Source: Bacteroidota bacterium (GTDB lineage: Bacteria > Bacteroidota > Ignavibacteria > Kryptoniales > JAKASW01). From it: a stretch of DNA of 51,085 bases. The stretch covers positions 5,483 through 56,567 of the forward strand of contig JAJYRM010000011.1 of assembly GCA_021794075.1 (NCBI GenBank), read 5' to 3'. The translations under genes and the position numbers were made by a program. The notes under the pieces were generated by a model. That model was not told where the DNA came from, did not search any database, and saw only the letters and a program-made list of their open reading frames with translations. Shown here one piece after another: positions 1 through 51,085 of the stretch; the first letter of the stretch is position 1; each line of letters begins with the position of its first letter.

Positions 1-1
1 A

Positions 2-1594
2 GGCATCCCGATGCTTCTCATGTCGGGCCATGACGCCGAAGGAAACAATATCCCTTGCGAGAGAGAAATCGACCGCCTTTCCGATTCGATCATTCAAATT
101 TTGGAAGGTGGAGGACAAATCTCTACCGAAGAGAGAAATAATGATGATGAAGCTCTGACGTCTGAACTAGAACAACTCTCTAACGAGATCGAAGACCGGG
201 ACAATATTGGCCTGGCAATAATCGATCCCCAAAACCTCAATGTACTCAGAGCGGATGATGCATTCTCCGCCATGATGGGCTTCCCCCGAAATGAACTCAA
301 GGCGATGAGGTCTATAATGAGACTCATTGCCGCCGACGATATTATCGGATTCGAGAGATTCTTGTTTGGTATGAACCGTTTGGACGCAAATGGAAAGAGC
401 ATGACCGTAAGAGTTATTGGTAAAAACGGCCTGCTTAAGCAACTCGTTTTTACTGCCAAAGAATATTACCGGAATGACAAGAGAAGGATTGCCATGATAG
501 CTCATGATTTACTTGACACCACAGGATTATCGTATGGCAATGAACCGCACTTCGATGCTCGACTGGATTCATCGTGTAATGTGGTGTTTGATTTGGATGA
601 GAGAGGAGAAGTGAGAAGTTGGAACGAGGGGGCGTTACGTATGACCGGCTTTCGGGATTCGGAAATACTGGGGGCGGATCTGACGTTTCTACTCAAAGAA
701 GATACAAATGCGCGAACGCTGACTGAGGCCTTCGTGAAGGGTACTGCAAACACGGAGAGAATCGAGCTGCCGGCCTGGATCAGCCGAAGGGATGGGGAGA
801 GATTCGAGGCTTTTCTTACCCTTAAGAGACTGTTCGACGCGGTCGGAGCTCCTTCAGGGTTCTCAGTTCGCCTGGAGAAGAAGACCGCAGATGAAATTCT
901 GGAAGGGAAGTTGCGTGAAAGGGAAGCGCAGCTGCGCTCTCTCGCATCCCATCTCCAGGCGGCACGCGAGGAGGAGAAAGCCAATATTGCAAGACAGCTT
1001 CACGACGAATTCAGTCAGACCCTTACGGCGCTGCGGATGGATCTTGCCATACTCGGAAGGATGGTCGCCAAGACAGTCTCTGAACCGTTTGGCCGCGCAT
1101 CGCTTCTCGAGAAAGTATCTTCAGTATCCGAAATTCTTGAAACGGCGATAAGGTCTGCCCGTGACATGATAACGGAACTCAGACCGGCTGTGTTGGATGA
1201 ACTTGGTCTCCTGACCGCCATTCAATGGCAAGTCCTTGACTTCGAGAACCGTACCGGTATCAATTGTCATATTACCAGACTCCAGCACGGCATATCCTTT
1301 GACCCCGTGATTTCAACAACCGCGTTTCGAATTCTTCAGGAGGCGCTTGACAATGTGAAAAGACACTCAGCCGCGACGGACGCTTTCATATCGTTGCAAA
1401 TAATAGATTCTAGTCTTGTCCTGGAGATAACCGATAATGGCATCGGAATCGGCCCGGAAAAAATCAAGTCGCCTGCTTCCATTGGAATTATAAGTATAAG
1501 AGAGCGCGTCCATTCACTTGGCGGAAATTTGGAAGTCCGCGGCGAGACTGGACGAGGAACAACTTTGGTAGTATCAATTCCACTGTCTAGGTAA
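2..1594 (+). CDS. PAS sensor histidine kinase, NarX/DegS type (5' end outside window)
   Basis: The reading frame is open to the left edge, so the true start lies outside the window; the first Met is at position 11. Counting from it, there is a PAS domain at about residues 60-165, a second PAS at about 185-290, a short coiled coil at 295-320, and a HisKA_3 dimerisation box whose phosphoacceptor is H331 in RQLHDEFSQ. A HATPase domain follows, with N-box EALDNVKRH, D-box TDNGIGIG and a final GRGTT. No membrane segment is visible, so the kinase is probably cytoplasmic. The first codons read GIPMLLMSGHDAE, which resembles the beta4 end of a response-regulator receiver, so the full protein may begin with a receiver. 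It ends 24 bp before a NarL-type regulator that should be its partner, but that regulator lacks the phosphoacceptor. The kinase assignment is firm; the signal is unknown. Confidence 0.93.
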   Translation, partial: GIPMLLMSGHDAEGNNIPCEREIDRLSDSIIQILEGGGQISTEERNNDDEALTSELEQLSNEIEDRDNIGLAIIDPQNLNVLRADDAFSAMMGFPRNELKAMRSIMRLIAADDIIGFERFLFGMNRLDANGKSMTVRVIGKNGLLKQLVFTAKEYYRNDKRRIAMIAHDLLDTTGLSYGNEPHFDARLDSSCNVVFDLDERGEVRSWNEGALRMTGFRDSEILGADLTFLLKEDTNARTLTEAFVKGTANTERIELPAWISRRDGERFEAFLTLKRLFDAVGAPSGFSVRLEKKTADEILEGKLREREAQLRSLASHLQAAREEEKANIARQLHDEFSQTLTALRMDLAILGRMVAKTVSEPFGRASLLEKVSSVSEILETAIRSARDMITELRPAVLDELGLLTAIQWQVLDFENRTGINCHITRLQHGISFDPVISTTAFRILQEALDNVKRHSAATDAFISLQIIDSSLVLEITDNGIGIGPEKIKSPASIGIISIRERVHSLGGNLEVRGETGRGTTLVVSIPLSR

Positions 1595-1618
1595 CGTTTT
1601 TCTCAATGAAAGCGGCGT

Positions 1619-2257
1619 ATGATAAAGATTCTCCTCGCTGACACTCACCCCCTCGTGCGTAAGATGCTGAAAGAGACTCTCGAAAGGGAGTCTGACATGA
1701 AAGTCATTTCCGAGGCGGAGAGTACTCGTCAGGTTATGGATGGATTGAGGAAACAGTTGCCAGATGTCGTACTGACTAGTCTTTCTCTTCCAGGGAAAGG
1801 GTCACTTAAAATGATCAAAGAGCTCAAGAGGCTCTATCCTGGATTGCCGGTACTCGTTTTGACGATGCATCCGGAAGAGCTTTTCCGAAGCGAAACAATG
1901 AGGTCAGGCGCATCGCGCTATTTGACGAAAGATGTACCGCCTGAGAAGATCATCTTGACAGTGCGTGAATTGATCTCTCCCACAGGATTACTATCGGGCT
2001 CAGCTCCTCAGGATTCTGCTGCGTCGGGGAAGGGCGCAAGGGAGCTCGGATTGTCGCGCGAATTTTTTTCCCGGCGCGAATTTCAAATTATATGCGCTCT
2101 TGCTGCGGGTAAGGAAGGTCCGGAGATAGCGAAGGATCTGAATCTCACCCTTCGGACGGTCAGCGCTCATCTGAGCAGGATAATGAAAAAAATGGGAATC
2201 GAATCGATGCCGGAGCTTAGACGTTGCGCAGCTGAAAGCAAATTGACGGCTTCTTAG
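1619..2257 (+). CDS. NarL/FixJ-type regulator with a degenerate receiver (no phosphoacceptor Asp)
   Basis: This 212-residue protein has a receiver-like N-terminus (1-125) and a LuxR-type helix-turn-helix at about 148-208, with REFQIICALAAGKEGPEIA and the recognition helix TLRTVSAHLSRIMKKMG. The receiver has lost key residues. The phosphoacceptor position reads VVLTSLSLPG, giving S54 instead of Asp. The N-terminal acidic pair is D8-T9 instead of Asp-Asp. T82 and the conserved K104 remain. Phosphorylation in the usual way is therefore not expected, although the kinase gene is only 24 bp upstream and the two look cotranscribed. The domain may work as a dimerisation or protein-binding module, or may read the kinase without phosphotransfer. 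DNA binding is expected from the intact HTH; targets are unknown. Confidence 0.9.
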   Translation: MIKILLADTHPLVRKMLKETLERESDMKVISEAESTRQVMDGLRKQLPDVVLTSLSLPGKGSLKMIKELKRLYPGLPVLVLTMHPEELFRSETMRSGASRYLTKDVPPEKIILTVRELISPTGLLSGSAPQDSAASGKGARELGLSREFFSRREFQIICALAAGKEGPEIAKDLNLTLRTVSAHLSRIMKKMGIESMPELRRCAAESKLTAS

Positions 2258-2595
2258 AAGACCGAACAGATCTGAGCCATTTCGCGTTGCGTTGATCTGT
2301 AAGGCATAAGACCCGGCTCTCTTGTTTTTCGATTGGCCCTTTGTCGCAAAAACTTGATGCGCAATGATCCAAAAGGCACACAGATCTTTTTACCGCATCA
2401 TCCCAGTTGAGATTTCGACGCCAAATGCACCTCCCTCCTTGCGCGGTAGGCCCATTAGTTTTCCGAGCTTTGTCGTCGAAGTTACGATATTAAACCATAG
2501 CTTCAGTCTCTTTGTCTGGAATCGGAGAAGGGGGAAACACCACGTGAAGGCCATTCATTTGAAATGGCGGATGGTTTTTAAGAGTGGTCTAGCAG
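2258..2595. other. Convergent intergenic region
   Basis: This spacer lies between the 3' ends of the degenerate NarL regulator and the sigma-54 activator. It holds an inverted repeat, ACAGATC at 2266-2272 and GATCTGT at 2294-2300, with no T-tract right after it. It also carries TGTCGCAAAAA at 2342-2352, an 11-mer found again in the hairpin behind the second plus-strand NarL regulator. I see no convincing gene. Confidence 0.4.
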
Positions 2596-3630
2596 CTATT
2601 CTTCTATCTCGAACCGCTTCAATTTATCGTACAGCGCTTTCCTACTCAATCCTAGTATAATCGCGGCTTTGGATTTGTTATTGTCCACGAACGACAACGT
2701 CCTTAGGATTATCGCCTTCTCTGCTGAGTCCAGCGAAGTGCCGAGCGGTATCGTTATCACGTCGGATGCCTGTTTGGTCTCCGCTAACCTCACTGGGAGG
2801 ATGTCTGGCGTGACTGCATCCGTCGGAGAAAGTATCACCGCCCGTTCAACGAGGTTCCTGAGCTCTCTTATATTTCCAGGCCATTCATACTGCATAAGGA
2901 GCCGCATCGCTTCGTCGGAAATCGTCTTCAGAGCCTTCTTATGTTTCTGACAAAAATAGGTTAGAAAATGTGAGATCAAGTCTGGTATGTCTTGTTTTCT
3001 TTCGCGCAACGGGGGAAGGTGAATTTCGATCACGCTGAAGCGGTAATACAAATCAAGACGCATTTCGCCTGCGGCTATGGCCTGCTCCACATTTTTATTT
3101 GTCGCGGCCAGCATGCGAACGTCGGCGTTCATCTCGTTCTTTCCGCCGAGCCTGCGGAAGGCCTTTGTCTCGATTACTCTAAGTAGCTTAGCCTGAGTGT
3201 CGGTCTCCATTTCGGCGAGTTCGTCCAGGAAGAGCGTTCCCTTGTCGGCCATTTCCAAGTAGCCCGCCTTCTTTGCGGTCGCTCCTGTGAAGGCGCCCCC
3301 TTCATGACCAAAAAGCTCATTCTCAAAAACATCACGCGGGACAGCCGCGCAGTTGATCGCGATGAAGGGGAGATCTGCCCGTGGGCTGCTCATGTGGATC
3401 AAGCGGGCTACCACGTCCTTTCCTGTCCCGCTTTCGCCTGTGATAAGTACTGGAGTAGAAGAGTCCGCGACAAGCTGAATCATGGAATAAATCTCGCGCA
3501 TGGCGGGGCTGTTCCCCACGAAGTCCACTCGCAGCTTCTTCGAACTAGCGTTACTTCTCGATGAAGCGCTTGCAGGAACCGTTTGTTGCGGCAGCTCTTT
3601 CTCTCTTCCGCCCAAGTCTGTGTATGCCAT
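2596..3630 (-). CDS. Sigma-54-dependent transcription activator lacking a receiver domain
   Basis: This bacterial enhancer-binding protein of 344 residues drives open-complex formation by sigma-54 RNA polymerase through ATP hydrolysis. A short, low-complexity N-terminus (1-34) leads straight into the AAA+ domain. That domain shows Walker A GESGTGKD (65-72), the sigma-54-contacting loop GAFTGA (112-117), Walker B GTLFLDEL (131-138) and a YRFSVIEIHLPPLRER sensor/arginine-finger region. A Fis-type helix-turn-helix closes the protein (about 305-344, KSKAAIILGLSRKALYDKL). The usual N-terminal receiver, GAF or PAS domain is absent, so it is either constitutive or controlled by a separate partner, as PspF is. 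No sigma-54 (-24/-12) promoter was recognised nearby, so its targets are probably elsewhere. The gene is monocistronic on the minus strand. Confidence 0.93.
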   Translation of the reverse strand: MAYTDLGGREKELPQQTVPASASSRSNASSKKLRVDFVGNSPAMREIYSMIQLVADSSTPVLITGESGTGKDVVARLIHMSSPRADLPFIAINCAAVPRDVFENELFGHEGGAFTGATAKKAGYLEMADKGTLFLDELAEMETDTQAKLLRVIETKAFRRLGGKNEMNADVRMLAATNKNVEQAIAAGEMRLDLYYRFSVIEIHLPPLRERKQDIPDLISHFLTYFCQKHKKALKTISDEAMRLLMQYEWPGNIRELRNLVERAVILSPTDAVTPDILPVRLAETKQASDVITIPLGTSLDSAEKAIILRTLSFVDNNKSKAAIILGLSRKALYDKLKRFEIEE

Positions 3631-3976
3631 GATCCTTCAGTGAGTTGTCGTGGAATTTTGATGATTAGTCCGGTGAGGGTTGAAACGGCGCACTAAATCC
3701 GTTCCGGTCAGAAGTGCTCTTACATGGTCATGTGTAAGTTAACACTCATAAGCAGCATGCAATTTCCCCAGCGATATCCAATCGAGACTTATCCATTATT
3801 GTCCATCAACATTAATATGTGGCTAAAATCTTAACAATAGAGTCGTCTAATGAATTTTGTCTCACGATTTAGAGGGGGACGTCGTCATTTCTTAGGATGC
3901 GAAGCTACTGTTATGTAAAAAAAAGTTACGCCATTGAACATTACGACCCTTTGCGAGAACGTGGTCAGGATAGATG
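3631..3976. other. Intergenic region upstream of the sigma-54 activator
   Basis: This region holds the 3' flank of the NarL operon and the promoter region of the sigma-54 activator, both on the minus strand. A run of eight T (minus strand, near 3917-3924) follows the NarL gene but has no strong hairpin before it. An imperfect palindrome, CTTACA (3720-3725) and TGTAAG (3734-3739), next to a GTTAAC site, could be an operator. A weak minus-strand promoter candidate is TTGTTA (3832-3837), 17 bp, TAATGT (3809-3814). No gene is seen. Confidence 0.3.
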
Positions 3977-4648
3977 TTAATGTTTCCCGCCTATGTCGAT
4001 GAGGCTCTTTTGTATGGCATATTTTACCAGCCCGACAATTTCATGTACGTTCAGCTTCTTCATGATATTCGTTCTATGGCTGTTTACGGTCGTCACGCTA
4101 AGGTGGAGCCTCTCGGCGATCTGTTTGCTGGTCAATCCTTCCGCTATCATCCTGAGGACTTCGGTTTCACGCGCAGTCAACTTTTCCTCATTGCTAATCT
4201 GGAAGGGGACGCGGTTCCGAGTGCTCCGGACCAGTCTGTCCAACAATGCTTTCGACACGTTCGAACTGAAGAAGGTCGACCCTCCCGCTACCGCGCGGAC
4301 ACCATCGAAAATCTCTTTCTTTTCGGCGTTTTTGAGCACATATCCATCTGCTCCGGCCAGTAAGAGTTCGTGGATATACTCTTCGTTCTCATGAATTGTG
4401 AGGATAAGGACCTTAGTATCGGGGAAGCGTTCCTTTATTATATTTGTGGCTTCAATCCCATTTACGTTGGGCATGGAAATATCAAGGACGGCTACGTCCG
4501 GGCGGTTTTCCTCAACTAGCTTCACTGCCTCAGCTCCATCGGATGCTTCTCCAACGATTGTGAATCCAGGATCGCTTTTGAAAAGCGATCTCAATCCATC
4601 TCGCACAATTGCATGATCGTCGGCAAACAGTATCTTAATTTTCTGCAT
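3977..4648 (-). CDS. NarL/FixJ-type response regulator
   Basis: This 223-residue two-component regulator has an intact receiver: acidic pair D10-D11, phosphoacceptor D56 in VAVLDISMP, the switch Thr in LILTIHEN and the conserved Lys in YVLKNAEKKE. A LuxR-type HTH lies at about 152-215, with LTARETEVLRMIAEGLTSKQIA and the recognition helix SVTTVNSHRTNIMKKLN. Its start overlaps the end of the upstream kinase by 14 bp, so translation is probably coupled, and the two form a cognate pair. Unlike the regulator at 1619-2257, nothing suggests loss of phosphorylation. Target genes are unknown. Confidence 0.94.
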   Translation of the reverse strand: MQKIKILFADDHAIVRDGLRSLFKSDPGFTIVGEASDGAEAVKLVEENRPDVAVLDISMPNVNGIEATNIIKERFPDTKVLILTIHENEEYIHELLLAGADGYVLKNAEKKEIFDGVRAVAGGSTFFSSNVSKALLDRLVRSTRNRVPFQISNEEKLTARETEVLRMIAEGLTSKQIAERLHLSVTTVNSHRTNIMKKLNVHEIVGLVKYAIQKSLIDIGGKH

Positions 4649-6440
4649 CTCTGCCCTTGGGGTTGAGTGGTACCGTCGCGTGTATCGAAGTGCCCTTCCC
4701 CATAGAAGACTCGATAGTGAAATCCCCTCCGAGAAGTTCCGTCCGTTCGCGCATATTTATGAGTCCGAAATGTTTACCTGTTATTTTCTGATCCAAGTAA
4801 GTTGTGAGCTCAAATCCGGTCCCGTTGTCCGTGAAAGAGAGTGATAGCCTTTCCATCGACTCTGCCAGTTTCAAGTGAGCCGCCTTCGCTTTTGCATGCT
4901 TTCCGCAGTTTGTGAGAGCTTCTTGCGCTATCCTGTACAGCGCAATTTCCATGTCCGGATCGAATCGCTTATGCGGCGCGACATCTGTTTCGAAGTGAAC
5001 CTGAACGCTATGGAGTTTTTCGCAATCCGAACAGAGGAGCCTCAGCGCGGTGACTAGCCCGAAATGATCGAGGGCCGATGGACGCAGATTATAAGATATG
5101 CTCCTTACCTCTGAAATCAAATTGTTTATTTCGGACTTGACCGACTTTAACCTGCGTGCGCTTACCTTCTTATTGGTGTCCACTGAGTCTTCAAGAACGC
5201 TCATTTGGATGTTCAGTGCAGTCAAGCGCTGGCAGATCTCGTCGTGGAGCTCACGGGAAATTCTCCGGCGCTCTTCTTCCTGAGCTCTTTGCGCGAGTTG
5301 AGCGTACCTCCTCAAATCTTCAGTTCGTTGGAGCTGATGCTCCCTTATTCTTTCTTCGCTGTTCTTTCTCTCAGTTGCGTCTCTTACCGCAACGACGGCA
5401 TGAGTAACCGTCGAAAGATCGTTCTTGTACGGGTAGCAATCGACTTCAAGGTACCTCCGCCCGTCACTTTTTAGCTCGAACCATCCTTCATCCTTGACCT
5501 CATGACCGGATAGGCACTTTGAAATGCACAGCCCGAACATCTTTTTGAGCGCTTCGCTTTCTACCACCTCGTCGAACTTCTTTCCAATGATATCCTCTTT
5601 GTTCTTTGAAAGAGCTGAGCGGCATGCCTCGTTAACGGCTTCCAGTTTCATCTCGGAGTTTACCAACATCATCGATTCCTTCGAAGTGTTCACGATAAAC
5701 TCGTATTTCCTCCTCAGTTCTTCAAGATTTCTCCTGTCCGTGATATCGCGCGAGTTGAGGATGACGAGTTCGGTGACGAAGGGGCTGTCAGGCACCTTCT
5801 TGCCGATCGACTCGATGATAAGCCAATCGCCGTTCTTATGACGGAACCTGTATTCAACACGGGCCGTGGAGTAGAGCGCGTCCGTGTTAGTCGTGAATAG
5901 CTCCAGGACGACGTCTACGTCGTCTGGATGGACAAATTCAAGTATGTTTCTACCGGCCAGGTCTGAGTGGGAATATCCAAGCACACGTTCGCCAGAAGGG
6001 CTCACATACATTAGCGTGCCCTCCCGGTCGAGGATAGTGACGATGTCCAGGGCGTTTTCAATCAGCGATCTGAAATATTTCTCGCTCTGGAGCAGAGCTT
6101 CTTCTGCATCCTGCCTCTCGTTTATCTGAACCTTCAAAGAAGAGGCAAGCTCCATGAACCCTCTTGAAGTCATTTCGAACGGCGACACGAATTCAGAGAA
6201 GAACTGATCGGCGTCGCTTATCGCTTTGCCGTGAAATTCCTTCTGAAGCCGACTTAAGAGGTCGAGCAGGACGTCGGCATGTAGTTGGGTAAGGTCAAGA
6301 ATGTTCTCCGCCTGGTCGAGCGCCTTTCTTCCCAGCTCGTATGCTCTGTACAAGTCCTGCTCTCTTCCGGATGTAATATAGCTTTGCATCGCGGAGATAT
6401 ATTCCAGTCTGAAGTCGTCGGTGAGGGCGCTGATAGCCAT
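4635..6440 (-). CDS. Histidine kinase with RsbU-like N-terminal domain, two PAS domains, HisKA_3
   Basis: This soluble 601-residue kinase has no membrane segment. Residues about 8-95 resemble the helical N-terminal domain of the phosphatase RsbU, with AYELGRKAL, a central QLHAD and the C-terminal FVSPFEMTSRGF; in the family this domain is the docking site for RsbT. PAS 1 spans 112-240 and PAS 2 spans 242-360, followed by a coiled coil, then HisKA_3 with H399 in SRELHDEICQR, and a HATPase with EALTNCGKHA, TDNGTGF and GKGTS. It overlaps the NarL regulator downstream by 14 bp. An RsbT-like gene lies 204 bp upstream on the same strand. The arrangement suggests that RsbT binds and adjusts this kinase, in place of the usual PP2C phosphatase. 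The kinase call is firm; the N-terminal domain match is by eye. Confidence 0.92.
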   Translation of the reverse strand: MAISALTDDFRLEYISAMQSYITSGREQDLYRAYELGRKALDQAENILDLTQLHADVLLDLLSRLQKEFHGKAISDADQFFSEFVSPFEMTSRGFMELASSLKVQINERQDAEEALLQSEKYFRSLIENALDIVTILDREGTLMYVSPSGERVLGYSHSDLAGRNILEFVHPDDVDVVLELFTTNTDALYSTARVEYRFRHKNGDWLIIESIGKKVPDSPFVTELVILNSRDITDRRNLEELRRKYEFIVNTSKESMMLVNSEMKLEAVNEACRSALSKNKEDIIGKKFDEVVESEALKKMFGLCISKCLSGHEVKDEGWFELKSDGRRYLEVDCYPYKNDLSTVTHAVVAVRDATERKNSEERIREHQLQRTEDLRRYAQLAQRAQEEERRRISRELHDEICQRLTALNIQMSVLEDSVDTNKKVSARRLKSVKSEINNLISEVRSISYNLRPSALDHFGLVTALRLLCSDCEKLHSVQVHFETDVAPHKRFDPDMEIALYRIAQEALTNCGKHAKAKAAHLKLAESMERLSLSFTDNGTGFELTTYLDQKITGKHFGLINMRERTELLGGDFTIESSMGKGTSIHATVPLNPKGRDAEN

Positions 6441-6644
6441 CCGGGTCTCTCGGTTTTTCGGTCTGATGTCTGTTACGCTTCGATATGGTTTTCCACCGCG
6501 TATCCGCTGGGGAAATAACCTGTCGTCATAACTCTAATGTTGGATATGTGAAAGATTTGATATCTGAAGGATTGTCCTGACGGAACGATGTCCCGTAGAC
6601 GGCCTTTTCTTAGATTGTTTACTGGAGCTTGTTAGGGTTCTGCT

Positions 6645-7088
6645 TCAAATTACATGGCTCTTCAGGAGCCACTTTCTCATTATAACCGTTGTGCCTCTCC
6701 CGTTCGCCGATTCCAGCTTAAACTCGTCCATGAGCCTCCTGGTACCGGGTAATCCCAGCCCGCGCCTGTTACCAGTCGAGTAACCGTCACTCATCGCCAA
6801 AGTAATATCAGAAATGCCAGGTCCGTTGTCATGTGCCTTTATTTCAATACCATGCCTTTCGTCCGACTCGACGACTTGGATGAACATTTCGCCTGACTCA
6901 GCGTAAATAACGATGTTTCTCGCGATTTCAGAAATGCCAGTGGCTATCCTCGTCAAATCAGTGACAGGGAATCCTATCTCTTTTCCAATGCGGCGCCCAT
7001 GCTCTCTTGCCATTATTATATCAGAATACGAACCTATAACTAACCGCACGCAGTTTTCCATCTCTAGCCTCATGCTTTCGTTATTCAT
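6645..7088 (-). CDS. rsbT: RsbT-like switch serine/threonine kinase
   Basis: This 147-residue single-domain GHKL ATPase matches RsbT of stressosome and partner-switch systems along its length. The N-box is GISEIARNIVIYA, followed by a D-box KAHDNGPGISD, then AMSDGYSTGNRRGLGLPGTRRLMDEF and the closing GRGTTVIMRKW. RsbT phosphorylates RsbS/RsbR-type STAS proteins and, once released, activates RsbU by binding its N-terminal domain. No rsbR, rsbS, rsbV, rsbW or PP2C gene is in the window. The next gene on the same strand encodes a histidine kinase whose N-terminus resembles RsbU-N, a natural alternative client. The two are separated by 204 bp, so cotranscription is plausible but unproven. The upstream region carries a 7-bp inverted repeat that could be an operator. 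Confidence 0.85.
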   Translation of the reverse strand: MNNESMRLEMENCVRLVIGSYSDIIMAREHGRRIGKEIGFPVTDLTRIATGISEIARNIVIYAESGEMFIQVVESDERHGIEIKAHDNGPGISDITLAMSDGYSTGNRRGLGLPGTRRLMDEFKLESANGRGTTVIMRKWLLKSHVI

Positions 7089-7436
7089 CGACTGTCTTAG
7101 TAGAAATTAGCCCCGTTCAGACTATGCCTTGGTGCGCTAAGGTTTGGCCTCAAAACAATTTTGGGTCGTCAAAATCTGCAAGGTGCTTCATACATCAAGT
7201 ATGAACAGATGGAAATGCTTTGAAGTTCAAAATTTCTAATGAAAATGTTGTCAACCCTTTGATAAATATCGCATGTGGAATGATATTTGACATTTGATTT
7301 TAGTCGTAGAGACGATTATCCTTACAGGAGTCGCGAAGCGTGATGCGCGTCCCGCTTTCCAGTCAAGACGGCCTTAGCCGCGTCAAAACAATCGTGAGCT
7401 TGTTCATGGGAATGATTCTTACGGAGGGATGTCAAC
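7089..7436. other. Divergent promoter region between rsbT and the PAP2-type gene
   Basis: A 348-bp A+T-rich region lies between two divergent genes. It contains a perfect 7-bp inverted repeat, TTCATAC (7187-7193) and GTATGAA (7199-7205) with a 5-bp spacer, and a 5-bp repeat, CAAAA/TTTTG, at 7151-7163. TTGACA at 7287-7292 has no good -10 at normal spacing on the plus strand. The strong ribosome site GGAGGGA (7423-7429) belongs to the PAP2-type gene. No gene is seen. Confidence 0.35.
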
Positions 7437-8480
7437 GTGGAAGAGCATATCAGGAAAGCTATCCAAATCCTTTACTCGTACGCATTCTTGTTAGGATTGG
7501 CCCTCATCGGCCTGAGTTTTTTCCGGGATCCGTCTCCTCAACAGGAAAGCTATCTGACTTTTTATACTGATTCAATTCTCAGTGAATCAGGCAACTGGCT
7601 TGGCTATATCCTTTCTCTGGTTCTGGCTGCGGGGCTCCTCTATTCGCTTATCGGACGCATCAAGGGCGCTGTGAAAGGAGATCGCGGGCTGCAGGCGGAT
7701 TCAACCGAAAGAGTAAACTCCAAATACTCCAGACTTCGACAAGGTCTAATCAATCTGGTCAAATTGGTGATCCCCGTGTCTCTAAATTTGATTCTGTTTT
7801 CATACATCGTTGGCCATATCAACTTCATCAATCGGAATCGGTTGATCGACACGACGCTCGCGTCTGTCGACCATTGGCTGACGGGGGCGTACCTGTTTGT
7901 CAGCCTTCAAAATCTGAAGCTCCCCCTTTGGTTTGTGAAAGGGGTGATTCTTTCTTTCGCAAATCTTCCTCTCTTCATGGTCTTCTGCGCAGCGGTGGCA
8001 TACTTGAAGGATAAACTTGTCTTTTCAAAGTACGCGGTAGCCTTCTTCACGAGTATTGTGTTAATGGTGCCGATCTGGCTGTCGGTTCCCGTCATGAGTC
8101 CGCAGGATAGATTCATAGACAACGTTTATAATCTCGCGGATCCGCCGCGAATATCTTCGGCGCTCAATCATTACGAGCCAATGCATCCGGTCAAGTCTTT
8201 TCTTAAACAAATGCGGTTGTCAAAAGTCGGCCTCGTTGATATGCCGACGACGACCTTTCCTAGTTCGCACGCGGCTTGGGCCACGCTGGTGCTCATATAT
8301 CTATTCGAGGCAAGTTCGATTGCCGGTATCCTTATGGCTCCGTTCCTGATTTTGTCCACATTCGGGACTTTTTATCTCGCCCAGCACTACTTTGTAGACG
8401 CGCCTACGGGAATAATCATTGGACTCCTGTCGGTTCTTATATCTTCCGGCTTTTTTAGGAAATGGGAAGCGGACCGGTAA
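7437..8480 (+). CDS. PAP2-superfamily membrane protein, inositolphosphotransferase/Aur1-like
   Basis: The GTG start at 7437 is set by GGAGGGA, ending 7 bp before it. The 347-residue protein has about seven or eight hydrophobic segments, the clearest near 53-73, 107-127, 165-188, 200-220, 282-316 and 322-339. The C-terminal half carries the PAP2 signature: FPSSH with H278, and QHYFVD with H317 and D321, the His and Asp of the phosphotransfer site. An upstream SVDHWLTG resembles the first motif of the inositolphosphotransferase/aureobasidin-resistance branch (PAP2_3). The likely role is lipid phosphate transfer or hydrolysis at the membrane, for example making an inositol- or sphingolipid-type head group. 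The exact substrate cannot be read from sequence. It appears monocistronic and diverges from rsbT. Confidence 0.82.
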   Translation: MEEHIRKAIQILYSYAFLLGLALIGLSFFRDPSPQQESYLTFYTDSILSESGNWLGYILSLVLAAGLLYSLIGRIKGAVKGDRGLQADSTERVNSKYSRLRQGLINLVKLVIPVSLNLILFSYIVGHINFINRNRLIDTTLASVDHWLTGAYLFVSLQNLKLPLWFVKGVILSFANLPLFMVFCAAVAYLKDKLVFSKYAVAFFTSIVLMVPIWLSVPVMSPQDRFIDNVYNLADPPRISSALNHYEPMHPVKSFLKQMRLSKVGLVDMPTTTFPSSHAAWATLVLIYLFEASSIAGILMAPFLILSTFGTFYLAQHYFVDAPTGIIIGLLSVLISSGFFRKWEADR

Positions 8481-8682
8481 TGAGAGAGGACAATCTCGTC
8501 CCCCCGCTGAAGTTTGTTTCGGGACAGGCGTAAGTTATCTTGTCGAAGTGGTCTGACGTTTCACGGCTCGCTTCAATAAGCATCTCAAAGCCGAATATTT
8601 AATTTCATTCTTTCACTATTCACACTTTTGCTCCCCGCATACGGTGTGGAGAAGCCTAATGAATCAGGAGTAGAACGAAGCC

Positions 8683-11600
8683 ATGAGAACATTGGATAAT
8701 TCGTTTTCAAACGGATGGAAAGTTACGGGGGAACGCCACTCATACCTCTCGGCGTCCAGCCACGGCGGAGTGAGACACGGAGCCGCTTCCGTTGCACACC
8801 GCCTCGCTACAGCTCGCGGCGGCTTGTTTATCGCCTCGCTTCTGATTCTCCTTCTGACTTGTTTACGGACCTCGGCGTCCGCTCAGATCAGGGAAGTGCT
8901 CGATTTGTCCGCGAACTCGAAAGGGTGGTTTGAAGGCTTTCGGAAAAATCTCGGTGGAAACGAGTTCCCTTATTTCACTTTCAGGAGTGACGTTACCAAG
9001 GGACTTTTGACGCGATGCACGGACGGAAAGATGACAATAGAGTGGGAGACCGCCAAAATCCCGACGGATTGGGACAAGAAGGAAGCGGGATTCTTGTGGA
9101 TAGCTGCGGTCAATCTTACATCGCAGCCGGGGACTTTCGATGTCTCCGTGAATGGCGAGAAACGGTTTGAGATCGTCGCGTCAAAGCGGAAAGATTGGAC
9201 CTTGACCACCAAAGACGGCGGAAAGCTCGCCTTCACTACAGTCCAGACAGATCAGTACGGTGACGCGCATGGATATATGTCTCTGCTCGCGCCTGCATCT
9301 TGGCTGCGGAAGGGGGAGGGACAGGTCATAAGCATTACGGGCCAGGCACAAAATCAAAACACCTGGGTCATTGTTTTTAGGGCGAAGGACGCGCTCTCTT
9401 ACCTGCACAACTCCGTCGCAAAGAATGTCTGGATGGAAATTGACTTTGTGAAACGTCCCGACGGCATCGAGGGCACCGTGCGCGCCCCGCTGACGCTCGC
9501 GGACGACACGGTTAGATATCTTTCCGGTAGGAACGGGGGGGATTTAATACTCTCCGGTAAATCAGGTCAGGCAATAGGTACGATTTCCCTCCCATCGTCG
9601 GCGATCAACAGCCGGTTCGATCTGTCGGATTCACATGGTGAGATCTTTCTTTTGAAATCTCTCGGGCAGGAGGGAAGAACGACGTGCCTTCTCTCAAATT
9701 CCATCCTGGTGGATGAAAGCAGGAATGAAGGAGGAGTGCTCCGCATTACCGCTCGCAGAAACTATGACCCGAAGCTTGTCTCTGGGCTTGACAGCCTGTC
9801 ATCCACGGATCTGGCTAACGGGAAGATTTATCTGATGAATTCGAGTCACCAGGACATTGCCTGGATGGACTCGCCGGAGAAATGCGAAATTGACCGCGAC
9901 ACGATGCTGGTCACGCCGTTACTCAAGAAGGTGGTACAGGACTCAAGCTATCGATTTGATCTGGAGGAATCATTGATCCTGAGAGAGTACATCTCGCGCC
10001 ACCCGTCAAAGAAAAATCTTATCGGGAAGTTGTTGAGGGACGGACGTATCTCCTGTGGGGCAAACTTCACGCAGCCATACGAAGACATGTATTCGGGCGA
10101 ATCGTTGGCGCGACAAATATATTTCGGCGCGAAATGGCTGGAGGACGAATTTGGTTATTACCCCAAAGTCTATTGGAGCGAAGATGTCCCGGGTAGGACG
10201 CCGCAGATGATGCAGATACTTAGGAAGTCCGGCGTTAAATATATGATGATAAGCAGGATGCAAAAGGGACTTTACAGATGGTACAGTCCCGATGGATCGT
10301 ACGTGACGATGTTTTCGCCTGGTCACTACGCCGACGCATTCACGCCGCTCCACAAGGGTTTCTATTCCGCGGCAGGGTTCCTGGCAGGAAATTCACTGTA
10401 CTTCAAGAAATTCTATTCTTCGAATACCAAGTCTCCGGTTATGCCTGTTCTTTCCGACTGGGATATGAGCACGCCGCAGGATTACACTCGTTTGATAAGC
10501 GACTGGGACAATATAGGGGAGCGTCGTCTCGGCAATGGCGACATCGTCCCGATCTCAGTCCCGAAAATTAAGATCGCGACCGCAACCGATTTTTTCCGCG
10601 CGATGCTTGCCGACAAGCCGAAGCTGAATGTTTTGTCGGGCGAACGCCCCGACGTGTGGGTTTACATCCACGGACCATCGCACGAGAAAGCCTTGACCGC
10701 CAGCCGCGAGGGGGACATCCTCCTTACCGAAGCGGAAAAGTTCGCGACGGCAAACGCTCTGCTCGACGGCTCTTTCAGGAATTACCCGGCGGATCAGCTA
10801 AGAAGAGCATGGGAAGCCAAGGTGTACCCCGATCATGGATGGGGAGGCAAGCATGGGGATATCACCGACGATACGTTTCGCCGAAAATTTGATTACGCGA
10901 GGAGCGTAGGGAAAAAGGTGCTCGGCGAGAATTTGGACGAGATCGCTTCGAGAGTCAGAACTGAAACCGGGAAAGGTCGCCCGCTCGTCGTATTTAACGG
11001 GATGAACGCTGAGAGGACTGACCCGGTTTCGGTGGTGGTCAGGTTTGACGAGGGGCGGGCCCGCGATGTCAGCATGTTTGACGCGAGTGGGAATAAGCTC
11101 GAGTGTCAGTTGAGCGATAAGACGAACTACCCTGATGGATCCATCCGTCGGGCGAAGATACATTTCATCGCGCCGAATGTCCCGCCGATTGGCTATGAAA
11201 CGTTTTACATGCGACCTGTTGTGACGAATGCCGCCGAAAGGATTCCCCCATTTACTGGCGAGGTCCAGACAGAGTACTATAAACTTAGATTCACAAATGG
11301 CGGCCTTGCATCTATATATGACAGGCAACTGAAAGTCGAGCTGATCAACTCGCGTGAGTTTGCCGCCGGCGAGGTGTTCACAATGCACTCGGAGGGGACG
11401 GGCGCGGGAGAGTTTGCCGACATACAGCAGCCCGACACTACCGGATTTGATCGGACCGGAGCTTACACTACGCAGTGGAAGATTGTGAATGATGGAAAAG
11501 TTTACACTACCTACGAATATCGCCAGAAGATTCGTTATGCTGTCGTGGATGAACGAATTCGCGTTTACCATCAATTGAAACGGATCGATTTCAACGTCGC

Positions 11601-12357
11601 GCTTCTGAATTGGCAGGGAGTACTTTACCGTGAATTCAGAATGGCCCTCCCGCTAAACATGAAGCACGGAGAGGTTTCGTATGAGGTGCCTTTCGGAGCG
11701 GTCACGGTTGGCAAGGGTGAGATTGCAGGAGCTGCCGGCGAGCGGTACACGACCCCGTGTAGTGAAGTCCACCCGCGAGGAATCCAGAACTGGATCGGCG
11801 CGGATGGCCGCAGATTCGGCGTTACCATGAGCTCTTCCGTTGCCGTGGCGGATTGGATCGATCCGACAGGCAAGTCGCACTCTTATCCGATTTTACAGCC
11901 TATTCTTCTAGCTTCAAGGGAAAGCTGCAATCCCGAGGGCAACGAGTATTTGCAGACTGGGGATCATTACTATCATTTCTCAATTACCTCGCATAAACCG
12001 GGATGGCTGAACGGTGAAACGTTTGGCCGCGGCGCGAATGAAAGCTTGATCGGTGTTTGGGCGGATCATCGATATGCGGATGCCACTCTCGGAGAATCCA
12101 TGAGCTTTTTCCATACCAATAGTCCAAACGTGCTTGTCTCGACTGTTAAGAAGGCAGAGGATAGGGACGCCGTCGTCGCGCGGATCGTGGACATGGAGGG
12201 TAAGGATAGGACTGTCAAGTTCATCAGTTTCAAGCCGATCCGCGACGCGCATCGGACCAATTTAATCGAATCAAAGGAAGGCCCCCTTCCATCAAAGAAA
12301 AACGAAATTGAAATAAGACTTGGACACAACTCAATAGATACATTTGAATTTAAATGA
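8683..12357 (+). CDS. Exported glycoside hydrolase family 38, alpha-mannosidase-like
   Basis: AGGAG sits upstream of the ATG at 8683. The N-terminus is long and basic, with a hydrophobic stretch at 46-61 and a probable signal peptidase site after SASA (about residue 67), so the 1224-residue protein is expected outside the cytoplasm. After an N-terminal beta-rich region, the GH38 catalytic domain starts near 380: NSSHQDIAW supplies zinc ligands H389 and D391, and WSEDVPGRTP supplies the predicted nucleophile D501, which corresponds to the Asp of the family DPFG motif. HGWGGKHGD in the middle helical region fits the third zinc-ligand area. The C-terminal half is the usual beta-sandwich. It is somewhat longer than typical bacterial GH38 enzymes because of the N-terminal extension. 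No type IX C-terminal sorting domain is evident. Substrate is probably mannose-containing glycans. Confidence 0.85.
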   Translation: MRTLDNSFSNGWKVTGERHSYLSASSHGGVRHGAASVAHRLATARGGLFIASLLILLLTCLRTSASAQIREVLDLSANSKGWFEGFRKNLGGNEFPYFTFRSDVTKGLLTRCTDGKMTIEWETAKIPTDWDKKEAGFLWIAAVNLTSQPGTFDVSVNGEKRFEIVASKRKDWTLTTKDGGKLAFTTVQTDQYGDAHGYMSLLAPASWLRKGEGQVISITGQAQNQNTWVIVFRAKDALSYLHNSVAKNVWMEIDFVKRPDGIEGTVRAPLTLADDTVRYLSGRNGGDLILSGKSGQAIGTISLPSSAINSRFDLSDSHGEIFLLKSLGQEGRTTCLLSNSILVDESRNEGGVLRITARRNYDPKLVSGLDSLSSTDLANGKIYLMNSSHQDIAWMDSPEKCEIDRDTMLVTPLLKKVVQDSSYRFDLEESLILREYISRHPSKKNLIGKLLRDGRISCGANFTQPYEDMYSGESLARQIYFGAKWLEDEFGYYPKVYWSEDVPGRTPQMMQILRKSGVKYMMISRMQKGLYRWYSPDGSYVTMFSPGHYADAFTPLHKGFYSAAGFLAGNSLYFKKFYSSNTKSPVMPVLSDWDMSTPQDYTRLISDWDNIGERRLGNGDIVPISVPKIKIATATDFFRAMLADKPKLNVLSGERPDVWVYIHGPSHEKALTASREGDILLTEAEKFATANALLDGSFRNYPADQLRRAWEAKVYPDHGWGGKHGDITDDTFRRKFDYARSVGKKVLGENLDEIASRVRTETGKGRPLVVFNGMNAERTDPVSVVVRFDEGRARDVSMFDASGNKLECQLSDKTNYPDGSIRRAKIHFIAPNVPPIGYETFYMRPVVTNAAERIPPFTGEVQTEYYKLRFTNGGLASIYDRQLKVELINSREFAAGEVFTMHSEGTGAGEFADIQQPDTTGFDRTGAYTTQWKIVNDGKVYTTYEYRQKIRYAVVDERIRVYHQLKRIDFNVALLNWQGVLYREFRMALPLNMKHGEVSYEVPFGAVTVGKGEIAGAAGERYTTPCSEVHPRGIQNWIGADGRRFGVTMSSSVAVADWIDPTGKSHSYPILQPILLASRESCNPEGNEYLQTGDHYYHFSITSHKPGWLNGETFGRGANESLIGVWADHRYADATLGESMSFFHTNSPNVLVSTVKKAEDRDAVVARIVDMEGKDRTVKFISFKPIRDAHRTNLIESKEGPLPSKKNEIEIRLGHNSIDTFEFK

Positions 12358-12375
12358 GATGTTTGGAGCGCCTTA

Positions 12376-12846
12376 CTATTTGCTCTGCATGCTGTCCGGC
12401 ATCCTGACGGCCACGAGTTTCCCTCTGGCTGTGACGGTACCGTTCGCGAATACGCTTATTTCTGAAATCACTTTTCTCCCCTTCAGCTCGAGTATCTTTC
12501 CTTTGAGTTCCAGCTCGATCCCAAGCGGGGTAGGTCTCAGGTAATCGACTTGAAGCGAAGCGGTAACGAAACGGAGAGGCGGCAGACTCCCGGGCTCCCT
12601 TCCTTCGCTTCGATATGTTGCCAGCGCCGCCGTTCCCGTACCATGACAGTCGATTAAAGAGGCGATCAGTCCTCCGTACACGTAACCGGGGACCGCGATG
12701 TGATATTCCTTTGGCGTAAAACGCGCGAGTGTTTCCTCGCCGTCCCAATAGCTCTTTAAGTGATGCCCCTGTTCATTGAGTCTTCCACAACCGTAACAAT
12801 AGCTGAGTTCTTCAGGATAGTAGTCCTGTACTCCTTTGGGTTCCAT
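12376..12846 (-). CDS. Hotdog-fold thioesterase, PaaI/THEM4-like
   Basis: This 156-residue protein has the N-terminal SYCYGCGRLNEQGHHL motif seen in many PaaI/THEM4-type thioesterases. The hotdog helix is YVYGGLIASLIDCHGTGTAALA, followed by strands such as ASLQVDYLRPTPLG and GRKVISEISVFANG. It should hydrolyse an acyl-CoA thioester in the cytoplasm; the acyl group is not predictable. AGGAGG lies just upstream of the ATG on the minus strand, supporting the start. Its 3' end converges on the GH38 gene with an 18-bp gap. It is transcribed divergently from the membrane kinase at 13247. Confidence 0.88.
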   Translation of the reverse strand: MEPKGVQDYYPEELSYCYGCGRLNEQGHHLKSYWDGEETLARFTPKEYHIAVPGYVYGGLIASLIDCHGTGTAALATYRSEGREPGSLPPLRFVTASLQVDYLRPTPLGIELELKGKILELKGRKVISEISVFANGTVTARGKLVAVRMPDSMQSK

Positions 12847-12985
12847 CTTGTCCTCCTGACAATTGTCTTAGTGCTTCCCATTGTTCTGCTTCAATTTCCG
12901 GCCCGTCGCGTGGCGATCATCATCTCCAGCGAACAGCTTCTCGACACGATTTAGGTGTGTGCGATCATGAATTTACCTGGTCTAA

Positions 12986-13013
12986 ATTACAAAATTGGGA
13001 GTGAAGTTGTCCA
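12986..13013 (-). promoter_or_regulatory. Candidate promoter of the thioesterase gene
   Basis: On the minus strand TGGACA (13013-13008) is followed after 16 bp by TGTAAT (12991-12986), each one mismatch from the sigma-70-type consensus. It lies about 140 bp upstream of the thioesterase start. The rest of the region 12847-13246 shows no gene; a matching plus-strand promoter for the kinase was not found. Confidence 0.4.
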
Positions 13014-13246
13014 CCGACTTCTAAAGCATTCATTGGCTTTTGATAAATATAGGCGCGGATGAAAGCTCTTGGAGAAATGCGGACCGATATTTAGATTACA
13101 ACAGTTCGCCCACTGAGCAAGCGGCATTTTGTTATTCAATTCTAAATCATGAGTCGTAAATGCAGGATACCTATGCGGTGCGGACTGCTTAGTGATCCCG
13201 CAAAGACACCTAATTGACCGCGGCCGGCAAGCCGCAGGCGGAAGTC

Positions 13247-16036
13247 GTGAAGAGAAGAGCCAGCAGAACCACCGCATTGTTACGAAACTGGTTGATACTT
13301 TCCTCAATTCTCACCGTTTGCCTTACAACCGGAGGGTTTCTTTACTACGGAATCGAGAAGAGAAGAATCCTTATCGAAAAGTATAGAGACATAGAATCTA
13401 TAATCAATCTCGAGACAAAGGAGATAGAGCGGTGGCGAATTGAGCGGCTGGCGGACGCGCGTGAGCTTGCCAATAGCCCGCTCATTGGCGCTTCAGTGCG
13501 ACAGTGGGTTCGCAATCCTAATGACGAAAGGTTGAAGACGCTTCTGGAGAGGCAACTTCGGCTTGAGCGAAGACTCACTCTCTATTCAGGCGCATTCGTG
13601 GTCGATACCAATGGTCAAACCGTTATAGGAAGGGGCGTAGGACTTCCTCGCATCAACAATTCTGAAATGAGTGCGTTCAATGAAGTCCTTTCAAGTGGAA
13701 CTCCCGCCATCGGTGATTTCTTTCGCACGTCTGGCGGCAATGTATGCATAGATGCTTTTGACGCTGTCAGGAACAGACATGGTCGCTCCGTTGCGGTCAT
13801 CGTATTGAGGACAGCCGCCAGCAATTTCCTGTTCCCATTAATAGATACCTGGCCGATAGCGACGAAGTCTGCGAGATCCATACTTGCGGAGAGACTCGGA
13901 AATAATGTCAGGATAATTTGCGGACCAGGTTCAGATGGGCGAGCTACGGTGATGAAGTCATTTTCTCTCATGGATACGAACCTGGTTGAAGTGAAAGCGG
14001 CGTTGGGATACGCTGGAAAATTCGAAGGAGAGGGATTGAAAGGTCAGCAGATTCTCGCCTATTTGCGACCGATCCCGGAGACCCCATGGTTCTTTGTCGG
14101 CCAGATGGACTTGAGTGAAATACTCGCCGAAGCGAATTTTCGCGGTGGAATGGTCGGTCTAATTGTTTTATTGACCGTTGGGCTTGCCGTTTTTGGGACC
14201 GCATACGCGTATCGGCGCGAGGAAGCGGCGATTTACCGGGAGTTACTTAGTGTTAAGGGCGAGCACCGTAAGGACACCGAGAAGATGGAGCGTCTCGGGA
14301 CAATTGTAAAATTCTCTGACGATGCAATTCTCGGCGGGACACTCGATGGAATAATTACGAGCTGGAATGTTGGGGCGGAACGAATTTACGGATACAGCGA
14401 GTATGAGGCGGTAGGTAAATCTATTGGTTTTCTATCGGCGCCAGGGCGCGAAGGGGAAGCCTCACGAATTCTTACCGACATTCGTAATGGAAAGCCAATC
14501 CGCCGTTATGAAACGATCAGGAAGCGGAAGGATGGCACGATAATAGACGTCTCCCTAACGGTTTCTCCGATTATTAATGCTGAGAATACCGCTGAAGGTT
14601 TTTCCTCCGTCTCTAGGGACATCACCGATCTCAAGCGAGCGGAAAACGATTTGGCACGCTTTTTTGACCTCGTGCCTGACCTGGTGGCCATAGTGGGTTC
14701 TGGCGGATACTTCAAGAAACTCAACCCGGCCTGGCAAAGAATCTTGGGGTATACCTTAGATGAATTATATTCGGAGCCGATCACGAGCTTAATAAACCCG
14801 GCGGATGTTGAGAGGACTTTGGAGGAAATTCAAAGGCAGCTAGATGGATTTCCGACGTTGAATTTTATAAACAGATACAGGTGCAAGGACGGAGCATACA
14901 GGGTCCTTGAATGGCAGGCGGCTCCTTCTCCTGACGGGGAGAACCGTTATTTAGCGGGCAGAGATATTACGGAAAGACAGGAGGCTGAGAAGGTGTTAAG
15001 GCTCCAATCAAGCGCTCTGCAGTCGGCATCAAGCGCCATTGTCATAACCAACCGAGCGGGGGAAATAAATTATGTGAACTCCGCCTTTACAAGACTGACC
15101 GGCTACACCGGCGAGGAGGTGCTTGGGCGGAACCTAAGGATCCTCAAATCCGGAAAGCAGCCAGAGTCGTTCTATGCCAATATGTGGTCTACCATTACCG
15201 CGGGCGCGGTGTGGCAGGGGCAGCTTGTGAACAGGAGGAAAGACGGAACACATTACATGGAGGAACAAACAATAACTCCGGTCCGGGCAGAGGCAGGTGG
15301 GGGGATAACTCATTTTATCGCAATTAAGACTGACGTAACAGAACGCATTGAGGCAGAAAGGAAGCTCAGAGAATCCGTATCGCAGCTGCATGAACTCAGC
15401 GAAAGGATTGAAAAAGTCAGAGAAGATGAACGGAAGGCTTTATCGCATGAAGTCCATGACGAGCTTGGACAGATTCTGACCGCGGTGAGAATGAGCATTG
15501 TTAAACTTAACGATTACAGAAACAAGCCGGGTACTAAGTTTGAGAACGAAATGATGAAGGCGATCAGCAGCGTGGATGACGCTATTAAATCTGTTAGAGA
15601 CATTGCCGGCAGGCTCCGTCCCGGTGTCCTCGATCTCTTGGGCCTCATTCCTGCTATCGAATGGCAGGTGGATCAGTTCAGGCAGCAATACGGCATCTCT
15701 TGCTCTCTCCGAGTTCCAAAGGAGGAGAAAAAAGTAGACGATGAAAGAGCCACTGTCCTTTTCAGGATCCTCCAGGAAGGACTGACGAATATCGCCCGAC
15801 ACGCACGCGCAGGGAATGTGGCCGTCACGTTCTCGGCTGGCGAACACGATTATAAGATGGTAATTTCTGACGACGGCATCGGCATCACCGAAGAACAGGC
15901 TAATAGTCCTCACTCTTTCGGTCTAATGGGGATTAAAGAGCGTTTGAGGCCACTCGGAGGGAATTTCATGATCCGCCGGCGCCCCGAAGGAGGTGGCACG
16001 GAAATAAGAGTCGATTTGCCAAAAAGTATCCATTGA
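13247..16036 (+). CDS. Membrane-bound PAS histidine kinase (HisKA_3) with the shared periplasmic sensor
   Basis: I prefer the GTG at 13247 over an in-frame TTG at 13214, because it places the first membrane segment and the EKRR boundary at the same distance from the N-terminus as in the two paralogous kinases. On the numbering from the TTG, TM1 is about 24-46, a roughly 260-residue extracytoplasmic domain follows, TM2 is about 311-333, and three PAS domains lie at about 355-475, 480-590 and 595-715. The HisKA_3 box has H748 in SHEVHDELGQ, and the HATPase has EGLTNIARHA and SDDGIGIT. The sensor carries the motif IE.WR.ERL.DA.ELA..PL, repeated in the kinases at 29519 and 34266. A NarL regulator follows 9 bp downstream and is its likely partner. 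The ligand is unknown. Confidence 0.93.
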   Translation: MKRRASRTTALLRNWLILSSILTVCLTTGGFLYYGIEKRRILIEKYRDIESIINLETKEIERWRIERLADARELANSPLIGASVRQWVRNPNDERLKTLLERQLRLERRLTLYSGAFVVDTNGQTVIGRGVGLPRINNSEMSAFNEVLSSGTPAIGDFFRTSGGNVCIDAFDAVRNRHGRSVAVIVLRTAASNFLFPLIDTWPIATKSARSILAERLGNNVRIICGPGSDGRATVMKSFSLMDTNLVEVKAALGYAGKFEGEGLKGQQILAYLRPIPETPWFFVGQMDLSEILAEANFRGGMVGLIVLLTVGLAVFGTAYAYRREEAAIYRELLSVKGEHRKDTEKMERLGTIVKFSDDAILGGTLDGIITSWNVGAERIYGYSEYEAVGKSIGFLSAPGREGEASRILTDIRNGKPIRRYETIRKRKDGTIIDVSLTVSPIINAENTAEGFSSVSRDITDLKRAENDLARFFDLVPDLVAIVGSGGYFKKLNPAWQRILGYTLDELYSEPITSLINPADVERTLEEIQRQLDGFPTLNFINRYRCKDGAYRVLEWQAAPSPDGENRYLAGRDITERQEAEKVLRLQSSALQSASSAIVITNRAGEINYVNSAFTRLTGYTGEEVLGRNLRILKSGKQPESFYANMWSTITAGAVWQGQLVNRRKDGTHYMEEQTITPVRAEAGGGITHFIAIKTDVTERIEAERKLRESVSQLHELSERIEKVREDERKALSHEVHDELGQILTAVRMSIVKLNDYRNKPGTKFENEMMKAISSVDDAIKSVRDIAGRLRPGVLDLLGLIPAIEWQVDQFRQQYGISCSLRVPKEEKKVDDERATVLFRILQEGLTNIARHARAGNVAVTFSAGEHDYKMVISDDGIGITEEQANSPHSFGLMGIKERLRPLGGNFMIRRRPEGGGTEIRVDLPKSIH

Positions 16037-16045
16037 GAGGAAATC

Positions 16046-16687
16046 TTGACAGCTAGAGTTCTGATTGTTGACGATCACCCATTGGTGAGGAAAGGCCTGA
16101 TTACCGAGTTAGCCGACGCCTCCGATATTGTCGTGGCGGATGAGGCCAGTGATGGTTACGAGGCCATTACAAAGGCGCGCCAACTTAAACCAGACCTTGT
16201 GCTCCTTGATATTTCGCTTCCGGGAAAGAACGGTCTTGAAGTATTGAAAGACTTACAGTCCGAAATGCCTGAAATTAAGGTCCTTGTTCTTACTGCCTTT
16301 CCCGAAAGGCAGTACGCGGTCCGGTGTCTGAAGAGCGGGGCCAAAGGCTACATAACGAAGGATTCTGCTTCAACGGACCTTGTCAAAGCTGTCAGAAAGG
16401 TCATGGCCGGAGGTAAGTTCATTAGCGCTTCTTTGGCGGACCTTCTCGCGTCAGAATTGGGCACCGATCCTCATCGGCTTCCTCACGAGGAGTTGTCAGA
16501 CCGCGAGTACGAGATCCTCTGTCTGATAGGCGAAGGAAAGAACGTTACAAAGATTGCGGACATTCTCAATCTGAGTATTTCCAGCGTGAACACTTACCGG
16601 CGCCGGATTCTCGTGAAAATGCGAATGGAAAGCACCTCTCAACTAATTCGATATGCCCTCGACAATAATCTTAGCTTAATAAGGTAA
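16046..16687 (+). CDS. NarL/FixJ-type response regulator
   Basis: The TTG start at 16046 is supported by GAGAGG ending 5 bp before it. The 213-residue protein has a complete receiver, with D9-D10, phosphoacceptor D55 in LVLLDISLPGKNG, a Thr switch in LVLTAFPE and Lys in YITKDSAS. A LuxR-type HTH spans about 142-205 (LSDREYEILCLIGEGKNVTKIA, SISSVNTYRRRILVKM). It is the probable output of the membrane kinase that ends 9 bp upstream. It is very similar in layout to the defective regulator at 1619, which makes the loss of Asp there more striking. Confidence 0.94.
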   Translation: MTARVLIVDDHPLVRKGLITELADASDIVVADEASDGYEAITKARQLKPDLVLLDISLPGKNGLEVLKDLQSEMPEIKVLVLTAFPERQYAVRCLKSGAKGYITKDSASTDLVKAVRKVMAGGKFISASLADLLASELGTDPHRLPHEELSDREYEILCLIGEGKNVTKIADILNLSISSVNTYRRRILVKMRMESTSQLIRYALDNNLSLIR

Positions 16688-17080
16688 TACCCCTCCTTAG
16701 TTCGGATAATCAACACATTCCCCGGCGGCGATAACCCCAGTCGTGTCGCATTTTTTGCGACACTCAAACTGAGAATTTCGCTATCATGCCCAATTTCGCT
16801 AACTCCGATGAAATAGAAATAGCCGAGAGCTCCAAGCCTGACTTGTAGTCACGGCGAGCGATGAAGGTCTATGAGAACTGTTGAAACAAGACGTCAGATG
16901 TGATCCGCGACTATATGATCACGAATTCGCTCGTCCGGGCCGAACGGCAAAGAGATTTGCAGGGCGCAAGCCGTAGCGGTCCAACGAGTTGGGAGACAAT
17001 AGAAAGGAGTGATGCAACTTGTGTAACGACCTCATAGCACGAATGTCTAGCCTCGCATCGGATAGCGTGGAGGGTGAGGC
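16688..17080. other. Intergenic region ahead of the chemosensory cluster
   Basis: About 390 bp lie between the NarL regulator and the first chemosensory gene. A perfect 8-bp hairpin, GTGTCGCA (16743-16750) and TGCGACAC (16756-16763) around five T, lies 55 bp after the NarL stop; no U-tract follows it, so it is not a standard terminator. No consensus promoter was recognised. GGAGG at 17069-17073 is the ribosome site for the GTG at 17081. No gene is seen. Confidence 0.4.
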
Positions 17081-18916
17081 GTGTCGATCTGTATTCCGCG
17101 GATGCGACTGGCCATCAACGGGAGACTCGAATTCCGGGCGTTGACAATGGCAATCCCTTTCCAAGAAAGTGACAGTCAGCCTTCCGGCTTGGCGGGAACG
17201 CCAGAAATGGCTGCCGTCATTTCAGAAATCTCCCGTCATTTGGAAATACTCAAAGCGATGATGCACACAAGCGAGAGCGGTTTTCTTTCAGTCGGCTCCC
17301 ATCTTCAAAGGATTCACTTAAGCACGCAGGAAATCTCAACAAAACTGTCTGAGCTGATGAAGAAATACTCGGAAGAGACCGGCACGCAATCTTTGAACCA
17401 GCTGCGGGTGTTATCTGAAAGAGCAGCAAACCAGCTCAGCTCATTCAACGCATTCTCAATGAAAGCGGTCTCAAACCTGAAAGAATTGGAGGAGCCTCTG
17501 GCTTCGTTACCGGATTCGCTACGCGACTTTGACAGAGTTGTCTTGCGCCTGAGGAAGATGGGGATTATAGCGCACATTGAAGCGGCGCGTATCGGGGATG
17601 AAGGGCTTGACTTCGTACGACTCGCTGAGGCGGTAACGGCTTTGGGAGAGCAGATCACTTCCAAGGCTAAAGATGTCCGCTCTTACGTCAACGGAGTTAA
17701 CGACGTCATCGGATTAAATAAGCGAAAAATGGAGAGCATGATAGGAAGGCACGGTGAGGTGACCAGCCACGTTACCAGTCACATGGCATCAAATCTTTCC
17801 GTGCTGACGGAGAAAAGAGAATCAATTCAGCGGGTCGCCGTCGCGATTGCGGAGAAATCAGATGAGGCCGTTCGCAACGTTAACAACATAGTTCAATCAG
17901 TCCAGTACCATGACATCACGCGTCAGCAAGTAGACCACGTCATTCAGTCGCTGGAAGCAATAGGAAGCGAAGACACCGTACTTGAGATTGTTCCGATCTG
18001 CGAGATACAAGTGGCGCAACTGAAACGCGTTGGGATGGAATTCGAACGGGCAATTTACTCGATAGAGGCCGCGTTGAAGGAGCTTTCCGCGGCTGTCAGC
18101 GAAATGTTTACAGAGTCTGTCAACATAACGAGCTCGACAAAGGTCTCGGGACGGTCTTTTATCGATGAAGTGGAGAGCGGGCTTGAGATTGTGAGCGCGA
18201 CAATGACTGAAGATCAATTCGCCGTTGATGAGCTCGCGTCATCTCTAAGGCAGATCAGCGAGAACATACGTAAAATGAGGTCCTTCATGGATGAGATGGC
18301 CGAAGTAGGATCCGAGATTGAACTACTCGCTCTCAATTCTCGAGTGAAAGCCGCAAGGACAGGTGGCGGTGCGACGCTCGGCGTAATAGCCGAGTCGATC
18401 GAGAACCTCTCCGTTGCCACGCTTCGGCTCGTGGATGAGGTCCTCCTAAGGATGTCCGATATGGTTACCGCGTCGAAGGAGCTGGTGGACGACCATGCGA
18501 TAGAATCGGTAACCAATCACGCGGAAACTGAGATAAGAAGCATAATTGACCAGCTGAGGAGGATCGTCGTTGCGTTCCATGAAAACAACGCGATTAGCAA
18601 TCGGGTTTTTGTCGAGACTCAAGAAATGTGCTCCGCAATAGTCGGTCAGTTACAGATGCTCACGTCCGAGATCGTCAGAAATCAGGAGATTGCCTTGACG
18701 CTTGTTGAGACCGCGAGCGCGCTTGAACAAGTCGCGAGCGAATTGCGCCGTAGCGTGCCGGACTCGTCGCGGCTAATCATTGATGAAAGACTTGAAGAAA
18801 TGCGCAAAAATTACACAATGGAAACTGAAAGGTCCACTTATAGTTCCGTCATGAATGGTAGTGCGGATCAAAGGGAGTCGCTTGTCGAATCAACAGGGTC
18901 CATCGAATTATTCTAA
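17081..18916 (+). CDS. Soluble MCP-like protein with two degenerate signalling tips
   Basis: The GTG start at 17081 has GGAGG 7 bp upstream; an ATG at 17147 is the alternative. The 611-residue product is almost entirely helical and coiled coil, with no membrane segment or recognisable ligand domain. Two segments imitate the hairpin tip of methyl-accepting chemotaxis proteins: residues about 158-185 (GIIAHIEAARIGDEGLDF) and about 408-435 (ELLALNSRVKAARTGGGATLG). Each is followed by the expected descending-helix pattern. A normal receptor subunit has one tip. It starts the cluster, 44 bp before cheY. It could be an unusual cytoplasmic receptor, an array scaffold, or an adaptor that competes for CheA/CheW. 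I know of no named family that fits; the resemblance to MCP tips is clear, the function is inferred. Confidence 0.8.
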   Translation: MSICIPRMRLAINGRLEFRALTMAIPFQESDSQPSGLAGTPEMAAVISEISRHLEILKAMMHTSESGFLSVGSHLQRIHLSTQEISTKLSELMKKYSEETGTQSLNQLRVLSERAANQLSSFNAFSMKAVSNLKELEEPLASLPDSLRDFDRVVLRLRKMGIIAHIEAARIGDEGLDFVRLAEAVTALGEQITSKAKDVRSYVNGVNDVIGLNKRKMESMIGRHGEVTSHVTSHMASNLSVLTEKRESIQRVAVAIAEKSDEAVRNVNNIVQSVQYHDITRQQVDHVIQSLEAIGSEDTVLEIVPICEIQVAQLKRVGMEFERAIYSIEAALKELSAAVSEMFTESVNITSSTKVSGRSFIDEVESGLEIVSATMTEDQFAVDELASSLRQISENIRKMRSFMDEMAEVGSEIELLALNSRVKAARTGGGATLGVIAESIENLSVATLRLVDEVLLRMSDMVTASKELVDDHAIESVTNHAETEIRSIIDQLRRIVVAFHENNAISNRVFVETQEMCSAIVGQLQMLTSEIVRNQEIALTLVETASALEQVASELRRSVPDSSRLIIDERLEEMRKNYTMETERSTYSSVMNGSADQRESLVESTGSIELF

Positions 18917-18960
18917 GAAATGGAACAGTCTATGTTACCTATTTTACGGGAGCAAAAGCG

Positions 18961-19329
18961 ATGTCGAAAGTGATCATGACCGTGGATGATTCCACGAGTA
19001 TCCGGCAAATGGTGGCTTTCACACTTGGCGGGGCGGGATACCAGGTCATAGAGGCTGTCGACGGGAAGGACGCTCTCGACAAGCTGGGCGACTCGAGTAC
19101 AATTGACATGCTCGTTACCGATCTCAACATGCCGAACTTGGATGGAATAGAGCTCGTGAAGGGGGTCAGGGCCCAGCAGCGTCACAAGTTCATACCGATT
19201 CTGCTTCTGACCACCGAATCGCAGGAGACTAAAAAGCAGCAGGCGAAGGCTGCCGGCGCGTCAGGCTGGATCGTAAAACCATTTAACGCGAACCAGCTTA
19301 TCGATGTAGTCAGAAAGTTGCTGAAATGA
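18961..19329 (+). CDS. cheY: CheY-type single-domain response regulator
   Basis: This 122-residue stand-alone receiver has acidic residues D9-D10, phosphoacceptor D54 in MLVTDLNMPNLDG, T84 in LLLTTES and K106 in IVKPFNA. These are the full set needed for phosphorylation by CheA. Its stop overlaps the cheA start (ATGA, 19326-19329), so the two are translationally coupled. What it controls is open, because no flagellar switch or pilus motor gene is in the window. Confidence 0.94.
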   Translation: MSKVIMTVDDSTSIRQMVAFTLGGAGYQVIEAVDGKDALDKLGDSSTIDMLVTDLNMPNLDGIELVKGVRAQQRHKFIPILLLTTESQETKKQQAKAAGASGWIVKPFNANQLIDVVRKLLK

Positions 19330-21443
19330 TGGACCGAAACCAACAAGCATTCATCGAAGAAGCAAGGGATCTCCTCTCTGGCCTGGAGGATTCGCTACTG
19401 GAAATCGAGCACGATCCCCTGAACAGTGAGCTGGTTGGAAAGATCTTCCGGGCGATGCATACTATCAAAGGGGCGAGCTCCATGTTTGGGTTCGATGCCA
19501 TCGCCTCATTCACTCACGATATCGAAACTGCATTTGATGCCGTCAGGGAGGGGGTTGTTGCCGTCACACCGCAGCTGGTGTCCATGACGCTAGCTAGCCG
19601 AGACCATATATCGGCCCTTCTCTCTTCTGCGGAATCCGAGGTCGAGCCGGACCTCGAACTGACGTCAGCGGGGGATGAGCTCCTGAAGCGTTTTCGTGAG
19701 TTGGTCCCTCAGACTCCACCTGGAAAAACAGATACAGGCAGTCCACACGACGTGAAGCAGATGATGCCAGAAACGAATCAACGGGCCGCACTTTACAGAA
19801 TTCACTTCAAGCCGCCTGAAAACATCTTGCTTCGCGGTTTGGACCCGATGAACCTTATTCAGGAATTAGCAGCCATGGGTGAGGAACGGCATGTCGTCCA
19901 TTCTGAAGAGACCTCGCCTGATGAATCGCGGGCTGACTTATGCCATTCAGTCTACGATGTTTTGCTTTCTACATCCCACCCTCTGGAGAGCCTCCAGGAC
20001 GTGTTCATATTCGTTGAGGAAGACAGCGAACTCCGCATCGAGAAACTGGCGGACGCTTCTGCTTGCGATAAAGATGTCTGGCAGCGGCTCATCGAAGCAA
20101 TGCAGGCCTCAAAGGGTGTTCCCACGTCGGTGCTGATATCGATGATTAAAGAAGCACACCAAATTCATCAGCGCGTAAGGAATGAGAGTTCGACCTATGG
20201 CGGTGCCGGTGGACAGCATCCAGATCTGAAGAGCGCACAGAGTATCAAAGTGCCATCGGAACGGCTCGATAAACTCGTGAATCTGGTCGGGGAGCTGGTT
20301 ACGGTGCAGGCCCGCTTGACACAAGCTGCTGTGAACCTATCCGACCCGTCTTTGACTCAAATCGCAGAGGAGGTAGAGGCGCTCATTTCTGAGCTTCGCG
20401 ACAACGCCATGAGCATCCGGATGGTCCCGATAGGAACTACCTTCGGACGCTTTAAACGGCTCGTTCGCGATTTGTCGGCAGAACTTGGGAAAGAAATCCA
20501 GCTTGTGACTGAAGGTGAAGATACAGAGTTGGATAAGACGGTCATCGAGCGGCTTGGCGATCCTCTCGTCCACATGATAAGGAATTCCATCGATCACGGC
20601 ATCGAGTTACCGGCGCAAAGGGAACAGGTAGGGAAGGCGCGCGCCGGAACCATACGACTCTCCGCCTCTCATTCTGGGACGAGCGTCAAGATATCGATCT
20701 CCGACGATGGCGCGGGCTTCGATACGGAGGCAATTCGTCTAAAGGCGGTTATGCAGGGCATGATCGACCCCGATGCGACTCCGACAGAACAGGAGCTCCT
20801 TTCGATTGTGTTCGCACCAGGGTTCTCGACTGCGAAAGAAGTGACAAGCGTTTCGGGCCGCGGAGTCGGCATGGACGTGGTTCACCGGAGCATTGAGGAA
20901 CTCGGAGGGCAAATCGAAGTTTCTAACTCTCCGGGTAAAGGAGCGACGATAACACTTAAGCTTCCTCTAACGCTCGCCATCATCGAGGGACTGCTTGTCA
21001 AGGTTGGGAGTGAGTTATTTGTGTTACCCCTCGCGTCAATCAAGGAGTGCGTTGAATTGCCGGCGCTCGAACAACGCCGTGGGAAAGGAGGCCAGCTGAT
21101 CAATGTCCGTGGCGAAATAATACCCTACGTGAGACTCCGCGATTTCTTCGGGATTACTGGTGAAACTTCGACTTACGAGTATGTTGTCATAACTGAAATC
21201 GACGGTAGACGATGCGGGTTCGCAGTCGATGCTGTCCTTGGCGAACATCAAATTGTCATAAAGTCCCTTGGTCTTATGTATAAAGACGTCGAGGGAATTT
21301 CAGGCGCAACTGTCCTGGGGGATGGAACCGTTGCCCTTATAATCGATATCCCGCCCCTTATTGCCGTCGCTGTACGTGAACGGGAACGGCTCGTCCGGTT
21401 TGAAACGATCGCTGGCGACGACAGCAGGAACAAGAGAAACTAA
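19326..21443 (+). CDS. cheA: Chemotaxis histidine kinase CheA
   Basis: This 705-residue protein has the CheA domain order. The Hpt/P1 domain spans 1-105, with H45 in RAMHTIKGASSMFGF. A P2-position domain lies at about 157-255, starting YRIHFKPPENILLRGLDP and ending with DVFIFVEEDSEL, a type seen in many non-enteric CheA proteins. P3 dimerisation lies at about 303-360 (SERLDKLVNLVGELVTVQ). The P4 ATPase is at about 365-545, with HMIRNSIDHGIE and SDDGAGFD. A CheW-like P5 starts near 546. It phosphorylates CheY, CheB and possibly the receivers of nearby hybrid kinases. It is coupled to cheY and followed 25 bp later by the receptor gene. Confidence 0.96.
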   Translation: MMDRNQQAFIEEARDLLSGLEDSLLEIEHDPLNSELVGKIFRAMHTIKGASSMFGFDAIASFTHDIETAFDAVREGVVAVTPQLVSMTLASRDHISALLSSAESEVEPDLELTSAGDELLKRFRELVPQTPPGKTDTGSPHDVKQMMPETNQRAALYRIHFKPPENILLRGLDPMNLIQELAAMGEERHVVHSEETSPDESRADLCHSVYDVLLSTSHPLESLQDVFIFVEEDSELRIEKLADASACDKDVWQRLIEAMQASKGVPTSVLISMIKEAHQIHQRVRNESSTYGGAGGQHPDLKSAQSIKVPSERLDKLVNLVGELVTVQARLTQAAVNLSDPSLTQIAEEVEALISELRDNAMSIRMVPIGTTFGRFKRLVRDLSAELGKEIQLVTEGEDTELDKTVIERLGDPLVHMIRNSIDHGIELPAQREQVGKARAGTIRLSASHSGTSVKISISDDGAGFDTEAIRLKAVMQGMIDPDATPTEQELLSIVFAPGFSTAKEVTSVSGRGVGMDVVHRSIEELGGQIEVSNSPGKGATITLKLPLTLAIIEGLLVKVGSELFVLPLASIKECVELPALEQRRGKGGQLINVRGEIIPYVRLRDFFGITGETSTYEYVVITEIDGRRCGFAVDAVLGEHQIVIKSLGLMYKDVEGISGATVLGDGTVALIIDIPPLIAVAVRERERLVRFETIAGDDSRNKRN

Positions 21444-21468
21444 AACATAAAACCAAGGAGAAATTCCT

Positions 21469-24400
21469 ATGAAATCTGATCCAGCAACAAGGAAGTCATC
21501 CGGCAAGAAGGCCGATTCCGGGCAACAACTAATGATGGCGGAAATTATTCGGCTTACAGAAGCTGCGAAGGCAGGGCACCTTTCTGAGCGAGCGGATCTC
21601 AGTAAGTTCGACGGTGAGGCGAGGGCGCTCCTCCTCGGAGTGAACGAAATGCTTGATTCAGTAATAAAGCCTCTTGACGTCGCGGCCGACTATGTGGACA
21701 AAATCAGCAACGGCGTCATTCCTCAGAAGATTAACGATTCATACAACGGTGATTTCAATACTATCAAGAATAACCTGAACAAATGCATAGATGCCGTCGG
21801 AGGACTCGTTTCAGAAATGAACTTCATGTCTCGCCAACACGACCTTGGCGATATCGACATCGTAATTCCGAGCGAGAAGTTTCAGGGAGTTTACAGGGAG
21901 ATGGCCGATGGAGTGAACAAAATGGTTGGCGGTCATATCGCCGTCAAGAAAAAGGCGATGGCCTGCATCGCGGAATTCGGGAAAGGTAATTTCGATGCAC
22001 CACTCGAGAAATTTCCGGGTAAGAAAGCTTTTATTAACGATACGATAGAGGCGCTTAGAGCAAACCTAAAGAAAGTCAACTCGGAGATCGGCCAGCTTGT
22101 CAAAGCCGCCGCTAATGGTGAGCTCGACAAACGCGCGAACGCCGAGATGTTCCAGGGGGACTGGAGCAAACTCGTTGCCGGATTTAACGACACAATAATT
22201 AACATCGTAAATCCACTTATGGTAACCGCCGATTATGTCGATAAGATCGCGAAAGGGATAATTCCTCCAGAAATCACGACGGAATATAAGGGCCAGTACA
22301 ATGTCATTAAGGTAAACCTGAACGCTGTCGTTAAGATGATGGGCGAATTGCTCGTCGAAACAGATATGCTCATAAAGGCTACTATTGAAGGCAAACTGTC
22401 AACTCGAGGTGATGCCGCAAAGTTTGCCGGCGATTGGGGCAAACTGGTAGGGGGTGTTAACAGTTTGGTCGACGCCTTTGTCCGTCCAATAAATGTTACC
22501 GCCGAGTATGTGGATAGAATATCGAAGGGAGACATTCCACCGAAGATAGTCGATACCTACCATGGCGATTTCAACGAAATAAAGAACAACCTAAACGCTT
22601 GCATCGACGTAATGAACGGGCTTCTTTCTGAGACTGACCGGTTGATCAACGCGACGGTCGAAGGGAAGCTTTCGACGCGCGGCGATGCCGGGAAGTTCGC
22701 GGGAGGCTGGGGGAAGCTGGTAGGCGGAGTGAACAGCCTCGTGGATGCGTTCGTGGGCCCGATCAACGTGACGGCGGAGTATGTTGATCGGATATCGAAG
22801 GGAGACATACCGCCGAAGATAGTTGACACGTATCATGGGGATTTCAACGAAATAAAGAACAACCTGAACGCATGTATCGACGTGATGAACGGTCTGCTGA
22901 GCGAGACGGACAGGATCGCGAAGGCGGCTGCTGACGGAGAGCTCGACAAGAGAGCGGAAGCTGGGAAGTTCATTGGTGGGTGGAACAGGCTGGTGACCGG
23001 AGTGAACGAGACGATCACGAATATAGTGGATCCGCTCATGGTGACGGCGGATTATGTGGACAAGGTTGCCAAAGGAGTTATACCGCAGGAGATCACGACC
23101 GCGTACAAGGGGCAGTACAACATCATAAAGAACAACCTTAATGCGGTGGTTAAGATGATGAGTGAACTCCTCAAGGAAACTGACGTGATAATTAAGGCTG
23201 CGGCGGATGGCGAACTCGATAAGCGAGCGGACGCGTCCAAGTTTGTCGGCGGCTGGAATCAGTTAGTGAAGGGAGTCAACGATACGATCACGAATATAGT
23301 GGATCCCCTTATGGTTACGGCGGACTACGTCGACAAGGTGGCTAAAGGAGTCATACCGCCAGAGATAACCACGGTTTACAAAGGACAATACAACATAATC
23401 AAAACAAACCTTAACGCTCTCGTCAAGATGATGGGTGAACTGCTCAGAGAGACCGACGAACTGGTGAAGGCCGCGTTGGATGGCAAGCTCCAGACTAGAG
23501 CAAACGCGTCGAATTTCGTCGGCGGTTGGAATCAACTCGTGAAAGGAGTGAATGAGACCCTTGACGCGGTGGTAGAGCCGATGCAGGAAGTGATGAACGT
23601 AATGTCCAAGATGATGGAAGGAAACTTCGGCGACAGAATTTCCGGAAACTATCGGGGAGATTTTGACCATCTCAAGAAGGCCGTCAATGAGGTCGGCGAA
23701 TCACTCCAGAGTACCGTATCCGATGTGGGAGCTATCCTCACGGAGATGGCTAACGGCGACCTGACCGCTCGGATTACCTCGGAGTACAAGGGAGACTTCA
23801 TCAATATAAAGAACAGCATCAATCAACTCGGGCAGGCACTCGACAAGGTGATGGTTGACATAAGCGTCTCGGCGGAAAACGTGGCTTCCGGGAGTCAGCA
23901 GCTCAGTTCGACTTCAGAGCAGATGTCGCAGGGAGCGACTGAGCAGGCAAGTGCGGCAGAGGAGGCTTCTTCTTCCACCGAAGAGATGGTCAGCAATATC
24001 AAGCAGAACGCGGACAACGCGCACCAGACCGAGAGCATAGCATCACGATCCGCACAGGATGCCCGAGTCGGCGGAGAATCGGTACAGCAAACCGTCGAAG
24101 CGATGAAGAAGATCGCGAACAAGATATCCATCATTGAGGAAATTGCCCGTCAAACCAATCTCCTTGCCTTGAATGCCGCAATCGAAGCCGCCAGGGCGGG
24201 TGATCATGGGAAGGGATTCGCGGTTGTCGCCTCAGAGGTACGCAAGCTTGCTGAACGGAGCCAGGCCGCTGCCGGTGAGATTAACCAACTTGCCGGTTCC
24301 AGCGTTGAAATAGCCGAAAAGGCGGGAGAAATGCTCGGTAAGCTTGTGCCCGATATTCAGAAGACTGCTGAACTCGTTCAGGAGATATCCAGCGCAAGCG

Positions 24401-24777
24401 CTGAACAGAGCACCGGTGCGTCCCAGATAAACAAGGCGATCCAGCAGCTCGACCAGGTCATTCAGCAGAATGCCTCAGCGTCTGAGGAAATGTCCGCTAC
24501 CGCGGAAGAACTCGCCGCGCAGTCCGAAGCGATGAAGGAATCCATAGCATTCTTCAAGCTGAGCAGCAACGGTCACCGCGCGAAAGACGCGGCGCCCGCC
24601 AAGCATCACCCCGCCGCTAAAGTGGCACACATTGGCAAGCAGAGCAACGGGGCCAAGAAGCAGACGAACGGCAAACAGGCTTCATCCTCCATGGCTGCTA
24701 CGCCGAACGGTCACATCATTAGTCTGGATGACGATTCCCATAATGGCAGCGACGACGCTGAGTTCGAGAAATACTGA
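21469..24777 (+). CDS. Cytoplasmic poly-HAMP methyl-accepting chemotaxis protein
   Basis: AAGGAG precedes the ATG at 21469. The 1102-residue receptor has no membrane segment. Residues about 17-800 are an array of HAMP-like units alternating between a [16 protein letters not shown] type and a [17 protein letters not shown] type. Units starting at 22210, 22483, 22756, 23029, 23302 and 23575 are spaced exactly 273 bp (91 residues) apart. The MCP signalling domain follows (about 800-1030), with a canonical tip near 889-925 ([19 protein letters not shown], then [18 protein letters not shown]). A polar, flexible tail of about 65 residues ends in EFEKY, which fits the aromatic-x-x-aromatic CheR-tethering pentapeptide. 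It is probably the main receptor of the array, sensing an intracellular cue or a partner bound to the HAMP stack. Confidence 0.95.
22387..22914 (+). repeat. Tandem near-identical 91-residue HAMP units inside the receptor
   Basis: Two adjacent units, from 22387 and from 22660, encode about 85 residues with only about three amino-acid differences (from [10 protein letters not shown] through GLLSETDR). Their DNA differs at many third codon positions. They are the most alike pair of an array whose six best units keep a 273-bp register without indels. Confidence 0.85.
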
Positions 24778-24787
24778 GGAGATGGAA

Positions 24788-25285
24788 ATGAACGAGACTA
24801 TAACTGAAACGACTCAGTACCTTACCTTCAAGCTCGAGGATGAGGTCTACGCGACGGACATAGCTCAGGTCCGAGAAGTGCTCGAATACTCGCGCGTCAC
24901 GAAAGTCCCAAGGACTCCCGATTACATGCGTGGAGTGATAAACCTCCGCGGCCGCGTAGTCCCGGTACTTGATCTGAAACTCCGATTCGGAATGAACCGG
25001 ACGGAGCAGACAGTCAACACTTGCGTGATAATCGTCGAGGTGAATATGGAGGGCGAAACGATGGTGATCGGCGCCCTCGCGGACAGCGTGCAGGAGGTGA
25101 TCGAGATGGATCCGTCTGTCATCGAACCCGCCCCCAAGATAGGAACCAAACTTAACACCGACTTCATCCGAGGTATGGGTAAGAGAGATGAACAGTTCAT
25201 CATCATACTGGACATCGATAAAGTGTTCTCCGCCGATAACCTTGGGGCCGTCAAAGCGACTATGGCCGAGCCGGTATTAGAATGA
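24788..25285 (+). CDS. cheW: Chemotaxis coupling protein CheW
   Basis: I chose the ATG at 24788 because GAGGAG (24776-24781) is 6 bp upstream of it; the in-frame ATG at 24782 has no room for a ribosome site. The 165-residue protein is a single CheW domain: QYLTFKLEDEVYATDIAQVREV, then MRGVINLRGRVVPVLDL and a later ALADSVQEVIEM. The ribosome site overlaps the receptor stop codon, so the two are tightly coupled. It links the receptor to CheA. Confidence 0.95.
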   Translation: MNETITETTQYLTFKLEDEVYATDIAQVREVLEYSRVTKVPRTPDYMRGVINLRGRVVPVLDLKLRFGMNRTEQTVNTCVIIVEVNMEGETMVIGALADSVQEVIEMDPSVIEPAPKIGTKLNTDFIRGMGKRDEQFIIILDIDKVFSADNLGAVKATMAEPVLE

Positions 25286-25294
25286 ACTAAGGCC

Positions 25295-25498
25295 GTGGGA
25301 AGAATAGCTTCCGGTTTATCGTTTGTAAATAAGAGGACAAAACTGGAAGCTTCCTCCCATGATACTAAAAGGGTCGTACTGGCGATCCACGATTGCCAGT
25401 CGGCTGAAGTGACGGGTGCCTATGGGATCAAGTGTACGCGCGATTCCGTCTGGGTCCTGAACAAATTGACAACTTCTAAAGAGTTTCTGCGAATCTAA
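25295..25498 (+). pseudogene. Probable detached N-terminal half of a CheR methyltransferase
   Basis: A 67-codon frame from a GTG fills most of the gap between cheW and the CheR-like catalytic gene. Its end, LNKLTTSKEFLR, resembles the FINSLTTNLTAFFR-type motif that joins the N-terminal and catalytic domains of CheR (compare INVITTNKTDFFR in the full CheR at 26794). Earlier residues FVNKRTKLEASS loosely follow the F-x-x-x-x-TGI-x-L start of that domain, and the length is right. The catalytic half begins again 2 bp after its stop in another frame. This suggests a frameshifted or split cheR; whether the piece is translated is unknown. The match is by eye and short, so confidence is limited. Confidence 0.4.
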
Positions 25499-25500
25499 TC

Positions 25501-26115
25501 ATGGCATTTACATTCTTCTTTCGCGACCAGACAGTTCTTGATTTGATAGCAACGCATGTTGTTCCGACACTTTCCGGTTACAGTAGAATCAGGATCTGGG
25601 ATGGAGGTTGCGCGATGGGACCAGAACCCTATTCGCTTGCGATTACCATTGCGGAGAAAATGGGACATTTCGCTTTTAGAAACGTCCACATCGACGCAAC
25701 GGATATCGATGAACAGGGCGTTTTTGAAAAGATTATAGAAAATGGGGTCTACCCCATCGATCAACTCGAACGAATTACTCCGGAAATTTTTGGAAAGTAC
25801 TTCACGCCAGGCGAAGGTAAGGGTGAATTTCGCGTAGTTGACAGCATACGGCAGGCGATCCACTTCAAGCGACACGACCTCCTTTCTCTGAAGTCCATCG
25901 CAGATGGATATCGACTGATAGTTTGCAAGAATGTCCTTCTGCATTTTCATCCGGCGGAGAGGGTTAATGTGATCAGGATGTTCCACTCGGCACTCGCGCC
26001 AGGAGGCTTCTTCGCGACCGAACGCACCCAAGAAATGCCGCGAGAATTGGCTCATCTCTTCGAGAAAATGTCAGAGGAGGGACAGTTATATAGAAAGGCT
26101 GAGACGTTATCATGA
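25501..26115 (+). CDS. CheR-like methyltransferase domain without its N-terminal domain
   Basis: This 204-residue protein starts at the FFRD motif where the catalytic domain of CheR begins. It keeps the SAM-binding loop in altered form (DGGCAMGPEPYSLAI, where CheR normally has SAxCSTGEEPYS), IDATDIDEQ, and a late VCKNVLLHFHPAERV and ALAPGGFF in place of CRNVLIYF and LxPGG. The usual N-terminal helical domain that contacts receptor methylation sites is missing, though a remnant may lie just upstream in another frame. It overlaps the MBL-fold gene by ATGA (26112-26115), so it seems to be translated and kept. It may be a methyltransferase with a changed target or a regulator of the full CheR. 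A complete cheR follows 0.7 kb later. Confidence 0.75.
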   Translation: MAFTFFFRDQTVLDLIATHVVPTLSGYSRIRIWDGGCAMGPEPYSLAITIAEKMGHFAFRNVHIDATDIDEQGVFEKIIENGVYPIDQLERITPEIFGKYFTPGEGKGEFRVVDSIRQAIHFKRHDLLSLKSIADGYRLIVCKNVLLHFHPAERVNVIRMFHSALAPGGFFATERTQEMPRELAHLFEKMSEEGQLYRKAETLS

Positions 26116-26723
26116 AAGTGCATCTTCTCCGCTCCACGGCTGCCGTTTACACCGCGAACGCATATTTAATACTTGGCGATTCCAACCGGCTTGAGGATGT
26201 AAACGCCTTGGTGGATGTGGGAACCGACGGAACGATAGTCAATTCGATCGGCCAAATGAGCACCGGAGTCGGGAAGAAGCCGGTCGCCAGAGTTATCCTT
26301 ACCCACTCGCACTTTGACCACTCCGGGGGACTCGGCCGCGTCATCGTCAAATTCAACCCCGAGGTTCTTGCCTACTCGATGATGGATGGCGTGAGCCGAT
26401 TGCTGACAGACGGCGAGGTTATTCTGCTTGGCGATGAACTGTTCGAAATAATTCACTCTCCGGAGCATTCGTCAGACTCGATCTGCCTCTTTTCACTCAC
26501 GAGCGGAGCATTGTTCTCCGGAGATACCCCGCTGAACATTCAAAGTCCCGGAGGAACTTACCAGGAAGGTTTTGTGGTGTTTCTGGAAGATCTCCTGCGG
26601 AAAGGGGTTAGGACTATTTATTCGGGCCACGATGCCCCCAATTCCAAAAATCCAATGGAAGTTATCCGTGCTACCTTGAGAAATGTCCTGGCGAGTGACA
26701 TTATCGCTAGGAAATCGGCGTGA
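26112..26723 (+). CDS. Metallo-beta-lactamase-fold hydrolase within the chemosensory cluster
   Basis: This 203-residue protein has all MBL metal ligands: H65, H67, D69 and H70 in THSHFDH, H119 in HSPEHSSDS, D138 in FSGDTP and H173 in YSGHDAP. It has the pattern of a canonical two-metal hydrolase, not the HxExD pattern of diiron flavodiiron-type oxygen sensors. There is no signal peptide and no extra domain, so it is likely a cytoplasmic hydrolase of a small molecule or thioester. The start overlaps the stop of the truncated CheR-like gene (ATGA), and the full cheR follows 70 bp later. Its position suggests that it makes, removes or senses a ligand for the soluble receptor. The substrate is not predictable. 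Confidence 0.85.
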   Translation: MKVHLLRSTAAVYTANAYLILGDSNRLEDVNALVDVGTDGTIVNSIGQMSTGVGKKPVARVILTHSHFDHSGGLGRVIVKFNPEVLAYSMMDGVSRLLTDGEVILLGDELFEIIHSPEHSSDSICLFSLTSGALFSGDTPLNIQSPGGTYQEGFVVFLEDLLRKGVRTIYSGHDAPNSKNPMEVIRATLRNVLASDIIARKSA

Positions 26724-26793
26724 CTGTAGAAGTGAGAATGCTATGGCGAGCGTCTAAGTTTAGCCTCTAAAATTTTGAATTGAAAATATTCAC

Positions 26794-28802
<2,009 letters not shown>

Positions 28803-28820
28803 GCTACCAGGGAGTATCCG

Positions 28821-29411
28821 ATGATCCCGATTCACATCAAAGGCGACGAGCTCGCCAATGGAGTCCCGAGCGTGACTATCCATGTCGGCGGCATTCACGC
28901 CAGTAAGATTCCAGTCAAGATAAAGACCATACTCGGCTCATGCGTGTCCGCCTGCCTGTTTGATCCGTCGACTCGAATAGGAGGCATGAACCATTTCCTT
29001 TTGCCCGGAGAAGTTGACAGCGTCGATTTGTCCTCGAGGTACGGTGTGAACGCGATGGAGCTGCTCATAAACGAAATGATGAAAATGGGCGCCAACAGGA
29101 GGAGACTGCAAGCCAAAGTTTTCGGTGGCGCGGAAATCTTTAAGACAAACCATAAGCTGATGATGGTAGGGAGAAGGAATATTGAATTCATCAGAGAATT
29201 TCTAGATACAGAAGGGATACCGTTAGTCAATGAACGCCTCGGTGGTAACCAGGGACTGGTCGTCCACTACCTGGCCCACTCATTTGAAGTGCTTATAAAA
29301 CCTGTCTCCACAGACCGTTACAAACAGCAGGAGGAAGAAGAATCCGTGTTTTATAACAGAGTTGCCAATGAACTTGCCAACCGTGATTCTGATAACATTA
29401 CACTGTTCTAG
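28821..29411 (+). CDS. cheD: Chemoreceptor glutamine deamidase CheD
   Basis: This 196-residue protein has the CheD core, with nucleophile C41 in TILGSCVSACLFD, general base H58 in GGMNHFLLP and the following FGGAEIF. A C-terminal tail of about 40 mostly charged residues is extra. It deamidates receptor glutamines and, in some species, binds a CheC-type phosphatase; no cheC or cheX is in the window. It ends the chemosensory cluster, 107 bp before the first hybrid kinase. Confidence 0.95.
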   Translation: MIPIHIKGDELANGVPSVTIHVGGIHASKIPVKIKTILGSCVSACLFDPSTRIGGMNHFLLPGEVDSVDLSSRYGVNAMELLINEMMKMGANRRRLQAKVFGGAEIFKTNHKLMMVGRRNIEFIREFLDTEGIPLVNERLGGNQGLVVHYLAHSFEVLIKPVSTDRYKQQEEEESVFYNRVANELANRDSDNITLF

Positions 29412-29518
29412 CGCAAACGAATGTTTCATTATAAGCCTAAGCCTAGCACGAGATATAGAAAGCATGCATCCGCTCGCGTGACGTTCCTCGCTGCGAAGCG
29501 ACTTGAAGTCGATTTGCT

Positions 29519-32500
29519 ATGAATAACATGAGTTCCTTCAGCAAAAAGAACTTGCCGATGTCTCTTCGCACATCGGTGTTCCTAACGGTGATACTCAGCC
29601 TCTTTTTCGTCGCGGCGGGCGTATTCTATTTCCATGTGGAAAAGGGGAGGCTCCTCGACGATAAGTACGGGGAAATCGCTGCCGTGGCCGCAATAAAAGC
29701 GCGGGAGATTGAGCAGTGGAGGACTGAGCGGCTCGAGGACGCTCACGAACTCGCAAGGGACCCACTTCTATCCAGCGCTTTTCTTCGCTGGATGACCTCA
29801 AGAGAGAATGGGCAATTGAAGGCGGAAATAGAGAAAGCTCTCGTTCTCGAAAAAAGACTTACCCTTTATTCTGATGCGTTCATTGCCGATTTGAACGGTA
29901 GGTCTATAATGAGCATCGGAAGCGGAAAAAGGGAGATCGTCAGGTCTGAGAAATCCGCTTTCGAGACGACCGTGAGAAACCATTACCCTGTTCTCGGAGA
30001 TTTCTTTCGCAATATCCGCGGCAGGATCAGTATAGACGCGATGGACGCGATTCTCAACCGATCAGGAAAGGCCGTCGCTGTCGTAGTACTTAGAAGCAAG
30101 GCAGACAACTTCATCCTTCCCTTACTTAGTTCATGGCCGTCGGCGACTCGGACGGAAAGAACTTTGTTAGCCGAGAAACAGGGTGACACAATTCTTGTGC
30201 TTAATCCACGGGCTTCTGTCTCGAGCGGTCCGGTCGGACGTTCTGTTTCTCCTACAGATACGGCTCTCCCCTGTGTACAAGCTGTCCTAGGTAGAGTCGG
30301 CCTATTCAAGGGCAAAAACTTTCTTGGAAAAAATGTACTCGCGGCGCTCCAACCCGTCTTCGGTTCTCGCTGGTTTGTAGTCACGGAAATCGATAACGAG
30401 GAGCTCATCAGTGAGGTTAATGCACGCGGTGGCGTTGTCGCTGTTATAGTCTTCCTGCTAATTGGGCTTTCAGTAGGAACGACGGCTTACATTTACCGCC
30501 ATAATCAAGCGGCTGTATATCGCGACCTGTATGAGAGCGAAAGCGAACGTAGACGCGCTATGGAGATGGCGGCGAAGCTTGCGGCCATCGTCGAGTCTTC
30601 CGATGACGCGATCATCGGCAAAACAACAGAAGGCATTGTAACAAGCTGGAACAGGGCTGCCGAACGCATATACGGATATTCGGCCGAGGAGATGTTAGGG
30701 CATCCGATAGCTGTCCTTGAAGTGCCGGGGCACGAAGATGAATTTCCAGATATCATGCGGCGAATCAGGGAGGGGGAACATGTCGGGCATTATGAGACGG
30801 TGCGGCGAAAGAAGGACGGCGCTCTCATAAGCGTCTCTCTCACGGTATCTCCAATCTATGATTCCGATTCAAATATTGTCGGCGCGTCGGTTGTCTCGCG
30901 TGATGTCACAAAATGGAAACTGACCGAGGACGCCTTGAGAGAAAGCGAAGAGCGCTTCCGTAAGGCGTTCGAGAATTCCTCTATCGGAATGGCGATAACC
31001 GATCTGGAAGGGCATTTCACCAAAGTGAACGGTGCGCTTTGCAAAACCCTTGGGTATGACCAAGAAGAACTCCTCAGGATTCATTTCACAGATCTTACTG
31101 CCCCAGGGGAAGTCGAAATGAGCATGAGGTTGCTAAAACAGGTCCTCGACGGCGAGATGGATAGCGTTAAGTTTGAAAAGAGATATATCAGACGTGACGG
31201 TCAATTCATTTGGGTCGTAGTGAATAGCTCTTTAGTCCGCGATGCTTCAGGGAAGCCTGTCTATTTCATATCGCTCTATCAGGATGTCACGGGGGAGCAC
31301 AATGCTCTTATCCGCCTGGGGCGGTCCGAAAGCCGGTTCAGGGTGCTTGTGGAACAATCCCTCATGGGAGTTTTTGTCATCTCCTCCGGCAGATTCATCT
31401 ATGTGAACCCAAGGTTTGCGGAGCTTTTTGGTTACACTGCCGAAGAAATTGTAGAAGAATACGTCTTAACGGATCTAGTCGCACACGAAAAACCAGGCGC
31501 GGGAAGCGAAGAAATATTGGAACGTTTGCTGGGAGAAGGCGCCAGTTATCAACCGAATCGCCCTCTTAAGGGAAAACGAAAGGACGGGCAATTCATATGG
31601 GTTGAAGTGCTTGGAAAGCGGACCGACTGGGAGGGGCAATCCGCAGTATCAGGAACCTGTCTTAACGTGACTGAACGGGAGTTGGCCGAAGAGTCTCTTA
31701 GGATTAGCGAAGAGAGATTTCGTACTCTCGTCGAGGAGTCCGGTGCGGGTATGTTGATTTACAGCGAAGAGGGCATCGCTTACGTGAATGACTCCGCTGC
31801 GGCCTTGAGCGGCTACTCACGAAAAGAGATCGCTCATTTGAGTTTGGATGACATTATCCACCCGGATTATTTACCCGCATTGCGGGAGATGATGCGGCGA
31901 AGGCTGTCCGGAGAGCGTTTGGAAGCTATGGGCGAGTTCCCGTTCGTCGCAAAGTCCGGCGAAACGAAGTGGGTCGCCTCATCCGGAAGCAGGATTATTT
32001 ATGATGGAAAACCTGCCGTGATCGCGATGCTCATCGATATTACGTATCGGAGGGAAGCAGAGGAAAACATGCGGCTCCAACTCGCCGCGATGGAAGCTGC
32101 CGCCGACGCGATCGTGATAACGGACAGAAAAGGCAATATCCAGTTCGCAAACAAAGCTTTCACAAACCTGACGGGATACGCTGTCGGTGAAGTTAAGGGG
32201 AAGAACCCACGAATTCTCAAATCTGGTGAGCAGGACGAATGCTTCTACAGGAATCTCTGGAATACGATTAACTCTGGAAACATTTGGCGCGGCGAACTGG
32301 TGAACAAGAGGAAGGATGATTCATTCTATCATGAATCCATGTCGATAACTCCTGTTCCAGATAAGAGCGGGAACTTAACAAACTTCATCGCCGTCAAACG
32401 CGACATTACCGAACAGAAAAGAGCGGAAAATTCACTTAGAGAAAGCGAGGAGAAGTTCCGTGCCTTTGTTGAGGGCTCGGCGTCGGCAATCTGGATTCAT

Positions 32501-33940
32501 GATGGTAAACACTTCCTGTACGCGAATCCAGCCGCGTTACAAATGACCGGCTATACCTTAGACGAGCTGATGCGGATCGACTACATGGAGATTTACCTAC
32601 CGGATTCTCGCGCCTTGCTTTCAGATAAGATAGAGAGACGACTGAAGGGAGAAGAAGTCAACAGACACTTTGAAGAGCAAATCGTATCGAAATCCGGGCA
32701 ATCGATTTGGGTCGACTTCAGTGTCGCGCTAATCGAGTACCAAGGCAAGCAAGCGATACTGACTTCTGTCTTCGATATAAGTGAGCGAAAGAAACTCGAG
32801 GAACAACTGATGCAATCACAAAAAATGGAGGGCATAGGCAGACTCGCTGGAGGAATCGCGCATGATTACAACAACATGCTGGGAGTCATCCTGGGATATA
32901 CGCAGCTGATACTCAAGAAGCGGGATGGTTCGGATCCGGTTTCCCGTTATGTGGAATTGATCGACTCCGCTGCGAGACGCGGCGCGGAGTTAACCCGGCA
33001 ACTTCTGGCCTTCGCGAGACGGGAAATTGTGTCACCGAAAGCGATAGATCCAAACGCCGCGATATTGTCTTTGCAAAAAATGCTTACCAAGTTGATCGGT
33101 GAAGACGTTGCCTTAAGGTTTGTGCCTGGAAGGGACATCTGGCACACATTGATAGATCCGACGCAGTTCGATCAAATACTGCTTAATCTGGCGTCGAATT
33201 CGAGAGATGCCATTGGAGGTGTTGGAAATGTTGTTATCGAAACTTCCAATGTAACCATAGGGGGTGCCGAGTCAGATAATAAAAGCACACTGGCGCCGGG
33301 AGAGTACATCATGCTTACATTCTCGGATGACGGGATAGGAATGGACAAGGAAACGGCAAACAAAATCTTCGAGCCATTCTTTACAACGAAGCCCAAAGGG
33401 GAAGGCACAGGACTTGGACTTTCCACAGTATACGGAATAGTCAGACAGAACGGCGGAATTATAAATGTTTACAGCGAGAAAGGGCACGGAACGACGTTCA
33501 AAATGTACCTTCCCAGACATTACGGGCGCATCGAGAATATCACGCCTGAAGCAGATAACATTGATCTTCACGGGTCAGAGACAATTCTCGTAGTGGAGGA
33601 TCAGGCCGATCTCCTTGAGCTCGCAAGACTAAGTCTTGAACAGTACGGCTACAGGGTCCTTACCGCGCCGACCCCGGATGATGGGATGACTATCGTGGAA
33701 AATTACAATGATGAGATAGATCTTCTGTTAACGGACGTAATAATGCCTGAAATGAATGGAAGAGAGCTTCGGGACAGAGTGCTGATGAGGAGGTCCGACA
33801 TCAAGGTGGTGTTCATGTCCGGTTACACAGCTGACATAATTGCTCATCGCGGATTCATCGACAAGGAAGTTGACTTCATACCGAAACCTTTTACTCCTTC
33901 AGGACTCGCGAAGAAGATTCGTGAAGCGCTCGACTCCTAA
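29519..33940 (+). CDS. Very large hybrid histidine kinase with shared periplasmic sensor, six PAS domains and receiver
   Basis: This is a 1473-residue membrane kinase; the ATG at 29519 has no strong ribosome site, and a second ATG lies three codons later. TM1 is about 18-38, with an extracytoplasmic domain to about 300 carrying the shared IE.WR.ERL.DA.ELA..PL motif at 64-83, and TM2 about 304-322. Six PAS domains lie between about 345 and 1085. The HisKA box has H1115 in GGIAHDYNNMLG; the HATPase has NLASNSRDA, SDDGIGMD and EGTGLGLS; the C-terminal receiver has D1406 in LLLTDVIMPEMNG. Its first PAS matches PAS1 of the kinase at 13247, its fifth matches PAS3 of that kinase, and its last PAS-to-receiver block matches the next gene. 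It may share a phosphorelay with the chemosensory cluster; no Hpt partner is seen apart from CheA P1. Confidence 0.95.
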   Translation: MNNMSSFSKKNLPMSLRTSVFLTVILSLFFVAAGVFYFHVEKGRLLDDKYGEIAAVAAIKAREIEQWRTERLEDAHELARDPLLSSAFLRWMTSRENGQLKAEIEKALVLEKRLTLYSDAFIADLNGRSIMSIGSGKREIVRSEKSAFETTVRNHYPVLGDFFRNIRGRISIDAMDAILNRSGKAVAVVVLRSKADNFILPLLSSWPSATRTERTLLAEKQGDTILVLNPRASVSSGPVGRSVSPTDTALPCVQAVLGRVGLFKGKNFLGKNVLAALQPVFGSRWFVVTEIDNEELISEVNARGGVVAVIVFLLIGLSVGTTAYIYRHNQAAVYRDLYESESERRRAMEMAAKLAAIVESSDDAIIGKTTEGIVTSWNRAAERIYGYSAEEMLGHPIAVLEVPGHEDEFPDIMRRIREGEHVGHYETVRRKKDGALISVSLTVSPIYDSDSNIVGASVVSRDVTKWKLTEDALRESEERFRKAFENSSIGMAITDLEGHFTKVNGALCKTLGYDQEELLRIHFTDLTAPGEVEMSMRLLKQVLDGEMDSVKFEKRYIRRDGQFIWVVVNSSLVRDASGKPVYFISLYQDVTGEHNALIRLGRSESRFRVLVEQSLMGVFVISSGRFIYVNPRFAELFGYTAEEIVEEYVLTDLVAHEKPGAGSEEILERLLGEGASYQPNRPLKGKRKDGQFIWVEVLGKRTDWEGQSAVSGTCLNVTERELAEESLRISEERFRTLVEESGAGMLIYSEEGIAYVNDSAAALSGYSRKEIAHLSLDDIIHPDYLPALREMMRRRLSGERLEAMGEFPFVAKSGETKWVASSGSRIIYDGKPAVIAMLIDITYRREAEENMRLQLAAMEAAADAIVITDRKGNIQFANKAFTNLTGYAVGEVKGKNPRILKSGEQDECFYRNLWNTINSGNIWRGELVNKRKDDSFYHESMSITPVPDKSGNLTNFIAVKRDITEQKRAENSLRESEEKFRAFVEGSASAIWIHDGKHFLYANPAALQMTGYTLDELMRIDYMEIYLPDSRALLSDKIERRLKGEEVNRHFEEQIVSKSGQSIWVDFSVALIEYQGKQAILTSVFDISERKKLEEQLMQSQKMEGIGRLAGGIAHDYNNMLGVILGYTQLILKKRDGSDPVSRYVELIDSAARRGAELTRQLLAFARREIVSPKAIDPNAAILSLQKMLTKLIGEDVALRFVPGRDIWHTLIDPTQFDQILLNLASNSRDAIGGVGNVVIETSNVTIGGAESDNKSTLAPGEYIMLTFSDDGIGMDKETANKIFEPFFTTKPKGEGTGLGLSTVYGIVRQNGGIINVYSEKGHGTTFKMYLPRHYGRIENITPEADNIDLHGSETILVVEDQADLLELARLSLEQYGYRVLTAPTPDDGMTIVENYNDEIDLLLTDVIMPEMNGRELRDRVLMRRSDIKVVFMSGYTADIIAHRGFIDKEVDFIPKPFTPSGLAKKIREALDS

Positions 33941-34265
33941 TATCCACGCCTCTTTATTCCTCCGCAAAACTGATGAATACTCTGACCCAATTCGGATGTT
34001 CTTCGGCTAGCCGATCCACATTTCCATACTCCTAGTGAGAAAATTGTCTCTGGTGGAACAGCATCAAAGTGCCGATATTAAGGTATGAGATCCGCCGGCG
34101 CAGTAAGGCCGTTAGTTCGATGAGCATGTTTGCTTCAATTGGATATTAAGACTTTGTCCAAAGGAACACCAGGAAGGATTGCGACGACGTTTCAGATGGT
34201 CCGAATTCAAGAATTGAAACTGTTTGTGCCCGGATGACTCTGACAAGGATCCCTCTTAACCGCCA
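33941..34265. other. Intergenic region between two hybrid kinases
   Basis: This 325-bp spacer shows no gene of note, no clear terminator and no consensus promoter. A 12-bp palindrome, TCGGCTAGCCGA, lies near 34000-34012. The second kinase may be transcribed separately. Confidence 0.3.
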
Positions 34266-37200
34266 ATGAGCAAAGCGACGAGTAGCACAAGATTCTCTCC
34301 GAGGACATTGCTGATACTATCGGCTGTGGCGAGCCTTGTCCTTATCGCCTCGGGGTTGGTGTACTACAGCATCGAACAGAAAAGAATATTTCATCAAGAA
34401 TATATAGGAATTGCTTCGGTAGCCAATCTGAAAGTGAGGGATATTGAGCGTTGGCGACTGGAGCGGCTCGCGGACGCGAGGGAGCTTGCGAGGAGCCCGC
34501 TATTAGATCGGGCTATCTTCAAATGGCTGAGGTCGAGCAACGACGCGAGGGTACGGGGTGAGATTCGAAAGCAGCTGCAGCTTGAGAGGAAACTCTCGCT
34601 CTATAAGAACGCGTTTGTCGCGGACACAACAGGGCGTACAATCATCGCCGGCGGAAGAAACATACCTGAGATTGGAAGCGCGGAGAGGAGTTATTTTGAA
34701 GAGACACTCAAGACACGCGCGCCTGTCCTTGGCGATATTTTTCATGGATCCGACGGCAGGGAATATATTGACGTCATGGACGCGGTAATTAATAAAGCTC
34801 GGAAGCCTGTCGCGGTAGTTGTCCTTCGAAGTGATGTCGCAAACTTCATTTTTCCTCTTCTCAACTCATGGCCCGTGGCGAATAGAACTGCCGAGACAGT
34901 CCTGGTCGAAAGGCGTGGCAACAACGTTGTTACGCTTAACCCTTTTAGGTCAGGCCACCATAAGTCGGAAACAGTCGTCATTCCCCTCGGCCGGACCGAC
35001 GCACCTGCTGTACAGGCAGTGCTTGGAAAAGTTGGGATGTTCGAAGGCAGGGATTACCGCGGGAAAAGCGTTCTTGCCGATATTCGCGCGATCCCAGGCA
35101 CACCGTGGTTCCTCGTCGCGAGAGTCGATACGCAGGAGATATTCAAGGACATTCGTCATCGAGTGGTGACGGTGGGTCTGCTCATTGCCCTCATCATTGT
35201 GTTTCTCACCGGCGCGACTGCTTACGCTTATCGTGACAGGCAGGCCGAAGTTTATCGTGAATTATACGAAAGGGAAGCCGAACTACGAGAGATCCACGAA
35301 GAATACAGGGCAACGGTCTACAGCATAGGCGACGGAGTAATTACCACGGATATTCATGGGAGCGTAAAGCAAATGAATCCTGTTGCCGAAAAACTTACCG
35401 GATGGAAAGAATCGGATGCTAAGGGGAAGGCGTTGGAAGAGGTTTTCAAAACTTTGCGCGAAGAGACAGGGAAGGCGCAGCAGAGTGAACTGGAGCGAGT
35501 TTTCCGAGAGGGAGTCGTTGTTGGATCCGCTGAACCTACCATCCTTGTTTCAAAAGACGGCGTAAAATATCCGATTTCATATACTGTCGCTCCTATCCAC
35601 GATGATAAGTCTAGGAACGTAGGACTGGTCATGGTCTTCCAGGACGAGAGCGCGGGACGTGAGGCGGCTAGGAAGCTGAAGGAAAGTGAGGGCAACTACC
35701 GGAACCTCGTGCAGATGTCCCCGGATGCCATAGTAATCTACCAGGATGGCAAAGTCGTTTTCATAAACGAACCGGGCGCCAAACTCGCGGGCGCGCGAAC
35801 TACCGAGGAATTGATCGGCAAACCGATCACGGATTTTATGAATCCCGACAGCCTGAAAGAATCCAGGGCTAGAGAGGAACGGATGCTGAGGGGGGAGAAA
35901 GTCCAATATCCCGTTGAGGATAAATACCTGAAGCTTGATGGTACGGAGGTGCCGGTGGAGATTTCGGCGGGGCCGACCTTCTTTGGTGGGAAAGCCGCGA
36001 TGCAGGTAGTCATCCGTGACGTGACCGAGAGGGTCAGGAGAGAACGTGAGCTCCATGAAAGCGAGGAAAGGTTCAGGACCCTCTTTGAAAATTCCACGAT
36101 CGGACTTTATAGGACGACTCCCGGTGGTAAAATTATCCTTTCGAATCCAGCTCTCGTGCAGATGCTCGGCTACTCGTCCTTCGATGAGCTTGCATCAAGA
36201 AATCTTGAGGATGAAGGGTTTGAGCCAAATTATTCGCGCCGGGAGTTCGTAGACCGAATTGAGAAAGACGGCGAAGTCATAGGCTTGGAATCGTCATGGA
36301 CTCGGAAAGATGGTTCCGTAATCTATGTGAGGGAGAACGCCCGGGCGATGGGTGATTCCAGCGGGAAGACCGTCTACTATGATGGCACAGTGGAAGACAT
36401 AACGGAGCACAGGAAGGCGGAGCACGCGCTCAGAGAGAGTGAAGAGAAATTCCGCGCGCTGGTCGAAGGATCCGCTTCCGCAATCTGGATCCATAATGGT
36501 GATCATCTCTTGTACGCCAATCCGACCGCCATAAGGTTGACGGGGTATACGCTGGATGAACTCACAAAGATTGACATTATGGAGATCCATTTGCCTGAAG
36601 AGCGGGCTTTGTTGAGAGAGCGAATAATGAAGCGGCTCGGCGGAGAAGATGTAGTAAATCATTTCGAATCAAGGATTCTAAGGAAAAACGGCGATACGGT
36701 GTGGGCCGATTTCACGGCGTCGCTTATAGAATACAGAGATGGACCTGCGATCATAGTGTCGGCTTACGACATAAACGAGCGAAAGAAGTTGGAAGAACAG
36801 CTGATACAATCACAGAAGATGGAGGGCCTCGGGAGGCTGGCGGGGGGAGTAGCTCACGATTTTAACAATATGCTTGGAGTGATAATCGGTTACGCTCAAC
36901 TTCTTTTGAAGAAGGTGCCAAAGGACTCTCCAGAGTACAGATATGTTGAGCTAATTGATTCTGCGTCGAATCGGGGAGCGGACCTCACGAAGCAGCTCCT
37001 GGCATTCGCGAGAAAAGAGATGGTCACTCCAAAGACCATAGATCCTAACGAGACGATAAAGTCACTCCATAAGATGCTGGTGAAGTTGATCGGCGAGGAT
37101 ATTACGCTGAAGTTTGAACCGGGCGCAGACATCTGGAACATAAAGATGGATGAGACTCAGTTCGGCCAGATAGTGATTAATCTCGTGACAAACTCCAGGG

Positions 37201-37931
37201 ACGCGATCAAAGGAATGGGGACCATCGCGATAGAGACCTCTAACGCCTATATGACCGAGCGGTCTGTAAAAGACAGGTTGGATATGACACCGGGTGAATA
37301 TTTTGTGATGAACGTTTCCGATGACGGCGTCGGGATGGATAAGGAGACTATGGGAAAAATATTTGAGCCGTTCTTCACCACGAAAGCTAAAGGGCAGGGA
37401 ACCGGGTTAGGCTTGTCGACGGTCTATGGGATAGTCAGGCAGAACGGTGGAAGCATAAGCGTGTACAGCGAGGTGGGGATTGGGACGACTCTCAAGATCT
37501 ACTTGCCAAGGCACAGTGGTACGCTGGATAAAACCAAGACTGAAGAGCGGACCGCCGATGTCAATGGAAGTGAGACCGTCCTTGTAGTAGAGGATCAGGC
37601 TCAACTTCTCGAAATGGCAAAGAACGTTTTGGAGGGATACGGTTACAAAGTACTCACGGCCCAAAAGCCGGGGGAGGCGATTCTGCTTTGCATGGCTTCC
37701 AGAGGAGAGATACATGTCTTACTTACGGACGTAATAATGCCGGAGATGAACGGGAAAGAACTCAGGGCGAAGATCGAGACTATCATCCCCGGCATCAAAA
37801 CCGTGTTTATGTCCGGGTATACAGCGGACATCATTGGCGAACGTGGCATGCTGGAGAAGGACATAGAGTTCATTCAAAAACCATTCACCCCTTACTCGCT
37901 GGCCGGAAAGATAAGAAAGGTCTTGAGCTAA
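34266..37931 (+). CDS. Large hybrid histidine kinase with shared periplasmic sensor, four PAS domains and receiver
   Basis: This 1221-residue paralogue follows the kinase at 29519. TM1 is about 14-34, with an extracytoplasmic sensor to about 298 (shared motif at 60-79), and TM2 about 300-320. Four PAS domains lie at about 345-475, 478-590, 597-715 and 720-835. HisKA has H864 in GGVAHDFNNMLG, the HATPase has NLVTNSRDA, SDDGVGMD and QGTGLGLS, and the receiver has D1155 in LLTDVIMPEMNG. The last PAS, kinase core and receiver are closely related to those of its neighbour, pointing to tandem duplication followed by PAS loss or gain. Its stop is 20 bp from the converging sprA stop. Target and ligand are unknown. 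Confidence 0.95.
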   Translation: MSKATSSTRFSPRTLLILSAVASLVLIASGLVYYSIEQKRIFHQEYIGIASVANLKVRDIERWRLERLADARELARSPLLDRAIFKWLRSSNDARVRGEIRKQLQLERKLSLYKNAFVADTTGRTIIAGGRNIPEIGSAERSYFEETLKTRAPVLGDIFHGSDGREYIDVMDAVINKARKPVAVVVLRSDVANFIFPLLNSWPVANRTAETVLVERRGNNVVTLNPFRSGHHKSETVVIPLGRTDAPAVQAVLGKVGMFEGRDYRGKSVLADIRAIPGTPWFLVARVDTQEIFKDIRHRVVTVGLLIALIIVFLTGATAYAYRDRQAEVYRELYEREAELREIHEEYRATVYSIGDGVITTDIHGSVKQMNPVAEKLTGWKESDAKGKALEEVFKTLREETGKAQQSELERVFREGVVVGSAEPTILVSKDGVKYPISYTVAPIHDDKSRNVGLVMVFQDESAGREAARKLKESEGNYRNLVQMSPDAIVIYQDGKVVFINEPGAKLAGARTTEELIGKPITDFMNPDSLKESRAREERMLRGEKVQYPVEDKYLKLDGTEVPVEISAGPTFFGGKAAMQVVIRDVTERVRRERELHESEERFRTLFENSTIGLYRTTPGGKIILSNPALVQMLGYSSFDELASRNLEDEGFEPNYSRREFVDRIEKDGEVIGLESSWTRKDGSVIYVRENARAMGDSSGKTVYYDGTVEDITEHRKAEHALRESEEKFRALVEGSASAIWIHNGDHLLYANPTAIRLTGYTLDELTKIDIMEIHLPEERALLRERIMKRLGGEDVVNHFESRILRKNGDTVWADFTASLIEYRDGPAIIVSAYDINERKKLEEQLIQSQKMEGLGRLAGGVAHDFNNMLGVIIGYAQLLLKKVPKDSPEYRYVELIDSASNRGADLTKQLLAFARKEMVTPKTIDPNETIKSLHKMLVKLIGEDITLKFEPGADIWNIKMDETQFGQIVINLVTNSRDAIKGMGTIAIETSNAYMTERSVKDRLDMTPGEYFVMNVSDDGVGMDKETMGKIFEPFFTTKAKGQGTGLGLSTVYGIVRQNGGSISVYSEVGIGTTLKIYLPRHSGTLDKTKTEERTADVNGSETVLVVEDQAQLLEMAKNVLEGYGYKVLTAQKPGEAILLCMASRGEIHVLLTDVIMPEMNGKELRAKIETIIPGIKTVFMSGYTADIIGERGMLEKDIEFIQKPFTPYSLAGKIRKVLS

Positions 37932-37951
37932 TCCGACAACATTCGATTGGG

Positions 37952-40900
37952 TCAACTTCCTATAGACACGTGGACGTTGACACCCGCTTCGTTTGTTGTC
38001 GTTCCCGGGATGGGGGAGCCGGGCGCCGTCGGGACTATGCGCGTATTTTTATAATACAGTGAGGCAGTAACTCGCGAACTGAGAGAATACTGGAACTGCA
38101 GGTCGAGTGAAATCTGGCTGGTTCCGTCTATTGGTGTACTTCCTCCGCTGATATTCTGAAGTTGATACGAATAGCTAGTTGTCTGAGATACAGAATAGCT
38201 CGCACTTATGTTTATGTTGTTCTTCAGGTTCAGGCCAAGGAAGGGAAGGGACAAGCCTTGTTTCTGGTATTGTGCTGTCACCGAAAGCTGCCCGGTGTAC
38301 GATTCTGCGATCGTCTGAGCCGAAGGATTGAGCGAGTATTGAGTACTCGTGTTGTATAAAATCGACCCGCTTATGGTCGCGTTGGTGAAATTTTTAAACG
38401 CGATATTCATTCCCAGCAAGGGTTGGAAGCCGTATGCTACCGATTGAGCGTTCGTAACAATTCCCTGACCATCCGTGTTAGTCCAGGACTGACTGTAACT
38501 TGATTGGTAGGCATCGTTCAGGCTCACCTGCGACGCGAAGGTATTGAATAGCGGAAGATTCTCAAGGCCGTCCCACGAAAATGAATAGTTGAGATCGGGC
38601 GCGTATTGTCCGAATATTTTCTGGAGGACCGGGAAAGTCTCGAAGCCCTGCAGGAACGCCTGTGACATCTTCTGTGCCGGTGTGGATTTCGTATTGCCGG
38701 GGTCGGAGGCCTGAAGGTTTTTGTAATCGGCGGCTACCTGGTTAATGCCGCTTTTGAACGCCGAGAATATAAAAACCGGTGGAAGCGTAAAGAAGCTCTT
38801 CGTTATTTGTCCGCTTACCTGCGTGCTGATGCTGCTCGGGATGATATAACCGCCTGAATCGACGGAGAAAGTTGTGTTCCGGTTGTAGGACCAGGCGACG
38901 TTCCATGATAGGTTCAGCTGGGCCCCCGACCAAAGGCTGCGCGACGTGGTTATTGTCACATTGTTGCTGTTTGAGAAATTGTCGGTGATGTTCACACCGC
39001 TTATCGCGACCCTCCTCGTCGGTCCAAGCGAGAACTGGAAAAACGGAAAACCTGTTTTCGGCTTGAGAGACAACACCCCGTACGGATCGGAAACGAGTCC
39101 GAGCTGGTAGAGCTGCGACGGGCCAAGTTCCGGATTGCTCTGTTGAGCGAACGGTATCATAAAGAAATTGCCCATCCCTGGGCGGAGGCTCGGTAGCCCA
39201 CCGTTTGTCGCTGTATTAGTTGACGAAAAATTCAATCCTATATTCTGAAAATCAAGGAAAGGAATCTTCACCAGAATGTCGAGAAGCTTTCCTATACTCT
39301 CTGAGTTTCCTGAGGAGGTGTCCGTTTTGGGAGCGGAAAATTCCTCGCGCCCTCTCCCGCGTCCCGGTCCTCGTGCCGGCGCCGGAGAGGCGGCTGTTCC
39401 GCCGGAGAACCACGGATCGGTCAGAGATTTCAGATAGAGATTAGTGCCGAGCTGCAATGATGAATTGAACCCGGCGCTTTTCCCGAGCGGCCCCTGCTGG
39501 GCGGAGTTATTCCATTGATAACCGGAGTTGTAGCTGGCCTGCAGGTTAAGATATTTCTGAACTCCGAAAGGAAGATGGGGAGAAGTGGATAGGGCAAACT
39601 GCTCGCTGAATCCGTAATCCTCGCCGAAATTTATAAGGCCTCCGTTGAGGAAAATCTGCTTGAACACGTAAGAATCCGGAAGAAGCTGCAGACCGCCCGT
39701 CGAGTTTGTGTCGGACTCGAGCGAGACGAGCGAGCTGTTGACGGAAAAATTGTAGCTGATACTCGGATTGAGAATCCCGTTGTTTGTCAGCTGCCACGTG
39801 AATCCCCCGCCTCTCTGCGCGACGAAGTTCGGAGTGATGATCGGCGTGGTCTGCGACCAGAGATCGTTTATCGTAAGAGATCTGTTCGCGTTCATGGAAA
39901 GACTAAAAGAATTCGGGAGGTACCTAATCTGGAAATCATTTGATTGACCGGCAACTCCTTTGGTGACTGACGCGAATGGAGTGATGAAGGCCATGGGGTC
40001 AAGCTGGACCGAGTAGCCTGCGTTGTATTGCCACGACCATTGATTTCCATATCTCGTCTGTGTGTTCCTGAAATTTGAACCGCTCCAGTTAAAACCCATT
40101 GTGACGTTGTCTACGATGTCCTTAACGTACCACAGATTGGACGGGAGCACTATTCTCATATTCGAGATGGACCATTGGTTGTTGACTGTGATCGACTGGG
40201 AACTCAACAAAAGGCTATCCGCCAATGTCGCCGCGCGGCTTCGGGTGAAACCCTGGCTCATGAGGAAGGTTGTTCTTCGCTTGACGGCTTCGGAGACCAG
40301 GACGTCACTGTTCGGAAGATAAAGCGGATTTGAAAAAGACTCCGTGTGATTGTAATAGAACGGAATCGTCGTACCCACCCATGCCCGCGGGAGGAAACGG
40401 CTCAGGTTCAAAGAACCGCTTATTCCCCAATTTAGCTGCGCGTTGAGATTCCCGAACTGTGTCGTGAGGGAATGGAAATACGGACTAATGCTAGTGTAGT
40501 TGAATGAAATCGATCCGAGGTCCGCAAGTTGCAGGCTGCTCGATAGCTGGTATGCCAGACCGGGAGTATTGTTGACGTTCGTAAGTCGCAGGACGTCAAC
40601 CCAGATTTCACCAGTGAGCGGCAAAGGAGTACCTGTGTGCGGCGGGTTAACCACGCCTATTTGAAAATATGTCACGTTCTGAAGCGACGGGTTTCCCTGA
40701 ACCCAATAGGTGGAGCCGGGTGCCCCGTTATCCGCGGGAACCGGCGGTATAGCCTGGTTGACCGAGTCGCGCGTCTCCTTAAGCGAAGTGAGACTTGCAA
40801 GGTTGATTACAAAATCCTGCCAACCAGGTTTAATGGGTTGCCTGTATTCGTAGAAGTTGTTCGCGTCCGTCCCGAATCTGAGGTAAACCGAAGCGTCGTA

Positions 40901-43900
40901 ATCAGTCGAATCGACATAGTTGAAAGAGGGATCCCCATGTACGTACATCTTCATCGTCCGGTAGTTGAAGACGTTCATCGCCTGAGGAAATACCTTGTAG
41001 ACGTACCTCGTGCTGTCATCCTGGAGGCCATTTAGAATCAGAGCGAGAGATTGCTCGTTGCCGAGGAGTGGGCCGCTTGTGCTGGAATTGACTACCGGCC
41101 TGAGACCCGGAGCGGGCGGCGTGTAGCCCGGGTTGTCCTCAACGCTCACTACGGATACCTGCATGGTGCTGTCGTTCGGATTTGGAGACTTCCAGTAATT
41201 TCCGACGAGTTCCATCTTCGCGATTTTGATTCGCATGGGCGCGGTCATGCCGTTGAACCATACGCGAACATACTGGACGTTGGAAAGAGTCGGACTTCCG
41301 ATCGCCCTTGAATAGTCCTGCAGAGGTATGATGTACTGATACCATCCGTTGGAACCTCCGCCAGCTATGAACTTGTTTTTTACCGTGTCAAGTTTGACAG
41401 CATACTCGTAGTAGCTGTTCAGCAGGTCGAGAGTGCCGTTGTGGTTGAGGTCTTCGGTATCAGGAAACTTGCCCCAGGATGTGATATGATTTCCTTCGGT
41501 ACCGTTGACGCGGTAGTACGCGCTATCGTGTGGATTTGTCGCGCTGTTGTTGAAATAGTAATCGTCGCCGTCGGGATCGAGGCCGGTTGGATCCCATGGC
41601 CTGCCCGAGTTAGCAACGATCCAAGGGAAATCCGCCCTTTCCTTCGCGTCATTCATCCCGTCTATGCCATAATCCAGAGTATCCGAGACCAACGCGTTGT
41701 ATCCGAAAGGATCCTCCGTGTGCAATACGCCGTCGCCGACAACATCCTCGCTTATTTGTCCGAGATCGATGTGCATTGTGCCGGGGCCGGGAGCCTGTAT
41801 CACCTTCATCCAGATCTCGATATAAGTTATGTTCTGCGACAGCAGGTCGCTGGCGTTCGATGATAGGAGTGTCATCATCCCGCCCCAATTCTGTTGGGGA
41901 TCGGCCATCAATGTGGAGTCAAGATTCTTTGTACGGTTAAACTGTCCTCTCACGGTATCGAGCATTCCGATCGAAAGCACAGTCTGAGTCTGCTGGCTCG
42001 AAGATACCTGTTTTTGCGGCCATATGGCCTTCACGCTCGTCTCGCCGGGAAGCCTGTTGTACCAGTAAGTCCAGGCCCTGTAGTAATTCTTGACCGAATC
42101 GACTATGCCGGGATGAAGGGAATCGAGAACGGAGACTGCCGGCGGGCTTGCCATCGTCCAATTTGAAAATGTTATAGGGAGCGGGATCGTCTTCTTGGCG
42201 CCTTCGAAATCGTCTATGTATGCCATGCCCTGGTGATGGTCGCTTGGTATCACGCTCTGACTCGTGTTCGGATTCGGTAGCATGTATGCCGCCTCGCCGT
42301 GGAATGTAATGCTGGACGGCGCGGCGGTCTGCAGGATTGGAAGCGCATTTAGCGCAGTCGTCAGGAATGGAAGCTGTAAGACCGTCCCCGCGTCGGCTTC
42401 CAGCATAAGGTTGCTTATCGGCTCCTGTCCCAGCCTGATGTTGGAGACCGGAGATTGCTGCGAATAGTTCATCAGTGTGAAGCCGATGTCGGTGCTCTTG
42501 TTAATCCTGTAATCGGCCCGGAGTCCTGACAGAGATTTCGAAGCGAGCTGGAAGAGGTCGTTGGTCTGATATTGAATCTGAACATTGGCGCCGGGCTGCA
42601 GTGCGGCCTGGTCAAGTATCTGGACTTCTCCCGTCACATAATCGACGGTGTAATCCACTCCGGGGGTAAGTGGCGAGCCGTTCAGAAGTACCTTCACGCT
42701 ACCTTGAACTAGATTGAAGCCGAGGTTGTAGTGGGAAGTAACTGAACTTGTGTACGACCCGGTTAAGAGGAACCTGTCCCGCGAACTAAAATCGTTCTGG
42801 GCCGACTGAAGCGTCGTATCATATATCGCGCTGTATGTGAAGGAATCCGGTGTCGCTATTTTCTGTCCCTGTGGGCCCACGTAATCCTTAAACGCTTCCA
42901 CAAATGGCTCAAGATAAGGGAGTATTATTTCGCCGCTCGTCGGATCGACGTCAATGCCGGGGTTCCAATCCATCACTCCGTCAGGCGGCCCTGTGCCGTT
43001 TGGTCCTGTTTTGTCAAGTCCGAAAACCTGGAGAAGATTTATGTTGCTGATCGTGTTTTCCGATGCCTGCCCGGGGACAGTATAAACTATCTGGACATTC
43101 TTTAGTGAGTTCTGATCGAGGTTCAACCCGCCGGTGGGATAGATGTTCCTAAGCATTAGCCTCCAGGCGTCGGTCTCGCTCGGAATAGGGTTCGCCGGGA
43201 CAATCATGTTCAGCACGAGAGGGAGATTCGATGTATCGGTATTGGCAAATGTCCCGTACACCTGTCCGTTCGCGGTGCTGAAGGCGATGGCTACGACCTG
43301 GTTTGACTGGAACGATGTGTTCAGAGTTAGTACGCCTGTCCTTGGGTTTATTGAAAATTCGGAAGACTTCAGTTTTTCAAAGTATCCACCCTCAGTCTGC
43401 CAAGTACCCTGGTTAGCCGTGCGAGCAGTGCGAAGCGAATCATAGAATCCCGGATCATCCTGAACAGAAGGAAGGTCTATTACGGCGAAACCCTTTCTCA
43501 AATTTGTGTTTAGAGCGCTGGACGGCTGCGAGATGTACACTTCATAGTTGGTTACAAGCTTGTTGGCGTCAAACTGGTTGCCGCTATTCTGGTAATATCT
43601 CTCATACTCACCGATATACATGGTGTCGATGAAGAAATGGTTCGTCGAGAACTGATAGGCGTGAAGCGAGAATGTCTGGCTCGACGATCCGTTGCTAACG
43701 CTGAGGGTTTTGCTCTGGCCTTTCTGCTGACTGGCGAGCGCGGTAAGCGTCAGCGGTCCAAACTGGAACTTTGCCTTCAACCCGAAGAGCGCCTGGCTGT
43801 TTCCGATGAAAGAGGATGGGGTGTTCATTGAAACGTTACCTGCCTCGACGCTCTGCACTATCTCATCGGGGTATCCAGTATATTTCAACTTCACTTGGTT

Positions 43901-44926
43901 TTCATAGTTGAATTGATTCTGCGTGTCCCAGCTAGCTCCAATGTGCAGCTTGTTGCCGATAGTACCGTTTACATTTATCTGAAGGGATTGGTTAAAGGCT
44001 GGCTGGTTCGTGACGTTTCCCAACTGAGACAGCGTCTGGGCGTTAAGTTTCTGATTGCGCCATCCGCCTTGTATATCGACCGAACCTGAAACCTGGAGAT
44101 TGATTCTTGGCGGACCGAAGATACTCAGGACCGGATTGGAGGGGATCGGGATGCTGATGTTGGTGACTCCCGCCATCAAAGACTCAAGTCCTCCTACGCT
44201 CCTCAGGATGTATGCGTGAGCGAGTCCTTCCCAAGTCTCTTTTATCAAATGTCGTCTCTCGATCTTTATGTATTCATCGAGAGGGATCTGAAGCGGATAC
44301 CTGATGTCGTGTCCGAGAACTGTCTCCCGTATCTCCATGTATTTTCCCGTTGTATCCAGGAGCGTACTGTATTGTGTCGCACTGGAAGTAAGGAAAAGCG
44401 GGTAGTGGTATGGCTCGAAGATTGGCGCCTGCACATGGGCCGGGCGCATATGCTGGAGCCAGGCCGACAGCTTCAGGCTGTCAGCTTGTGAAATGCTGTC
44501 CGATTGGGCCGTCTTTGTCGCGTTTCCGGAACTGTCGACTACTGAAAGTTGCGACGTTGTGCCGGACGTATCTCTCCTGACTGCCGTCGTACCGGAAGTG
44601 TCTCCGACAACAGAGTTGGCACTCCGTCGCAATGTCTCCCCGCGCCGATCTCTCTCCCGACCGCCAGTTGTTCGGTGATTTACTGATTGTGCTTCCCGCA
44701 AAGACGACGCTTCATAGGACCAGTCAGCGGGTTCGGCATACACCTCATCCGCATGACCATCAGCGTCGGTCAGTAGGTATTTTCTTCTCCCTGGAAGCCT
44801 CGCGGGGGCTCTAAATCCGCCACCAATACGCGCCCATTCACTGGGTCCAAGAGATTTCGAGGCGGCAATTAACAGCAATAGCGCCGGAAGCGCAAAATAT
44901 ATTAGAAGGAATCTGTTCTTTTCCAC
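37952..44926 (-). CDS. sprA: Type IX secretion outer-membrane translocon SprA
   Basis: This 2324-residue protein matches SprA in size and in marker segments: HHQGMAYIDDFEGAKKTIPL (about 898-917), then DTVRGQFNRTKNLDSTLMAD and WGGMMTLLSSN, and repeated beta-barrel strands through the C-terminal half. The GTG start at 44926 gives an N-terminal signal-like stretch (KNRFLLIYFALPALLLLIAASK); no in-frame ATG lies between it and the upstream stop. SprA forms the giant barrel through which type IX cargo leaves the periplasm, and in gliding Bacteroidota it is also needed for adhesin export. No other gld, spr or por gene is in the window. A strong promoter lies about 100 bp upstream. Confidence 0.93.
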   Translation of the reverse strand: MEKNRFLLIYFALPALLLLIAASKSLGPSEWARIGGGFRAPARLPGRRKYLLTDADGHADEVYAEPADWSYEASSLREAQSVNHRTTGGRERDRRGETLRRSANSVVGDTSGTTAVRRDTSGTTSQLSVVDSSGNATKTAQSDSISQADSLKLSAWLQHMRPAHVQAPIFEPYHYPLFLTSSATQYSTLLDTTGKYMEIRETVLGHDIRYPLQIPLDEYIKIERRHLIKETWEGLAHAYILRSVGGLESLMAGVTNISIPIPSNPVLSIFGPPRINLQVSGSVDIQGGWRNQKLNAQTLSQLGNVTNQPAFNQSLQINVNGTIGNKLHIGASWDTQNQFNYENQVKLKYTGYPDEIVQSVEAGNVSMNTPSSFIGNSQALFGLKAKFQFGPLTLTALASQQKGQSKTLSVSNGSSSQTFSLHAYQFSTNHFFIDTMYIGEYERYYQNSGNQFDANKLVTNYEVYISQPSSALNTNLRKGFAVIDLPSVQDDPGFYDSLRTARTANQGTWQTEGGYFEKLKSSEFSINPRTGVLTLNTSFQSNQVVAIAFSTANGQVYGTFANTDTSNLPLVLNMIVPANPIPSETDAWRLMLRNIYPTGGLNLDQNSLKNVQIVYTVPGQASENTISNINLLQVFGLDKTGPNGTGPPDGVMDWNPGIDVDPTSGEIILPYLEPFVEAFKDYVGPQGQKIATPDSFTYSAIYDTTLQSAQNDFSSRDRFLLTGSYTSSVTSHYNLGFNLVQGSVKVLLNGSPLTPGVDYTVDYVTGEVQILDQAALQPGANVQIQYQTNDLFQLASKSLSGLRADYRINKSTDIGFTLMNYSQQSPVSNIRLGQEPISNLMLEADAGTVLQLPFLTTALNALPILQTAAPSSITFHGEAAYMLPNPNTSQSVIPSDHHQGMAYIDDFEGAKKTIPLPITFSNWTMASPPAVSVLDSLHPGIVDSVKNYYRAWTYWYNRLPGETSVKAIWPQKQVSSSQQTQTVLSIGMLDTVRGQFNRTKNLDSTLMADPQQNWGGMMTLLSSNASDLLSQNITYIEIWMKVIQAPGPGTMHIDLGQISEDVVGDGVLHTEDPFGYNALVSDTLDYGIDGMNDAKERADFPWIVANSGRPWDPTGLDPDGDDYYFNNSATNPHDSAYYRVNGTEGNHITSWGKFPDTEDLNHNGTLDLLNSYYEYAVKLDTVKNKFIAGGGSNGWYQYIIPLQDYSRAIGSPTLSNVQYVRVWFNGMTAPMRIKIAKMELVGNYWKSPNPNDSTMQVSVVSVEDNPGYTPPAPGLRPVVNSSTSGPLLGNEQSLALILNGLQDDSTRYVYKVFPQAMNVFNYRTMKMYVHGDPSFNYVDSTDYDASVYLRFGTDANNFYEYRQPIKPGWQDFVINLASLTSLKETRDSVNQAIPPVPADNGAPGSTYWVQGNPSLQNVTYFQIGVVNPPHTGTPLPLTGEIWVDVLRLTNVNNTPGLAYQLSSSLQLADLGSISFNYTSISPYFHSLTTQFGNLNAQLNWGISGSLNLSRFLPRAWVGTTIPFYYNHTESFSNPLYLPNSDVLVSEAVKRRTTFLMSQGFTRSRAATLADSLLLSSQSITVNNQWSISNMRIVLPSNLWYVKDIVDNVTMGFNWSGSNFRNTQTRYGNQWSWQYNAGYSVQLDPMAFITPFASVTKGVAGQSNDFQIRYLPNSFSLSMNANRSLTINDLWSQTTPIITPNFVAQRGGGFTWQLTNNGILNPSISYNFSVNSSLVSLESDTNSTGGLQLLPDSYVFKQIFLNGGLINFGEDYGFSEQFALSTSPHLPFGVQKYLNLQASYNSGYQWNNSAQQGPLGKSAGFNSSLQLGTNLYLKSLTDPWFSGGTAASPAPARGPGRGRGREEFSAPKTDTSSGNSESIGKLLDILVKIPFLDFQNIGLNFSSTNTATNGGLPSLRPGMGNFFMIPFAQQSNPELGPSQLYQLGLVSDPYGVLSLKPKTGFPFFQFSLGPTRRVAISGVNITDNFSNSNNVTITTSRSLWSGAQLNLSWNVAWSYNRNTTFSVDSGGYIIPSSISTQVSGQITKSFFTLPPVFIFSAFKSGINQVAADYKNLQASDPGNTKSTPAQKMSQAFLQGFETFPVLQKIFGQYAPDLNYSFSWDGLENLPLFNTFASQVSLNDAYQSSYSQSWTNTDGQGIVTNAQSVAYGFQPLLGMNIAFKNFTNATISGSILYNTSTQYSLNPSAQTIAESYTGQLSVTAQYQKQGLSLPFLGLNLKNNINISASYSVSQTTSYSYQLQNISGGSTPIDGTSQISLDLQFQYSLSSRVTASLYYKNTRIVPTAPGSPIPGTTTNEAGVNVHVSIGS

Positions 44927-45028
44927 TGTACAGATTCGAACATGTACTTCTCCTTAACATGGTTCGTCTAGCAAAACTGTATAAATCTGTACAAATGGTC
45001 CTTTAAGTGACTCCTTTTTACTTTCGAA

Positions 45029-45057
45029 ATTATATCAAAGCGTATACTAATTATCAA
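45029..45057 (-). promoter_or_regulatory. Promoter of sprA
   Basis: On the minus strand TTGATA (45057-45052) and a consensus TATAAT (45034-45029) are separated by exactly 17 bp. Transcription would start near 45022, giving a leader of about 95 bases before the GTG of sprA. The layout is the E. coli type and not the TTTG/TAnnTTTG type of Bacteroidia. AAGGAG in the leader lies about 23 bp from the GTG, too far to be its ribosome site. Confidence 0.7.
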
Positions 45058-45356
45058 GTAAACAATAAGTGCATGGCCCATTTAAGCGTCGCTCAACCAT
45101 GAGAACCATCAAAATTGATTGAGTGAGTTACTTTGACACAGAAAAGAAGACAGAACTAATCGCGCGAATTCTTTTCTCGACCTACTTGGTTGTCTTGCTG
45201 GCTTATTGAAGCTTGCTTTTTCTACTGCGAATTGTTACCGTTTTACACAATGCTTCCATTCCCCAAGCACCTTTTGTCTAACGGCGTTGCGGGTCCTCGG
45301 CGGGTAAGAAGCAAAGCAATTTTCACCGCAAACCAAAAAGTCAAGTTCAGGAGGTA
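45058..45356. other. Remainder of the divergent region sprA / C45 hydrolase
   Basis: A+T-rich, no gene seen. TTGACA at 45133-45138 on the plus strand is a perfect -35 but has only poor -10 matches (CTAATC at 17 bp or TAATCG at 18 bp). AGGAGG at 45349-45354 is the ribosome site of the hydrolase gene. Confidence 0.3.
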
Positions 45357-45359
45357 ATG

Positions 45360-46778
45360 ATGAAGAGGCTACTCGTTCTCTGCGGCCTGTTTCTCTTTTC
45401 GCTATCGTACCAGGCCATGGCGCAATCGCGCGCGAAGATCACGCCGGAACAGAAAGCGTGGCTCGCAAAGGGGTACAAATTTGAAAAAGCGGGGTGGATT
45501 TACCTTCATATCGAGGGAACGCCTGAAGAGAGGGGGTTCCAGCATGGGTATCTGCTGGCGAAAGATATAAAGGAATCTCTCAGGATGCTCAAAAGAAAAT
45601 GGGAATATGAGAGCGCGATGTCGTGGTCGTGGTATCTCAAGAAGGCGGGAGAGATATTGACGCCGAAGGTCGACCCTGAGGACCTCGCAGAGATGGACGG
45701 GATCGTGGAAGGAATGGACGCGGCGGGTGACAGCGCTACGCAAAACGAGATTGTAGGTCTGAATGGTTATATGGAGCTGATGGACTACTGGTGGCCTCAG
45801 GTGGCGGATTCGCTGAAGATGGACCCTTCGATGCCGAAACGGGAATCGTGCAGTTCGTTCATCGCAACCGGCGACATGACGGCGGATGGCAAGATTGTCC
45901 TCGGGCATAACACGATGGGCGATTACGAAGAACCTTTCTGCAATGTCATACTGGACATAGTTCCGGCTAAAGGGCACAGAATTCTCATGCAGAGTTTTCC
46001 CGGTTTCATCCACAGCGGCACCGACTTCTTTATGACGGATGCCGGGCTCGTCGGATCCGAAACAACGATAGGTTCATTTTCTGGATTCAATCCAAACGGC
46101 GTTCCTGAATTTTGCAGGATGAGGCACGCGACCCAGTACGCCAACTCGATCGGCGAGTGGTGCAAGATGATGGAGCGGGGAAACAACGGCGGGTACGCCA
46201 ACGCGTGGCTTATCGGAGATATCAAAACAAACGAGATCGCGAGACTGGAGCTCGGATTGAAATATGTCGGGTTCCAGAAAACGAACAATGGCTACTTTGT
46301 CGGATCGAATCTCGTCAAGAACCTCAAGATACTTCGCTTCGAGACTACGGAACAGGAAACTAACATACAGCTCTCCTCGGTGGCGAGAGACGTCAGATGG
46401 CATCAGTTGATGAAAAAATACAAGGGACGAATTGATCTCAAGCTCGCCGAAAAATTCGAGTCGGATCATTACGATACCTATCTACACAAGATACAGCCCG
46501 ACTCCAGAACGCTCTGCGGTCACTCCGATCTCGACTCAAGAATGGAGGGAGGATCCGGAAGCCCGTTCTCGCCATGGGGGACGCTCGACGGAAAAGTTGT
46601 CGATGCGAAGATGGCAAAAAACATGTCTTTCTACGCCAGATGGGGATCTGCATGCGGCACGGCATTCTCTGCAAGCAAATTCCTCGCGGAGCACCCGCAG
46701 TTTCGCTGGATGGAAGGAATCCTGAAGAGCCGCCCTTCGGAGCCGTGGGTTGAATTCACGGCGGGAGAAAAGAAGTAG
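45360..46778 (+). CDS. Secreted C45/phospholipase B-like N-terminal-nucleophile hydrolase
   Basis: Two ATG codons stand in tandem at 45357 and 45360; AGGAGG ends 5 bp before the second, which I prefer. A clear signal peptide (KRLLVLCGLFLFSLSYQAMA, then Gln) directs export. The mature protein fits the C45 acyltransferase/phospholipase B-like family: GTPEERGFQHGYLLAKDI near the N-terminus, EMDGIVEGMDAAG, and the predicted autocatalytic nucleophile Cys in ESCSSFIATGDMTADGKIVLGHN (residue 165 counted from the first ATG). Members self-cleave before this Cys and hydrolyse amide or ester bonds. The substrate is unknown. No type IX sorting domain is visible, so Sec export to the periplasm is most likely. 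It appears monocistronic and diverges from sprA. Confidence 0.82.
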   Translation: MKRLLVLCGLFLFSLSYQAMAQSRAKITPEQKAWLAKGYKFEKAGWIYLHIEGTPEERGFQHGYLLAKDIKESLRMLKRKWEYESAMSWSWYLKKAGEILTPKVDPEDLAEMDGIVEGMDAAGDSATQNEIVGLNGYMELMDYWWPQVADSLKMDPSMPKRESCSSFIATGDMTADGKIVLGHNTMGDYEEPFCNVILDIVPAKGHRILMQSFPGFIHSGTDFFMTDAGLVGSETTIGSFSGFNPNGVPEFCRMRHATQYANSIGEWCKMMERGNNGGYANAWLIGDIKTNEIARLELGLKYVGFQKTNNGYFVGSNLVKNLKILRFETTEQETNIQLSSVARDVRWHQLMKKYKGRIDLKLAEKFESDHYDTYLHKIQPDSRTLCGHSDLDSRMEGGSGSPFSPWGTLDGKVVDAKMAKNMSFYARWGSACGTAFSASKFLAEHPQFRWMEGILKSRPSEPWVEFTAGEKK

Positions 46779-46809
46779 ACTTGCCTGAAGTTCAGCTGGT
46801 ATAGCTAAG

Positions 46810-46905
46810 GGCCCTTCATCGGATTGGTCGGCAGAACGTTCAACGCGTCATCGCGTGGGGAACGAAGATCGCCTTAGACATTTCTTTTGAAGGGCCTTTG
46901 TTTTT
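46810..46905 (+). terminator. Structured terminator candidate after the C45 hydrolase gene
   Basis: GGCCCTTC (46810-46817) pairs with GAAGGGCC (46889-46896), followed by TTTGTTTTTC. Inside the long loop there is a second hairpin, ACGCG (46843-46847) with CGCGT (46852-46856), flanked by CGTT (46837-46840) and AACG (46861-46864). It could be a terminator or a folded RNA element. Confidence 0.4.
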
Positions 46906-47277
46906 CTCTGAAACGGGTTAGGACCGATGAACTTCTATTTCCACATGGCCGCGATTGCGCCGGATTATTGGGGGCGCGCCAATATTCGAGGAACACAAGT
47001 GACGAGATCGCATGCTTCCGGATATCGCTGTCGCTGCCGCGCTATTACTCACATTCGTTTGCACCCAATATGTCAAGATTAGTCGTCCATTTCATTTAAG
47101 GGTGTTGAAATTTAAATTAACTCAGTTAAGATCCGCGAATCGGGGGTCTGCACTTTCGACAGGTCACTCCACCGGAATTCGTCCAAACGATTTTGTTTTG
47201 CCGCGCCGCGCTCGTGGAAAGAGAGTGTCGCTCACCACAGCTGGTGCAGGCGAATTATACAACCAACAGAGGAACAA
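46906..47277. other. Leader region of ilvD
   Basis: No gene is supported. A promoter candidate is TTGAAA (47105-47110), 16 bp, TAAGAT (47127-47132), giving a leader of about 140 bases. No T-box consensus and no branched-chain-rich leader peptide was seen. AGAGGA near 47270 is the ilvD ribosome site. Confidence 0.35.
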
Positions 47278-48948
47278 ATGAGAAGCGACGTCATCAAGAA
47301 AGGCTTTGAGCGCGCACCACACAGAAGCTTGCTGCGCGCGGCCGGAGTAAAAGAAGAAGATTTCAAAAAGCCGTTCATTGCGGTGGTAAATTCATTTGTG
47401 GAGATAATTCCAGGCCACGTTCACCTGAACAAGGTCGGAGCAATTATCAAGGAAGAAATTAAGAAGGCGGGCGGAGTCCCGTTCGAGTTCAATACGATCG
47501 GCGTCGATGACGGCATCGCTATGGGACATGCCGGCATGAAGTATTCGCTTCCGAGCCGGGAACTGATTGCCGATTCGGTCGAGACCATGATTCGCGCCCA
47601 CCAGTTCGACGGCATGATATGCATACCAAACTGCGACAAGATAGTGCCCGGCATGTTGATGGCCGCGATGAGAGTCAATATACCGACGATTTTCGTGAGC
47701 GGCGGACCCATGGCCGCGGGCCGGACAAAAGACGGGCGAACCGTCGACCTCATATCCGTTTTTGAAGGCGTCGGCTCTTATCAGTCCGGAAAGATAAACG
47801 ACGAGCAACTCCTCGAGCTCGAAAGAAGCGGCTGTCCGACATGCGGCTCATGCAGCGGGATGTTCACTGCGAACTCCATGAACTGTCTTACCGAGGCGCT
47901 CGGCCTCGGATTGCCCGGCAACGGTACCGTGCTGGCCGTCGATCCTAAACGCGAGGAGCTTTACCGCGCCGCCTCAAGACAAATATTGAAACTGGTTGAA
48001 ATGGACTTGAAGCCGCGTGACATCGTTACCGAAGAGGCGATCGGAAACGCCCTGATCCTCGACATGGCCATGGGTGGGAGCACCAATACCGTCCTGCATA
48101 CTTTGGCCATAGCTCACGAAGCCGGCATAAACTACGATTTAAACAAGATCAATAACCTTTCGAGGAAGACGCCGAATATCTGCAAAGTTAGCCCATCGTC
48201 AGCGTACCATGTTGAAGACGTGGATCGTGCGGGCGGAGTTAGCGCGATCCTGAAGGAAGTGTCGCAAATTCCGGGCCTTCTTTCTCTCGACGTGAAGACA
48301 GTTACCGGAAAGAGCCTTGGCGAGAATATATCGATGGTCGAAACGGCGGACAAATCATGTATCAGGGAGATCGGTAATGCATACTCCCAGGACGGTGGAT
48401 TGACAGTTCTGTTCGGCAATTTGGCGCCGGATGGAGCGATCGTGAAGACCGCCGGCGTCAAGAAGGAGATGCTTGTGTTCGAGGGCGACGCGGTCGTCTT
48501 CGAGTCGCAGGAGGATGCCGTGCAGGGAATCTTAGGCGGAAAAGTGAAGAAGGGGAATGTGGTTGTGATTCGCTATGAAGGGCCGATGGGCGGTCCGGGC
48601 ATGCAGGAGATGCTTGCGCCCACGTCGTATCTTATGGGGATGGGACTTGGTGACAGCGTAGCTCTTATCACCGACGGAAGATTTTCAGGCGGGACCCGCG
48701 GCGCCTGCATCGGACACGTGTCGCCCGAAGCCGCCGTCAAAGGCCCTATCGCCGCAATTCAGAACGGAGACCGCATACAACTGGATATCCCCGCCGGGAA
48801 GCTCGAACTCCTTGTGGATAACAGTGAGATTGAAAGAAGACTCGCCGCGATCCCCGATTTTAAGCCGCGTATCAATTACGGCTACCTCGGCAGATACGCG
48901 AGGTCCGTAACTAGCGCGAACACCGGGGCCGTCCTAAAGGAAATCTGA
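47278..48948 (+). CDS. ilvD: Dihydroxy-acid dehydratase
   Basis: This 556-residue IlvD catalyses dehydration of 2,3-dihydroxy-isovalerate and -methylvalerate to the 2-keto acids, the third common step of valine, leucine and isoleucine synthesis. The ATG at 47278 follows AGAGGA. Family motifs are intact: [15 protein letters not shown] and [20 protein letters not shown] provide the iron-sulfur cluster cysteines, and [20 protein letters not shown] closes the active site. Length is normal. It stands alone; no other ilv or leu gene is in the window, which is unusual because ilvD often sits with ilvB/N/C. A terminator follows directly. Confidence 0.97.
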
Positions 48949-48974
48949 ATCTCACTTGAGGAGATCCTTTTTTT
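48949..48974 (+). terminator. Rho-independent terminator candidate of ilvD
   Basis: ATCTC (48949-48953) and GAGAT (48961-48965) form a short stem with a 7-base loop, followed by CC and seven T (48968-48974), directly after the ilvD stop. The stem is short but the T-tract is good. Confidence 0.55.
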
Positions 48975-49347
48975 AGGAAAACGCGGGCGAGCATTTCTAT
49001 TTGCCCTGATTTCGTGAAACAAAAATTCGCACTGGAAAAAAATCTGATGGTCGTTTGTCAGGCGGCGGACTAACTATCCGTCGCCCGACCGCGCTCATTT
49101 AAGTTTTACTGTCCAATTCTCACCATTTAGTTCAGAGGCCTCCCCATCTTTCGAGCTCTTTCAAGCAGTCCATCATTATCAAAGTCTCTGAGAAGTCTTC
49201 GCTGAACTCGAGTCCTGTCACTCCATGAAGCGGAGAATATTCATTACTTGTGGATGGAGAAGCCCTGCCTCTACGCGTTCATCAAGCTATGGCAGCGCCT
49301 AGGTCTCAATTCTTCCACGGCTGGAGTTGATCCGGCAAAAGCCTTGA
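48975..49347. other. Intergenic region between ilvD and the penicillin-binding protein gene
   Basis: No gene is supported. A minus-strand open stretch ending at the Leu-stop near 49140 (about 45 codons, ending KELERWGGL) looks faintly coding and could be a gene remnant, but nothing recognisable is in it. Confidence 0.25.
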
Positions 49348-49374
49348 CGGCTCCTTCGTAGGAGCCGCGTTTTT
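49348..49374 (+). terminator. Strong rho-independent terminator upstream of the penicillin-binding protein gene
   Basis: CGGCTCCT (49348-49355) and AGGAGCCG (49360-49367) form a perfect 8-bp stem with a TCGT tetraloop, followed by CGTTTTTC. It lies 375 bp after ilvD and 40 bp before the next promoter, so it separates the two transcription units. It may end an unannotated small transcript in the 48975-49347 gap. Confidence 0.75.
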
Positions 49375-49413
49375 CTCGGGTAATATGAAAAATGATGGGT
49401 ACGAGTTGCGATA

Positions 49414-49442
49414 TTGACCACCGATTGCTATGTAGGTACAAT
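49414..49442 (+). promoter_or_regulatory. Promoter of the penicillin-binding protein gene
   Basis: TTGACC (49414-49419) and TACAAT (49437-49442) are separated by exactly 17 bp, each one mismatch from the sigma-70 consensus. Transcription would begin near 49449, about 30 bases before the ATG at 49481. Confidence 0.75.
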
Positions 49443-49480
49443 AAATAATCGTACACCATACTCGGAACTGAAGAGCTGCA

Positions 49481-51085
49481 ATGAAGAACAAATATTCGCG
49501 CGAAGAGATGCAACGGTATTTTTCCGACCCCGAATACCGAAATTCAGGTCGGCGGCGAAAGAAAATTTCGGTATTGAAAACTCATCCTCGGGCCGCGATT
49601 TATGCCTCGGTAATCGTGCTTGTGCTCTTTTATGCGATCTATATTATCAGCGGGCTCCCTTCCACAAAACAGCTGGAAAATCCAAAGCCTGATCTGACAA
49701 CCAGAATACTTTCTGAAGACGGACAAGTCATAGGCAGGTTCTACCAGGAAAACAGGGACGTTACGCATCTCAGCAAGATTCCTCATTACGTCGTTACCGC
49801 TCTTATTTCGACCGAAGACAGGACCTTCTACACCAACTGGGGGCTTGATCCGGCGAGAATACTGAGCGCCTTCTTCGAAGACCTGATTCACTTGAGGGTA
49901 GTGCAGGGGGCCAGCACGATCGCGCAACAGCTTGCCCGTAATTTGTATCTCAATCAGAGCGTCACCCTTACCAGAAAGATACGCGAGGCGATTACGGCAG
50001 TTGAGTTGGAAAGGAGGTACACGAAGCGAGAGATCCTTTCAATGTATCTGAACGACGTCTACTTCGGACACGGGGCTTACGGAATAGAATCGGCAGCCGA
50101 AGTCTACTTCGACGAGCCCGCATCGCGCCTGACGCTGCCGCAGGCCGCGCTGCTTATCGGCATGCTAAGAAACCCGGGCCTATTTGATCCTGTAGCCTTT
50201 CCAACTCGGGCGCGTCGGATCAAGGACGTCGTGCTACACAATATGTATGAGAACGGGAAGTTACCGAGACAGGCTTACGAAATGGCTGTTAAAGAGCCGT
50301 ATGACCTTAGGTACCGCGGTGCCTCCGGCGAACTCGCTTCCGGTTTCGTTGAATTGGTTCGCCAGGAACTCGAAAAGTGGGCCCGGAAGCGCGGGATAAA
50401 CATTTATAGAGACGGCCTGACTGTCTACACGACGCTTGATTCGAGAATGCAGGCATATGCGGACAGCGCGGTGAGCCAGCATTTACGGGTATACCAGAAG
50501 CTGTTCGATTCAAACTGGAACTGGGGTGAGAATCGCCCGATACTCAGCTCGGCCGTTAAGGAAGCTATCGAACAGACTTCAGCATACGAGGACGTGTCGA
50601 ACGCGGCGAAGAAGAACAAAATTTTCCTGCGCCTCACGAGCGACCATTCCTTCATCGACTCCGTCGAGAAAGCCGAAGAAAGAATACAGGTTGGCTTTGT
50701 GTGTATCGATCCGAAAAATGGCTACATAAAAGCGATGGTGGCCTCATCCAACTACAAGCATTTTCATTATGGGCTGAATCATGTAACCCAGATCGCCCGC
50801 CAGTGCGGGTCGGCGTTCAAGCCGTTTGTCTACTCCGTTGCGATAGAGGACGGATACACCCCATCCTACAAGCTGCTCAACCAACCTATCACGATAATAA
50901 TGCCGGATGGGAGCCAATGGACGCCGCAGAATGCAAATGGCAAATTCGGCGGTGAGGTGACGCTGCGTGACGCCCTCAAGTACTCGATCAACGCGGTAGC
51001 GGTAAGGGCGATACAGGAAATCGCACCTGTCCACAAGGTGATCGCGCTTGCTCACAAAATGGGAATCACGACGTACATTCCTCCT
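49481..51085 (+). CDS. Class A penicillin-binding protein, PBP1A-like (3' end outside window)
   Basis: The frame is open from the ATG at 49481 to the right edge, 535 codons without a stop. A short cytoplasmic N-terminus is followed by a membrane anchor (about 36-58). The GT51 glycosyltransferase domain shows ISTEDRTFY with catalytic E112, then QGASTIAQQLARNLYL, KIREAITAVELERRYTKREI and MYLNDVYFGHGAYGIESAA. The transpeptidase domain starts near 400, with the SxxK site S444 in CGSAFKPFVYS and the SxN motif in KYSINAVAV; the KTG motif lies beyond the window. The enzyme polymerises and cross-links peptidoglycan at the outer face of the inner membrane. The residue before GSAFK is Cys where PBP1A proteins usually have Pro, a small oddity. 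It has its own promoter. Confidence 0.96.
   Translation, partial: MKNKYSREEMQRYFSDPEYRNSGRRRKKISVLKTHPRAAIYASVIVLVLFYAIYIISGLPSTKQLENPKPDLTTRILSEDGQVIGRFYQENRDVTHLSKIPHYVVTALISTEDRTFYTNWGLDPARILSAFFEDLIHLRVVQGASTIAQQLARNLYLNQSVTLTRKIREAITAVELERRYTKREILSMYLNDVYFGHGAYGIESAAEVYFDEPASRLTLPQAALLIGMLRNPGLFDPVAFPTRARRIKDVVLHNMYENGKLPRQAYEMAVKEPYDLRYRGASGELASGFVELVRQELEKWARKRGINIYRDGLTVYTTLDSRMQAYADSAVSQHLRVYQKLFDSNWNWGENRPILSSAVKEAIEQTSAYEDVSNAAKKNKIFLRLTSDHSFIDSVEKAEERIQVGFVCIDPKNGYIKAMVASSNYKHFHYGLNHVTQIARQCGSAFKPFVYSVAIEDGYTPSYKLLNQPITIIMPDGSQWTPQNANGKFGGEVTLRDALKYSINAVAVRAIQEIAPVHKVIALAHKMGITTYIPP

Follow-up and report, generated by a model that had tools for sequence, protein, structure and literature searches.

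The window, a 51,085-nucleotide stretch of DNA from a genome of the class Ignavibacteria (GenBank assembly GCA_021794075.1), carries a stressosome-derived gene cassette that has been stripped of its sensor core. The cassette runs in the order rsbT, histidine kinase, NarL-type response regulator, sigma-54 activator, and its kinase begins with a real RsbU_N domain. Our best overall explanation, to which we give a probability of roughly 0.7, is that this RsbT docks on the RsbU_N domain, controls the autokinase through a helix, and gives its output through the NarL regulator. Within that explanation, docking of RsbT on RsbU_N, with autokinase activity set through the linker helix, is the most likely way in which the two proteins work together. 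Wiring of RsbT to a histidine kinase is common and has already been proposed in print (PMC9237108, PMC12143880). The less ordinary part is the loss of the sensor core from the window copy and from its sister in a related genome, G001. The features of the locus are listed below.

6645-7088, minus strand: rsbT homologue, a GHKL switch kinase of 147 amino acids and the first gene of the cassette (Pfam HATPase_c_2, 43.2 bits)
6441-6644, minus strand: rsbT-kinase intergenic gap of 204 nt, the position of rsbX in the full operon (operon order)
4635-6440, minus strand: histidine kinase of 601 amino acids, RsbU_N-PAS-PAS-HisKA_3-HATPase_c (Pfam)
6177-6404, minus strand: RsbU_N docking domain, kinase residues 13-88 (PF08673, PDB profile match, and model)
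6069-6242, minus strand: helix of kinase residues 67-124, the proposed signal linker (AlphaFold model, pLDDT above 90)
5070-5273, minus strand: HisKA_3 phospho-acceptor domain with an ELHDE motif, kinase residues 390-457 (PF07730, 63.1 bits)
4662-4949, minus strand: HATPase_c catalytic domain, kinase residues 498-593 (PF02518, 46.4 bits)
3977-4648, minus strand: NarL/FixJ-type response regulator (Response_reg, 102 bits; GerE, 78 bits)
2596-3630, minus strand: sigma-54 enhancer-binding activator, receiver-less, with GAFTGA present (Sigma54_activat, 220.8 bits; HTH_8)
11-1594, plus strand: second PAS-HisKA_3 kinase, facing the cassette and without RsbU_N (Pfam)
1619-2257, plus strand: response regulator, partner of the second kinase (Pfam)

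The initial annotation had described an RsbT homologue upstream of a HisKA_3 kinase that overlaps a NarL regulator, with no rsbR, rsbS, or PP2C gene nearby. The coordinates are right, the kinase and regulator genes share 14 nt, and the absence of the three genes is true locally. The HisKA_3 and HATPase_c matches, together with the adjoining NarL-type regulator, place the kinase in the HisKA_3 (NarX/DesK-type) class, and these domains stand after RsbU_N where Pfam finds no PP2C/SpoIIE catalytic domain. Both rsbR and rsbS, which mark a stressosome operon (rsbRST/rsbRSTX), are absent from the locus. Searches with tblastn gave no significant match to remnants of rsbX, rsbS, or rsbR in the 204-nt gap, nor to remnants of the three genes around the rsbT of the window or that of G001.

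The sigma-54 activator was missed by the initial annotation. It is the conserved last cassette gene in the class and is found in most of the rsbT/RsbU_N-kinase loci there. RpoN is encoded in all five genomes checked, and a search of the window for near-consensus sigma-54 promoters gave matches at chance frequency, with none near the cassette. By blast, the second kinase has counterparts at the C148, G012, and G001 loci, and its response regulator has one at the G001 locus.

The sequence identifies the small GHKL protein as a true RsbT, identical to that of Bacillus subtilis at 62 of 133 positions (47%). The residue numbering of the B. subtilis sequence used for this comparison agrees with that of PMC12143880. 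In this numbering, the window protein retains N49, D78, and the GxG motif of the GHKL ATP site, as well as the RsbU-contact residues R19, R23, and D92, and the G001 copy retains the same residues. Position N24 is an arginine. The ATP-lid residue L100, an invariant leucine in the other RsbT proteins of the family, is an arginine in both the window and G001 copies. It is very improbable that the protein is instead an anti-sigma factor of the RsbW/SpoIIAB type whose proximity to the kinase is incidental. Its PDB sequence matches are SpoIIAB, and so is its best NCBIfam match, yet the SpoIIAB score is 61.6 bits against a cut-off of 135 and the RsbW score is 19.4 against 145, and we rejected both identities. 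The 47% identity and the signature residues of B. subtilis RsbT also speak against an anti-sigma factor, as does orthology to the RsbT of an rsbRSTX operon. The gene adjoins an RsbU_N kinase, and beside it we saw neither a sigma factor gene nor one for an anti-sigma antagonist.

The kinase N-terminus had been described as RsbU-N-like, and an HMM search bears this out. PF08673 matches kinase residues 13-88 at E=2.1e-8 and 34.7 bits, over the curated cut-off of 25.5, and the window kinase reached 38.6 bits with PF08673 in our genome scan. A single-sequence PDB search with the N-terminus found RsbU only at E=0.4; a profile of 17 RsbU_N N-termini settled the identity, its best match among PDB sequences being B. 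subtilis RsbU (2j70) at E=3.4e-6. The AlphaFold model of kinase residues 1-125 has four helices (pLDDT 93.7). The last of these is continuous over residues 67-124 and connects RsbU_N, at its final helix, with the first PAS domain. Foldseek ranks the RsbU N-domain (1w53) first for this model with a probability of 0.99, a match that is weak alone at E 0.14 and an rmsd of 6.2 Å.

Passages of PMC12143880 describe how Bacillus RsbT attaches to both the N-domain and the linker of RsbU, which orders the linker and leads to phosphatase dimerization. They implicate RsbU E24, Y28, I74, and I78 and RsbT R19, R23, N24, and D92 in binding. Judging from our alignments, the residues known to matter for this contact are largely retained. 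The equivalent of RsbU E24 is kinase E27, which is invariant in 52 of 52 family kinases, and this residue together with the retained RsbT R19 and R23 argues for docking. Counting against docking, the equivalent of Y28 is E or Q in most family kinases, although it is a tyrosine in the window kinase (Y31) and in that of G001. The equivalents of I74 and I78 count against it as well, being S82 and S86 in the window kinase and mostly small residues across the kinases. The linker positions matching RsbU R91 and Q94 are ambiguous, as the alignments disagree.

Co-occurrence of the two genes across genomes had been proposed as a check, and the neighborhood proved to be conserved. In our sample of 294 Ignavibacteria genomes, RsbU_N scored over the cut-off in 17, stressosome-linked kinases included, and RsbT was found at E<=3e-36 in all 17. 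RsbT adjoins the RsbU_N kinase at every class locus examined. Three genomes (G129, G203, and G289) encode one more RsbU_N protein at a distance from rsbT, in addition to the rsbT locus that each of them has. RsbS is present in 16 of the 17, G001 being the exception. Stressosome-type RsbT at E<=1e-20 was found in only five of the other 277 genomes; in these five, RsbS is present, RsbT is more distant (E about 1e-23 to 1e-30), and RsbU_N gave no match.

Among named genomes, a wider scan found 73 RsbU_N loci, with RsbT near 66 of them and RsbS also at 63 of those 66. Two of the seven loci without a nearby RsbT lie at a contig edge. The loci come from Ignavibacteria, Nitrospirae, Rokubacteria, Acidobacteria, Gammaproteobacteria, and Myxococcales, and further from Chloroflexi, Armatimonadetes, Actinobacteria, and the archaeal Methanoperedens. 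HATPase_c was present in 64 of 70 scanned RsbU_N proteins (38 HisKA_3 and 26 HisKA matches), SpoIIE in four, and GGDEF in one. A kinase family served as the query, which biases these proportions toward kinases. With that bias, the counts suggest that histidine kinases are a very common RsbT output across phyla and in Methanoperedens.

The presence of RsbT beside RsbU_N throughout the class and at most of the wider loci argues for docking. So does the scoring of RsbU_N over the cut-off in the window kinase, in its paralogue on contig C148, and in the stressosome-linked kinases of the class. There is also an experimental precedent, since RsbT controls an RsbU_N-GGDEF protein in Moorella thermoacetica (Quin et al. 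2012, as cited in part of PMC12143880). Counting against direct contact, operon inheritance alone could keep RsbT and the kinase together. A section of Heinz 2022 (PMC9237108) reports that Vibrio vulnificus RsbT did not interact with the downstream protein D1, which also counts against docking, though RsbU_N was undetected in the downstream proteins there.

Within the genome that the window comes from, searches for RsbT, STAS, and RsbU_N all pointed to a full operon on contig C148. It consists of rsbR, rsbS, rsbT, rsbX, an RsbU_N kinase, a NarL regulator, and a sigma-54 activator in a row. The window and C148 proteins are 57% identical for RsbT, 54% for the kinase (full length), 69% for the regulator, and 72% for the activator, and RsbU_N of the C148 kinase scores 39.9 bits, over the cut-off. 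Relative to this operon, the window cassette is a paralogue lacking R, S, and X. In a tree built on these four shared proteins joined together, the cassettes of the window and G001 group as a single clade (100/100). Its sister is a pair of X-less rsbRST-kinase loci, G004 and G011 (88/91), and the genus clade around these includes C148 and G012, which are rsbRSTX loci (100/99). The simplest history is a duplication followed by loss of rsbX and then of rsbR and rsbS, by which the cassette would descend from an operon of the order rsbR-rsbS-rsbT-rsbX-kinase-regulator-activator.

These losses could be taken as the mark of a decaying remnant, in which rsbT without its upstream partners no longer controls the kinase and the PAS domains alone drive it. 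The RsbT branches are indeed long (0.32 for the window and 0.93 for G001, on a stem of 0.72). We nevertheless consider such decay improbable, as the window and G001 RsbT frames are open, their catalytic and contact residues are conserved at only 62% RsbT identity, and RsbU_N scores over the cut-off in both kinases.

If RsbT instead still docks on the kinase, as we prefer, its free supply could be governed in two ways. The RsbR/RsbS core of C148 may capture and release the window RsbT in trans. One stressosome would then drive two outputs, each an RsbT-kinase pair, and the two RsbT might cross-talk with the two RsbU_N proteins. We see this as a serious possibility at somewhat less than even odds. 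RsbR, RsbS, and RsbX are encoded in the same genome, the two RsbT proteins share the identity given above, and the catalytic residues of the window copy are retained. On the other hand, the same cassette occurs in G001 without a detected RsbR or RsbS, the window and G001 RsbT lie on the longer branches, and both have lost the otherwise invariant ATP-lid leucine.

The other source would be unsequestered RsbT acting as a standing, dedicated kinase subunit that is possibly nucleotide-responsive, with activity set by the level or ATP state of RsbT and by the PAS domains. In the 98%-complete G001 genome, the four cassette genes (rsbT, kinase, regulator, and activator) are all present, and neither RsbR nor RsbS was detected. 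Of its five STAS proteins, four correspond to STAS proteins of a single domain in the window genome and the fifth is a paralogue; none is RsbR or RsbS. At an acidobacterial locus (L140) and a deltaproteobacterial locus (L104, with RsbU_N at 17.9 bits, under the Pfam cut-off), rsbT adjoins an RsbU_N kinase, and no RsbS was found at these loci or elsewhere in the available sequence of the two genomes, which may be incomplete. The intact ATP-site residues of RsbT also fit this arrangement. Still, the window genome retains its RsbR/RsbS core, the second locus of G001 could be missing through assembly loss, and a single-domain STAS protein could serve as antagonist, and we hold a stressosome-free module to be possible but doubtful. 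The broader proposal, that RsbT has escaped the stressosome to become a permanent, possibly nucleotide-sensing allosteric kinase subunit, both in this genus and, as independent events, in two or more further lineages, is rather unlikely. The initial annotation had proposed that the locus feeds a partner-switch signal into a two-component system. The coupling of RsbT to the kinase is well supported, and a partner-switch input to the window copy is only a possibility. This copy has lost its local rsbR, rsbS, and rsbX, and neither RsbR nor RsbS was detected in the sister genome.

In the docking mechanism that we favor, RsbT would bind the four-helix RsbU_N domain of the kinase dimer much as it binds RsbU in Bacillus, with the contact detail altered. 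Bound RsbT would then set autokinase activity through the unbroken helix that runs on to the PAS domains, and phosphate would move from the kinase to the NarL regulator. A second output is probably given by the sigma-54 activator. The analysis establishes the identity of the domains, the structure of the operon, the co-occurrence of its genes, its ancestry, and the conservation of contact residues; we infer the binding, the sign of its effect, the phosphotransfer, and the target genes. Because a full stressosome-kinase operon and its stripped paralogue coexist in the window genome, and G001 has only a stripped one, it can be tested whether RsbT needs a stressosome. The paired loci likewise make testable the insulation of the two RsbT-RsbU_N pairs and the route from RsbT binding to the kinase core.

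Parts of this wiring have been described before. Passages of Heinz 2022 (PMC9237108) place RsbU_N on proteins downstream of rsbRSTX and propose two-component outputs. In sections of a 2025 eLife paper (PMC12143880) that cites Heinz et al., RsbU_N is proposed as a docking module that can be exchanged among phosphatases, cyclases, and histidine kinases. The kinase evidence in those sections is that citation and a structural model of the gammaproteobacterial RsbU_N histidine kinase NreB (MBI3545564.1). Within the passages of the open-access literature available, we found no description of the stripped cassette and its sigma-54 activator. Nothing relevant to an orphan RsbT or to a stressosome in Ignavibacteria was found in the open-access literature either, an absence that is weak evidence.

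Among the closest known systems is the RsbT-RsbU pair of the B. subtilis sigma-B pathway, which shares with the window an orthologous RsbT with conserved catalytic and contact residues and a homologous RsbU_N domain with an invariant E24 equivalent. Unlike that pair, the window effector is a HisKA_3 kinase with PAS domains rather than a PP2C phosphatase, and the window has neither the RsbV/RsbW/sigma-B cascade nor local RsbR and RsbS. The Gram-negative rsbRSTX operons, as excerpts of PMC9237108 present them, likewise have RsbT upstream of an RsbU_N protein with two-component outputs proposed, and the C148 paralogue has their rsbRSTX-kinase layout. The window copy differs in having no R, S, or X and in ending with a sigma-54 activator, and no globin-type RsbR is implied here. 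The NreB protein modeled in PMC12143880 is, in the sections describing it, also a histidine kinase with an RsbU N-terminal domain and a helical linker; the window kinase comes from another phylum and has PAS domains between dock and kinase core. Those sections place such kinases in operons with stressosome genes, unlike the window. Finally, the RsbU_N-GGDEF protein of M. thermoacetica, as cited in part of PMC12143880, is similarly a non-phosphatase output under RsbT via RsbU_N, but there the output is cyclic-di-GMP synthesis and a stressosome is present.

The genome of the window carries a further RsbT homologue on contig C148, with a counterpart at another of the compared loci:

L019:8387-8803 (contig C148), RsbT homologue, 138 aa, adjoining a second PAS-HisKA_3 kinase
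L021:3397-3858, counterpart of the C148 homologue

The C148 homologue has an identity of 32%, and the N-box Asn, DxGPG and GxG motifs are all missing. A Pfam search with this protein gave no match. The pair is 81% conserved across two genomes. The C148 protein is apparently a non-catalytic RsbT-like protein.

RsbU_N kinases were also found with no rsbT in the examined flank, at L090 (Terriglobia) and L083/L084 (Methanoperedens). RsbS is encoded elsewhere in the genomes of L090 and L083, the two tested, and these kinases may be second targets of a distant RsbT. Complete rsbRSTX sets with RsbU_N proteins also occur on contigs of archaeal Methanoperedens and on related contigs (L079, L080, L081, L085, L091-L093, L098, L103, L108, L111); only the L079 protein was scanned singly, and it combines a HisKA kinase with a receiver domain in one hybrid protein.

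Signalling genes are densely packed in the window, including an apparent chemotaxis cluster (around 17081-28802) and three further large kinases with several PAS domains each, whose N-terminal sensor regions are similar and of which two are by appearance hybrids with a C-terminal receiver-like domain:

13214-16036, large multi-PAS kinase
29519-33940, large multi-PAS kinase
34266-37931, large multi-PAS kinase

At the rsbR-rsbS-rsbT locus L038 (G004:C410), the RsbT match is limited to residues 1-112, and the 3.8 kb after rsbT contain no rsbX or kinase match. This locus is possibly a broken stressosome copy, or else an assembly error.

At L039, L040 and L042 (genomes G059, G152 and G247), rsbR-rsbS-rsbT is followed by two more genes, for longer proteins with RsbT-like GHKL domains; SpoIIE is present in the single protein of this group that was scanned. 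This layout is another stressosome output architecture within the same class, Ignavibacteria.
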